The notes below the pieces were generated by a model. That model was not told where the DNA came from. It did no database searches and saw only the letters and a program-made list of their open reading frames with translations. Shown here one piece after another: positions 1 to 64,000 of a stretch of 64,000 bases of DNA (the first letter of the stretch is position 1; each line of letters starts with the position of its first letter). The stretch is from Stomorhina lunata (lineage: Eukaryota; Arthropoda; Insecta; Diptera; Rhiniidae), in contig OW121740.1 in the NCBI GenBank assembly GCA_933228675.1, positions 159,708,486-159,772,485 on the forward strand, written 5' to 3'. The translations under genes and the position numbers were made by a program.

Positions 1-1184
1 TTATTTTGCATTTAAATCATTTCAATTAATTAAAGCAGAAATTCTAAACAGAAAAATTCAATGTTGGTGGCATAAAACATGATCAAGTGAAACTTTTAAA
101 ATCATTTGACTGTAATTGACCAAATGATTAATTTCAACTAAAAACTAAAGAGACTTCTATCCCCCAGAAACATGACTCCTGTAGTGACCAAAAGGGAGAT
201 TTGAGGCATTTGCAATATCTTGGGAAAAAACAACAACGAACAGTTGTTGGTGGTGTCAACATGCAGTTATTTAATGATGAATCGTTTGAGATCTTTAAGA
301 GATCATCTTTGAATTTGAAATTTTATTAATGATCTTTAAACAAACAAAAATCAACAGTTGAAATTCAAATAAGAGAAAAGAGGGAAGATTTAAGAGTAAG
401 AAGAGTATAACAAAACAAGGAAGCCTTAAATTAAAATTCTTAAACAAATTTTTCCTTTTTTCTTGACTAAATGATTTTACACACTTGTAAAGTATAACTC
501 ATTATTGTCATGATTAGGCAACTTTTTGTCTTTAAATTACAAGACTAAAATCTACTAACTCTGTCTCTATCTTCAGAGGATTTGTAAATGTGGTTTTATT
601 ACTTAAGAAGGCGGCAAAAAAATTACAAAATTTTGAAACCAAAAACTATTTGTCAATCTAAATTTCAAAATTAAATCCATCATCAGTGTCAGCTCGGGTT
701 TCTTTTAAACTGTTTCACTTTGAATTTTGTTAGATCGTAAAGAAGTATCTTTAAAATTAGTTATATTTGAAATGATCAAAAATCAATTTATCTTTTCTTG
801 TCCAAAAAAAAAAGCGCTTCTTTTGATATATTTTTTTATATTTGTAAAGAAATTGGTTTTATTTTTTTTTTTATTTATAAGATAAAAATCTATTTGTTAA
901 ATTTGACTGTGGTCTTTTATTTCATTGAATTATATAATAAAAGACATCATTGATCACACCTTTTGTAGATTGTTTCGACTTTTGGTGGAACAAAACACTT
1001 GTTTGTTAAATTATCAAAAGGGAACAACTGATCTTTTCTTTTACTTTAGGGGGGTTTTAGTGTCAATATTTTGTATTTTAGCGGTTTTTAATGTCAAACT
1101 GTCTTTGGTCAAAATATGTTAAGTAAAATTAATGATAGGAAAGTAAATATTTAAAGTTCCAACCAAATTTTGCTTAAAAAAATT
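1..1184. other. AT-rich non-coding sequence, no gene seen
   Basis: This is mostly single-copy AT-rich DNA without a convincing coding frame, splice pair or RNA gene. The only open stretch (plus strand, 925-1122) has no start context, no recognisable domain and composition like its surroundings. If the cnc model holds, this lies in a cnc intron downstream of the CncC exon. Confidence 0.5.
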
Positions 1185-2855
1185 TATTGAAATTTTTCTA
1201 TATAAAAAAATTAAAAAAAAAATTCTTATTTTTATCGGAATTTTTTTTTTAGCAATTTCTTATTTTTATAGGAAAATTTTCAAAATTTTCAAAATATTCT
1301 TAATTTTATAGGAAAATTTTCAAAAATTTCTTATTTTTATAGGAAAATTTTCAAATATTTCTTATTTTTATAGGAAAATTTTCAAAAATGTTTTGTTAAT
1401 ATAGGAAATTTTTCAAAATTTTCTTATTTTTAAAGGAAATTTTTTTAAAAAACTTATTTTTTTATAGGAAATTATTCAAAAACTTCTTATTTTAAAAATA
1501 TTTTTTTTTTTAATTTCCAATTTTTATAAAAAAAAAATTTTCACATTTTTTTTTAATTTTCTTATTTTTATAGGAAATTTTTAAAAAGTTTTTTATTTTT
1601 TTAGAAAATTTTGCAAAAATGTCTTATTCTTATAAGAATTTTTTCAAAAAATTCTTATTTTTTTTTTTAGGAAATTTTTTAAAAATTTGTCATTTTGGTA
1701 TGAAAATTTTTGAAAAATTTCTTATTATTTAAATAGGAAATGTTTATAAAATTTCTTATTTTAAAAAGAACGTTTTTCAAAAATTTCTTATTTTTACAAA
1801 AAAAAAATTGCAAAAATTTCTTATTTTTACCGAAAAATTTTCAAAAGATTTATAGACAATTTTTCAAAAACTTCTAATTTTTATAGGAAATTTTTCAAAA
1901 ATTTCTTATTTTTATAGGAAATTTTTCAAAAATTTCTTATTTTTATACGAAAATTTTTTAAAAATTTCTTATTTTTATGGAAATTTTTCAAAAATTTCTT
2001 GTTTTTATAGGAAATTTTTCAAAAATTTATTTTTTTTATAAGAATTTTTCAAAAATTTCTTATTTTTTATAAGAATTTTTCAAAAATTTCTTATTTTTTA
2101 TAAGAATTTTTACAAAAAAACGGGAAAAATTTCAAAAATTTCTTATTATTTAAATAGGAAATGTTTTCAAAATTTCTTATTTTAAAAAGAACATTTTTCA
2201 AAAAATTTCTTATTTTTTGCAAAAAAATTTTAAAAAATTTCTTATTTTTACAGAAAATTTTTCAAAAGATTTATAGGAAATTTTTAAAAAATTTCTTATT
2301 TTTATAGGAAATTTTTAAAAAATGTCTTATTTTTATAGGAAATTTTTAAAAAATTTCTTATTTTTATAGGAAATTTTTTAAAAAATTTCTTATTTTTATA
2401 AGAAAATTTTTCAAAATTTATTATTTTTGTAGGAAATTTTTCAAAAATTGCTTATTTTTATAGGAAATTTTTCAAAAATTTCCTATTTTTATACAAATTT
2501 TCTCAAAAATTTCTTATTTTTGTAGGAAAATTTTCAAAAATTTCTTATTTTTATAGGAAATTTTTCAAAAATTTCTTATTTTAATAGAAAATTTTTCAAA
2601 AATTTATTATTTTTATAAGAAAATTTTTCAAACATTTCTTTGTTTTATAGGAAAATTTTCAAAAATTTCTTATTTTTATAGGAAATTTTTCAAAAATTTC
2701 TTAGTTTTATAGGAAATTTTTCAAAAATTTCTTACTTTTATAGAAAATTTTCAAAAATTTCTCATTTTTATAGGAAATTTTAAAAAAATTTCTTATTTTT
2801 ATAGGAAATTTTAAAAAAATTTCTTATTTTTATAGGAAATTTTTTCAAATTTCTA
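1185..2855. repeat. Tandem satellite, 31-bp unit
   Basis: About 50 degenerate copies of a 31-bp unit containing TTCTTATTTTTATAGGAAAT followed by a T-run and CAAAAA. Copies from about 1870 to 2850 are the most regular; the left part is eroded by indels. The unit is closely related to the 29-bp satellite at 47.7-51.2 kb, differing mainly by TTCTTATTTTT instead of TTACTTTTT. Confidence 0.9.
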
Positions 2856-3520
2856 TATAAAAAAATTCTACATAAAAAAAATTTCTTTATAAAAAAAAAA
2901 TTCTTTATAAAAATAAAAAATTTCTTTACAAAAAAATTTCATTAAAACTTTTCTACATAAAAAATTTTATGAAAATTTCTCTATATATAAAAATTGCCTT
3001 AAAATTCCAGAAAAAAATTTCATAAAAATTTTCTATGTAAAAAAATTTTTCTTATAAAAAAATTAAAAAATTTTTTTAACACGAAAAATTCTTCTAAAAT
3101 TTTTCTATTAAAAGAATATCATAAACAATTTTTTATATAAAGAAATTGTATTAATTTCATTAAAATTATTTTAAACATGTCATTAAAATTTTTCTACATA
3201 AGAAAATTTCTTTAAAATTTCTCTATATAATTTTTTTTTCTATGTAAAAAAATTTCATTAAAATTTTTCTGTAGAAAAATATTTCATTTAATTTTTCTAT
3301 TTAAACAAATTTCATTTAAATTTTTCCTAATTAAAAAAATTTAAATAAAATTTTCTATAGAAAAATTTTTTTAAAATTGTTTTATACGAAAAAATTTCAT
3401 TAAATTTTTCTATATAAAAGAAATCGAGTAGAATTTTTCGATATACAAAAATTTAATAACAATTTGTCTAATTAAAAAAATGTATCTAAACTTTTCTATA
3501 CGAAAAATTTCATTTCATTT
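2856..3520. repeat. Degenerate AT-rich tandem repeat
   Basis: Continues from the 31-bp array but with another core: TTTCTATATAAAAAAATTTC followed by ATTAAAA, at irregular spacing of about 25-35 bp. Divergence is high and there is no coding potential. It ends just before the MITE at 3531. Confidence 0.7.
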
Positions 3521-3530
3521 TGAAGTTTAA

Positions 3531-3659
3531 TGTGGGGTTTATATAACTCAAGCGTCTGACGATTGAGTGAAATTTATATGTATTTTGTTTTTGTTACAAT
3601 AACAAAACACTTGTAAATTTCACTCAATCGTCATGCGCTTGAGTTATATAAACCCTACA
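3531..3659. mobile_element. 129-bp foldback MITE, copy 1 (PIF/Harbinger-like candidate)
   Basis: The element is almost one inverted repeat. The left end TGTGGGGTTTATATAACTCA pairs with the right end ...TGAGTTATATAAACCCTACA, and the inner arms carry GATTGAGTGAAATTTA and its complement. Only the central 30 bp or so is unpaired. Direct TAA triplets flank it at 3528-3530 and 3660-3662. A second copy of identical length (57348-57476) is flanked by TTA. Three-base TWA duplications are known for PIF/Harbinger elements; the superfamily is inferred from that only. No transposase is encoded. Confidence 0.8.
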
Positions 3660-3662
3660 TAA

Positions 3663-5330
3663 AAGTTGAAGTTACATTTTATATTTTTTTTTACTATAAT
3701 AATAGTTTTGAACTTCCTTCTTTACTCTTCACTTGTCAGTTTTATATTATTGATTGCAAATTGTTTAAAATTATGTTAAAAGTGTTGGGAACTTCCGCAA
3801 TCTTGGTTTCCGACAATAAATATTAACAAAACAGGTGGAATATATTATAAATTCCACAAAAGGGAGTTTTTTTTTTAATATTGTTGGATTTTAAAAAAGT
3901 AGGAAATAAATTTAATTTACTTTTTATGTTAAAAAAATCCTTCAAGTTATGAAAAAAAAAATAACTTTTAAGTCCAAAAAAGTTAATGAACTTAGGATTT
4001 TCTTTTACTTTTACATTTGCCCCACTGTGCGCAATGCACAGCCAATAATGGCGGTTTAATGTTGCACTGGCTTTCCGGCTACTGAATTGCGCATGAATTA
4101 TTAAAAAATTAATTATTTTTAATAAAAAAAAGCAAATAATCAAATAAAAAGTATTAAAAATTACTACAAGTCATCTTGAGATAGTCTGAAGAGGCGTTTT
4201 GTGTTAATAAAATACACATATTTTGCTTGAAATATACATAGACATAACTTAATATTAACAAAATATTTGAGTTTATAAGAAATTTGCATAAAAAGGAAAC
4301 ATTTTTAATAAAATACATAAAATTTTTATTAAAATTTTTAAAGTTTGGAATAATTTCAAAGCCTAGAAATCTTAAAAACTAAGAAATTACATGGAGTTTG
4401 TTTAAGTTTTAGTAAATCCATAATTTATGATTTGTCTCTAAAAAAAATCCCATAAATATTTTTTTTCTTAACAAAATGAAGTTAAAATAACTAAAACTTA
4501 GTAAATTTTAAAATTAACCTAAAATTTCTAACTCTGCCCTCTAGCGTTAAATTTTAATATTAAAACCTTTAAATCCAACAGGTTTATGAATTAGCTAAAC
4601 ATGTCTGTTGTAACATTAAGCATTAGCAACTAAAATTACCCGCACATTATCATAGACGTAAACCTCTCAACATTTTTTCCTCCCAACAACTCTCTACAAA
4701 TGTTAATAACACTCCCAGCAACATGTTGCCAAGCAAAGCTCAATGTTTCTAAGAAAAACCCACCTCTCCTTTTCATTATTTCTCTTTCATCTTCCGAATC
4801 TTGTTGCATGTGTCAAAACGACGATGTAAAAGAAAAACGTCAGTTATGATTTTTTTTGTCGTTTTTCATGTTGATGATTTTGCAAAAAAATGCCGGTAAA
4901 AATCAGCTGTTGGCTTTTTTGTTTGTAATATTTTTCGTGAGGTGAATTTGTTGTAAAAAACTTTGACAGATGATGAGTGAATTATTAGTGTTTTTTTAAG
5001 ATGGTGGGATTATCTAATTATTTGTTTACATTTCTTGAGGTGGCCTTTATTATTATGGGAATATGAGTGTTTTTACTCTGAGATTTTAATATTTTATTTA
5101 AAAAAACTTGATTATAGATTATTTTGTCGTAGTATTTTCTTATTAAGTCATATTCTATCTATAATGACAATGCAAAAAAACGTCATTTTAATTTAAATAG
5201 ATTTATATGTATAAGTATTCTATAAAAAAACAAACGACGTATTAAAAAATACTACAATCAAATGCAATTAAATAAGTCATAGCAAAGGGGGTAAAGGAAT
5301 TAATTGATTAAAGGGAATTTTGAAATCTTG
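3663..5330. other. Single-copy AT-rich sequence
   Basis: Less repetitive than its neighbours. A GC-richer patch at 4015-4100 contains CCCACTGTG at 4021-4029, resembling the end of a CACAGTG-type element, but no partner end was found. No coding exon or RNA gene can be supported. The minus-strand open frame at 3823-4143 crosses low-complexity DNA at both ends. Confidence 0.45.
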
Positions 5331-6610
5331 TACGATACAAGACAATGTTTCGAGGCACAGTGGTTTTTTCTATCATTTTTTTTTCACAAAAAATAGAAAA
5401 TTTTTTACCTAAAAAAATTTTCTCAAAAATTTTTCACATACAAATAGAAAATTTTTCACATAAAAATTTTTATAGAAAATTTTTCACATAAAAATTTTTA
5501 TGGAAAATTTTTATAGAAAATTTTTCACATAAAAATTTGTATGGAAAATTTTTCACATAAAAATTTTTTTAGAAAATTTTTCACATAAATATTTTCATAG
5601 AAAATTTTTCACATAAAAATTTTTATGGAAAATTTTTCACATAAAAATTTTTATAGAAAATTTTTCACATAAAAATTTTTATGGAAAATTTTTCACATAA
5701 AAATTTTTTAGAAAATTTTTCACATAAAAATTTTTATAGAACATGTTTGTACGATACAAGACAATGTTTCGAGGCACAGTGGTTTTTTCTATCATTTTTT
5801 TTTTCACAAAAAATAGAAAATTTTTTACCTAAAAAATTTTTCTCAAAAATTTTTCACATACAAATAGAAAATTTTTCACATAAAAATTTTTATAGAAAAT
5901 TTTTCACATAAAAATTTTTATGGAAAATTTTTATAGAAAAATTTTCACATAAAAATTTGTATGGAAAATTTTTCACATAAAAATTTTTTTAGAAAATTTT
6001 TCACATAAATATTTTCATAGAAAATTTTTCACATAAAAATTTTTATGGAAAATTTTTCACATAAAAATTTTTATAGAAAATTTTTCACATAAAAATTTTT
6101 ATGGAAAATTTTTCACATAAAAATTTTTTAGAAAATTTTTCACATAAAAATTTTTATAGAAAATGTTTGTACGATACAAGACAATCTTTCGAGGCACAGT
6201 GGTTTTTTCTATCATTTTTTTTTCACAAAAAATAGAAAATTTTTTACCTAAAAAATTTTTCACATACAAATAGAAAATTTTTCACATAAAAATTTTTATA
6301 GAAAATTTTTCACATAAAAATTTTTATGGAAAATTTTTATAGAAAATTTTTCACATAAAAATTTGTATGGAAAATTTTTCACATAAAAATTTTTATAGAA
6401 AATGTTTCACATAAAAATTTGTATGGAAAATTTTTCACATAAAAATTTTTTTAGAAAATTTTTCACATAAATATTTTTATAGAAAATTTTTCACATAAAA
6501 ATTTTTATAGAAAATTTTTCACATAAAAATTTTTATAGAAAATTTTTCACATAAAAATTTTTATAGAAAATGTTTCACATAAAAATTTTTATGGAAAATT
6601 TTTCACATAA
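5331..6610. repeat. 420-bp higher-order repeat built on a 28-bp satellite
   Basis: Three successive copies begin with TACGATACAAGACAATNTTT at 5331, 5750 and 6170 (spacing 419 and 420 bp). Each starts with a head of about 60 bp including CGAGGCACAGTGGTTTTTTC, then runs into tandem 28-bp units with TATAGAAAATTTTTCACATA. Copies 1 and 2 are nearly identical. Copy 3 has a small deletion near 6255 and extra inner units. Open frames here, such as 5681-5911, are only the satellite read as repeated N-F-S-H-K peptides. Confidence 0.93.
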
Positions 6611-9204
6611 AAATTTTTATACAAAATTTTTCGCTTAAAAATTTTTTATCGAAAATTTTTGACTTAAAAATTCTTATAGAAAATATCTCACATAAAATTT
6701 TTAATAATTTTTTTTACATAAAAATTTTTTATGAAAAAATTTTTATAGAAAATTTTTATAGAATATTATTCAAATACAAATTTTGTATAAAAAATTTTTT
6801 TAGAAAATTTTCCACATAAGAATATTTTTTTTTTAGAAAAATCTTCAAATAAAAATTTTTTATAGAAAATTATTCACAAAAAATTTTGTTATAGAAAGTT
6901 TTTATATAAAAATTTTTTATAGAAAACTTTTCACTTAAAGCTTTTTTATAGAATTTTTCATATACAAATTTTTATAGAAAATTTTTCACATAAAAATTTT
7001 TGACAGAAAACATTTTTGTGGAAAATTTTTACATAAAATTTTTTTATAGAAAAATTTTACATAAAAATTGTTTATAGAATATTATTCATATACACATTTT
7101 GCATAAAAAATAGTTTACATACAATTTTTTTAGAAAATTTTCCACACAAGAATATTTTTTTAGAAAATTCTTCAAATAAAAATTTTGTATAGAAAATTAT
7201 TCACATAAAATCTTTTTTATAGAAAGTTTTCATATAAAATTTTTTATAGAAAATTTTTCACTTAAAGCTTTTTTTTTAGACAATTTTTCATATAAAAATT
7301 TTCATATAAAATTTAATAGAATGTTTTCATATAAAAATTTTTTATAAAAACTTTTCACTTAAAACTTTTTTATAGAGAATTTTTCATATAAAATTTTTTA
7401 TAGAAAATGTTCACATAAAATGTTTAATAGAAAATTTTTTACATAAAAATTTTTTATGGAAAATTTTTCACAGACAAAATTTTTATAGAACATTTTTATA
7501 TACAAATTTTTTATAGAAAAAATTCAAATAAATTTTTTTACATACAATTTTTTTTAGAAAATTTTCCATATAAGAATATTTTTTAGATAATTTTTCACGT
7601 AAAAATTTTTTATAGAAAATTTTTCAAATAAAAATCTTTTATAGAGAAAATTTTCACATAAAAATTTTTTAAATTTTAAGAATACGTAAATTTTTTATAA
7701 AAAATTTATCACATAAAATTTTTTATAAAAAATTGTTCATGTAAAAATTTAAATTTGTCTAGAAAACTTTCACATTAAAATTTTTTAAAGAGAATTTAAA
7801 AATTTAAATATTTTAGAAAATTTTTCAAATAAAAATTTTTATAGAAAATTTTTCACACAAAAATTTTGTATAGAAAACTAATTGTCTATTAAATACATTA
7901 ATAAATAAATTAAGTGAGAATAATATTAAATAAAAATTTACTATCCCGACAATTTTGTATTTTTTATTTTTATAGAAAATTTTCGCATTAAAATTTTTTA
8001 TAGAAAATTTTCACATTAAAACTTTTTACAGAAAATTTTCGCATTCAAATTTTTTTATAGAAAATTTTCGCATTAAAATTTTTTATAGAAAATTTTCACA
8101 TTAAAACTTTTTACAGAAAATTTTCACATTAAAATTTTTTATAGAAAATTTTCGCATTAAAATTTTTTTATAGAAAATTTTTACATAAAAATTTTTTATA
8201 CAAAATTTTCGCATTAAAATTTTTTATAGAAAATTTTCGCATTAAAATTTTTTATAGAAAATTTTCACATTAAAATTATTTATAGAAAATTTTCCTATTA
8301 AAATTTTTTATAGAAAATTTTCGCATTAAAATTATTTATAGAAAATATTCACATTAAAATTATTTATAGAAAATATTCACATTAAAATTTTTTATAGAAA
8401 ATTTTCGCATAAAAATTTTTTATAGAAAATTTTTACATTAAAATTATTTATAGAAAATATTCACATTAAAATTTTTTATAGAAAATTTTCGCATACAAAT
8501 TTTTTATAGAAAATTTTTACATTAAAATTATTTATAGAAAATATTCACATTAAAATTTTTTATAGAAAATTTTCGCATAAAAATTTTTTATAGAAAATTT
8601 TTATATAGAAAATTTTCACGCTCAAATTTTTTATAGATAATTTTCACATTTTCAATTTTGTTATAGAAAATTTTTCACCTAAAATTTTTTTTTAGAAATT
8701 TTTTACATTAAAATTTTTATAGAAAGTTTTTACATACAAATTTTTTGTAGAAAATTTTTCACCTAAAAATTTTTTATAGAAAAATTTTACACAAAATTTT
8801 TTTTTTTTTTCGCATTAAAATTTCTTCATAGAAAATTTTCGCACTCACATTTTTTATAGTAAATATTTAACATAAAAATTTTTTAAAGAAAATTTTAATA
8901 GTAAATTTTCACATAAAAAGTTTCTACAGAAAATTTTTTTCATAAAAAATTTTTGTAGAAAATTTTTTTCGTAAAAAATTTTTGTAGAAAATTTTTTTCA
9001 TAAAAAATTTTTGTAGAAAATTTTTTTCATAAAAAATTTTTGTAGAAATTTTTTACATATAAATTTTCAAAAACATGTTTACATTAAAATTAGATTATAG
9101 ACGATTGAAAATATGTCAGATAAAATTTTTTTATAGAATATTTTTTTTAAATAAAATTTTTTCACATACAATTTTTTTACTAAAATTTTCTATTAAAACT
9201 TTTT
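6611..9204. repeat. 28-bp satellite array, several subfamilies
   Basis: Continuation of the 28-bp satellite with increasing divergence. About 7970-8640 is a more regular subfamily with TTCGCATTAAAATTTTTTAT and TATAGAAAATTTTC. About 8900-9060 is a short block of four or five near-identical 27-bp units carrying AAAAAATTTTTGTAGAAAAT. A non-satellite gap near 7880-7970 contains TATCCCGACAATTTTGT, also seen in variant form near 60705. Confidence 0.88.
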
Positions 9205-9300
9205 TTTTATAGAAAATTTATATATATTTATATTTATAATTTATTTATATTTATTTATTATATTTATATTTATAATTTATTTATATTAAAATTTTCACAT
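9205..9300. repeat. Low-complexity TATTTATAATTTAT run
   Basis: A simple-sequence stretch of alternating TATTTA and TTTATAAT words between the satellite and single-copy-like DNA. No other feature is seen. Confidence 0.7.
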
Positions 9301-9482
9301 TAAAAATTTTGATACCTATTTCACTTTTTTTACTAATAAAATTTGTTTTAAAAAACATTATAATTCGTCTTTATTGTGTTTTAAAACTAGGTACCATGAC
9401 TAGTTTTTGATATGCCTAGAATTGGATGTACTCCTCCTAACGATGATAGAGAAATGTTTTGAGCTACTTTAAAAACAATAAA

Positions 9483-10530
9483 AAAAAAACAAGTAAGAAA
9501 CTGCAATGGTCGGTCAAGAACGACTATTTTATACCCTCCACTAATAAGTTCAAATATGGACAAACAACTTAACAATCCTGGCATTAAAACCTAATTTTGG
9601 GCATTCGATTTTTATAGATCAGATCAAATTAAGGAGTCATTGGAGTTGGATGTTTATATAATTTCAAAATAGACTAAATTCCTTTAAAATTCTGCTTTTA
9701 ATGTAATTTATTTTATAATGACTAACATGTATCTCTTTACGATAGCTCTAAATATGTAATAGATAGTAATAAAATATATTGAATCATTTGACAATGATTT
9801 TAACTACACGATATTTTAATGTTTAAAGTAAAAAATGTCAAATACATTTTTTGAAATTATATAACAAGTCCGATAGACTACGATAGAATGGAAGTTAGAG
9901 ATAAATGGGGGGGAAATGTTAGAACCTTAGACTTTGTTAAACATTTAAGAGTCAAATCGAAAATTTTTGAATAGTAAAAACGAATTTTGGGTTTACGTCC
10001 GATTTCTATGAAAATTGGTATATGTATGTATAACCATATCAAAGACAAATCAATTTTCAAAATAAGCTTAAGTTCAGATTTTGTTGCCGTTAAAAATTTA
10101 TAATTTAGATTTGAAAATTCTTAATTTTAAGCAAATATTCTTTTTTTTTCTTTTAATTCAAGAAGTATACATTTGAACTATGTCAATCCGAACACTGACA
10201 TTGATATTTCTTAACCACTTAAAAACACATGAATTGTATTGATATTTTGAACCAAAAGAAGTGTTTTTTTTTAATATGATTTATTATATTTTTTGTTTCT
10301 TTCACAAAATGACTTTCTCTGTAAAGAAAAAGAAACACTAATTACTCTTCGTTCTACTTTGCTACGAATTTTCGTAAAATACATAGATAATTTTTTTTTG
10401 TTAAAAATTTAACTTTAAACAAGGTAAAATAGCTAAAGTTGTCATAAAAAAACAAAACAATTAAGAAAGTGCTATAGTCGGCAAGACCGAATTAATGATA
10501 CCGTCCATCACCAAGTCAAATGTGGTCCAA
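9483..10530. repeat. Decayed dispersed repeat with AAGTAAGAAA ends
   Basis: Two copies of the same end motif lie in the same orientation. At 9489-9560 it reads ACAAGTAAGAAACTGCAATG, then GTCGGTCAAGAACGACTAT and ATACCCTCCAC. At 10462-10515 it reads AATTAAGAAAGTGCTATAGT, then CGGCAAGACCGA. The reverse complement of the motif occurs at 53240-53320. This looks like the terminus of a transposon family widespread in muscoid flies, but the class cannot be assigned here. The intervening DNA is AT-rich with no intact coding frame. Confidence 0.65.
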
Positions 10531-10679
10531 TGCTTAAAAGTTTTGTTGTTGCTTAGAAAAGTGTCTGGAGTTTAATTTTGTGATCATACGAAAATTTTCT
10601 TGCCATATTAAAGTCTAGTGATTAGTCCCATAACACAGTAGCATATTTTTTTAATTAAAAATCTTGAACCAATTGAGAC

Positions 10680-11250
10680 AACCAAAATCTGAAAGCATAA
10701 GATCAGGAGTAGGCAGCCGATACCACCAGTAGCCGATGATTTTTTTTAATTTTCGTAAATACCACGATCATTAGTAAAACTCGAACATTGTTGCCAAGAC
10801 ACTATTATTTTGGTAAACATTTTAAAACAGAAATAAATTCGAATATTAAACAATTTTAGATTTTTTTTTTATTTTTTAGATATTTTAGATCCAAAAATTT
10901 TTTATAGAAAAACTTTTAATAAAAATATTTTTTTTTTTTTTTCTGTAAAAATTTTCGATAATAATATTTTTATATCAAAAAGTTTTCAAATATTTTTAAA
11001 GAAAAATTGTTGAAAAAAAAAAATTCTCTCATACAATCGAACTTACAGTAAAATTTTGCTGAAGAGAAAAAAGCAATATTTCAAATAGTTTACGAGATAT
11101 AGATTTTTTCTAAAGAAAATTTTCTTATCAAATTTTTTTTTTTATGAAAAATTTTTCTACAGAAGATTTTTTTTTATCAAAAATTAAAAAAAAATTTGTA
11201 TAGAAAATTTTTGATGAAAAAATTAGCGAAAATTAGCCTTTGGAGCGTGT
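10680..11250. repeat. Segment duplicated (direct) at 21160-21870
   Basis: Landmarks shared in the same orientation and order: GCAGCCGATACCACCAGTAG near 10716 (GCAGCCTATACCACCAGAAG near 21207), then AATTTTCGTAAATA, then GAAATAAATTCGAATATTAA near 10829 (GAAATAAATTCTAACATTAA near 21493), then TTTTAGATATTTT and GATCCAAAAAT. The copies have diverged by substitutions and insertions, including a 216-bp MITE in the right copy. No coding content. Confidence 0.8.
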
Positions 11251-11257
11251 AGCTCTT

Positions 11258-12150
11258 TTAATTATAGCCCAATATGCTTGATTTTAAACATTTTGGGATG
11301 ATCTTGGAGAAACGAAGAAAAAACATGCTGACTTCACTATAATAATTGTTATGGGTTTTAAGTAATTTCATTTCAAAAATAAAAAATATATTTTTATCTT
11401 CGACTTTTATTAATTTTTGGCCTATTGTGCATTCGATTTTAAACCGATAATTTAAAAAAAAATCTAACATATAGCTAACAGTTATAAAAATAACACTGAA
11501 AACGGTTTTAAAATATCTCGTAGCGTTTTGTTTTGAGAAATTTCCAAAGTCAATTATTTTTCGCTGATCGAAAAAGAATATTTTTTTGTTCTCAAAAGAT
11601 GGTTTAAATTTTTTACTTTTTACCAAAAGTTTTTTATGAAAAGTTAATATTTTATTATATATTCGTAGAGAATGGGGTTCTAGGTTGATATTTAACCAAA
11701 TTGTATGTCACTACAACATTCACCCTTCCGTACAGTCTTGACGAAATTGGTCTAATTTTTATTCGAATTTTTGAGTTTTCGAGCATATAACAAAAAAGTC
11801 AAGCCGATTTTTCAACTTTCTGAAATTCTGTTAGATAGCCCCATATATTCTCTTTAGATTTTAAAAATAAAAAGTAGCGCGAATTTATAAACGAATCCAG
11901 AAAATCGAATTTTATAAAAAATAACAAATTTCCATAGACCAAAATTTTAATTGGAAAAATTTGACAATTGGGTTTCAGTTTTTTAAATTATTTCAATTGT
12001 TTTACATAGACAATAAAATAAATTTCATTACTGCAAAAAAATCATTTATGTACCTTGTACAGTTTTTCAGAAATTAAACGTCAAATTTCAAAAATGATTT
12101 TGTAAAAAATACACTTTTTAGTTCATTTTGTACATTTTTCTTAGAAATGT
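11258..12150. repeat. Segment present as inverted copy at 20285-21170
   Basis: The minus strand reads GTAAAAAGTAAAAAATTTAA, TTTTTCGATCAGCGAAAAA and GAAATTTCTCAAAACAAAAC. The plus strand at about 20800-20900 has the same words in the same order with substitutions. The homology continues through the CATTCTCTACGAATATATA motif (rightward of 11640) into the first unit of the 545-bp satellite. The 122-codon minus frame at 11258-11626 is not open in the inverted copy and matches no family I recognise. Confidence 0.75.
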
Positions 12151-14745
12151 TTAAGACTTTTTTGAATATTAGTAAAAAATTAACAGTGTAATAATTTAGA
12201 CATGCTTTCCTTTTCATTGATGTATTAAACATATACACAATCAAATTTTAAGTCACTACATTATTTACCCTTCCGTCTCATTTTTATAAGAATTTTTGAG
12301 TTTTCGAATATATAATTAAAATGTAGAGCCGATTTTGCTACTTTCTAAAATGCAATTATATAGTCCCATATAATCTCTTTAGATTTCAAAAAACAAGAAG
12401 TAGCTCGAATTCATAAACGATTCCAGAAAATAGAACTTTATAAAAAATGCCAAATTTCCATACACCGTAATTTTAATTGCAAAAAAATTGACATTTGGTT
12501 TAATTTTTTTGAATTATTTAAATTGTTTTACATAAACAATAAAATAAGCTTTGTTACTGCAAAAATTCATGAATGTACCTTGTACAGTTTTTCAGAAATT
12601 AAGCGTAAAATTTCAAAAATGATTTTGTAAAAAATACACTTTTTAGTTCGTACATTTTTCTTAGAAATGTTTAAGACTTTTTTGAATATTAGTAAAAAAT
12701 TAACAGTGTAGTAATTTAGACATGCTTTCCTTTTCATTGATGTATTAAACATATACACAATCAAATTTTAAGTCACTACAACATTTACCCTTCCGTACAG
12801 CCTAGACCGAAATTCGTCTCATTTTTTTAAGAATTTTTGAGTTTTCGAATATATAACTAAAATGTAGAGCCGATTTTGCTACTTTCTATAATGCAGTTAT
12901 ATAGTCCCATATAATCTCTTTAGATTTCAAAAAACAAGAAGTAGCTCGAATTCATAAACGAATCCAGAAAATAGAATTTTATAAAAAATGCCAAATTTCC
13001 ATACACCGTAATTTGAATTGCAAAAAAATTGACATTTGGGTTTAATTTTTTGGAATTATTTAAATTGTTTTACATAAACAATAAAATAAGCTTTGCTACT
13101 GCAAAAATTCATTAATGTACCTTGTACAGTTTTTCAGAAATTAAACGTCAAATTTCAAAAATGATTTTGTAAAAAATACACTTTTAAGTTCTTTTTGTAC
13201 ATTTTTCTTAGAAATGTTTTAAGACTTTTTTGAATATTAGTAAAAAATTAACAGTGTAGTAATTTAGACATGATTTCCTTTTCATTGATGTATTAAACAT
13301 ATACACAATCAAATTTTAAGTCACTACAACATTTACTCTTCCGTACAGCCTAGACCGAAATTGGTCTCATTTTTATAAGAATTTTTGAGTTTTCGAATAT
13401 ATAACTAAAAAGTAGAGCCGATTTTTCTACTTTCTAAAATGCAATTATATAGTCCCATATAATCTCTTTAGATTTCAAAAAACAAGAAGTAGCTCGAATT
13501 CATAAACGAATCCAGAAAATAGAATTTTATAAAAAATGCCAAATTTCCATACACCGTAATTTGAATTGCAAAAAAATTGACATTTGGGTTTAATTTTTTG
13601 GAATTATTTAAATTGTTTTACATAAACAATAAAATAAGCTTTGCTACTGCAAAAATTCATTAATGTACCTTGTACAGTTTTTCAGAAATTAAACGTCAAA
13701 TTTCAAAAATGATTTTGTAAAAAATACACTTTTAAGTTCTTTTTGTACATTTTTCTTAGAAATGTTTTAAGACTTTTTTGAATATTAGTAAAAAATTAAC
13801 AGTGTAGTAATTTAGACATGATTTCCTTTTCATTGATGTATTAAACATATACACAATCAAATTTTAAGTCACTACAACATTTACTCTTCCGTACAGCCTA
13901 GACCGAAATTGGTCTCATTTTTATAAGAATTTTTGAGTTTTCGAATATATAACTAAAAAGTAGAGCCGATTTTGCTACTTTCTAAAATGCATTTATATAG
14001 TCCCATATAATCTCTTTAGATTTCAAAAAACAAGAAGTAGCTCGAATTCATAAACGAATCCAGAAAATAGAATTTTATAAAAAATGCCAAATTTCCATAC
14101 ACCGTAATTTTAATTGCAAAAAAATTGACATTTGGTTTAATTTTTTTGAATTATTTAAATTGTTTTACATAAACAATAAAATAAGCTTTGTTACTGCAAA
14201 AATTCATTAATGTACCTTGTACAGTTTTTCAGAAATTAAGCGTAAAATTTCAAAAATGATTTTGTAAAAAATACACTTTTTAGTTCGTACATTTTTCTTA
14301 GAAATGTTTAAGACTTTTTTGAATATTAGTAAAAAATTAACAGTGTAGTAATTTAGACATGCTTTCCTTTTCATTGATGTATTAAACATATACACAATCA
14401 AATTTTAAGTCACTACAACATTTACCCTTCCGTACAGCCTAGACCGAAATTCGTCTCATTTTTATAAGAATTTTTGAGTTTTCGAATATATAACTAAAAT
14501 GTAGAGCCGATTTTGCTACTTTCTAAAATGCAGTTATATAGCTCCATATATTCTCTTTAGATTTCAAAAATAAAAAAAATTCATTAATGTACCTTGTACA
14601 TTTTTTCAGAAATTAAGCGTCAAATTTCAAAACTGATTTTGTAAAAAATATACTTTTTAGTTTGTTTTGTACTTTTTCAAAGAAATGTTTAACATTTTTT
14701 TTTGAATATTAGTAAAAAATTAACAGTATACTAATCTCGACATGT
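11640..14745. repeat. Satellite with about 545-bp unit, 5-6 copies
   Basis: The landmark TTCCGTACAG (or TTCCGTCTCA) falls at 11726, 12271, 12791, 13339, 13887 and 14428, giving spacings of 545, 520, 548, 548 and 541 bp. The 520-bp unit lacks about 20 bp around CAGCCTAGACCGAAATT. The units starting near 12791 and 13339 are almost identical. The units around 12.3 and 14.0 kb also resemble each other, which explains two near-identical minus-strand open frames (12567-12764 and 14207-14401). A single diverged inverted copy lies at 20285-20720. The last unit is cut short near 14745 by the MITE. Confidence 0.93.
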
Positions 14746-14757
14746 TTCCGGTCGATG

Positions 14758-15276
14758 CACAGTGGGTTGAAAAAAAAAAAAAATTAGGAAAATAATTCAA
14801 GAACTTTTTTCTATTAACAAGAAATTTCATATGGTTATTGAGGAGGAGTATTCGCTTAAGTTTAGATCTTTGGAAAAATCGCAAAAAAATTGTATCCGAT
14901 ATTATCAAAACTATAGGTTTAAGTCCTCAAAAAGTTGAAATTTGTTATCGAAGTCGAATAACTCATAAACTGTAGGAGATAAATCATACGTAGGGCAATG
15001 TTTTTTGCTGATCTCAGCTAGCAAATTTCGTACATATAACAGCATTTTATATCAAATCAAAAATGTGACTTCTGGATGATTTTTTAGTTTTCGAAAACCC
15101 GAGGTGCCCTATTATAAGGGCCTATAACTCCCCTCCTGATAAGTCTACAAACTTCAAATTCTAAACTTAAGCTCGAATACTTCTCCTCAATAGCCATATG
15201 ATAATTCATGCTAATCAAGTTTACCGTTTAAAAGTTCTTGAAATACTTCCCTAAATTTTTTTTTCAACCCACTGTG
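14758..15276. mobile_element. 519-bp foldback MITE with CACAGTG ends (Transib-like candidate)
   Basis: The left terminus CACAGTGGGTTGAAAAAAAA and right terminus ...TTTTTTCAACCCACTGTG are inverted repeats. The pairing extends inward well over 100 bp, for example CATATGGTTATTGAGGAGGA against TCTCCTCAATAGCCATATGA. Direct 5-bp copies of CGATG flank it at 14753-14757 and 15277-15281. CAC-A/T-RTGG ends with 5-bp duplications are the known signature of Transib, the superfamily related to RAG1, whose RSS heptamer is CACAGTG. No transposase frame is present, so it would depend on a partner elsewhere. Confidence 0.8.
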
Positions 15277-15281
15277 CGATG

Positions 15282-16006
15282 TGAGGAACTCGAAATAATG
15301 GACAGTATTTTATAAGTTAGGTACTACTACGAAAAAAATGGCTTATCTTTAAAATTGATTTGTATTTTAATTTCAAGCTTCGATGGAAAGCTGGAAAGAA
15401 ATTCTGAGTCGATCGGTAAAGGTGTACAAACCCAAAATACCTTTTCCTCCCATAATGATGTAGGGTATAAAGATCAAATGAAAAGGTAAAAAACTTGAGT
15501 TAAAAGTATTTAACCGGTACGCATAATGAAGTTTCTCAGCAATTAAGTGAATAACATATGTACACCTCAATATGAGTATGTATTTCAAAAAAATATCTAC
15601 TAGATGATATGACCTTAGCCGGTATATTTTTATATTTACGAGCTTATACATAATTTTAGCAACTTATTATTACAGGTACATACAAAAAACATAAAAAAAC
15701 GCATGATTTTTTTTTCGAAAATGCTTTCGCACATTTTTTGGTTGCCATGTTTTAAGCGTTTTTGTGGCTAATGTTCAAAATCTCAGCAAAAATTAAGTAA
15801 GTGTTTTTTGTAGTTATTTATAGAAGAATCTGGGGTTTAATGTGCGTGTTTCAAAGTTCAATTTAAGGTTTACAAAAGCTTTGCGTTTGATTTTTATAAT
15901 TACAAAATAACAAGGCATTTAGCTATTTGATAAGACTAAATTGGAATTAATGCGTTAAGCGACAGAACTACAGAACGATGACTGCATATAATGAACAGCA
16001 TTCGGT
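15282..16006. other. Single-copy-like AT-rich sequence
   Basis: No tandem repeat, coding exon or RNA gene is seen. The minus-strand open frame 15373-15651 has no recognisable domain, codon-like composition or splice context. Confidence 0.4.
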
Positions 16007-16175
16007 TAGTGATGCGACAAAGGTAAATACCCAAATGGTAAATTGTAATGTAAGTACCCAGGTATTTACCCAAGCACTTGGGTATTTACCCAAAATGTGG
16101 GTATAAATCAGAATAAAGAAAAAATTAAATAAATAAAAAGAATTTAATTTTTTATTATAAAAATAATTTTAAAAT

Positions 16176-16430
16176 TTAATCGTAATCGTTTTTGCTGTCC
16201 GTATACGAAAAAAAAAGTCGTCGAGTAGAGTGCGTAATTCCTAATGAAGTTGAACATATATCGTCTTGACTACCTTCTAGTGAAGAATTCATCGCATTTT
16301 CAAATTGAGTGGAGTGCGTGCTTTCTGCTGAATGTGGTAAACTGTTTTTAAAAAGCAAGTCCCAGTTGCACGATATATATGTTATTTTTCCGGCTCTTTG
16401 TGTTGTTAAACGGTTCCTTTTTTGTCGTAA
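16176..16430 (-). pseudogene. hAT transposase C-terminal tail (remnant)
   Basis: This minus-strand frame encodes QKRNRLTTQRAGKITYISCN, then WDLLFKNSLPHSAESTHSTQ, and ends at a stop at 16176-16178. The N-R-L-(T/S)-x-x-R-A-x-K-(L/I)-x-Y-I string is what normally follows FIH-x-K-K-R-N-R-L in hAT dimerisation domains. It is therefore the direct continuation of the 18811-18920 fragment, displaced 2.4 kb by the satellite. The rest is a serine-rich acidic tail. No promoter or splice sites are evident. Confidence 0.78.
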
Positions 16431-16431
16431 A

Positions 16432-18805
16432 TTAAGTTTTAGTACGAATTTTTAAATTTTTTTTAGTGATCACAGATTATTTCCCAAAAGCCTCTATCTC
16501 CTCTAGTTTCCTAGATAATTAAGGTTTCATATTTTCATATATTTTCATATAAAAATTTTCAAAAAAATAGTTTAAGTACGAATTTTGATTTTTCTTAGTG
16601 ATCACAGATTATTGCTTAAATGCCTCTATCTCCTCTAGTTTCCAAGATGATTAAGGTTTTAAATTTTCATATAAAAATTTTCAAAGAATTTAGATTTAGT
16701 ACGAATTTTGAAATTTTTTAGTGATCACATAATATTGCCCAAATAATATTACGAATTTTGAATTTTTTTTTTTGGTGATCACAGATTATGGCCCAAATGA
16801 ATCTACCTCCGCTAGTTTCCATGATAATTAAGGTTTTTAATTGTCATATATTTTCATATAAAAATTTTCCAAAAAATTTAGTTTTAGTACGAATTTTGAA
16901 TTGGTTTTTTAGTGATCACAGATAATTGCCCAAATGCCTCTATCTCCTCTAGTTTCCAAGATAATTATATTTTCTTATAAAAATTTTCAAAAAATTTATT
17001 TTTAGTACAAATTTAAAAATGTTTTTTTGTGATCACAGACAATTGCCCAAATGTTCTATCTCCTCTAGTTTCCAAGATGATTAAGGTTTTAAATTTTCAT
17101 ATAAAAATTTTCAAAGAATTTAGTTTCCGAGATAATTAAGGTTTTAAATTTTCATATAAAAATGTTCAAAAAATTTAGTTTTAGTACGAATTTTATAAGT
17201 TTTTTTAGTGATCACAGATAATTGCCCAAATCCCACTATCTGCTCTAGTTTCCAAGATAATTAAGGTTATATATTTTCATATTAAAATTTTAAAAAAATT
17301 AAGTTTTAGTACGAATTTTGAATTTTTTTTAGTGGTCACAGATAATTGCCAAAATCCCTCTATCCCTCTATAGTTTCCAAGATAATTAAGGTTTTATATT
17401 TTATAAAAAAATTTTCAAAAATTTAGTTTTAGTACGAATTTTGAAATTTTTTTTAGTGATCACAGATAATTGCCCAAATCCCTCTATCTGCTCTAGTTTC
17501 CAAGATAATTAAGGTTTTATATTTTCATATGAACATTTTAAAAAAACTTAGATTTAGTACGAATTTTGAATTTTTTTTAGTGATTACAGATTATTGCCCA
17601 ATTGCCTCTTTCTCCTCTAGTTTCCAAGATAATTAAGGTTTTATATTTTCATATAAAAATTTTAAGAAAATTTCGTTTTAGTACGAATTTTGAAATTTTT
17701 TTTTGGTGATCATCGATAATTACCCACATGCCTCTATCTCCTCTAGTTTCCAAGATAATTAAGGTTTTTTTTCATATAAAAATTTTCAAAAAATTTGGTT
17801 TTAGTACGAATTTTGAATTTGTTTTTTAGTAATCAAAGATAATTGCCCAAATGCCTCTATCTCCTCTAGTTTCTAAGATAATTAGGGTTTTAAATTTTCA
17901 TATAAAAATGTTCAAAGAATTTAGATTTAGCACGAATTTTGATTTTTTTAGTGATCACAGATTATTGCCTAATTGCCTCTATCTCATCTAGTTTCCAAGA
18001 TAATTAAGGTTTTATATTTTCATATAAAAATTTTCGAAAAATTAATTTTTAGTACGAATTTTTAAATTTTTTTTAGTGATCACAAATTATTGCCCTAATC
18101 CCTCTATCTCCTCTAGTTTCCAAGATAATTAAGGTTTTATATTTTCATATGAACATTTTAAAAAAATTTAGATTTTGTACGAATTTTGAATTTTTTTTTT
18201 GGTGATCACAGATTATAGCCCAAATGAATCTACCTCCTCTAGTTTCCATGATAATTAAGGTTTTTAATTGTCATATATTTTCATATAAAAATTTTCAAAA
18301 AAATTTAGTTTTAGTACGAATTTTGAATTGGTTTTTTAGTGATCACAGATAATTGCCCAAATGCCTCTATCTCCTCTAGTTTCCAAGATAATTATATTTT
18401 CTTATAAAAATTTTCAAAAAAATTTATTTTTAGTACAAATTTAAAAATGTTTTTTTGTGATCACAGACAATTGCCCAAATGTTCTATCTCCTCTAGTTTC
18501 CAAGATAATTAAGGTTTTTGATTGTCATATATTTTCATATAAAAATTTTCATAAAAATTTAGTTTTAGTACGAATTTTGAATTTTGGTTTTTTAGTGATC
18601 ACAGATAATTGCCCAAATGCCTCTATCTGCTCTAGTTTCCAAGATAATTAAGTTTTTATTTTTTCATATAAAAGAATTAAGATTTAGTACGAATTATGAA
18701 ATTCTTTCAGTGATCACAGATTGCCCAATTGCCTCTATCTCCTCTAGTTTCCAAGATAATTAAGGTTTTATATTTTCATATAAAAATTTTCAAAAAATTT
18801 TGCTT
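16432..18805. repeat. Satellite of about 125-135-bp units inside the hAT remnant
   Basis: About 18 imperfect copies. Each contains TTTTAGTACGAATTTTGAA, AGTGATCACAGATAATTGCC, CTCTAGTTTCCAAGATAATT and a spacer CATATAAAAATTTTCAAAAA. The palindrome GTGATCAC recurs at, for example, 16466, 16598, 16721, 16775, 16912 and 17029. Some units are truncated (54 bp) or elongated (179 bp). Blocks are themselves duplicated: the stretch near 16740-17050 is repeated near 18180-18480. The array is bounded on each side by a similar TCCTTTTTT tract derived from the transposase gene. Confidence 0.92.
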
Positions 18806-18810
18806 CAGTT

Positions 18811-18920
18811 CCGCTCCTTTTTTGGAGTGAATAAAGCTGTGGGTGCTAAAGGAACGTTCAGTAGCAGCTGATTGCATTCTTCCACAAATTACTTTCCACC
18901 TGGAAAAATTTCATCCAAAC
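18811..18920 (-). pseudogene. hAT transposase dimerisation domain, N-terminal half (remnant)
   Basis: Read on the minus strand this encodes CGRMQSAATERSFSTHSFIH followed by SKKGAEL. It matches the hAT C-terminal dimerisation motif, where an S-A-x-x-E-R-x-(F/W)-S core is followed by FIH-(S/N/T)-K. The frame has a stop a few codons upstream (in ...WMKFFQ-like DNA read out of frame), and no upstream RNase H-like catalytic region is visible before the transposon end at 19204. Homology breaks off after the H-S-K-K codons, exactly where the satellite begins. It is a non-functional fragment; its identity rests on the motif alone but is strong. Confidence 0.8.
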
Positions 18921-19204
18921 AGCTCCAGACAAAAGTTTTTGACCAGAAATCATGTCTGGCCTTACAATTGGCTAAATCTGCCATTATATTTATATTTAGC
19001 GACTTTGACATAGCTGTTATGTTCTAAATAAATTCGAAAATGTTTACATTTCTGTTACTCTACGAAACAACGAGTATTTGTTATTCAACTGAGTATTTAT
19101 CCGAAATTAGATAAATACCCGACTATGAAATTGGGTATAAATAGGTAAATACCCAACTCTAAACCCATCTTTAAATTGGGTGCTTTCTATACATTGGCAT
19201 CGGT

Positions 19205-20284
19205 TTAACATGAATAACTGACTGACTACCCCAGACAGACAACATTTCCATGGCTTATTTTTTTTCAAGATCCGAGAGCTGTTATTTGTATTGTTTTAAT
19301 AAATAACTCGGCTGGTTTTCCAGAACTGGTTTTTCAATTTTCATTTCAGAAAAAAAAACTTAACTATTGTGGGCCTCTGCTACACAACCACGTCAGTCGC
19401 AGAGGGTTAAAGAAAGGGTAATCCAAAACTGTAGTTCTTACATTATTTTCTTACAAAAATCACGAGTTTAAAAAAATACTATATTCTAGTTTTATTTCAA
19501 AGCAAATATAGGCTAAAAATGATCTTTAAATAGAAATAAAAACGATTCAGATTAGATGTACTAAAATTCAAACTGATGCCTTATCTTTTGCAATAAATCG
19601 CTTATCGCCCCAATTCCGTCGCAGCCTAAATTTTCGGCATTTCTCTTCTGTTAAGTTAAAAAAAAATATGATAAATGTTTGGCAAATTTGTTATGAACAT
19701 TGTACAAAATAAATGTAGGGGTACGGGGGAATATAAAACCAACAAAATTTTATATGAATCATTGAACTTTTTTGCATTTACTCTTTCTCTTGGTAATTAA
19801 AAGTTTAAGGTAAAAATACTCACTCATACTCGTTTTCGCTCTTACTAATCAAAATGGAATTAGCGGACAAAAAAAGCCAAGTACTTGATTTTATTATTTT
19901 GATTACTAAAATTTTTTATTTGTTTCTATAACGACTCACGCGATTTTTTTTTCTGGTTTTGTTTAAATTTTGACCATTTAGCCGGGCAACACTCGAGTGG
20001 AGGTCTATTTTCTTTGTTAAGCTTTTAATTAGAAAGTCATGTTAAATAATAGACCATTTATGATTTGACAATTGATTTTTCAAAACCAGCCTACTATTGT
20101 ACTTACATACGCCATTAAGTGAATTGAGTAATCAAAAAATACTAATAAATAGAGAAACTACAAATATTTAGTTATTACTTAGTACAAAGAAATTTGGCTA
20201 TGAATTCAATACAATTTAAAAAGTGAATTTATAGAGGTCTTCGGTAAACTCATATTAAAATATATTGAGATTGTGGAAATCTTG
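19205..20284. other. AT-rich sequence with one short dispersed motif
   Basis: Mostly unremarkable. CAACCACGTCAGTCGCAGAG at about 19387 recurs as CAACCACGTCAGTCGCTGAG at about 23763, each followed by GGTTAA. In the first copy the flanking CCTCTGC and GCAGAGG can form a 7-bp stem. This is likely a fragment of a dispersed element. No gene is seen. Confidence 0.45.
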
Positions 20285-20548
20285 TTAAAAACTTATTTTT
20301 TACAAAATCATTTTTGAACTTTGACGTCTAATTTCTGAAAAACTGTACAAGGTACATAAATGATTTTTAGCGGTTATAAAGTTTATGTTATTGTTTATAT
20401 ATAACAATTTTAATAATTTAAAAAATTGAAACCCAACTGTCCTTTTGTTGTAATTAAAATTATGGTATATGGAACTTTTACATTTTTTATAAAATCCTTT
20501 TTTCTCGTTTAAAAATTCGCGCTGCTTTTTTCTTTGAAATCTAAAGAG

Positions 20549-20589
<41 letters not shown>

Positions 20590-21170
20590 CTGCATTTCAG
20601 AAAGTAGCAAAATCGGCTTGATTTTTTTGTTATATGTTCGAAAACTCAAAAATTCTCATAAAAATTAGACCAATTTCGGTCAATTCGGTAAGTAGGGTAA
20701 ATGTTGTACTGACTTAACACATGGATTAAAATCATCCTAAAATCCCATTCTCTACGAATATATATTAAAATATTAACTTAAAAAAACTTCTTAGTAAAAA
20801 GTAAAAAGTTGATAGCATTTAAAGAAAAAAAAAATTAAATTTTTTCGATCAGCTAAAAAAATATCTGACTTTAGAAATTTCTCAACACAAAACGGTTCAA
20901 TTTATTTTAAAACGATTTTCACAGATTTATGTCCTAAACTGTCGGATATATGCCAGTATTTTTTTTAAAATTATCATTTTAATATCGAATGCAGTATCCG
21001 ATAGAAACTAAAAAGTCGAAGAGAAAAAAAGTGAAACTAAAGAATAAAATCGTTTGTTTTGTTCTTAAAAAGTTCCCAATTGTAAATACAAATTTACGAA
21101 TTTGAAAAAGTTTTGAAAAACTACTTCAAATATGTTCAATGACACTCTGATACCCTAAAGAAAAAACTCA
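20285..21170. repeat. Inverted, diverged copy of 11258-12150
   Basis: On the plus strand this carries the reverse complement of one 545-bp satellite unit (CTGAAAAACTGTACAAGGTA near 20335; ATTAGACCAATTTCGGTC near 20665) and then of the flanking non-satellite segment. Alignment is interrupted by small indels and the (TA)n tract at 20552-20588. It lies about 8 kb from the source array. Confidence 0.78.
20552..20588. repeat. (TA)n microsatellite
   Basis: An uninterrupted run of about 18 AT dinucleotides inside the inverted satellite copy, at the position where other units read TATATAG. It probably expanded from that short TATATA. Confidence 0.95.
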
Positions 21171-21870
21171 AGAACTTAACCTAGGTTATAGGCAGGAGAA
21201 GGCAGCCTATACCACCAGAAGCCGATGTTTTTTTTTTTTTAATTTTCGTAAATATGACGATCATTAATAAAACTCGTGAAATTGAGTATTAAAATTATTC
21301 AGTTGGAATTTGGATGCTAACAGAGTTGGTTGCTGCCGCTTTGTTAAAGAAAAGATAACAACAAAATAGGCAAGAAACAAATCAAAATCCAATTTATAGC
21401 AACAAAATACATGGTTCGAGAGAACAAAGAAATATAATTTTTGTAAATATGTGGAATATTTTTTTTAAATATTGGGAATATTTTCCAAAACTGAAATAAA
21501 TTCTAACATTAAAGGTAGAAGGCTAATACACGCGGAATGCGGCTGCAATTGTTTACAAAAATATTCATATAAAAAAATAGGATATAATTAAATCTGGCAG
21601 CACTGAAAAACTCTGCAGAAAAAGTAGAACAAAGTTATACTTTTTTCCATTTCCGATTCAAATTTGACAAATCAAAAAAAGCTGATTGCCGCCCGCAGCT
21701 GCTTGCCACGTGCATTGGCCTTCTACCTTAAACAATTTTTATATTTTTTTTTAGATATTTTCGATCCAAAAATATTTTTATAGAAAAATTTTTAATAAAA
21801 ATATTTTTTTTTTGGAAAAATTCTTTAATAAAAATTATATTTTATTCAAAATTTTTCGATAAAAATATTT
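21160..21870. repeat. Direct copy of 10680-11250
   Basis: Shares the GCAGCC-ATACCACCAG landmark, the AATTTTCGTAAATA word, the GAAATAAATTC landmark and the TTTAGATATTTTCGATCCAA block with the left copy. It is longer because of about 130 bp of extra sequence near 21290-21420 and the MITE at 21513-21728. It runs directly into the 30-bp satellite. Confidence 0.8.
21513..21728. mobile_element. 216-bp MITE with TAA duplication and a visible empty site
   Basis: The terminal inverted repeats are AGGTAGAAGGCTAATACACG (left) and, as reverse complement of the right end, AGGTAGAAGGCCAATGCACG. The direct TAA at 21510-21512 and 21729-21731 is the likely target duplication. The paralogous segment at 10.85 kb reads ATATTAAACAATTTT with a single TAA and no insert, so the pre-insertion state can be seen inside the window. 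The interior is GC-richer (GCTGATTGCCGCCCGCAGCT) and non-coding. A 3-bp TWA duplication suggests PIF/Harbinger mobilisation. Confidence 0.85.
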
Positions 21871-23437
21871 TCTATAAAAAATTTTTAAATCTTCTGTAGA
21901 AACATTTTTGATAAAAAAATTTTCTATAGAAAAATTTTTGATAAAAAATTTTCTATAGCAAAATGTTGATAAAAAAAAATTTTCCATTTATTTCTATAGA
22001 ATAATTTTTGATAAAAAAACTTTCCATAGAAAAATTTTTGATAATAACATTTTCTATAGAAAAATTTTTGGTAAAAAAATTTTCTATACAAAAATTTTTG
22101 TTAAAAAAATTTTCTATAGAAAAATTTTTGTAAAAAAATTTTCTATAAAAAATTTTGGAAAAAAATTTCTATAGAAAAATTTTTAATAAAATATTTTAAA
22201 TAGAAACATTTTTGATAAATAATTTTACATAGAAAAATTTTTTATAAAAAAATTTTCTATAGAAAAATTAAAAAAAAAAAATTTTTCTATAAAAAAATTT
22301 TTGATAAAAATTTTTTTTATGGAAAAATTTTTGATAAAAAAATTTTCTATAGAAAAATTTTTGATGAAAAAATTTTCTATAGAAAAGTTTTTGATAAAAA
22401 ATCTTCCATAGAAAAATGTTTGATAAAAATATTTTCGATACAAAAATTTTTGATAAAAAAAAGAAAATTTTCTATAGAAAAATTGTTGATAAAAAAAATA
22501 TAGAAAAAGTTTTTATGGAAAAATTTTTGATAAAAAAATTTTCTATAGAAAATTTTTTTATCAAAAATTTTTCCATAAAAAAAATTTTTTATCAAAAATT
22601 TTTTTATAGAAAATTTTTTTTTTTTTAATTTTTCTATAGAAAATTTTTTTATCAAAAATTTTTCTATGTAAAATTATTTATCAAAAATGTTTCTATTTAA
22701 ATTCCTATAGAAAAATGTTGGATTAAAAAATTTTCTATAGAAAAATTTTGATAAAAAAATTTTCTACAGAAAAATTTTTGATAAAAAAATTTTCTATAGA
22801 AAAATATTTGATTAAAAAATTTTCTATAAAAAAATGTTTGATTAAACAATTTTCTTTAGAAAAAGGTTTGATTAAAAAATTTTTTATAGAAAAATTTTGA
22901 TAAAAAAAAATGTTTGATAAAAATATTTTCGATAGAAAAATTTTTGATAAAAAAAAAGAAAATTTTCTTTAGAAAAATTTTTGATAAAAAAAAAATATAG
23001 AAAAAGTTTTGAAAAAAATTTTTCTATAAAACAATTTTTGATAAAAAAATTTTCTATAGAAAAATTTTTGATAAAAATTATTCCATAGAAAAACGTTTGA
23101 AAAAAATTTTCTATAGAAAAATTTTTGATAAAAAAAAGAAAATTTTCTATAGAAAAAATTTTGATAAAAAAAAATATATATAATATACATATATAGAAAA
23201 AGTTTTGAAAAAAAATTTTCTATAAAAAAATGTTTGATAAAAATTTTTTTGATGGTAAAATTTTTGATAAAAAAAATGTTCCATAGAAAAATTTTGATAA
23301 AAAAAAATTTCTATTAAAAATTTTTCGATAAAAAAAATTTTCGGTAGAAAAAGTTTGATAAAAAAAAATTTTCTATTGAAAATTTTTCGAAAAAAAAAAT
23401 TTTCGGTAGAAAAAATTTTCGATAAAAAAAATTTTTG
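21760..23437. repeat. 30-bp satellite with inner palindrome
   Basis: About 55 copies of a unit containing GATAAAAAAATTTTCTATAG then AAAAATTTTT. TTTTCTATAGAAAA in the unit is itself palindromic, so long open frames arise on both strands (for example 22225-22443, 22377-22655 and 22416-22628). These are only F-Y-R-K-F-F peptide repeats. Between about 22547 and 22690 the units run in the opposite orientation (TTTTTTTATCAAAAATTTTT), a small inversion. Part of the array (22430-22530) is echoed at 22920-23020. Confidence 0.92.
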
Positions 23438-23439
23438 AG

Positions 23440-25025
23440 GTGGTCTACTTTGATAACCAATAACCCAACCTGTGAAAACACAGGGTAACTATCAATTTAT
23501 ATATTACATTACAATAATAACATAGATTCCAACTTTGATCATTAATTACGCCCTTTGGTATTTTTTGTCTTAGACCCGGACAAAGCCCTAACCCCAATTT
23601 TTGTTAAAAACCTCAATGATAAAATAGTAGAAAATAGCATCGAGATCGTTATGCTAAAAAATCTGAAGGTATAAGAAAGAACCAAGCATTTAAAGAAAAC
23701 CTGTATCGGGAAGATCAAGTCAGAGTGTTATATTCGGTTTTGCGGAATCTTTTCTGCTAGACAACCACGTCAGTCGCTGAGGGTTAAGTAAACTATTTTC
23801 ATTATAGATCTTAAAATAGCGCAATGTTTGACAGAATTTGGATTTGTATAACATCAAATCTTGTGATCTAAGAGTTTAATTAAATTGTAAGATCAATCTT
23901 GCAACATTTTATAGATCAATTAAATAATCAATCCTAGATTTTTATATAGACCAATTTAGAATTTAATTTAAATAAATTAAAATCACTTAATTGGTTCATT
24001 GACTTAGTTATAGTAGATTTTCTATTCTAAATATTTCAAGTCAAGTACAAATAAAAATTGTCACCCCTATACTGATATTACCATGTACTATATAAAGTAA
24101 ATGCAAAAATTTGTTAACGTTATCAAAAAAAAAAAAAAAAATTGAATTAAAAAGTATATAACAAATTAAAAAAAAAAACTAGACCAAACAATAGCGCAAA
24201 AAAAATATTTAAATTAAAAACCATATGCAATAAATAGATAAGAAAACAAAAAATTATTGCATTTGTCATAAAAAGAACCAAATGAAATAGATTCTATATA
24301 GAAAATCCATTTTAAAAATATGTATTCAAAAATAAAATGAAATATGTATTTTTAAATTTCTCAAATTAAACAATAAACTCACAATGATCAACAAAATATG
24401 TCAAATGCATTCTAAAAAGTGAGCCAATTTCCAAATCTATAAAAAAATTATTTCTTTTAAAATTAAAAAAAAAATATATTTCATTACTTTCAACTTGATT
24501 TTTCTTATTATTCGCATATGAACGTTGACAATTGAGGTCATTTGCAATAAATTTTAAAAATGAACAAAATTTACTTATTACATGGAATATAACAAAACAA
24601 CAAAAAATTGGTTAAATGTTTTTAGCACAACAAAAAACATATAAAAAAAATTGAAATGAAAAACAAATAAACATTTAAATGTTAAAAAAATAAAATATTT
24701 TAAATCTTATTTCAAATTTATTCAATACCATCCAGTTTGTTACGAGTATATACGCAGACAAAAAATGATTTAATAAATTGCATATATTTATATACATTTT
24801 GTTGTTTTAAAACATATAAAAATTTTAATTAATTAAAAATATTAAAATTCGTTGTAACATTTAATTTGAGGTTTAATTATTATTATATGCAATTAAATTT
24901 TATATAAAAATAATAATTTAAATAGAATATTATCTCCATTTTGTGATATATTATTAATCTAGATCAATTTTATGATCAATCGTAAAACAAAATATGATAA
25001 ATCCTACATCTTTAAATTAGTCAAT
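23440..25025. other. AT-rich single-copy-like sequence
   Basis: No exon, RNA gene or array is recognised. It contains the second copy of the CAACCACGTCAGTCGCTGAG motif (about 23763). The DNA from 24080 to 24950 is extremely A-rich, and nothing in it can be interpreted. Confidence 0.4.
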
Positions 25026-26960
25026 TTTATGAACGATCGAAGATCTTTCCTCAAAGAAGATCATGAAAATGTATTTTTATTAGTAGATCTTAATAATCAA
25101 TCTTAATTCTCTTTAAAGAACAACTCTATGATCAATTGAATATCTCTAAAGAAAACAATTCCATGATCCATCGTTGATCTCTATAAATAACAATACCATG
25201 ATCAATCGTAGATCTTTTTTCAGAAAAATTCCATGATCGATCGTACTTATCTTTCCAGAAAAATTCCATGATCAATAGATCACTTTGTAGAACAATTCCA
25301 TGATCAATCGTAGATCTTTTTAAAGAACAATTCAATAATCAATAGATCACCTTCTAGAACAATTCCATGACCAATCGCAGATCTCTTTTGTGAAATATTC
25401 CATGATCAATCGTAGATCACTTTATAGAACAATTTCATGATCAATCGTAGATCACTTTATAGAACAATTCCATTATTAATAGTAGATCTTTTTATAGAAA
25501 AATTTCACGATCAATCTTAGTACTTTTTATAGAACTGTTCTATGATCGTTATAGATCAATTCTATGATCAATCGTAGATCTTTTTATAAATCTATTCTAT
25601 AATCAATCGTAGATCTATTTATAGAACTATTCTATGATCAATAGTAGATCTCTTTATAGAACAATTTCATGATCAACCGTTAACCTAATCAATCGTAGAT
25701 CTATTTATAGAATAATTCCATGATCAATCGAAGATAACTAATAGTAGAGTTTTTTTGTAGAACTATTTCATAATCAATCGAAGATCTTTATTTATGATTT
25801 TATTAGACCAATTTCATGTTCTTTATTAAGAACAATTCCACGACTAATCGAAGATCTTTATTTAGACAATTTCATGATTAATCGTAGATTTTTATTTAGA
25901 CTAATTTATTATTAATGGCAGATCTTCATTTAGACCAATTTCATGATAAATGACAGATCCTTATTAAGACTAATTTCTTGATCAAACGTAGATCTTTCTA
26001 AAGAACAATTTTATGATCAAAGGTAGATCTTTATAAAGACCAAATTCTAGATCATTATTAAGATCACTTCAGATCGTTTATAGAACATTTAATGATCGAT
26101 GGTAGATCCTTAATTCTTCTGTTATACTTAACTCCCAGTGGAGCACAGGGCCTCATTAGAACTTTATTAAGACCAATTTCATGACCAATCCTAGATCTTT
26201 ATTTAGACTAATTTTAAGATCAATCGTAGCAATTCACTAAGACCAATTTTAAGATCAACCGTAGACTTTTATTAAGATCAATCGTAGATCTTTATTAAGA
26301 CCAATTTTACGATCAATTGAAGATCTTTATTAAAACAAATTTAAAGATCAATCGTATATATTTATTAAAACCAATTTTAAGATCAATCGTATATATTTAT
26401 TAAAACCAATTTTAAGATCAATCGTTGATCTTGATTAAGACAAGTTTTAAGATCAATCGTTGAAATTTATTAAGAACAATTTCAAGATCAATCGTAGATC
26501 TTTATTAAGATCAATCGTAGATTTTTATTAAGAGCAATTTTAAGATCAATCGTAGATCTTTATTTGAACGAATTTTAAAATAAGTCGTAGGTCTTTATTA
26601 AGACCAATTTTAAGATCAGTCGTAGATCTTTATTAAAAGTAATTTTAAGACCAATCGTAGATCTTTATTTGAAGGAATTTTAAGATAAATCGTAGATCTT
26701 TTTTTGAACGAATTTTAAGATCAATCGTAGATCTTTATTTGAACGAATTTTAAGATTAATCGTAGATCTTTATTTGAACGAATTCTTAGATTAAGATTAA
26801 TCGTAGATCTTCTTAAGACCAATTTTAAGATCAATCGTAGATCTTTTTAAGACCAATTTTAAGATCAATCGTAGATCTTTATTTGAACGAATTTTAAGAT
26901 CAGTCGTAGATATTTATTAAGACCAATTGTAGATCTTTATTAAGACCAATCGTAGATCAA
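25026..26960. repeat. 35-bp GATC-rich satellite, diverged part
   Basis: The unit core is GATCAATCGTAGATCTTTAT plus a variable half. At the left end that half is AGAACAATTCCAT; further right it becomes TAAGACCAATTTTAA. The 35-bp period is already visible near 25400-25480. Identity between neighbours rises steadily to the right. Short unrelated inserts occur, for example at 26115-26160. Confidence 0.9.
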
Positions 26961-27838
26961 TCGTAGATCTTTATTAAGACCAATTTTAAGATCAATCGTA
27001 GATCTTTATTAAGACCAATTTTAAGATCAATCGTAGATCTTTATTAAGACCAATTTTAAGATCAATCGTAGATCTTTATTAAGACCAATTTTAAGATCAA
27101 TCGTAGATCTTTATTAAGACCAATTTTAAGATCAATCGTAGATCTTTATTAAGACCAATTTTAAGATCAATCGTAGATCTTTATTAAGACCAATTTTAAG
27201 ATCAATCGTAGATCTTTATTAAGACCAATTTTAAGATCAATCGTAGATCTTTATTAAGACCAATTTTAAGATCAATCGTAGATCTTTATTAAGACCAATT
27301 TTAAGATCAATCGTAGATCTTTATTAAGACCAATTTTAAGATCAATCGTAGATCTTTATTAAGACCAATTTTAAGATCAATCGTAGATCTTTATTAAGAC
27401 CAATTTTAAGATCAATCGTAGATCTTTATTAAGACCAATTTTAAGATCAATCGTAGATCTTTATTAAGACCAATTTTAAGATCAATCGTAGATCTTTATT
27501 AAGACCAATTTTAAGATCAATCGTAGATCTTTATTAAGACCAATTTTAAGATCAATCGTAGATCTTTATTAAGACCAATTTTAAGATCAATCGTAGATCT
27601 TTATTAAGACCAATTTTAAGATCAATCGTAGATCTTTATTAAGACCAATTTTAAGATCAATCGTAGATCTTTATTAAGACCAATTTTAAGATCAATCGTA
27701 GATCTTTATTAAGACCAATTTTAAGATCAATCGTAGATCTTTATTAAGACCAATTTTAAGATCAATCGTAGATCTTTATTAAGACCAATTTTAAGATCAA
27801 TCGTAGATCTTTATTAAGACCAATTTTAAGATCAATCG
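26961..27838. repeat. 35-bp satellite, 25 apparently identical copies
   Basis: About 25 successive units with no difference that I could see by eye, each reading TCGTAGATCTTTATTAAGAC then CAATTTTAAGATCAA. Line patterns repeat exactly every 420 bp (12 units). Each unit has a BglII site (AGATCT) and a second GATC. The run ends abruptly at AATCG|GGTATCTAC. Confidence 0.95.
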
Positions 27839-27839
27839 G

Positions 27840-29035
27840 GTATCTACTTTTGAAATTTTATTAAAGGCGTTATTGACACACAAACAAACATTCATACAAA
27901 CACATTTATAACATAAATATGTATATATATTTTTGGTTTTATATCAACCCAACCCACTGTGCATGAATATTAAAAATTTTTTTTATAAAATCTACATTGA
28001 AGAAGAAAGATTACAGAGTGCGTGTCTATTTTTGCGTAACAAATAAACGTTTTTGATATGAAAAAATTGCGTAGGAAAAAAATTTGTATGAAAATATTTC
28101 AAAAGACACATTACAAATGTACAAAGTGCCCTCAATTCGAAATTAATTGTTTGTGCAAATAAAAATGTAATCCATATTAAGTGACCGATATTTAAATACT
28201 TCCGTAATTTATTAGATTTTTATAGAGAAAAACAAATTTTTAATTATTTCAAATAAAGATTGTGAACTTATATATTTAATTAAAGCAACATGATCAAAAT
28301 CATTAAATTATGATTTATAATTCTCACTTAGTTTCTAAAGTTTCCAAATTTTTGATTATAAAAACTTTTTATAAGTTTATATGAATATGGAACAAAAACC
28401 TTATTTACTTTTAAAGAGTTAACCAAAATATTTAATTACTTTTTCCTATATCTTAAAATGTTATGCAACCTTTGAAATAAATCATTTATTAACAATCAAC
28501 CAACCACTTTTATTGTCATTTAAAATTCTTCAAAAATTTCCACAAGTGAATAATTTCTTTTCAATATTTGTCTTTTAAAAGAATACATTTTTTGTTTCTT
28601 AACACTTTTAGGGCTGGGGTTGTTTAGAGTTAACTTATTTATGTATAATTATTGATTTTTATTATAATATAAAATTATAAAATCACCTTTACTACCTGCA
28701 TTGCCATATATACTTATACAATCTCTCATACTCGGATTTCATGTATTTAGAACAAATATGACGACTAAATAGAAATTGTTCATTAAATTTACATACATAT
28801 TTATTGTATTATCTCTATCATATCGTAATTGGTAAAGTAGATATGTATAAAGATGGTTAGACGACAGATACTCATGCTTAGTTTGATATAATTATTGATT
28901 AGTAGAGGGAAGTAACTTTTTTTTCTAAGGTTGAGTTTTTGGGGACAAAAGAAATTTTCATTCCCTTTATTGAAATTCCAAATACTCTCCTTTCACGTTC
29001 ATAAAATAAGCTAAGTAATCTTTGAATTGTTCTTT
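27840..29035. other. 1.2-kb spacer between opposed 35-bp arrays
   Basis: Non-repetitive AT-rich DNA with no coding frame. AACCCACTGTG at 27951-27961 resembles the inner face of the right end of the MITE at 15276 but stands alone. Nothing else is identified. Confidence 0.5.
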
Positions 29036-29039
29036 AAAT

Positions 29040-30135
29040 ATATCATCGGTTGATCGATGATCATAAAATTGGTCGAAATAAAGATCGAAGATTGATCATT
29101 AAAGATCTACGATTGCTCATAAAAATTATTTAAATGAAGATCTACGATTGATCGTGAAATCTGTCTAAATAAAGATCTTCGATTGATCATGAAATTGGTC
29201 TAAATTAAGATAAGATCTACGATTAATCGAAACTTACCCAAATAAAGGTCTTAATAAAGATCTACGATTGATCTCAAAATTGGTATTAATAAAGATCTAC
29301 TATTGATCTTAAAATTGGTCTTAATAAAGATCTACGATTGATCTCAAAATTGGTATTAATAAAGATCTACTATTGATCTTAAAATTGGTCTTAATAAAGA
29401 TCTACGATTGATCTCAAAATTGATCTTAATAAAGATCTACGATTAATATTAAAATTAGTCTTAATTAAGATTAACGATTGATCTTAAAATTAGTCTTAAT
29501 AAAGATCAACGATTGATCTTAAAATTGGTCTAAATAAAGATCTACGATTGATCTTAAAATTGGTCTTCATAAAGATCTACGATTGATCTCAAAATTGGTC
29601 TTAATAAAGATCTACAATTAATCTTAAAATTGATCTTAATAACGATCTACGATTGATCTTAAAATTGGTCTTAATAAAGATCTACGTTTGATCTTAAAAG
29701 TGGTCTTAATAAAGATCTTCGATTGATCATCAAATTGGTCTTAATAAAGGTCTACGATTGATCTTAAATTTGGTCTTAATAAAGATCTTCGATTGATCTC
29801 AAAATTGGTGTTTAATAAAGACCTACGATTGATCATTAAATTGGTCTTTATAAAGATCTACAATTAATCTTAAAATTGGTCTTAACAAATTTCTACGATT
29901 GATCTTTAAATTGGTCTTAATAAAGATCTAAGTTAGATCTTAAAATTGGTCTTAATAAAGATCTACGGTTGATCTTAAAATTGGCCTTAATAAAGATCTG
30001 CGATTGATCTTAAATTTGGGCTTAATAAAGATCTACGATTGATATTAAAATTGGTCTTAATAAAGATCTACGATTGATCATGAAATTGGTCTGAATAGGA
30101 TCTACGATTAATCGTCAAATTGGACTTAATAAAGA
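29040..30135. repeat. 35-bp satellite in inverted orientation
   Basis: About 31 copies of the reverse complement of the 25-27.8 kb unit, with AATAAAGATCTACGATTGAT and CTTAAAATTGGTC. They are more diverged from each other than the perfect block at 27 kb; the best-conserved stretches are around 29270-29600. The array continues at 30555-30725 after an inserted MITE. Confidence 0.93.
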
Positions 30136-30143
30136 TCTAGGAT

Positions 30144-30546
30144 TAGGGTTGCCAGACACAAATCCTGAAAATGCTGGACATAAGGAAAAAAAAGCTTAAC
30201 AACCCAAAAATTAGCTGGACATTAATAATGAAAAACTTGCTTAAATAATTAATTTCGATAAATCTTAAAATTTCTGATAAACCGAAATCGTCCGAGATCT
30301 GAAAAATATTCTCGGCGTTTGACCTTAATAGGTTTTTGATATATGCCTTACTTTTACTTTTGGAACACCATTGGTGATCGGTATTTAAGGTTCGGCATAG
30401 CCGAATATGGCACTCTAACTTGTTTTTCATAAAAATAGTTTTTCCAAAAATTTCAATTCTTCACCTTTCAGCTGGACAAATTTTATTTTAGCTTGACACT
30501 GGACAAGCACTTAAAAGGCTGGACAATCCAGTCAAATCCAGCCCTA
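30144..30546. mobile_element. 403-bp hAT-type MITE inserted in the satellite
   Basis: Ends are TAGGGTTGCCAGAC (left) and ...CCAGTCAAATCCAGCCCTA (right), imperfect inverted repeats. A perfect 8-bp direct repeat, TCTAGGAT, abuts both ends (30136-30143 and 30547-30554). Subterminal GCTGGACA words recur (about 30212, 30472, 30491, 30521), as in hAT elements. An 8-bp duplication with TAGGG-type ends points to hAT. The interior holds a dispersed-repeat fragment (GTTCGGCATAGCCGAATATG near 30391). The 95-codon minus frame inside it has no recognisable transposase motif. Confidence 0.85.
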
Positions 30547-30554
30547 TCTAGGAT

Positions 30555-30725
30555 AGATCATAAAATTGATCTAAATAAAGATCAACGATTGATCATGAAA
30601 TCGATCTAAATAAAGATATTCGATTGATCGTGAATTAGTCTAAATAATGATCTATGATTGATTATGAAATTGGTCTAAATTAAGATAACATCTACGATTT
30701 ATCGAAATTTACCCAAATCAAGATC
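30555..30725. repeat. 35-bp satellite, end of inverted array
   Basis: Four or five strongly diverged units (for example AATAAAGATCAACGATTGAT) continue the array right of the MITE. They fade into single-copy DNA by about 30725. The gene-side edge is the most degraded part, as expected for an array margin. Confidence 0.8.
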
Positions 30726-31275
30726 AAAACCCGATAATAATATTGGACCAAAGACAATTTAATATAAAGGTATTGTACTCCATAAATTTTTTTGTCAAAG
30801 GTGAAATTAAAGTGGATAAAGAACAATGAAAAATACAAACAAAGATACATTTTATGAGCACGTGTGTGTGCCTTAGCTTTCTCTCACTTTTTTATGGGAT
30901 TTTTCAAAACGACCATGCGAAAAATTAATATATGGTGCAACATTTTTATATTATAGAGTTGGACTATATATGTATTACTCAATGGATTATAAAAGACTTA
31001 TACCTAAAAACTTTAATAAAGATATTGGATTATTTTTTTTTTTGTATAAAATTTAAAACCCAGCCTTAGATTAATTTTTACTAAATTACGATCAAACCCC
31101 TATAAATTTGTCTTTATTGCTTCAGAGATTTGTCACATTTTCTTGTAATTTATGGTTATAATCCTTAAATTCTCATCCCAATTCAATAAAATTTCATCAA
31201 AAGTTATTTGAATGTTTAACAAATCAAATTAAATTGTTTTCAATCTAAACAAGTCAAAGATTTTTAAAAATTTAC
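30726..31275 (-). other. Start of the cnc intron downstream of the CncC exon
   Basis: Reading on the minus strand, this follows the GAG|GTAAAT donor at 31275. It is AT-rich with immediate in-frame stops and no second exon. The next cnc coding exon is not seen anywhere to the left in this window. Confidence 0.6.
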
Positions 31276-31276
31276 C
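31270..31276 (-). promoter_or_regulatory. cnc: Splice donor of the CncC exon
   Basis: The minus strand reads AAAGAG|GTAAAT, a good fly 5' splice site. The last exonic base is 31276. Cutting here leaves exactly 330 whole codons, so the next exon must begin in phase 0. Confidence 0.85.
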
Positions 31277-32265
31277 TCTTTCGTTAATTCCACTGTATTG
31301 ATAAAAGGACTTAAATCCACTTCGCTAACATTTACCCCACTATCCTCCGATTGATCCTCAGGTTCCTTCTTCACCGAAACTTCCTCAATTGCCAGTTCAT
31401 CAGTGCCTAAAGTAGTTACAGTTCTAGTATCCATAACACCTATAAGCAAGGCCTTATCATCTTCATCATCCAATTGTTCCAATTTAATGCCAGCACCTTC
31501 ATCGGGATTAGGAAATGTATCATTCAAAGCTACTGCACCCTCCGATTCGGAAGTAGAGGCAGAGCTTCCTATGGTAGGTAGGAAAGCATCCAGCTGAAGA
31601 TCAAAGAGATTATTATCCTGTTGACCATCTTTGAGAGGTAAGCTGCCATAATGGGAGTTCATAATGGGTAAATCGTTGAAATCACTGAGATCAGCTAAAT
31701 TTTGTTCCCAAACCGAGCGCTGATCTTGAAAGTTTTCGGAATTGAGAAACAATTCTATTTCAGAAGTGGGCAAGTTATTGAAATGCGAGGCATTTGTGTT
31801 ACCAGGGGCGGTTACAACAGAACTTACGCTAGCCGTTGAGGGATCTAGGGAAGTTGAGGCTGAGCTTGTTGTGCTCGAAGAACCTGTCGAGGGATTACTA
31901 CCCGTTGTTCCGGGTATGGCTTGCATTTCCTGCATGGCTGCCGTTTGATTGGAATTTTCATTGGAGACATTGAGTAAATAGGCCGTAACATTATATTGAT
32001 TGGCATGATGTTCATTTTGTCGATCAAATAGTATTAAATCCTCAATTAAAGGCATCATGGTCTTGCGATTGGCATAGGGATATTCCACCATGGGTACCGC
32101 ACGCAACATTTCCAATTCCCAACCATCGCCATCTCGTAGCTCTAGTTGGGAGTCCCAGTTGCGTAAACGCTGCTGCAGATAATTATCAGGATCGACATGC
32201 AGCAGACTTAAGGCCAAAGCCAATTGCAACATTTTCATGGCATAAGACTTTTTGTTCGAGATCAT
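31276..32265 (-). CDS. cnc: cap-n-collar isoform C, N-terminal coding exon
   Basis: This encodes the first 330 residues of a CncC-type protein, the insect CNC-bZIP factor related to vertebrate Nrf1/Nrf2. In flies CncC pairs with small Maf and drives oxidative and xenobiotic stress genes under Keap1 control. The N-terminus MISNKKSYAMKMLQLALALS with LLHVDPDNYL is characteristic; residues 9-23 form a hydrophobic stretch comparable to the Nrf1 NHB1/ER-targeting segment. Residues 118-150 are Ser/Thr-rich. Residues 186-270 and 288-318 are acidic and activation-like. Two SUMO-type sites are visible (IKLE 260-263, VKKE 298-301). The Keap1-binding DLG/ETGE motifs and the bZIP are absent and must lie in later exons. 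The ATG has a good fly context (TCAAAATG) with an in-frame TAG 33-35 nt upstream. The frame exits in phase 0 at AAAGAG|GTAAAT; the three codons VNF beyond it are intron. The exon is clearly GC-richer than its surroundings. Confidence 0.92.
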
Positions 32266-32503
32266 TTTGAATAATGCGGGTGTGGGAGAGGAGGTTTGCT
32301 AAAAGAAGAGGGAGGTCACTCGAACGTTTGTTCGTTTGTTTTGTGTTGCACACGTTAATTGCAATAAGTTGTTGCTGCTGCAGTGGCTGCTGATGTTGTT
32401 GTTATTGTTGATGATGTTATTAATGCTGCTGCTGTTATTTGTTGTTTGCAAGAATCGAGGCCGCGTAGGCGTTCAAACAAAGCCAAATTGTTTTGGAAAA
32501 ACT
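32266..32503 (-). other. cnc: Possible 5' leader of a proximal cnc transcript
   Basis: If transcription starts at 32503 this is an unspliced 238-nt leader. It contains CAG/CAA-rich triplet runs around 32355-32440 (minus strand AACAGCAGCAGC, CAACAACATCAGCAGCC), typical of fly leaders. In the CncC frame a TAG lies at 32299-32301, so the coding frame does not extend upstream of the annotated ATG. Confidence 0.45.
32299..32316 (-). promoter_or_regulatory. cnc: Splice acceptor upstream of the CncC start codon
   Basis: The minus strand reads ACCTCCCTCTTCTTTTAG|C, an uninterrupted pyrimidine tract followed by AG. It would place 33 nt of leader before the ATG at 32265. It can join this exon to a distant leader exon. 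It would be skipped in transcripts starting at the nearby promoter (32503). Confidence 0.65.
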
Positions 32504-32534
32504 GACCGACCTCCTACCCCTTAATGTATATAAT
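32500..32534 (-). promoter_or_regulatory. cnc: TATA box plus initiator, candidate cnc promoter
   Basis: On the minus strand TATATACA starts at 32532 and an initiator TCAGTT (consensus TCAKTY) has its A at 32503, a spacing of 29 bp as in fly core promoters. No downstream promoter element is evident at +28. The surroundings, about 32460-32620, are unusually GC-rich for this window. It points toward the CncC exon, 238 bp from the ATG. Confidence 0.55.
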
Positions 32535-33385
32535 GTATGACACACTCTGTCTGTGTGGTTTTCCTCCGAACTGTGGAACAGTTCAATAACGTTGTTGTCT
32601 TCTCCTTGTTTGGCTTATTTGCGCTTTTCGTTTTATTACAACAAATTTTATATTATTCTGATTCAAATGATCTTATTAATTTGTTGTAATTGCGATCGTT
32701 AACGCTTGCTATTGTTCCTTGTTGGAAGGTAAATTATGAGTTATTTTTGTATGTTTGCTTCACTTCCTAATGAAACATTTATTTGTCTTTTGAAAAAAAT
32801 AAATTTAGTTTTTATTATTTATTTATTAATTCTTTCTTTTAGTGCTTCTTATTCGGTTTTTAATCAACTACAACGACCTCGTTGGCCAAAAATGTGACCC
32901 CGAGTTTGCTGATTTTCTTGACGTTTCTTCTTTTTGTCCTGTTTCGCTAAATTATTATTAATAAATTTTATTAGTTGCTATTGTTTTTTTTTTGCAGATT
33001 TTGGCAAAGATTTTTTATGGTAAAATATCTGAAACGAGATAAAGAAATAGAAAGAAAGAACTGATTACTAAAGGTTGGGTTATTAACTTGTTTCTTTAAA
33101 ATCGCTAGTTATATCTAGATATTGAGGAATATGTTTGGATGTATGAGTGTTAAATATGGAATAATTAGAACTTTTGAATATTAATTAGGTATACAGCTAG
33201 CAGACACATTTAGTGATTTATGGACTAGAGGAAAATTTCACCAAAACAAAAAATTTCTCTAAATTTGCAAATATTATTTTATTCATTTACAAATAAAGAA
33301 ATATTGAAGATAAAGAAATAAGAAATTGTTATTGTGGCTTAAGTCCGACTCTATCATACCTAAGGTCAAATTTGGGACAATTTTT
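32535..33385. other. Upstream cnc region, possibly regulatory
   Basis: Single-copy sequence with GC-richer patches at 32560-32640 and 32860-32940 (CTACAACGACCTCGTTGGCC), ordinary for promoter-proximal DNA but rare in this window. No coding frame or exact TGACNNNGC antioxidant element was found here. From 33385 a satellite begins. Confidence 0.45.
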
Positions 33386-33389
33386 TAAA

Positions 33390-36075
33390 AGTTTTCTACA
33401 GAAAAGTTGATAGAAAGAAGAGTTTTTAATAGAAAAGTTGACAGTAGGAAGACTTTTCTATAGAAGAAATGACAGTGGAAAGAGTTTTCTGTAGAAAAAA
33501 TGACAATGGGAAGTGTTTTATATAGAAAACTTGACAATGAAAAGAGTTTTCTATAGAAAAAATTAAAGTGGGAAGAGATTTCTATAAAAAAATGACAGTG
33601 GAAAGAGTTTTCTATAGAAAAAATGAGAGCGGGAAGAGTTTTCTATAGAAAAAAAATGAGGGTGGGAAGAGTTTTCTATAGAAAAAATGACAGTAGGAAA
33701 AGTTTTCTAAAGAAAAAATGACAGTGGGAAGAGTTTTCTATCGAAAGAATGACAATGGAAAGAGTTTTCTATAGAAAAAATTGCAGTTTTCTATAGTGGA
33801 AAAAGAGTTCTCTGTACAAAAAATGACAGTGTTAAGAGTTTTCTATAAAAAAATGACAGTGGGAAAAGTTTTCTTTAGAAAAAATGACAGTGGGAAGAGT
33901 TTTCTATAGAAAAAATGACAGTGGGAAGAGTTTTCTATAGAAAAATTACAGTAGGAAGAGATTTCTATAGAAAAAATTACAGTGGGGAAAGTTTTCTTTA
34001 GAAAAAATTACAGTGGGAAAAGTTTTCTATAGAAAAAATTACAGTGGGAAGTGTTTTCTATAGAAAAAATTACAGTGGGAACAGTTTTCTATAAAAAAAT
34101 GACAGTGGGAAAAGTTTTCTTTAGAAAAAAAAAAAATACAGTGGGAAGATTTTTATATAGAAAACTTGATAATGAGAAGAGTTTTCTATAGAAAAAATTA
34201 AAGTGGGAAGAGTTTTCTATAAAAAATGACAGTGGGAAGAGTTTTCTATAGAAAAAATTATAGTGGGAAGAGTTTTCTATAGAAAAAATTACAGTAGGAA
34301 GAGTTTTCTATAGAAAAAATTACAGTGGGAAAGTTTTCTATCGAAAAAATAACGTTGGGAAGAGTTTTCTATAGAAAAAATGACAGTGGGATAAGTTTTC
34401 TATAAAAAAATGACAGTGGGGAGAGTTTTCTATAGAAGAGTTTTCTATAAAAAAAAATACAGCGGTAAGAGTTTTCTATAGAAAAAATTACAGTGGAAAA
34501 AGTTTTCTACAGAAAAAATGACCGTGGGAAGAGTTTTCTATAGAAAAAATGACAGTCGGAAGAGTTTTCTATAGAAAAAAATGACAGTGGCAAGAGTTTT
34601 CTATAGAAAAAAATGACAGTGGGAAGAGTTTTCTATAGAAAAAATTACAATAGGAAAAGATTTCTACAGAAAAAATTAATGTGGGAAGAGTTTCCTATAG
34701 AAAAAATGACAGTGGGAAGAGTTTTCTATAGAAAAAATGACAGTGGGAAGAGTTTTCTATAAAAAAATGACAGTGGGGACAGTTTTCTTTAGAAAAATGA
34801 CAGTCTGAAGAGCTTTCTATAAAAAAATACAGCGGTAAGAGTTTTCTATAGAAAAATGACAGTGGAAAAAGTTTTCTACAGAAAAAATTACCGTGGGAAG
34901 AGTTTTCTATAGAAAAAATGACAGTGGGAAGAGTTTTCTATAGAAAAAAATTATAGTGAGAAGAGTTTTCTATAGAAAAAAATTACAATAGGAAGAGATT
35001 TCTATAGAAAAAATTAATGTGGGAAGAGTTTCCTATAGAAAAAATGACAGTGGGAAGAGTTTCCTATAGAAAAAATGACAGTGGGAAGAGTTTTCTATAG
35101 AAAAAATGACAGTGGGAAGAATTTTCTATTGAAAAAATTAAAGTGGGAAGAGTTTTCTATAGAAAAAATGACAGTGGGAAGAGTTTTCTATAGAAAATAT
35201 TACAGTGGGAAGAGTTTCCTATAGAAAAAAATACAGTGGGAGGAGTTTTCTATAGAAAAATTACAGTGGGAAGAGTTTTCTACAAAAAAAAAGACAGTGG
35301 GAAGAGTTTTCTACTGAAAAAATTACAGTGGGAAGAGTTATCAATAGAGGAAATGACAATAGGAAGATTTTTTTATAGAAAAAATGACATTGGGAAGTTT
35401 TCTATAGAAAAAACGACATTGAAAAGTATTTTCTATAGAAAAAATTACAGTGGAAATAGTTTTCTATAGAAAAAATGATAGTGGGAAGAGTTTTCTATAG
35501 AAAAAAATTACAGTTTTCTGTAGAAGAAATGACAGTGGGAAGAATTTTCTGTACAAAAAATGACAGTGGGAAGAGTTTTCTGTACAAAAAATGACAGTGG
35601 GAAGAGTTTTCAATTAAAAAATGACAGTGGGAAGTGTTTTCTATAAAAAAAAAATTACATTGGGAAGAGTTTTCTTTACACTAAATGATAGTTGGAAGAG
35701 TTTTATGTAGAAAATATGACAGTGCGAAGAGTTTACTATAGAAAAGTTGACAGTGGGAAGCGTTTTCTATAGAAAAGTTGACAGTAGAAAGAGTTTTTTT
35801 TATAGAAAAGCTGACAGAGTTTTCTATAGAAAAGTTGACAGTGGGAAAAGTTTTCTATAGAAAAGTTGACAGTGGGAAAAGTTTTCTATAGAAAAGTTGA
35901 CATTGGGAAAAGTTTTCTATAGAAATGTTAACAGTGGGAAAGTTTTCTATAGAAATTGAATGTAAGACTGTGACAGCGGGAAGAAAAATAATAGTGGAAA
36001 GATGTTTCTGTAAAAAAGTTGACAGTGGGAGGAGTTTATCCTATAGAAATGTTGACATAAGGAAAGAACTTATAT
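33390..36075. repeat. 31-bp satellite
   Basis: About 85 copies of a 31-bp unit with GTGGGAAGAGTTTTCTATAG followed by AAAAAATGACA or AAAAAATTACA. The TGACA and TTACA variants interleave. The right end (about 35730-36070) shifts to AAAAGTTGACAGTGGGAA. The frame at 35236-35469 is only the unit translated. Confidence 0.94.
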
Positions 36076-36649
36076 AGGGAGGCAGGAAAACGGATATTGA
36101 TCATTATGTTTTTCTTAGGACGGCCAAATGATTTTTACAAGAAATCCAGAATTTAAAAATAGAAAGTAAATTCCATTACAATTCCTTGACGCAGACATTT
36201 AAAAATAAATCACTTAAATTGTCTGAGTTTTACAAGAAAATCTAAAGGACATAAAGATATGTAGACATGGAATATGCAGACATGTCTAAAATTGGATAAC
36301 TTTCAAACCCAAAGAAAATTTACTTCTGAAATTTTTTATGAAAAAAAATCCAAAATTTTGCTTGAAATAATTGATGTGTGTGAAGATAAATATACCGAGT
36401 TAAATATGTCTTTGGTATAGTTATAAAAAATATCGCATGCGATAAAAAAGTTTTCAGTATTTTTAATATGGATATTTTTACAGAAATTTTCAACATTTTA
36501 ATAAATTTATATTATAAAATTGCAGTTATATTAAAAAATATCACCGAATTTACCTGTATATACAACAAAAGGCAAATTTAAATAGTTTTTGTCACATATT
36601 TAATATAAAAAGTTCTTAGTAAAAAAATGAGGCATATGAGTTTTCTGAC

Positions 36650-39600
36650 AGATTTGGCCACTGTGGCCAAACGCTAAGATGTCAATAAATGGGAGCTAGT
36701 GGAGAATAAAGGCAAGGAATACTACTATTTAACTACGTTAATGGTTTTTCCCAATTGTATTTGAGAGAAATTTTATACTTTGTTGAAAATATGACTTAGT
36801 CAAAAAAATTACATATGAGTTCTCTGAAGGATTTGGCCACTGTGGCCAAACGCTAAGATGTCAACGAATTGAAGCTAGTGGAGAATAAAGTCAAGGAATA
36901 CTACTATTAAACTACGTTAATGGTTTTTCCGAATTGTATTTGAGAGAAATTTTATACTTTGTTGAAAATATGACTTAGTCAAAAAAATGTCATATGAGTT
37001 CTCTGAGGGATTTGGCCACTGTGGCCAAACGCTAAGATGTCAACGAATTGAAGCTAGTGGAGAATAAAGTCAAGGAATACTACTATTAAACTACGTTAAT
37101 GGTTTTTCCGAATTGTATTTGAGAGAAATTTTATACTTTGTTGAAAATATGACTTAGTCAAAAAAATGTCATATGAGTTCTCTGAGGGATTTGGCCACTG
37201 TGGCCAAACGCTAAGATGTCAATCAATGGGAGCTAGTGGAGAATAAAGGCAAGGAATACTACTATTTAACAACGTTAATGGTTTTTCTGAATTGTATTTG
37301 AGAGAAATTTTATACTTTGTTGAAAATATGACTTAGTCAAAAAAATTACATATGAGTTCTCTGAAGGATTTGGCCACTGTGGCCAAGCGCTAAGATGTCA
37401 ATAAATGGGAGATAGTGGAGAATGAAGGCAAGGAATAATACTATTAAACTGCGTTAATGGTTTTTCTGAATTGTATTTGAGAGCAATTTTATACTTTGTT
37501 GAAAATATGACTTAGTCAAAAAAATGTCATATGAGTTCTCTGAGGGATTTGGCCACTGTGGCCAAACGCTAAGATGTCAATCAATGGGAGCTAGTGGAGA
37601 ATAAAGGCAAGGAATACTACTATTAAACTAAGTTAATGGTTTTTCCGAATTGTATTTGAGAGAAATTTTATACTTTGTTGAAAATATGACTTAGTCAAAA
37701 AAATGTCATATGAGTTCTCTGAGGGATTTGGCCACTGTGGCCAAACGCTAAGATGTCAACGAATTGAAGCTAGTGGAGAATAAAGTCAAGGAATACTACT
37801 ATTAAACTACGTTAATGGTTTTTCCGAATTGTATTTGAGAGAAATTTTATACTTTGTTGAAAATATGACTTAGTCAAAAAAATGTCATATGAGTTCTCTG
37901 AGGGATTTGGCCACTGTGGCCAAACGCTAAGATGTCAATCAATAGGAGCTAGTGGAGAATAAAGGCAAGGAATACTACTATTTAACTACGTTAATGGTTT
38001 TTCCGAATTGTATTTGAGAGAAATTTTATACTTTGTTGAAAATATGACTTAGTCAAAAAAATGTCATATGAGTTCTCTGAGGGATTTGGCCACTGTGGCC
38101 AAACGCTAAGATGTCAATCAATGGGAGCTAGTGGAGAATAAAGGCAAGGAATACTACTATTAAACTACGTTAATGGTTTTTCCGAATTGTATTTGAGAGA
38201 AATTTTATACTTTGTTGAAAATATGACTTAGTCAAAAAAATGTCATATGAGTTCTCTGAGGGATTTGGCCACTGTGGCCAAACGCTAAGATGTCAATCAA
38301 TGGGAGCTAGTGGAGAATAAAGGCAAGGAATACTACTATTTAACTACGTTAATGGTTTTTCCCAATTGTATTTGAGAGAAATTTTATACTTTGTTGAAAA
38401 TATGACTTAGTCAAAAAAATTACATATGAGTTCTCTGAAGGATTTGGCCACTGTGGCCAAACGCTAAGATGTCAATGAATAGGAGCTAATGGAGAATAAA
38501 GGCAAGGAATACTACTATTTAACTACGTTAATGGTTTTTCCCAATTGTATTTGAGAGAAATTTTATACTTTGTTGAAAATATGACTTAGTCAAAAAAATT
38601 ACATATGAGTTCTCTGAAGGATTTGGCCACTGTGGCCAAACGCTAAGATGTCAATGAATAGGAGCTAGTGGAGAATAAAGGCAAGGAATACTACTATTTA
38701 ACTACGTTAATGGTTTTTCCCAATTGTATTTGAGAGAAATTTTATACTTTGTTGAAAATATGACTTAGTCAAAAAAATTACATATGAGTTCTCTGAAGGA
38801 TTTGGCCACTGTGGCCAAGCGCTAAGATGTCAATAAATGGGAGATAGTGGAGAATGAAGGCAAGGAATAATACTATTAAACTGCGTTAATGGTTTTTCTG
38901 AATTGTATTTGAGAGCAATTTTATACTTTGTTGAAAATATGACTTAGTCAAAAAAATGTCATATGAGTTCTCTGAGGGATTTGGCCACTGTGGCCAAACG
39001 CTAAGATGTCAATCAATGGGAGCTAGTGGAGAATAAAGGCAAGGAATACTACTATTTAACTACGTTAATGGTTTTTCCCAATTGTATTTGAGAGAAATTT
39101 TATACTTTGTTGAAAATATGACTTAGTCAAAAAAATTACATATGAGTTCTCTGAAGGATTTGGCCACTGTGGCCAAACGCTAAGATGTCAATGAATAGGA
39201 GCTAATGGAGAATAAAGGCAAGGAATACTACTATTTAACTACGTTAATGGTTTTTCCCAATTGTATTTGAGAGAAATTTTATACTTTGTTGAAAATATGA
39301 CTTAGTCAAAAAAATTACATATGAGTTCTCTGAAGGATTTGGCCACTGTGGCCAAACGCTAAGATGTCAACGAATTGAAGCTAGTGGAGAATAAAGTCAA
39401 GGAATACTACTATTAAACTACGTTAATGGTTTTTCCGAATTGTATTTGAGAGAAATTTTATACTTTGTTGAAAATATGACTTAGTCAAAAAAATGTCATA
39501 TGAGTTCTCTGAGGGATTTGGCCACTGTGGCCAAACGCTAAGATGTCAACGAATTGAAGCTAGTGGAGAATAAAGTCAAGGAATACTACTATTAAACTAC

Positions 39601-41734
39601 GTTAATGGTTTTTCCGAATTGTATTTGAGAGAAATTTAATACTTTGTTGAAAATATGACTTAGTCAAAAAAATGTCATATGAGTTCTCTGAGGGATTTGG
39701 CCACTGTGGCCAAACGCTAAGATGTCAATCAATGGGAGCTAGTGGAGAATAAAGGCAAGGAATACTACTATTTAACTACGTTAATGGTTTTTCTGAATTG
39801 TATTTGAGAGAAATTTTATACTTTGATGAAAATATGACTTAGTCAAAAAAATTACATATGAGTTCTCTGAAGGATTTGGCCACTGTGGCCAAACACTAAG
39901 ATGTCAAAGGAATACTACTATTAAACTACGTTAATGGTTTTTCCGAATTGTATTTGAGAGAAATTTTATACTTTGTTGAAAATATGACTTAGTCAAAAAA
40001 ATGTCATATGAGTTCTCTGAGGGATTTGGCCACTGTGGCCAAACGCTAAGATGTCAATCAATGGGAGCTAGTGGAGAATAAAGGCAAGGAATACTACTAT
40101 TTAACTACGTTAATGGTTTTTCTGAATTGTATTTGAGAGAAATTTTATACTTTGATGAAAATATGACTTAGTCAAAAAAATTACATATGAGTTCTCTGAA
40201 GGATTTGGCCACTGTGGCCAAACACTAAGATGTCAACGAATTGAAGCTAGTGGAGAATAAAGTCAAGGAATACTACTATTAAACTACGTTAATGGTTTTT
40301 CCGAATTGTATTTGAGAGAAATTTTATACTTTGTTGAAAATATGACTTAGTCAAAAAAATGTCATATGAGTTCTCTGAGGGATTTGGCCACTGTGGCCAA
40401 ACGCTAAGATGTCAATCAATAGGAGCTAGTGGAGAATAAAGGCAAGGAATACTACTACTTAACTACGTTAATGGTTTTTCCGAATTGTATTTGAGAGAAA
40501 TTTTATACTTTGTTGAAAATATGACTTAGTCAAAAAAATGTCATATGAGTTCTCTGAGGGATTTGGCCACTGTGGCCAAACGCTAAGATGTCAATCAATG
40601 GGAGCTAGTGGAGAATAAAGGCAAGGAATACTACTATTAAACTACGTTAATGGTTTTTCCGAATTGTATTTGAGAGAAATTTTATACTTTGTTGAAAATA
40701 TGACTTAGTCAAAAAAATTACATATGAGTTCTCTGAAGGATTTGGCCACTGTGACCAAACGCTAAGATGTCAATCAATGGGAGCTAGTGGAGAATAAAGG
40801 CAAGGAATACTACTATTAAACTACGTTAATGGTTTTTCCGAATTGTATTTGAGAGAAATTTTATACTTTGTTGAAAATATGACTTAGTCAAAAAAATGTC
40901 ATATGAGTTCTCTGAGGGATTTGGCCACTGTGGCCAAACGCTAAGATGTCAATCAATAGGAGCTAGTGGAGAATAAAGGCAAGGAATACTACTACTTAAC
41001 TACGTTAATGGTTTTTCCGAATTGTATTTGAGAGAAATTTTATACTTTGTTGAAAATATGACTTAGTCAAAAAAATGTCATATGAGTTCTCTGAGGGATT
41101 TGGCCACTGTGGCCAAACGCTAAGATGTCAATCAATGGGAGCTAGTGGAGAATAAAGGCAAGGAATACTACTATTAAACTACGTTAATGGTTTTTCCGAA
41201 TTGTATTTGAGAGAAATTTTATACTTTGTTGAAAATATGACTTAGTCAAAAAAATGTCATATGAGTTCTCTGAAGGATTTGGCCACTGTGGCCAAACGCT
41301 AAGATGTCAATCAATGGGAGCTAGTGGAGAATAAAGGCAAGGAATACTACTATTAAACTACGTTAATGGTTTTTCCGAATTGTATTTGAGAGAAATTTTA
41401 TACTTTGTTGAAAATATGACTTAGTCAAAAAAATTACATATGAGTTCTCTGAAGGATTTGGCCACTGTGACCAAACGCTAAGATGTCAATGAATAGGAGC
41501 TAGTGGAGAATAAAGGCAAGGAATACTACTATTAAACTATGTTAATGGTTTTCCCCAATTGTATTTGAGAGAAATTTTATACTTTGTTGAAAATATGACT
41601 TATTCAAAAAAATGTCATATGAGTTCTCTGAAGGATTTGGCCACTGTGGCCAAACGCTAAGATGTCAATGAATAGGAGCTAGTGGAGAATAAAGGCAAGG
41701 AATACTACTATTTAACTACGTTAATGGTTTTTCC
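36650..41734. repeat. 179-bp unit array, left arm of the foldback element
   Basis: About 28 units. The landmark TTTGGCCACTGTGGCCAAA recurs every 179 bp (GGCC at 36656, 36835, 37014 and onward). Units fall into a few alternating types, such as CATATGAGTTCTCTGAGGGA versus ...TGAAGGA, and CAATCAATGGGAG versus CAACGAATTGAAG. One unit near 39895-39915 is shortened by a deletion. Variant markers recur at multiples of the unit: GGCCAAGCGC at 37381 and 38813 (8 units apart), GTGACCAAAC at 40751 and 41467 (4 units). Confidence 0.96.
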
Positions 41735-44700
41735 TTCAGAGAACTCATATGTAATTTTTTTGACTAAGTCATATTTTCAACAAAGTATAAAATTTCTCTC
41801 AAATACAATTGGGAAAAACCATTAACGTAGTTAAATAGTAGTATTCCTTGCCTTTATTCTCCATTAGCTCCTATTCATTGACATCTTAGCGTTTGGCCAC
41901 AGTGGCCAAATCCTTCAGAGAACTCATATGTAATTTTTTTGACTAAGTCATATTTTCAACAAAGTATAAAATTTCTCTCAAATACAATTGGGAAAAACCA
42001 TTAACGTAGTTAAATAGTAGTATTCCTTGCCTTTATTCTCCACTAGCTCCCATTGATTGACATCTTAGCGTTTGGCCACAGTGGCCAAATCCCTCAGAGA
42101 ACTCATATGACATTTTTTTGACTAAGTCATATTTTCAACAAAGTATAAAATTTCTCTCAAATACAATTCGGAAAAACCATTAACGTAGTTTAATAGTAGT
42201 ATTCCTTGCCTTTATTCTCCACTAGCTCCCATTGATTGACATCTTAGCGTTTGGCCACAGTGGCCAAATCCCTCAGAGAACTCATATGACATTTTTTTGA
42301 CTAAGTCATATTTTCAACAAAGTATAAAATTTCTCTCAAATACAATTCGGAAAAACCATTAACGTAGTTAAATAGTAGTATTCCTTGCCTTTATTCTCCA
42401 TTAGCTCCTATTCATTGACATCTTAGCGTTTGGCCACAGTGGCCAAATCCTTCAGAGAACTCATATGTAATTTTTTTGACTAAGTCATATTTTCAACAAA
42501 GTATAAAATTTCTCTCAAATACAATTGGGAAAAACCATTAACGTAGTTAAATAGTAGTATTCCTTGCCTTTATTCTCCACTAGCTCCCATTGATTGACAT
42601 CTTAGCGTTTGGCCACAGTGGCCAAATCCCTCAGAGAACTCATATGACATTTTTTTGACTAAGTCATATTTTCAACAAAGTATAAAATTTCTCTCAAATA
42701 CAATTGGGAAAAACCATTAACGTAGTTAAATAGTAGTATTCCTTGCCTTTATTCTCCACTAGCTCCCATTGATTGACATCTTAGCGTTTGGCCACAGTGG
42801 CCAAATCCCTCAGAGAACTCATATGACATTTTTTTGACTAAGTCATATTTTCAACAAAGTATAAAATTGCTCTCAAATACAATTCAGAAAAACCATTAAC
42901 GCAGTTTAATAGTATTATTCCTTGCCTTTATTCTCCACTATCTCCCATTTATTGACATCTTAGCGTTTGGCCACAATGGCCAAATCCTTCAGAGAACTCA
43001 TATGTAATTTTTTTGACTAAGTCATATTTTCAACAAAGTATAAAATTGCTCTCAAATACAATTCAGAAAAACCATTAACGCAGTTTAATAGTATTATTCC
43101 TTGCCTTTATTCTCCACTATCTCCCATTTATTGACATCTTAGCGTTTGGCCACAGTGGCCAAATCCTTCAGAGAACTCATATGTAATTTTTTTGACTAAG
43201 TCATATTTTCAACAAAGTATAAAATTTCTCTCAAATACAATTGGGAAAAACCATTAACGTAGTTAAATAGTAGTATTCCTTGCCTTTATTCTCCACTAGC
43301 TCCCATTGATTGACATCTTAGCGTTTGGCCACAGTGGCCAAATCCCTCAGAGAACTCATATGACATTTTTTTGACTAAGTCATATTTTCAACAAAGTATA
43401 AAATTTCTCTCAAATACAATTGGGAAAAACCATTAACGTAGTTAAATAGTAGTATTCCTTGCCTTTATTCTCCACTAGCTCCCATTGATTGACATCTTAG
43501 CGTTTGGCCACAGTGGCCAAATCCCTCAGAGAACTCATATGACATTTTTTTGACTAAGTCATATTTTCAACAAAGTATAAAATTTCTCTCAAATACAATT
43601 GGGAAAAACCATTAAAGTAGTTAAATAGTAGTATTCCTTGCCTTTATTCTCCACTAGCTCCTATTCATTGACATCTTAGCGTTTGGCCACAGTGGCCAAA
43701 TCCTTCAGAGAACTCATATGTAATTTTTTTGACTAAGTCATATTTTCAACAAAGTATAAAATTTCTCTCAAATACAATTGGGAAAAACCATTAACGTAGT
43801 TAAATAGTAGTATTCCTTGCCTTTATTCTCCATTAGCTCCTATTCATTGACATCTTAGCGTTTGGCCACAGTGGCCAAATCCTTCAGAGAACTCATATGT
43901 AATTTTTTTGACTAAGTCATATTTTCAACAAAGTATAAAATTTCTCTCAAATACAATTGGGAAAAACCATTAACGTAGTTAAATAGTAGTATTCCTTGCC
44001 TTTATTCTCCACTAGCTCCCATTGATTGACATCTTAGCGTTTGGCCACAGTGGCCAAATCCCTCAGAGAACTCATATGACATTTTTTTGACTAAGTCATA
44101 TTTTCAACAAAGTATAAAATTTCTCTCAAATACAATTGGGAAAAACCATTAACGCAGTTTAATAGTATTATTCCTTGCCTTTATTCTCCACTATCTCCCA
44201 TTTATTGACATCTTAGCGTTTGGCCACAATGGCCAAATCCTTCAGAGAACTCATATGTAATTTTTTTGACTAAGTCATATTTTCAACAAAGTATAAAATT
44301 GCTCTCAAATACAATTCAGAAAAACCATTAACGCAGTTTAATAGTATTATTCCTTGCCTTTATTCTCCACTATCTCCCATTTATTGACATCTTAGCGTTT
44401 GGCCACAGTGGCCAAATCCTTCAGAGAACTCATATGTAATTTTTTTGACTAAGTCATATTTTCAACAAAGTATAAAATTTCTCTCAAATACAATTGGGAA
44501 AAACCATTAACGTAGTTAAATAGTAGTATTCCTTGCCTTTATTCTCCACTAGCTCCCATTGATTGACATCTTAGCGTTTGGCCACAGTGGCCAAATCCCT
44601 CAGAGAACTCATATGACATTTTTTTGACTAAGTCATATTTTCAACAAAGTATAAAATTTCTCTCAAATACAATTGGGAAAAACCATTAACGTAGTTAAAT

Positions 44701-45850
44701 AGTAGTATTCCTTGCCTTTATTCTCCACTAGCTCCCATTGATTGACATCTTAGCGTTTGGCCACAGTGGCCAAATCCCTCAGAGAACTCATATGACATTT
44801 TTTTGACTAAGTCATATTTTCAACAAAGTATAAAATTTCTCTCAAATACAATTGGGAAAAACCATTAAAGTAGTTAAATAGTAGTATTCCTTGCCTTTAT
44901 TCTCCACTAGCTCCTATTCATTGACATCTTAGCGTTTGGCCACAGTGGCCAAATCCTTCAGAGAACTCATATGTAATTTTTTTGACTAAGTCATATTTTC
45001 AACAAAGTATAAAATTTCTCTCAAATACAATTGGGAAAAACCATTAACGTAGTTAAATAGTAGTATTCCTTGCCTTTATTCTCCATTAGCTCCTATTCAT
45101 TGACATCTTAGCGTTTGGCCACAGTGGCCAAATCCTTCAGAGAACTCATATGTAATTTTTTTGACTAAGTCATATTTTCAACAAAGTATAAAATTTCTCT
45201 CAAATACAATTGGGAAAAACCATTAACGTAGTTAAATAGTAGTATTCCTTGCCTTTATTCTCCACTAGCTCCCATTGATTGACATCTTAGCGTTTGGCCA
45301 CAGTGGCCAAATCCCTCAGAGAACTCATATGACATTTTTTTGACTAAGTCATATTTTCAACAAAGTATAAAATTTCTCTCAAATACAATTGGGAAAAACC
45401 ATTAACGTAGTTAAATAGTAGTATTCCTTGCCTTTATTCTCCATTAGCTCCTATTCATTGACATCTTAGCGTTTGGCCACAGTGGCCAAATCCTTCAGAG
45501 AACTCATATGTAATTTTTTTGACTAAGTCATATTTTCAACAAAGTATAAAATTTCTCTCAAATACAATTCGGAAAAACCATTAACGTAGTTTAATAGTAG
45601 TATTCCTTGCCTTTATTCTCCACTAGCTCCCATTGATTGACATCTTAGCGTTTGGCCACAGTGGCCAAATCCCTCAGAGAACTCATATGACATTTTTTTG
45701 ACTAAGTCATATTTTCAACAAAGTATAAAATTTCTCTCAAATACAATTCGGAAAAACCATTAACGTAGTTTAATAGTAGTATTCCTTGACTTTATTCTCC
45801 ACTAGCTTCAATTCGTTGACATCTTAGCGTTTGGCCACAGTGGCCAAATC
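41735..45850. repeat. 179-bp unit array, right arm (inverted)
   Basis: About 23 units in reverse orientation. Rare variants repeat at exactly 1253 bp (7 x 179): ATTAAAGTAG at 43611 and 44864, and GGCCACAATGG near 42969 and 44222. A seven-unit block was therefore duplicated within the arm. The arm starts in mid-unit at 41735, so the two arrays are not in register at the junction. Confidence 0.96.
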
Positions 45851-46135
45851 TGTCAGAAAACTCATATGCCTCATTTTTTACTAAGAACTTTTTATATTAA
45901 ATATGTGACAAAAACTATTTAAATTTGCCTTTTGTTGTATATACAGGTAAATTCGATGATATTTTTTAATATAACTGCAATTTTATAATATAAATTTATT
46001 AAAATGTTGAAAATTTCTGTAAAAATATCCATATTAAAAATACTGAAAACTTTTTTATCGCATGCGATATTTTTTATAACTATACCAAAGACATATTTAA
46101 CTCGGTATATTTATCTTCACACACATAAATAATTG

Positions 46136-47690
46136 CCATAAATATTCCATTGTAATTCATTTTTATTTTGTAAATTCTAAAATAATTTTTCATTATTTCA
46201 GTAAATAAATTAAATATTTGTAAAGTAAATAAATAAATATCTTGAAATTCCAAAGTTCTCATAATAAACATAAGTAAATATAGAATTATTAGAAATACGA
46301 GTAAGGCAAATATTTTTGAAATAAAATATTTAAAAACAATTTTTTTTATTTGCAACTAAATAAATTCGAATATTACAAAAAATTCAAAAAATGCTTTTTA
46401 TAAACAATGCAAATTTCAATTTATTTTAAAAATAACAAAAGGCAAATGATCAATTTTAACAAAAAATATTTTGGCAAATTTTTTAATTTCCTCAGAGGTT
46501 GCTAAACTTTGAAATGGGAAAAAAAGAAAAATGTTAAAGCAAGGTTAAGGTCTTGGACTGGAAAAATTTTCGGGAGTATTGAAAAAAAATATATATTTTG
46601 AGAACAAAATGAATATATGTAGGTATGTAAGAAAATAAAAATTTAAAAAAAAATTAAATAAAATTCAAAATTATAATTAAATTTGAAGTAATTACACCAA
46701 TTTTAAATTCCATGTCTCTTATATTTTAATTATAGACTAATTTTTTATTACTAATATAAACTATTAAAACTTCAGTATTCGAAACACCTGTTGTCTATTT
46801 TTTTAAAAAATCTTTATTCTTCCTCTACAGTTTGTCACAAAAAAAGTTTGATGATCTCATCAATAGTTTTAAGTCATGATTTACTGAAGCTGTTTACTGC
46901 CTACATATTTAGTTGGATCCATTACAATAAGATGCTTTTAAATAAGAGATTTATAAAGAGGAAAATTTAAGTTGAAGGGCAATATTTTTTTAAACTTAAA
47001 ACTTTTGCTATATCTTTTTTTGAAATTGTTTTTAAAATATAATTTGAATAGAATTAACTGCCAAAAAAATGGACTAAAATCGTGGATGATAATTTTCCCA
47101 ACAAAATTCGAACTAAGACAAGAAATTGAGGCGGATGACTCAAAACGAGATAATGAGTCATCCGCAGTATTTACCTGATTTGACATTATTAAGATTTGAA
47201 TTAGTTAGTTATTAAGTTATAGGCATAAAACTGAAGTGTAGAACAAATTACGATCAACTTTTGGATCAGAGCTAATGAGAACAAATCTTGACATTATTTG
47301 AATTTATATCCGGGTTTCGTTTTTCAAAATTGGTTCTAGTTTGTCGAATGTCCCATAAATTTTCTGAATTCCCATCTTGAAATTTTTCCTGAGAACTGGG
47401 TGATACAAGCGACGAGCAAAAAGAGTAATTTTAAGAAAATCACTACTACTGCTGAATTTATTGCTTGAAACAGATCCCAAACAGTACAAGCGAATCAGTT
47501 CGACAGCTCTACATTTTTAATTTAAAACTTTTTAATGAATAAAATGGAGATTAATTGTCAAAAATTAAAAAAAAAAATTTAATATCTCGAAAACTGAAAC
47601 CAATTTAAAAAAAAAAACGGAAAGCAGATTCTTATTCAGCGCCCCAAATATTCAAATAACTCCTACAATTGAAAAAATACACAAAATTTG
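46136..47690. other. AT-rich sequence right of the foldback element
   Basis: No satellite and no confident gene. Two short minus-strand frames (46938-47186 and 47304-47489) were considered; neither has a recognisable domain. A perfect 12-bp hairpin is annotated separately at 47131-47165. Confidence 0.4.
47131..47165. promoter_or_regulatory. Perfect 12-bp hairpin carrying two TGASTCA motifs
   Basis: GCGGATGACTCA (47131-47142) and TGAGTCATCCGC (47154-47165) are exact inverted repeats around an 11-bp loop. Each arm contains an ATGACTCA/TGAGTCAT word, the core bound by AP-1 and by CNC-small Maf dimers. Finding a pair inside the presumed cnc transcription unit is suggestive of a regulatory site, but no function is shown. 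Confidence 0.35.
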
Positions 47691-47699
47691 GCGGAATGA

Positions 47700-50600
47700 T
47701 ATTTAATTTTTCAAAAATTTACTTTTTATACGAAATTTTTTAAAAATTTACTTTTTCTAGGAAATTTTTCAAAAATTTACTTTTTTAGGACATTTTTCAA
47801 AAATTGACTTTTTATAGAAAATTTTTTAAAAATTTACTTTTTATAGGAAATTTTTCAAAAATTTGCTTTTTATAGGAAATCTTTCAAATATTTACTTTTT
47901 ATAGGTAATTTTTTCAAAAATTTACTTTTTTATAGGAAATTTTTTTAAAAAGTTTACTTTTTATAGGAAATTTTTCAAAAATTTACTTTTTATAGGAAAT
48001 TTTTCAAAAATTTACTTTTTATAGGAAATTTTTCAAAAATTTACTTTTTATAGGAAATTTTTCAAAAATTTACTTTTTATAGGAAATTTTTCAAAAATTT
48101 ACTTTTTATAGGAAATTTTTCAAACATTTGCTTTTTATAGGAAATTTTTCAAAAATTCACTTTTTTTAGGAAATTTTTGAAAAATTTGCTTTTTATAGGA
48201 AGTTTTTTAAAAATTTAGTTTTTATAGGAAATTTTTCAAAAATTTACTTTTTATAGGAAATTTTTCAAAAATTTACTTTTTATAGGAAATTTTCCAAAAA
48301 TTTACTTTTTATAGGAAATTTTTCAAAAATTTACTTTTTATAGGAAATTTTTCAAAAATTTCCTTTTTATAGGAAATTTTTCAAAAATTTACTTTTTATA
48401 GGAAATTTTTCAAAAATTTACTTTTTATAGGAAACTTTTCAAAAATTTACTTTTTTTAGGAAATTTTTTAAAAATTAACTTTTTATAGGAAATTTTTCAA
48501 ATATTTACTTTTTATAGGTAATTTTTTCAAAAATTTACTTTTTATAGGAAAATTTTCAAAAATTTACTTTTTATAGGAAATTTTTCATAAATTTACTTTT
48601 TATAGGAAATTTTTCAAAAATTTACTTTTTATAGGAAATTTTTCAAAAATTTACTTTTTATAGGAAATTTTTGAAAAATTTGCTTTTTATAGGAAATTTT
48701 TCAAAAATTTACTTTTTAAAGCAAATTTTTTAAAAATTTACTTTTTATAGGAAATTTTTCAAAAATTTACTTTTTATAGGAAATTTTTTAAAAATTTACT
48801 TTTTATAAGAAATTTTAGAAAAATTTAGTTTTTTAGGAAATTTTTCAAAAATTTACTTTTTATAGGAATTTTTTTCAAAAATTTACTTTTTATAGGAAAT
48901 TTTTCAAAAATTTACTTTTTATAGGAAATTTTTCAAACATTTGCTTTTTATAGGATATTTTTTAAAAATTTGCTTTTTATAGGAAATTTTTCAAAAATTT
49001 ACTTTTTATGGGAAATTTTTCAAAAATTTACTTTTTATAGGAAATTTTTCAAAAATTTACTTTTTATAGGAAATTTTCCAAAAATTTACTTTTTATAGGA
49101 AATTTTTCAAAAATTTACTTTTTATAGGAAATTTTTCAAAAATTTACTTTTTATAGGAAATTTTTCAAAAATTTACTTTTTATAGGAAATTTTTCAAAAA
49201 TTTACTTTTTATAGGAAATTTTTCAAAAATTTACCTTTTAGAGGAAATTTTTCAAAAATTTACTTTTTAGAGGAAATTTTTCAAAAATTTGCTTTTTATA
49301 GGATATTTTTTAAAAATTTGCTTTTTATAGGAAATTTTTCAAAAAATTTACTTTTTATAGGAAAATTTTTCAAAAAATTTACTTTTATAGGAAAATTTTC
49401 AAAAATTTACTTTTTATAGGAAATTTTTCAAAAATTCACTTTTTATGGGAAATTTTACAAAAATTTACTTTTTATAGGAAACTTTTCAAAAATTTACTTT
49501 TTTTAGGAAATTTTTCAAATATTTACTTTTTATAGGTAATTTTTCAAAAATTGACTTTTTATAGGAAATTTTTCAAAAATTTACTTTTTATAGGAAATTT
49601 TTCAAAAATTTACTTTTTATAGAAAATTTTTCAAAAATTTACTTTTTATGGGAAATTTTACAAAAATTTACTTTTTATAGGAAATTTTTCAAAAATTTAC
49701 TTTTCATAGGAAATTTTTCAAAAATTTACTTTTTATAGGAAATTTTTCAAAAATTTACTTTTCATAGGAAATTTTTCAAAAATTTACTTTTTATAGGAAA
49801 TTTTTCAAAAATTTACTTTTTATAGGAAATTTTTCAAAAATTTACTTTTTATAGGAAATTTTTCAAAAATTTACTTTTTATAGGAAATTTTTCAAAAATT
49901 TACTTTTTATAGGAAATTTTTCAAAAATTTACTTTTTATGGGAAATTTTTCAAAAATTTACTTTTTATGGGAAATTTTTCAAAAATTTACTTTTTATAGG
50001 AAATTTTTCAAAAATTTACTTTTTATAGGAAATTTTCCAAAAATTTACTTTTTATAGGAAATTTTTCAAAAATTTACTTTTTATAGGAAATTTTTCAAAA
50101 ATTTACTTTTTATAGGAAATTTTTCAAAAATTTACTTTTTATAGGAAATTTTTCAAAAATTTACTTTTTATAGGAAATTTTTCAAAAATTTACTTTTTAT
50201 AGGAAACTTTTCAAAAATTTACTTTTTTTAGGAAATTTTTTAAAAATTAACTTTTTATAGGAAATTTTTCAAATATTTACTTTTTATAGGTAATTTTTTC
50301 AAAAATTTACTTTTTATAGGAAAATTTTCAAAAATTTACTTTTTATAGGAAATTTTTCATAAATTTACTTTTTATAGGAAATTTTTCAAAAATTTACTTT
50401 TTATGGGAAATTTTTCAAAAATTTACTTTTTATAGGAAATTTTTCAAAAATTTACTTTTTATATGAAATTTTTCAAAAATTTACTTTTTATGGGAAATTT
50501 TTCAAAAATTTACTTTTTATAGGATATTTTTTAAAAATTTGCTTTTTATAGGAAATTTTTCAAAAATTTACTTTTTATAGGAAATTTTTCAAAAATTTAC

Positions 50601-51228
50601 TTTTTATAGGAAATTTTTCAAAAATTTACTTTTTATAGGAAATTTTTCAAAAATTTACTTTTTATAGGAAATTTTTCAAAAATTTACTTTTTATAGGAAA
50701 TTTTTCAAAAATTTACTTTTTATAGGAAATTTTTCAAAAATTTACTTTTTATAGGAAATTTTTTAAAAATTTGCTTTTTATAGGAAATTTTTCAAAAATT
50801 TACTTTTTATAGGAAATTTTTCAAAAATTTACTTTTTATAGGAAATTTTTTAAAAATTTGCTTTTTATAGGAAATTTTTCAAAAATTTACTTTTTATGGG
50901 AAATTTTTCAAAAATTTACTTTTTATAGGAAATTTTTCAAACATTTGCTTTTTATAGGAAATTTTTTAAAAATTTACTTTTAATAGGAAATTTTTCAAAA
51001 ATTTACTTTTTATAGGAAATTTTTGAAAAATTTACTTTTTATAGGAAATTTTTTAAAAATTTACTTTTTATAGGAAATTTTTCAAAAATTTACTTTTTAA
51101 ATTTTTGAAAAATTTCCTATAAAAAGTAAATTTTTGAAAAATTTCCTATAAAAAGTAAATTTTTGAAAAATTTAATATAAAAAGTAAATTTTTCAAAAAT
51201 TTACTTTTTATAGGAAATTTTTCAACAA
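47700..51228. repeat. 29-bp satellite, about 120 copies
   Basis: The unit is ACTTTTTATAGGAAATTTTT plus CAAAAATTT. Long runs are identical (about 47960-48110, 49090-49230 and 50580-50760). Segments recur as blocks: near 48420-48600 and 50200-50390 share the same series of odd variants (GAAACTTTTC, a TTTTTTTAGG unit, ATTAACTT, GGTAATTTTTTC, TTTTTCATAAATTT). Four units at about 51093-51190 are inverted. Confidence 0.96.
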
Positions 51229-51333
51229 CAAATTTTAATGAGAATGAAGCGCAATGAAATTGTTTATAATTAATATTAATTATTACAAAAATAAATTTAA
51301 TTAAATTAAAAAACAAAGAGTTCGTTCGCTTAC

Positions 51334-51835
51334 CTTTATCCGGTTATTGTTGTTGAAGATGTCGGTGGTGGGTGATGTTAATGATGATGATGTTGTTGTT
51401 GCTGTTGTTGAGATTCGATGAAGAAAAATTTTCTTGGTTTTCCAAAAAAAGAAAAAAACAGTTTTCTTAGCTTATTCAACGATGCAGAAATTGCGTAGTG
51501 TATTTTCTTTAACGTTTGGTTTTTTAAAAAAATTTCCTAATAAAAATTAAAGCTATTTTGGCAAAAAAAATAGATAAATTATTAAACAATTCATTGAAAT
51601 CAATTTAAACAAAAACTTAAGACATGGAAAAAGAGTTTAAAAATAAAAGGGGGAGAAACAGTTTTCAGATTTCTAACACATTTTAATTTAAATATAATTT
51701 GTTATTATTATATTATTGCTAATGTTAAACAAAAAAAGTTGTTATTATTGTTGTTATGGCTTTTTGTGCGTGTGTGTGTGTTTTATGTGAAAGTCCTTGA
51801 ACTTGGACAATAAACTTTTGGTTAACCGGGTTAAA
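51334..51835 (-). other. cnc: Candidate non-coding leader exon
   Basis: On the minus strand TCTCTTCCCTTCTTGCAG|TTT is an excellent acceptor at 51836-51837. Some 500 nt later GGATAAAG|GTAAGC (51328-51334) is an excellent donor. The interval has stops in all frames, CAACAACAGCAACAAC-type triplets and GC-richer sequence, as in fly 5' leaders. It sits upstream of, and on the same strand as, the CncC exon with no other gene between, so assignment to cnc is reasonable but unproven. Shorter forms using only the donor are possible. Confidence 0.4.
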
Positions 51836-51837
51836 CT

Positions 51838-52499
51838 GCAAGAAGGGAAGAGAACTGAGGCATTCAGTCAGTCATTCAAACAAGATAAAATAAATGGTTT
51901 AAAAGTTAAAAATTAAAAAAATGAGAAATTTTACTTTTGTTTAAGGTTTTTTCAATTTTCTTGTCACTGTTGATTTCGAGATAAAAATCAATTTGCTTTT
52001 TTTTCAAGCGATTAACACATTTAGTAATTTAGTATTTGTTGTTATTTTTAAAATTTTGTATATATTTTGCCATTACTTGTTTGTTTAAGATTTACTTAAT
52101 TTTTCTTTATATTATTTATTTTTTTCAAAATCAATTTTTAAATAAATCGTTGTTGCTATATGAGACCGACGTTTTACGCATTATCTCAAACTTTCCTTTT
52201 TTGTCGCTTTGATGCGACATTTTGTTCTCATTTTATTAGACGTTTTTTGTTTTGATTCAAAATTTCGTATTTTTATTTTGTTAAATTTTAAATTATTAAA
52301 ATTTCTTTTTTCTTTGTTGTTTTTATTTTTAGGGAAAACTAAGAAATCGCATTTACTGAATTCAAAATATTATTGTTTTCATCGACTTTATCTTTTACTC
52401 GAGTGTTTTGATTATATTTTTTTAGTAAATGTGCGCGTGGATTTATAGTTGCAGACCTTAATCCTTTGGGGAACGTTAAACAAATTTTGTACTCAAAAG
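51838..52499 (-). other. Single-copy sequence upstream of the candidate leader exon
   Basis: No satellite. It contains a short (GT)n tract, just inside the neighbouring exon at 51770-51781, and ordinary AT-rich DNA. The plus-strand frame at 52209-52448 is a T-rich artefact. It could hold an alternative cnc promoter, but no TATA/initiator pair stands out. Confidence 0.35.
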
Positions 52500-53322
52500 A
52501 ACATTTGGGATTTTTATAGTCTTCACCACCATACGTGGAAAGGGTATTAAAAGTTTGTGCTAATGTATGTAACGCATAGGAATATTTGTCTAAGATCCAC
52601 CTTTTAGTATACCAATAGACTTAGAATCACTTTCTGAGTCGATTTAGCAATGTCAGTCCGTCCGGCCGTCTGGCTGGACCCCCATGTATACCATGTAATT
52701 AAAGTACAGGTCGCAATTCTAAAGATAGTTTGATGAGATTTGGCACAGATCATTAAATGGGACCATGAATATTGAAATTGGTCAAAATCGGTCCATTATT
52801 TATGGTACATAAGTATCCTTATTTATAGTATCCATAAGTCCCTCTTCCCGGAATTGATATATTGGCCACAAATATCAATATTTTCTCAAGAAATTTAAAG
52901 CAAATACCGCTTATGTAAACTAAAATCACTGTACCAAATATTGTTGAAATCGGTCCACATTTGACCATAGCTCAGATATAAACTCTTCTGTCAAAACGCA
53001 CTTAATGAGACAAAAATCACTAAAACGCTCGTAAATCTGAAGATAATGCGAAATTTAAGTTTATTTTATACATAATTTTTGTAACAAATGTAATGAATTT
53101 GCCAAATTTTGAGATAATCGGTCCACATTTGACCCTAGCTCTCATATAAATCCAAATGACGGAAACAGTTTAAAAATATAAGTTTTGAGAAAATATTTGA
53201 ATTATGGCAAAATTTTGCAAAAATTTATCTTTATACAGGAAAAAGAACACCTTTGACCTTAGTGGTGAAGGGTATTGTATGGTCGGTCTTGACCGACTAT
53301 AGCATTTTCTTACTTGTTTTAA
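52500..53322 (-). repeat. Dispersed fly repeat, about 0.8 kb
   Basis: It ends on the right with GTCGGTCTTGACCGACTATA then GCATTTTCTTACTTGTTTT, the reverse complement of the motif at 9489 and 10462. Inside are TCAGTCCGTCCGGCCGTCTG, ACAGGTCGCAATTCTAAAGA and repeated AAATCGGTCCA-type words. These features recall a high-copy muscoid transposon family of class unknown to me. No open frame. Confidence 0.65.
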
Positions 53323-53645
53323 TTAAGTTTTCGTGATATAAAAATATCTGATATTTTTTGGGAGTAAGACTTTGTCTAGTTCGATTACAAATCGTTTGAG
53401 ACGCGTATAAGTCATAGTATAAGACTTTAACCCAAAATTTTTAAGTATTGGAGCAAAATTATTTTTACGTCGAAATTTAAGTATTGGAACAGTGTTTAAG
53501 AATTTTGAATACGTATAAGATTTTTGTGTAAATATCGGGTGAAACCACAAAATGGATATCGTGGTTTCAAAAGTATCGACATCTGTCAAACTAAATTGTT
53601 AAACCAATTTTTTTCTTTTCAGTTAAAAGTCTGACATTGGCGAAA

Positions 53646-53912
53646 ATGGATCGCTTAAGTATCACACAAAGCATAAAAATTATCAAAACATACTAGAAAA
53701 ATGGTAATTATGCAACAGCCACATATCACGCTTTAGGAGGAGATTGTGGTTTACATAAACGTCCAACTACGCAAGCACGTGTTAAAATTGTGAAGAAATT
53801 TGAAGATCGCTGCTGTAAGTGAAAGTGTTGCCGAAGACCCGAACGTGTCGATTCCTCGTCGTTCTCAAGAATTAGGACTTTCTTACGGCACATTATTGAA
53901 GAATACGACTTG
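53646..53912 (+). pseudogene. Tc1/mariner-type transposase N-terminus, broken
   Basis: The plus strand begins MDRLSITQSIKIIKTY, then a stop (TAG for an expected Tyr), then KNGNYATATYHALGGDCGL and HKRPTTQARVKIVKKFED. After an apparent deletion of roughly 20-25 codons and a frame change, it resumes as IAAVSESVAEDPNVSIPRRS and QELGLSYGTLLK. This is the helix-turn-helix N-terminal region common to many insect Tc1/mariner-like transposases. The stop, the frameshifting deletion and the missing DDE domain make it a dead fragment. It probably inserted in the AT-rich DNA between the two 29-bp arrays. Confidence 0.75.
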
Positions 53913-54189
53913 GAGAAGAAGAAGACCTTATTTTGAATTATTTTGAATTATTTTCATTTAAATTGAGATATAAAGGGTTTTGCGTTTTTGTGTTTTTAAA
54001 AATATAGGTAACCAATTTTAGTAAAATCTTAAGTTTTGACCAGAACCTATCAGATTTTGTCTTTCATAAAAATAAACTTATAAAAACCATTTGGAAATGC
54101 GTTGAATGGACTTATACCACTTTCAAGAGAAACATTTCAAAATATTAATTTTTTGAATTGAAACAAACAAAATTTAAATATTTGGTTTT

Positions 54190-55005
54190 GTACGAAACGA
54201 AAAAATTTTGCAAAATATTTTTCATAGCAAAATTCATATAAAAAGTAAATTTTCGAGAAAATTTCTATAAAAAGAAAATTTTCGAGAAAATTCCTATAAA
54301 AAGTAAATTTTCGAGAAAATTTGCTATAAAAAGTAAATTTTTGAAAAATTTTTTTATAAAAAGTAAATTTTTGAAAAATTTCCTATAAAAAGTAAATTTT
54401 TGAAAAATTTCCTATAAAAAGTAAATTTTTGAAAAATTTCCTATAAAAAGTAAATTTTTGAAAAATTTCCTATAAAAAGTAAATTTTTGAAAAATTTCCT
54501 ATAAAAAGTAAATTTTTGAAAAATTTCCTATAAAAAGTAAATTTTTGAAAAATTTCCTATAAAAAGTAAATTTTTGAAAAATTTCCTATAAAAAGTAAAT
54601 TTTTGAAAAATTTCCTATAAAAAGTAAATTTTTGAAAAATTTTCTATAAAAAGTAAATTTTTGAAAAATTTCCTATAAAAAGTAAATTTTTGAAAAATTT
54701 CCTATAAAAAGTAAATTTTTGAAAAATTTCCTATAAAAAGTAAATTTTTGAAAAATTTCCTATAAAAAGTAAATTTTTGAAAAATTTCCTATAAAAAGTA
54801 AATTTTTGAAAAATTTCCTATAAAAAGTAAATTTTTGAAAAATTTCCTATAAAAAGTAAATTTTTGAAAAATTTCCTATAAAAAGTAAATTTTTGAAAAA
54901 TTTCCTATAAAAAGTAAATTTTTGAAAAATTTCCTATAAAAAGCCAATTTTTGAAAAATTTCCTGTAAAAAGTAAATTTTTGCAAAATTTCCTATAAAAA
55001 GTATA
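54190..55005. repeat. 29-bp satellite, inverted relative to 47.7-51.2 kb
   Basis: About 27 copies of the reverse complement of the 47.7-51.2 kb unit (AAAAAGTAAATTTTTGAAAA and ATTTCCTAT). Those from 54361 to 54940 are nearly identical; the first four are diverged (TTTTCGAGAAAATT). Confidence 0.95.
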
Positions 55006-55009
55006 AAAT

Positions 55010-55925
55010 CTCAGTCCTTAAATAACATAATCCGTATTATAAGACTTCGGTCTGAGTATGACAGATTCGACTAGAAGTTGGTCTAAGTAAGTCTTATACT
55101 TATAATCATTTTTTTCGAGTAAAGTATTTTTTAACGTTTCAAAATTTCGTAAGATTAAGATCAAAGAAATTTGTAGCATTAAGTTTCTTCTACTTAAAAA
55201 AGTCTTAAAATATTTTTCCCTTTTCCCAATGGGTTAAATATTTTTTGGTTTTCTCTATGAATCACTCTCGCAATTTTATCGTGAAATATTTTCGTTATTT
55301 GACAGCAGATGTTTTTTGTGTGTTGTTGCACTTCTTTATTGAAAGTTTTTCTTTGTTTTCAATTTTTTTTCCACTAAAATTCTAAACAAATTTCAGAAAA
55401 GGGTGAATGAGTTTTTAATTATTTAAGAAAAACATAAACTAAATATGTTAATCTGTTAAAATCAATAATAAAAAATGTATTATTCATAAACCTGTATTTA
55501 AATTGTTATAAATTTTAAACTAAATTTAAATTTTGCAAATTTAGCTCAAAAATCAAAACAGACGAGTATTGACAGAAACTAAGTTTGACATATAATAATT
55601 CCCTAAGAACAGAAAATGTGGTTTATTGTTTTATTAGAAACAAAATTTGAATATTACAAACTTAGGGTTGTTAGAAACAAACTGGTTCTAACTTAAGATA
55701 CATATAAAATGCCTTTAAATAGATTTATTATATTAAAAAAAATTGCGAAAAATGATTATTTGGTCAATAGGCAATTTTTATAATTTTGATGAAATATTTG
55801 AAGAATAAGTTCTAATACGAAAAATATTCGCATTGAAATAAAATAATCTTATGATAAGAGTTAAAACGTGATTGCCATATTTCGGATTGACTTGCAAAAA
55901 TGGGATTTGGAAAAAAGCTGACAGT
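55010..55925. other. AT-rich single-copy-like sequence
   Basis: Near the left edge, short words such as GTATTATAAGACTTC and AAGTCTTATACTTATAA resemble AAGACTTT and GTATAAGACTTT words at 53360-53430. They may be worn terminal repeats of the element that carried the 53646 transposase fragment. No gene is seen. Confidence 0.35.
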
Positions 55926-55927
55926 TT

Positions 55928-56852
55928 GATGTTTGATCAAAATTTTCGTATAGTGAAATTTTGATCAAAATTTTTATATAGTAAAATTTTGATCAAAATT
56001 TTCATATAGTAAAATTTTGATCAAAATTTTCGTATAGTAAAATTTTGATCAAAATTTTCGTATAGTAAAATTTTGATCAAAACTTTCATAAAGTGAAATT
56101 TTGATCAAAATTTTCATAAAGTGAAATTTTGATCAAAATGTTCATATAGTGAAATTTTAATCAAAATTTTCATATAGTGAAATTTTGATCAATATTTTCA
56201 TATAGTGAAATTTTTATCAAAATTTTCATATAGTGAAATTTTGATCAAAATTTTTATATAGCGAAATTTTGATTAAAATTTTTATATAGTGAAATTTTGA
56301 TCAAAATTTTCTTATAGTGAAATTTTGATCAAAATTTTTATATAGTAAAATTTTGATCAAAATTTTCATATAGTAAGATTTTGATCAAAATTTTCATAAA
56401 GTGAAATTTTGATCAAAATGTTCATATAGTGAAATTTTTATCAAAATTTTCATATAGTGAAATTTTTATCAAAATGTTCATATAGTGAAATTTTGATCAA
56501 TATTTTCATATAGTGAAATTTTTATCAAAATTTTCATATAGTGAAATTTTAATCAAAATTTTCATATAGTGAAATTTTGATCAAAGTTTTCATATAGTGA
56601 AATGTTGATAAAAATTTTCAAATATTGTAAATTTGATCATAATTTTCATATAGTAAAATTTTGATCTAAACTTTCATATAGTGAAATTTTGATCAAAATT
56701 TTCATATAGTGAAATTTTGATCAAAATTTTCATATAGTGATATTTTGATCAAAATTTTCATATAGTGAAATTTTTATGAAAATTTTCATATAGTGAAATT
56801 TTTATGAAAATTTTCATATAGTGAAATTTTGATAATAATTTTCATATATATG
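55928..56852. repeat. 28-bp satellite, forward array
   Basis: About 33 copies of TTTTGATCAAAATTTTCATA plus TAGTGAAA. TTTTGATCAAAA is a 12-bp palindrome. Variation is mostly C/T and A/G changes in CATATAGTGAAA. Confidence 0.94.
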
Positions 56853-57203
56853 CAAATTTTGATCAAAATTTCACTATATGAAAATTTTGATTAAAATTTT
56901 ACTATATGAAAATTTTGATCAAAATTTCACTATATGAAAATGTTGATAAAAATTTCACTACATGAAAATTTTGATCAAAAATTCACTATATGAAAATTCT
57001 GATTAAAATTTCACTTTAGAAATTTAGAAAATTTTGATCAAAAATTCACTATATGAAAATTTTGATCAAAATTTCACTATGTGAAAATTTTGATCAAAAG
57101 TTCACTATATGAAAATTTTGATCGGAATTTCATTATATGATAATTTTGGTAAAAATTTCGCTATATAAAAATGTTGATCAAAATTTCACTTTAGAAAAAT
57201 TTT
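56853..57203. repeat. 28-bp satellite, inverted array
   Basis: About 12 copies in reverse orientation (TTTTGATCAAAATTTCACTA, TATGAAAA), directly abutting the forward array at CATATATATGCAAATTTTGA. The two arrays form a foldback of roughly 350 bp per arm. Confidence 0.93.
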
Positions 57204-57207
57204 GGGG

Positions 57208-58260
57208 CTTAATTTTTATAATTTTTATTGCCCATAAAGAACTTTTAATTTTAAGAACACTAGTATACAATTTTTTGGCAAGAACTTTTTAGTTTAGGAG
57301 ATAGAGTGCTTTAAAGTTCCGAAGTATAAATCGATTTATTACTCTTATGTGGCGTTTATATAACTCAAGTGGCTGACGATTGAGTGAAATTTACATGTGT
57401 TTTGTTATTGTAACAAAAACAAAATACATGTAAATTTCACTCAATCGTCAGCTGCTCGAGTTATATAAAACCCACATTAATTTTGGACCGATAGTTACGT
57501 CGTCGTGCCATGTGAAAGTGCTCCAAAATATCTTTTAAATGGTATGACCTTTTTTACATTTCATTAACCCATTAAGGAACTAATCAATAAATGTTAAATT
57601 TTATCCTTGGTCTTTTAGCGAAAATGTCCATATCTCGAAAACTGATCGATATAACGTAGTCCAATGACGTATAGACTTAAGTAGCCAACCATTAACTAAT
57701 AATTAGCTGATATCTTTTAAGATAACAAAGATATTGGTTTCTAAAGTTGATTTTCTTTATCTTTCATTTTAAAAGTCTAGTTTAATTGAACTGCACCGAT
57801 TTTAAACATCTTTATAGCCCATAAAGAACTTTCAATTTTAAGAACACTTGTACACAAATTTTTGGCAAGAAACTTTTATTTTAGGAGATACAGTGCTTTA
57901 AATTTTCAAAATATCAATCGATTTATCAGTCTTAATATTGGACCGATTGTAACAATATAAATGTCAAAATATCTTTCAGGTGAGATAATTTTCTTCATTT
58001 TTTATTAACCCATTAAGAAACTATTAACAAAAATATTGAATTTTACTATTGGTTTTTGTACAAAAATGTCCAAATCTCAAAAATACATCAATATGACGCA
58101 ATCAAATGATATATAAATTTAAGTACCTAACATACATATTGTCGCTATCGGTCCAACATTAAGAGAGATATACCAACTTATATTTCGGAACTTTAAACCA
58201 CTATATCTCCCAAACCAAAAGTTTGTTGCACATAAAAAAGATTTCAAACAAAAGCTAATT
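57208..58260. repeat. Duplicated segment of about 455 bp, with MITE
   Basis: The landmark GCCCATAAAGAACTTT lies near 57230 and again near 57817. Around both are TTTAAGAACACT, TTTTGGCAAGAA, GGAGATA(G/C)AGTGCTTTAAA and ATTAACCCATTAAG(G/A)AACTA. Removing the 129-bp MITE and one TTA leaves a repeat length of about 455 bp. A third, partial copy appears inverted at about 58140-58260 (CGGAACTTTAAACCACTATA, TCTCCCAAACCAAAAGTT). No coding content. Confidence 0.82.
57348..57476. mobile_element. 129-bp foldback MITE, copy 2
   Basis: Same family and length as 3531-3659: TGTGGCGTTTATATAACTCA at the left, and the complementary TTATATAAAACCCACA at the right. TTA flanks both sides (57345-57347 and 57477-57479). 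The downstream duplicate of the host segment reads GTCTTAATATTGG with one TTA and no insert (near 57928), showing the empty site and supporting a 3-bp TTA duplication. Confidence 0.85.
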
Positions 58261-58264
58261 AAAG

Positions 58265-59478
58265 TCCCTATCAGAAAAAAATTTTTAACAAAATCGTTAT
58301 AAAAAATTTATCGTTAAGTTGAAGTTTTTCTTTTGGGACTATATTTATCGGTAAATTTGGGAATCTACAAAAAACCCTAATCTGGCAACACTTAAACACT
58401 CAAAATAAAGAACTTCACCACGAGAAGAACAAACTAATAATATTTTTTTTCTTATACGAAATTCAATGCATTTTTATTTGTACACGTTCGTATTAAAGGA
58501 AATGTGTCATTTGTTTATGCATTTGCTTACAATAACACAAAAATAATTGATTTGAATTGAAATTGAATAAAGAAACAAAAAAAAAATCAAAAGAAACTTC
58601 AGGAAGAATAAAAATGAACAACACAAAGAAAAAGTTTACAAACACACACATTAAGCAAAAACAACACTAATGCAAAAGCAATAATAACAAAAACACTAGT
58701 CACAAAATCATGTTAAATTACAGACTAGAATTATTGTATTACAGCGAGTGTCAAGAGTAACAACAAAAACATTAGCTGGCAGCACCTTGACAACATTTTG
58801 TTGTTAAATTTCTTGAAATTGTTAAGGAATGAACAATATTTTTCTTTGTAGCTTAAGGTAAATTATTGAAAAAGGTGGACGGAATGGAATAGTTCTTGAA
58901 AAACACAAAAGTTTAATGAATTATTTATGGGTTTCAACCCAAATTATTGGATTTTGGTTGGTTTTTTTTGGGTAGAAATAGGGGAGATTTTATTTTGGTT
59001 TTTAACATATGGTTTTTTCATTTAACTTTGTTTTAATTCAATAATATTTTCCAATTTGTATTACTTTTTTTTAGACAAACGTGTTTTATTTTTCTTTGTT
59101 ACTTTTCGTATTTTTCTTTTTTTACACAAACTCTCCTTTTATTTTTAAATTCTTCTTTATTTTAAGCTTTCGTTTTTTTTTTTTGCTCTTTTTTCGTACT
59201 TTGCACGTTTTTTTTCCTTCAAAGAATTCTTCTTTTTCTATGAATTTTTATATACAATTTTTTTATTACTTTTTATTCACTTTAATTCAATTTCCTTTTG
59301 GCTCTGATTTTTCTTGACTTTGCAATTTAATTCATTTATTTTGCACTTTAATCCGTAATTATGGTATTTTTTTCCAACTGAGAATTGAATAATAAAATTC
59401 TTTTTAATTTCTTTCAATTGTTGTAGTTGTTGTTTCTCTTAGGTTCACTGTTAATATTGTTTTTATTGTTGTTCTCAC
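58265..59478 (-). other. Single-copy sequence, presumed cnc intron
   Basis: On the minus strand this would follow the candidate leader exon ending at 59479. T-rich on plus (A-rich on minus) around 59060-59320, giving an artefactual plus-strand frame. Short TTTGTTGTT and AACAATAA-type words only. No gene is seen. Confidence 0.35.
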
Positions 59479-59703
59479 CGCAGAAACGCGTTTTATTTAT
59501 CGGTTTTTTCGTTCACTCTTCACTTCTCAAAATATATTTTTGCTTTAAAAACTTTTGTAAAAATAAAAGCAAATAATTTCTGTTTTTATTATAAATATTA
59601 CTTTGTGTTGTATTTCCAAAAAATATCGGTCGACTGATTTCACGAACTTGTCCGTGTTTTTTCAATTGCCTTCTTTCGCTTTAATGTAATTTCACCACTG
59701 ACT
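59479..59703 (-). other. cnc: Candidate first non-coding exon with initiator
   Basis: The minus strand has GCGTCAGTCAGTGG, two overlapping initiator matches (TCAGTC with A at 59703). About 225 nt later comes a donor, TCTGCG|GTGAGAA (59478). There is no ORF. The interval is A-rich with AAAGCGAAAGAAGGC and GTGAAGAGTGAACG words, like fly leader exons. No TATA box at -30. The link to cnc rests on strand and lack of another gene. Confidence 0.32.
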
Positions 59704-59995
59704 GACGCATCTCCCAGAGAATCGAATTAAAACAAAGCAAAATGTACAAAATTTCAGCAACATGTTGCTACACTCTCAAAATGGCAAATAAATAACAGCA
59801 ACTTAACAGAATTATGGAAAAGCTTTCTGTTAAAGCTTATTTATAAATCAAAAAATGTTGCTAAGAATAGTGTTTTTTTGAAACAGGGTGGAACAATGTT
59901 GATTGTTTGTTTCAATTCACATTGGGGAGGAATAGTTTTAATTATGAAGTTCGATAAAAATTTTAAAAAGAAAAATTTCATTTGAAAAAATTTGT
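59704..59995. other. Possible distal promoter region
   Basis: A slightly GC-richer stretch just upstream of the initiator candidate (59710-59790). AACATGTTGC at 59757-59766 matches the words AACATGTTGC at 4720. Nothing else supported. Confidence 0.3.
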
Positions 59996-59999
59996 AAAA

Positions 60000-62900
60000 C
60001 TTTTTAATTTAAAAATTTTTTTATAGAAAATTTTTCTATCAAAAAATTAAAAAAAAAAAAAATATATCGAACAACTTTTTAAGGAAAAAATTTTTTACAG
60101 AATTTTTTTTTTTGATGAAATCATTTCATTTACAACATTTTGAAAAAAAATGTTATTTAGGACCTTTTTTGATTAAAAAATTTTATAAAGAAAGTTTTTC
60201 GATGAAAAATTCTATACAAAAAATGTTTGAATGAAAAAACTTTATATAGACAATTTTTTAATAAAAAAATGTTATATAGAAAATTTTTTAATCAAAAAGA
60301 AGAGTATTCGCATTTGATCCCTAATCTGTTACATTTATTTATTAATGTAACAGACCAATTTATTGACAAAAAGCCAAAAAATGTTAGCGGAGAAACCAAA
60401 GTCCTCGACGCGTTTCGATGGTTGGTTAAGCCATCTCTTCAGAAGGATTATCCCTAATTTAGACAGATCGAAAACCTCGCATTATTACTATATTTACAAA
60501 CACAACTTTTCAGATCTGTCTAATTTGGGGATAATCTTCCTGAAGAGATGGCTTAACCAACCATCGAAACGCGTCGAGGACTTTGGTTTCTCCGCAAACA
60601 TTTTTTGGCTTTTTATCAATAAATTGGTCTGTTACATTAATAAAAAAAATGTAACAGATTAGGGATCAAATGCGAATACTCTTCTTTTTGAATAATATTT
60701 ACATCCCGACTATTTTGTTATTTTTTGAAAATTTTTTAACCAAAAAATTTTATATAGAAAATTTTTCAATGAATACATTTTTTATAGAAAAATCTTCAAT
60801 GAAAAAATTGTATATAGAAAATTTTTAAATGGAAAAGTTTTATATAGAAAATTTTTCAATGAAAAAATTTTTTCGACAAAAAAATTTTATACATAAAATT
60901 TTTTAATGAAAAATTTTATACATAAAATTTTTTAATGAAAAATTTAATATAGAAAATTTTTCAGTGAAAAAATTTTATATAGAAATTTTTTTAATGAAAA
61001 CATTTTTAATGAAGAAATTAAAAATTTTATATAGAAAATTTTTTGATTAAAAATTTTATTAGCAAATTTTTCAATGAAAAAATTTTATTAGCAAATTTTT
61101 CAATGGAAAAATTGTTATAGAAAATTTTTCAATAAAAAAATTTTTTGTAGAAAATTTTTGAATGAAAAATGTTATGTAGAAAATTTGTTAATAAAAAAAT
61201 TTTATATAGAAAATTTTTCAATAAAAAACTTTTTTATAGAAAATTTTTCACTGAAAAGATTTTATGTAGAAAATTTTTCAATGAAAAAATTTTATATAGA
61301 AATTTTTTCAATTAAAATTTTTTGTATAGAAAATTTTTCAATGAAAAGATTTTATATAGAAATTTTTTTTAATGAAAAAATTTTTTCTATAGAAAATTTT
61401 TAAATAAAAATTAAAAAATTAAACATTTTTATTAAAAAAATTTTTTGATGAAAATATTTTATACAAAAAATTTTTCGATGAAAAAATTTTATATCCAAAA
61501 TTTTTCAATGAAAAAATTTTATGTGGAAAATTTTTTGATAAAAAAATTGTATGTTGAAATTTTTCAATAAAAAAATTGTATACAGAAAATTTTTAAATGA
61601 AAAAATTTTTATAGAAAATTTGTAAATGAAAAAATTTTATATAGAAAACTTTTCAATGAAAAAATTTTATATAGAAAAATTTTCAATGAAAAAATTTTAT
61701 ATAAAAAATTTTTCAATGAAAAAATTTGATATAAAAAATATTTTCATAAAAAATTTTATATAGAAAATGTTTCAATGAAAAAATTTTATATAAAAAATTT
61801 TTCAATGAAAACATTTTATATAGAAAAATTTTTAATGAAAACATTTTATATAGAAAAATTTTTAATGAAAAAATTTCATTTAAATTTTTTTCAATAAAAA
61901 AATTTCATATAGAAAATTTTTAATAAAATTTTTCAACGAATAAATGTTATATACTTACACAGAAAATTTTTTGATGAATAAATTTTATATGGAAAATTGT
62001 TTGATGAAAAAATTCTATGCAGAAAATTTTTCAATAAAAAATTTTATATAGAAAATTTTTCCATAAAAAATTTTATATAGAAAATTTTTCGATAAAAAAT
62101 TTTATATAGAAAATTTTTCAATTAAAAATTTTATATAGAAAATTTTTCGATTAAAAGTTTAATACAGAAAATTTTTTGATAAAAAAAATTATATATAGAA
62201 AAATTTTCGATTAAAAATTCTATTTAGAAAATTTTTCGATAAAAAATTTTATATAGAAAATTTTTCGAAAAAAAATTTTATATAGAAAAGTTTTCGATAA
62301 AAAATTTGATATAGAAAATTTTTCGATAAAAAAAAATTATATATAGAAAAATTTTCGATTAAAGTTCTATTTAGAAAATTTTTCGATTAAAAATTCTATT
62401 TAGAAAATTTTTCGATAAAAAATTTTATATAGAAAATTTTTCGATAAAAAATTTTATATAGAAAAGTTTTCGATAAAAAATTTTATATAGAAAATTTTTC
62501 GATAATAAATTTTATAGAGAAAATTTTTCGAAAAAAAATTTTATATAGGAAATTTTTCGATAAAAAATTTTATATAGAAAATTTTTCGATAAAAAAATTC
62601 TATATAGAAAATTTTTCGATGAAAAAATGTTTAATGATTTTTTCGATGAAAAATTTGATATAAACATTTTTTGTAGAAAATTTTTCGATGAAAAAATTTT
62701 ATAAAGATTTTTTGGATGAAACATTTCATTTAGAAAATTTTTGGATGAAAAAATTTTATTTAGAAATTTTTGATGAAAAAATTTTATATAGAAAATTTTT
62801 CGATAAAAAAATTTATATAGAAAATTTTTCGATAAAAAATTTTCCGATGAAAAAATTGTATACAGAAAATATTCCGATGAAAAAATTTTATATAGAAATT

Positions 62901-63130
62901 TTTTTAATAAAAAATTAAAAATTTGGTAATCAAAAAATTGATGAAAAATAAAAATTTGTATTAAGAAAATTTTTTATAGAAAATTTTGCGATTAACAAAT
63001 TTTGTGGAGAGAATTGACGATCAAAAAATTTTAATAGAAAATTTGAAGATCAAAAATTTTTTTTAGAAAATCGAAAAAAAATTTATAGAAAATTGCAGGT
63101 AAAAAAATTTGGATAGAACATTTTATATCC
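60000..63130. repeat. About 30-bp satellite array
   Basis: About 90 copies, interrupted by the foldback element at 60293-60690. The core is TTTTATATAGAAAATTTTTC followed by AATGAAAAAA or GATAAAAAA. AATG variants predominate at 60.7-62.0 kb and GAT variants at 62.0-62.9 kb. All open frames here (61158-61403, 62512-62724, 62688-62918) are the unit read as E-N-F-S/M-K-K-F-Y-I peptides. Confidence 0.9.
60293..60690. mobile_element. 398-bp foldback element in the satellite
   Basis: The arms, about 180 bp each, are nearly perfect reverse complements: CAAAAAGAAGAGTATTCGCA at the left, TGCGAATACTCTTCTTTTTG at the right. Inside them GATCCCTAATCTGTTACATT and CGACGCGTTTCGATGGTTGG each have their complements. 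About 30 bp in the centre is unpaired. Each arm also has its own small hairpin (CTGTTACATT...AATGTAACAG). AAT flanks both ends, a possible 3-bp duplication. No transposase; class unknown. Confidence 0.82.
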
Positions 63131-63840
63131 TAAAACAAGCTTTTGATGAAAATTACTAAAACATTATTAATTAAAAAAAATTGTTAATGAAATTTTTGAT
63201 GAAAATATTTTTAGTAGAAATTTTTTTACTAAAAATGATTAATAGAAAATTTTGTACAATCAATTTTTTAGCAAAAAAGTGTTTTAATAGAAAATATTTT
63301 AATGAAAAAATTGTGTATAAAAAAATTCGGTTAATTTTCAGCAAATTTTTATATTAGAATAAAAAAAAATATTTAATTAAAAAGTTTTACTGTAGTGTAT
63401 TGCACTAAGATCCCAATTTATTACAATTATTTATTATTGTAATTGTAAAATATTTCTTACTGAAAACTTTTTTGTAGAAAAAATTGCATATCAAAAAATC
63501 TTTTATAGAGAAAATGTTTTATCGAAAAAAACTTTATTTGTAAAGTTTTCACACAAATTTTTTTTATAAAAAAAAATTAAAATTAAGTTTTTTCTACAGA
63601 AACTTTTTTCGATGAGAACTTTTTTCTATAAAAAATTTTGAGATAAGAATTAAGCAAAATTTTTTATAGAACAAATTTAATCTATAGACAAATTTAGCAT
63701 AATTTTTTTTTGGAAAAAATTTCATTAGGAATTTTTCTTTACAAAAAATTTAATTAGATATTTTTTTAAATATTTCATTAAACATTTTTTTTAGAAAAAT
63801 TTTTGTTTGGGAATAAGATTTAAGATTGAATATTTTCCAT
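63131..63840. repeat. Degenerate satellite-derived sequence
   Basis: Worn AAAATTTTTTATAGAAAA-like words without a clear period. Near 63408 is AAGATCCCAATTTATTACAA, then TTATTTATTATTGTAATTG, which resembles the outer part of one arm of the 60293 foldback element (GATCCCTAATCTGTTACATT). It may be a decayed end of a related copy. Confidence 0.5.
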
Positions 63841-64000
63841 AAACATATCGCACTTGTTCAACAAGAGGGTATTAATCAAAATTTTTAAATTTTTACTTTT
63901 CAGAAGAAATTGATGTGTAGTGGTCTTATCTACCCATTGTAAAAATCTGACATTATTTTCACTATAATTTCGCCAAAAAACTACAGTTTTACCCCTCTTC
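63841..64000. other. Single-copy sequence at the window edge
   Basis: Non-repetitive; no feature recognised before the window ends. Confidence 0.4.

Follow-up and report, generated by a model that had tools for sequence, protein, structure and literature searches.

The 64,000-nucleotide stretch of Stomorhina lunata DNA analysed here (the window; C1:159708486-159772485 of a 728-Mb assembly of 104 contigs) very probably contains a non-autonomous foldback DNA transposon, which would be mobilised in trans and would have lost an ancestral gene from its middle, its two arms having since changed largely separately. The element is regarded as mobile because its ends are exact, 9-bp duplications flank them and near-identical relatives are located at different sites.

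Architecture of the element in the window

The element comprises positions 36374 to 46126 (9753 bp) and is bounded by exact 9-bp duplications. Its GC content is 32.9%, compared to 22.9% in the remaining AT-rich window, in which several minisatellites were also detected by TRF. The target-site duplication AAATAATTG is present as a direct repeat at 36365-36373 and 46127-46135, where it adjoins ATGTGTGTGAAG... and the exact inverted copy of this sequence; the tips of the element (ATGTGTGTGAAGATAAATATACCGAG) are exact inverted copies of each other. They belong to two non-tandem shoulders of 241 bp each (36374-36614 on the forward strand, included in the 26-bp tip census below, and 45886-46126 on the reverse strand), which form terminal inverted repeats with a single mismatch between left and right.

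Between the shoulders, a period of 179 bp was detected by TRF on both sides (36615 onward and 41732-45868). The left arm (36615-41734, forward strand) consists of 29 units, the last of which is cut by the junction, and displays an additional period of 537 bp, corresponding to three units. The right arm (41735-45885, reverse strand) is an opposed array of 23 units. A period of 150 bp, found once and in two copies (39757-40057), represents a shortened unit. Orientation flips at approximately 41734/41735, and the arms including their shoulders are unequal in length (approximately 5.36 kb left and 4.39 kb right). The unit consensus contains TTTGGCCACTGTGGCCAAA, a 19-base near-palindrome, the symmetry of which is broken by the central base only.

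These data corroborate an earlier note on this DNA, which had described a foldback of approximately 9.75 kb made of opposed 179-bp arrays, with near-perfect shoulders and a 9-bp target duplication abutting both ends exactly. Its description of the two halves as reverse complements over their full length did not hold, since the arms differ in unit number, their units are arranged in an order close to shuffled and the outer 3534 bp of both arms are 96.2% identical. Exact inverted matches between the arms extend over 666 bp at most, and this longest one lies out of register. No long ORF is present in the window element; the window as a whole contains one ORF of at least 150 aa, which is located outside of the element (31264-32265) and gave no match in a Pfam search. 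One ORF may resemble cap-n-collar, in line with an origin from a fly.

Genomic copies and unit order of the arms

A 296-base query including the left shoulder matched at least 42 places in the genome (40 of 99 candidates were scored). The 26-bp tip was found at 86 places with up to three mismatches (47 forward, 39 reverse), and the reversed tip pattern, used as control, at none in the 728-Mb genome. When matching ends had to face inward at a distance of 30 kb or less, 70 of the 86 ends formed 35 pairs and 16 remained single. The pairs span 727 to 18,512 bp (median 7,476). Twenty-three complete elements were read, namely that of the window and 22 chosen from the best-scoring shoulders; for the other 12 of the 35 pairs, no complete sequence was read.

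A perfect 9-bp duplication flanks 22 of these 23 elements (20 of the first 21 tabulated, followed by L038+35 and L036+33), each time with a different sequence; one such flanking repeat would arise by chance with a probability of approximately 4e-5 at the local base composition. L031 is the sole exception and has no target duplication, which, like the 16 single ends, counts against the transposon reading. The duplications of the complete elements are AT-rich (84% versus 77% in the flanks), and they are intact in elements of up to 18.5 kb. One insertion (L027) is nested in the shoulder of another copy: bases 1-128 of the shoulder are followed by the insert and then by bases 120-241, so that 9 bp are repeated. 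Removal of the insert and of one 9-bp copy restores 241 bp with one difference to the window shoulder (empty-site comparison); the far end of the outer copy pairs with C11:70009791. That the unit had moved as one element and is more than a palindromic satellite, as proposed earlier, is thus supported by the different duplications. The suggested shoulder search yielded copies with the same precise ends, and shoulder copies devoid of precise ends or direct repeats, which the earlier note had named as evidence to the contrary, did not appear, save L031 with its missing duplication.

The mean pairwise difference among 46 shoulders is 0.75%, and left and right shoulders inside elements differ by 0.73% on average and by 3.5% at most (L036+33). 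Because mean shoulder divergence amounts to just 0.75%, the family is young. For a 21-base piece of the unit, 1031 exact matches were counted genome-wide (control: none), 845 of them inside the 23 elements read; the others have to include those of the 12 remaining pairs. A single unit place outside paired elements (C1:43783168) was found among the matches listed (to C1:112750885). Large free unit arrays are not indicated among these matches, and a reading as free satellite is unsupported by the share of occurrences within elements.

The 933 units of the 23 elements represent 368 distinct sequences. Unit order was scored as the mean common-subsequence fraction, based on exact unit identity. The arms of the window element reached 0.26 against each other, which is at the upper edge of the range obtained with shuffled order (mean 0.23, 95% range 0.17-0.26). 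With the order between arms at about the shuffled level, a model of mirror-image arms was dropped. Among the copies read, arms consist of 2 to 70 units, and the distance from arm to arm in the 23 elements ranges from fused up to 8.1 kb. The 18.5-kb (L017+18) and 16.4-kb (L012+13) copies are made of arrays throughout; an autonomous copy within these longest elements was excluded, as they are without a coding middle. An unrelated segment is located in the middle of L009.

One central junction is common to eight of the 23 elements; it has the same form in seven of them and is inverted in the eighth, L017+18. The junction of L022+23 is nearly the same, giving nine elements in total, the arms of which are 10 to 70 units long. 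Another junction is common to L011 and L014+15, and the same fusion is contained in L030. By eye, the junction of the window element is of its own type, unlike those of the other 22 elements. The common junctions suggest that the middle was lost internally and that the deletion product spread afterwards, presumably in this order.

For the comparison of unit order, end units were used to assign the arms in seven of the nine elements, L019 and L024 being set aside; one arm has 16-34 units in these elements and its partner 10-70. Between elements, homologous arms scored 0.67 and 0.58, the two arms within one element 0.25, compared to 0.22 for shuffled (97.5th percentile 0.32) and 0.21 for reversed order. 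Since a separate unit order is kept per arm across copies, the arms are separate lineages, altered where blocks were gained or lost locally, and not freshly mirrored. Units diverge by 5.3% between the arms of one element, by 5.1% within arms and by 6.5% between elements. The between-arm value is closer to the within-arm than to the between-element value, which argues against a fully independent history of the arms.

Coding cores and alternative explanations

A transposase-like core was detected in three copies, all truncated or broken. L034 has approximately 4.5 kb between its arms, and a core of the same type is interrupted by other sequence in L036+33. The third copy (C7:106842510-106854611, 12.1 kb, tips at C7:106842510 and 106854586) contains a 517-aa open frame followed by one of 126 aa in a different frame, as read in the sequence around the core. 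At the DNA level, a 1001-base stretch of the core had 21 matches, three of them close (L034, L036+33 and C7:106849520-106850520) and the rest shorter or more diverged. The earlier description of the element as transposase-free holds for the window copy; the proposed search for a transposase between the arms led to these three cores elsewhere, all of them defective.

The last ORF of L034 gave a borderline Pfam match to the Ulp1/C48 domain (20.8 bits with a cut-off of 20.7, E 3.7e-4), and the other two core ORFs tested had no Pfam match above the cut-off. The MULE domain (PF10551), for which 14 other matches were found in the same genome, was not found in the three core ORFs or in seven homologues (P0001-P0007, 684-1177 aa), four of which have a C48 match (P0001, P0002, P0006 and P0007). 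For this Ulp1-protease-bearing lineage, Pfam gives no transposase call. The alignment of the homologues contains FFDATGNIV-, DWS.ALIN-, QICC.HF- and SNSPVES-like blocks (P0003 is without part of the region), which by eye resemble DDE transposase motifs. The core of the foldback family starts after the FFDATGNIV-like block, which the copies seen do not have. In the three core copies (that on C7 was read partly), the part surrounding the putative first catalytic aspartate was not seen, and because of this no self-mobilising copy was recognised. Two open frames without interruption, of 1142 and 1135 aa, match residues 1-682 of the 684 of P0001 at C10:80588231-80590327 and C10:98904136-98906232; their identity to the core protein is 43%. 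No family tip with up to three mismatches lies near either place in the tip census. Because of the 43% identity and the missing tips, these relatives may be members of other families. P0001 was also modelled with AlphaFold from the seven sequences; at a mean pLDDT of 56.3, the model was too weak for a fold search.

Long palindromes are a known product of fold-over reads, and the 666-bp inverted match between the window arms, although out of register, would fit a single real array read back onto itself. Such an assembly or inverted-read artefact is nevertheless very unlikely: it predicts mirrored order and near-identical arms instead of the nearly shuffled order, the 29 versus 23 units and the 96.2% identity observed. 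Furthermore, the flanks share 9 bp only, in direct and not in inverted orientation, and 35 such pairs exist, with one specific junction in eight of the 23 elements at differing arm lengths. Hardly any credence can be given to a satellite array inverted by chance, or a segmental duplication, without any transposon. The units do build kb-size arrays with a higher-order period, but neither the exact ends, nor 22 different duplications among 23 elements, nor the concentration of the unit 21-mers in elements (one place outside a pair among the matches listed) would be expected of it.

It is improbable that hairpin-mediated conversion keeps the two arms alike. The unit divergence between arms, near that within arms and below that between elements, would agree with such co-evolution, whereas the separate unit orders and end units of each arm, kept over seven copies of one lineage, speak against it. 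Unlikely is also the mobilisation of the foldback by an unrelated transposase, for example a hAT- or P-like one, with the Ulp1 core as a captured passenger gene. The core is defective in its three copies and without a recognised Pfam transposase domain, and the middle segment of L009 is unrelated, all of which would fit a passenger. On the other hand, the duplication is 9 bp long, as opposed to 8 bp, the usual length for hAT and P elements, and the 7 bp of Galileo, and related proteins are encoded at many separate loci of the genome, like transposase genes.

Proposed mobilisation and relation to known foldback elements

In the favoured reading of a foldback transposon moved in trans, movement would be of the cut-and-paste type, brought about by a transposase that is supplied from elsewhere and recognises the tips and possibly also sites repeated along the arrays. 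The near-palindrome of the unit is an additional candidate binding site by analogy with Galileo, the repeats of which are said to hold secondary binding sites (PMC3573991; see also PMC3688188). The ancestor may have carried a transposase gene between its arms, related to proteins of approximately 1000-1180 aa in which a DDE-like region is combined with a domain like the Ulp1/C48 protease and with a C-terminus that is rich in cysteine and zinc-finger-like. This gene would have disappeared when internal deletions, which probably arose as breaks were repaired, joined the arms at differing junctions; later, units may have been gained and lost largely per arm, either by unequal exchange or through errors in copying. 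The element's mobiliser today is probably either an intact copy that was not found or one of the relatives with an uninterrupted frame. A more extensive proposal, in which the two arms are separately inherited arrays without mirrored copying, the transposase ancestry is Ulp1-bearing and unit sites bind the transposase and thereby select for long arms, is put forward tentatively.

The family belongs among the foldback transposons, as reflected by its inverted arms of tandem repeats, precise ends with duplications at different sites and a variable or missing middle, and is closest to Tetris and FB. It appears to be an undescribed family of this known class, FB/NOF having been compared by description only; no paper combining foldback and 179 bp was found in a literature search. 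Tetris of Drosophila virilis is characterised, in the sections of its description consulted, as a non-autonomous foldback with a terminal flanking domain, arms of approximately 220-bp tandem repeats in arrays of varying length (TIRs up to 1735 bp), 8-10-bp duplications, large free repeat arrays and three complete copies, none of which is coding (PMC4079207). The family described here resembles it in its flanking shoulder, tandem-repeat arms, variable arrays, non-autonomy and a duplication within the 8-10-bp range. Unlike Tetris as presented there, it has a 179-bp unit, arms of up to 70 units, a coding core and 23 complete copies read, and shows no sign of large free arrays among the matches listed. 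The Tetris unit shares a 37-bp stretch (approximately 80% alike) with the flanking domain, according to the same part of the source (PMC4079207); here, the longest exact word shared by shoulder and unit is 10 bp, a value for exact words which a diverged stretch could escape.

FB of D. melanogaster is described, in the text accessible to us, with inverted ends, opposed tandem repeats in unequal arms, a 9-bp duplication, a variable middle and blocks of five 27-31-bp repeats (PMC7642927). The opposed unequal repeat arms, 9-bp duplication and variable middle are found here as well, and no period of 27-31 bp was detected by TRF within 36615-45868 (only 179, 537 and once 150). The likeness to FB noted earlier therefore applies to the foldback structure and does not extend to membership in the Drosophila FB family. 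Tm1 of root-knot nematodes, as far as the excerpt covers it, has FB-like composite ends, mostly 9-bp duplications, an internal motif of approximately 14 bp and members with or without a transposase gene, the encoded protein being of the Phantom type and containing the MULE domain of Pfam (PMC3169594). Composite ends, 9-bp duplications and coding as well as non-coding members are common to both, but the MULE domain was not seen here; of the traits of Mutator/MULE elements, the present family shows a duplication in the 8-10-bp range and no PF10551 in the three core ORFs and seven homologues. Galileo, in the portion of the paper used, is a P superfamily element with long TIRs and 7-bp duplications, one group of which contains approximately 210-bp tandem repeats that expand independently and are unequal in number between the TIRs, and some deletion derivatives consist of TIRs only (PMC3573991). 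Long inverted arms with unequal repeat numbers and copies reduced to their inverted arms are likewise present here, the duplication being 9 bp instead of 7 bp.

New are the family itself, the size of its arms, the absence of mirroring between them as measured in many copies, and a core with a Ulp1 domain. Foldback elements have been linked to chromosome inversions (PMC7642927, PMC3573991, each in the part consulted) and are often without an identified transposase, as exemplified by the three non-coding copies of Tetris. In S. lunata, a single genome offers 35 paired ends, a shared-junction lineage of varied arm length, defective coding copies and uninterrupted protein relatives, so that the growth of arms, the turnover of units and the origin of the transposase can be tested directly in one genome.

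Arm junctions and ends of other copies

In one complete foldback copy of the same genome (L038+35), the central junction, where the two arms are fused, coincides exactly with the repeat unit's palindromic site GGCCACTGTGGCC; this is a hint that the palindrome may participate in arm fusion. The arms of another copy (L009) are separated by approximately 450 bp of unrelated DNA, terminating in the foldback family's own tip sequence. This middle segment might be either a captured piece or the remnant of another element. A third copy (L031, C7:64041917-64051916) is whole and has precise ends, while a target duplication is lacking. It could be the outcome of recombination between copies and, as such, a possible inversion breakpoint.

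Protein relatives and scattered tips

Two uninterrupted transposase-like frames of approximately 1140 aa with nearly equal scores are located on contig C10 (80588231-80590327 and 98904136-98906232) and may represent a separate, recently active family. In the genome-wide tip census, three tips with three mismatches were found on contig C7 (83712512, 83722793 and 83733074), spaced exactly 10,281 bp apart, perhaps a tandem duplication bearing an older relative. A near-perfect tip (one mismatch) was found at C59:11902, with a distant Ulp1-type protein match (6554-7033) approximately 5 kb away on the same contig.

Surroundings of the element in the window

The element is flanked by several long AT-rich minisatellites with units of 28–35 bp (5328-9055, 26157-30144, 33417-35955, 47705-51225, 54229-55003 and 55932-57204). 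By eye, the 35-bp unit of 26.2–27.8 kb recurs inverted at 29.2–30.1 kb, and the 29-bp unit of 47.7–51.2 kb at 54.2–55.0 kb.

An ORF of 333 aa is encoded on the minus strand (31264-32265), for which no match was obtained in the Pfam comparison and which appears to resemble the N-terminal exon of the C isoform of cap-n-collar. Since this ORF is approximately 4 kb away, the foldback element may be positioned inside or next to a cap-n-collar-like gene.
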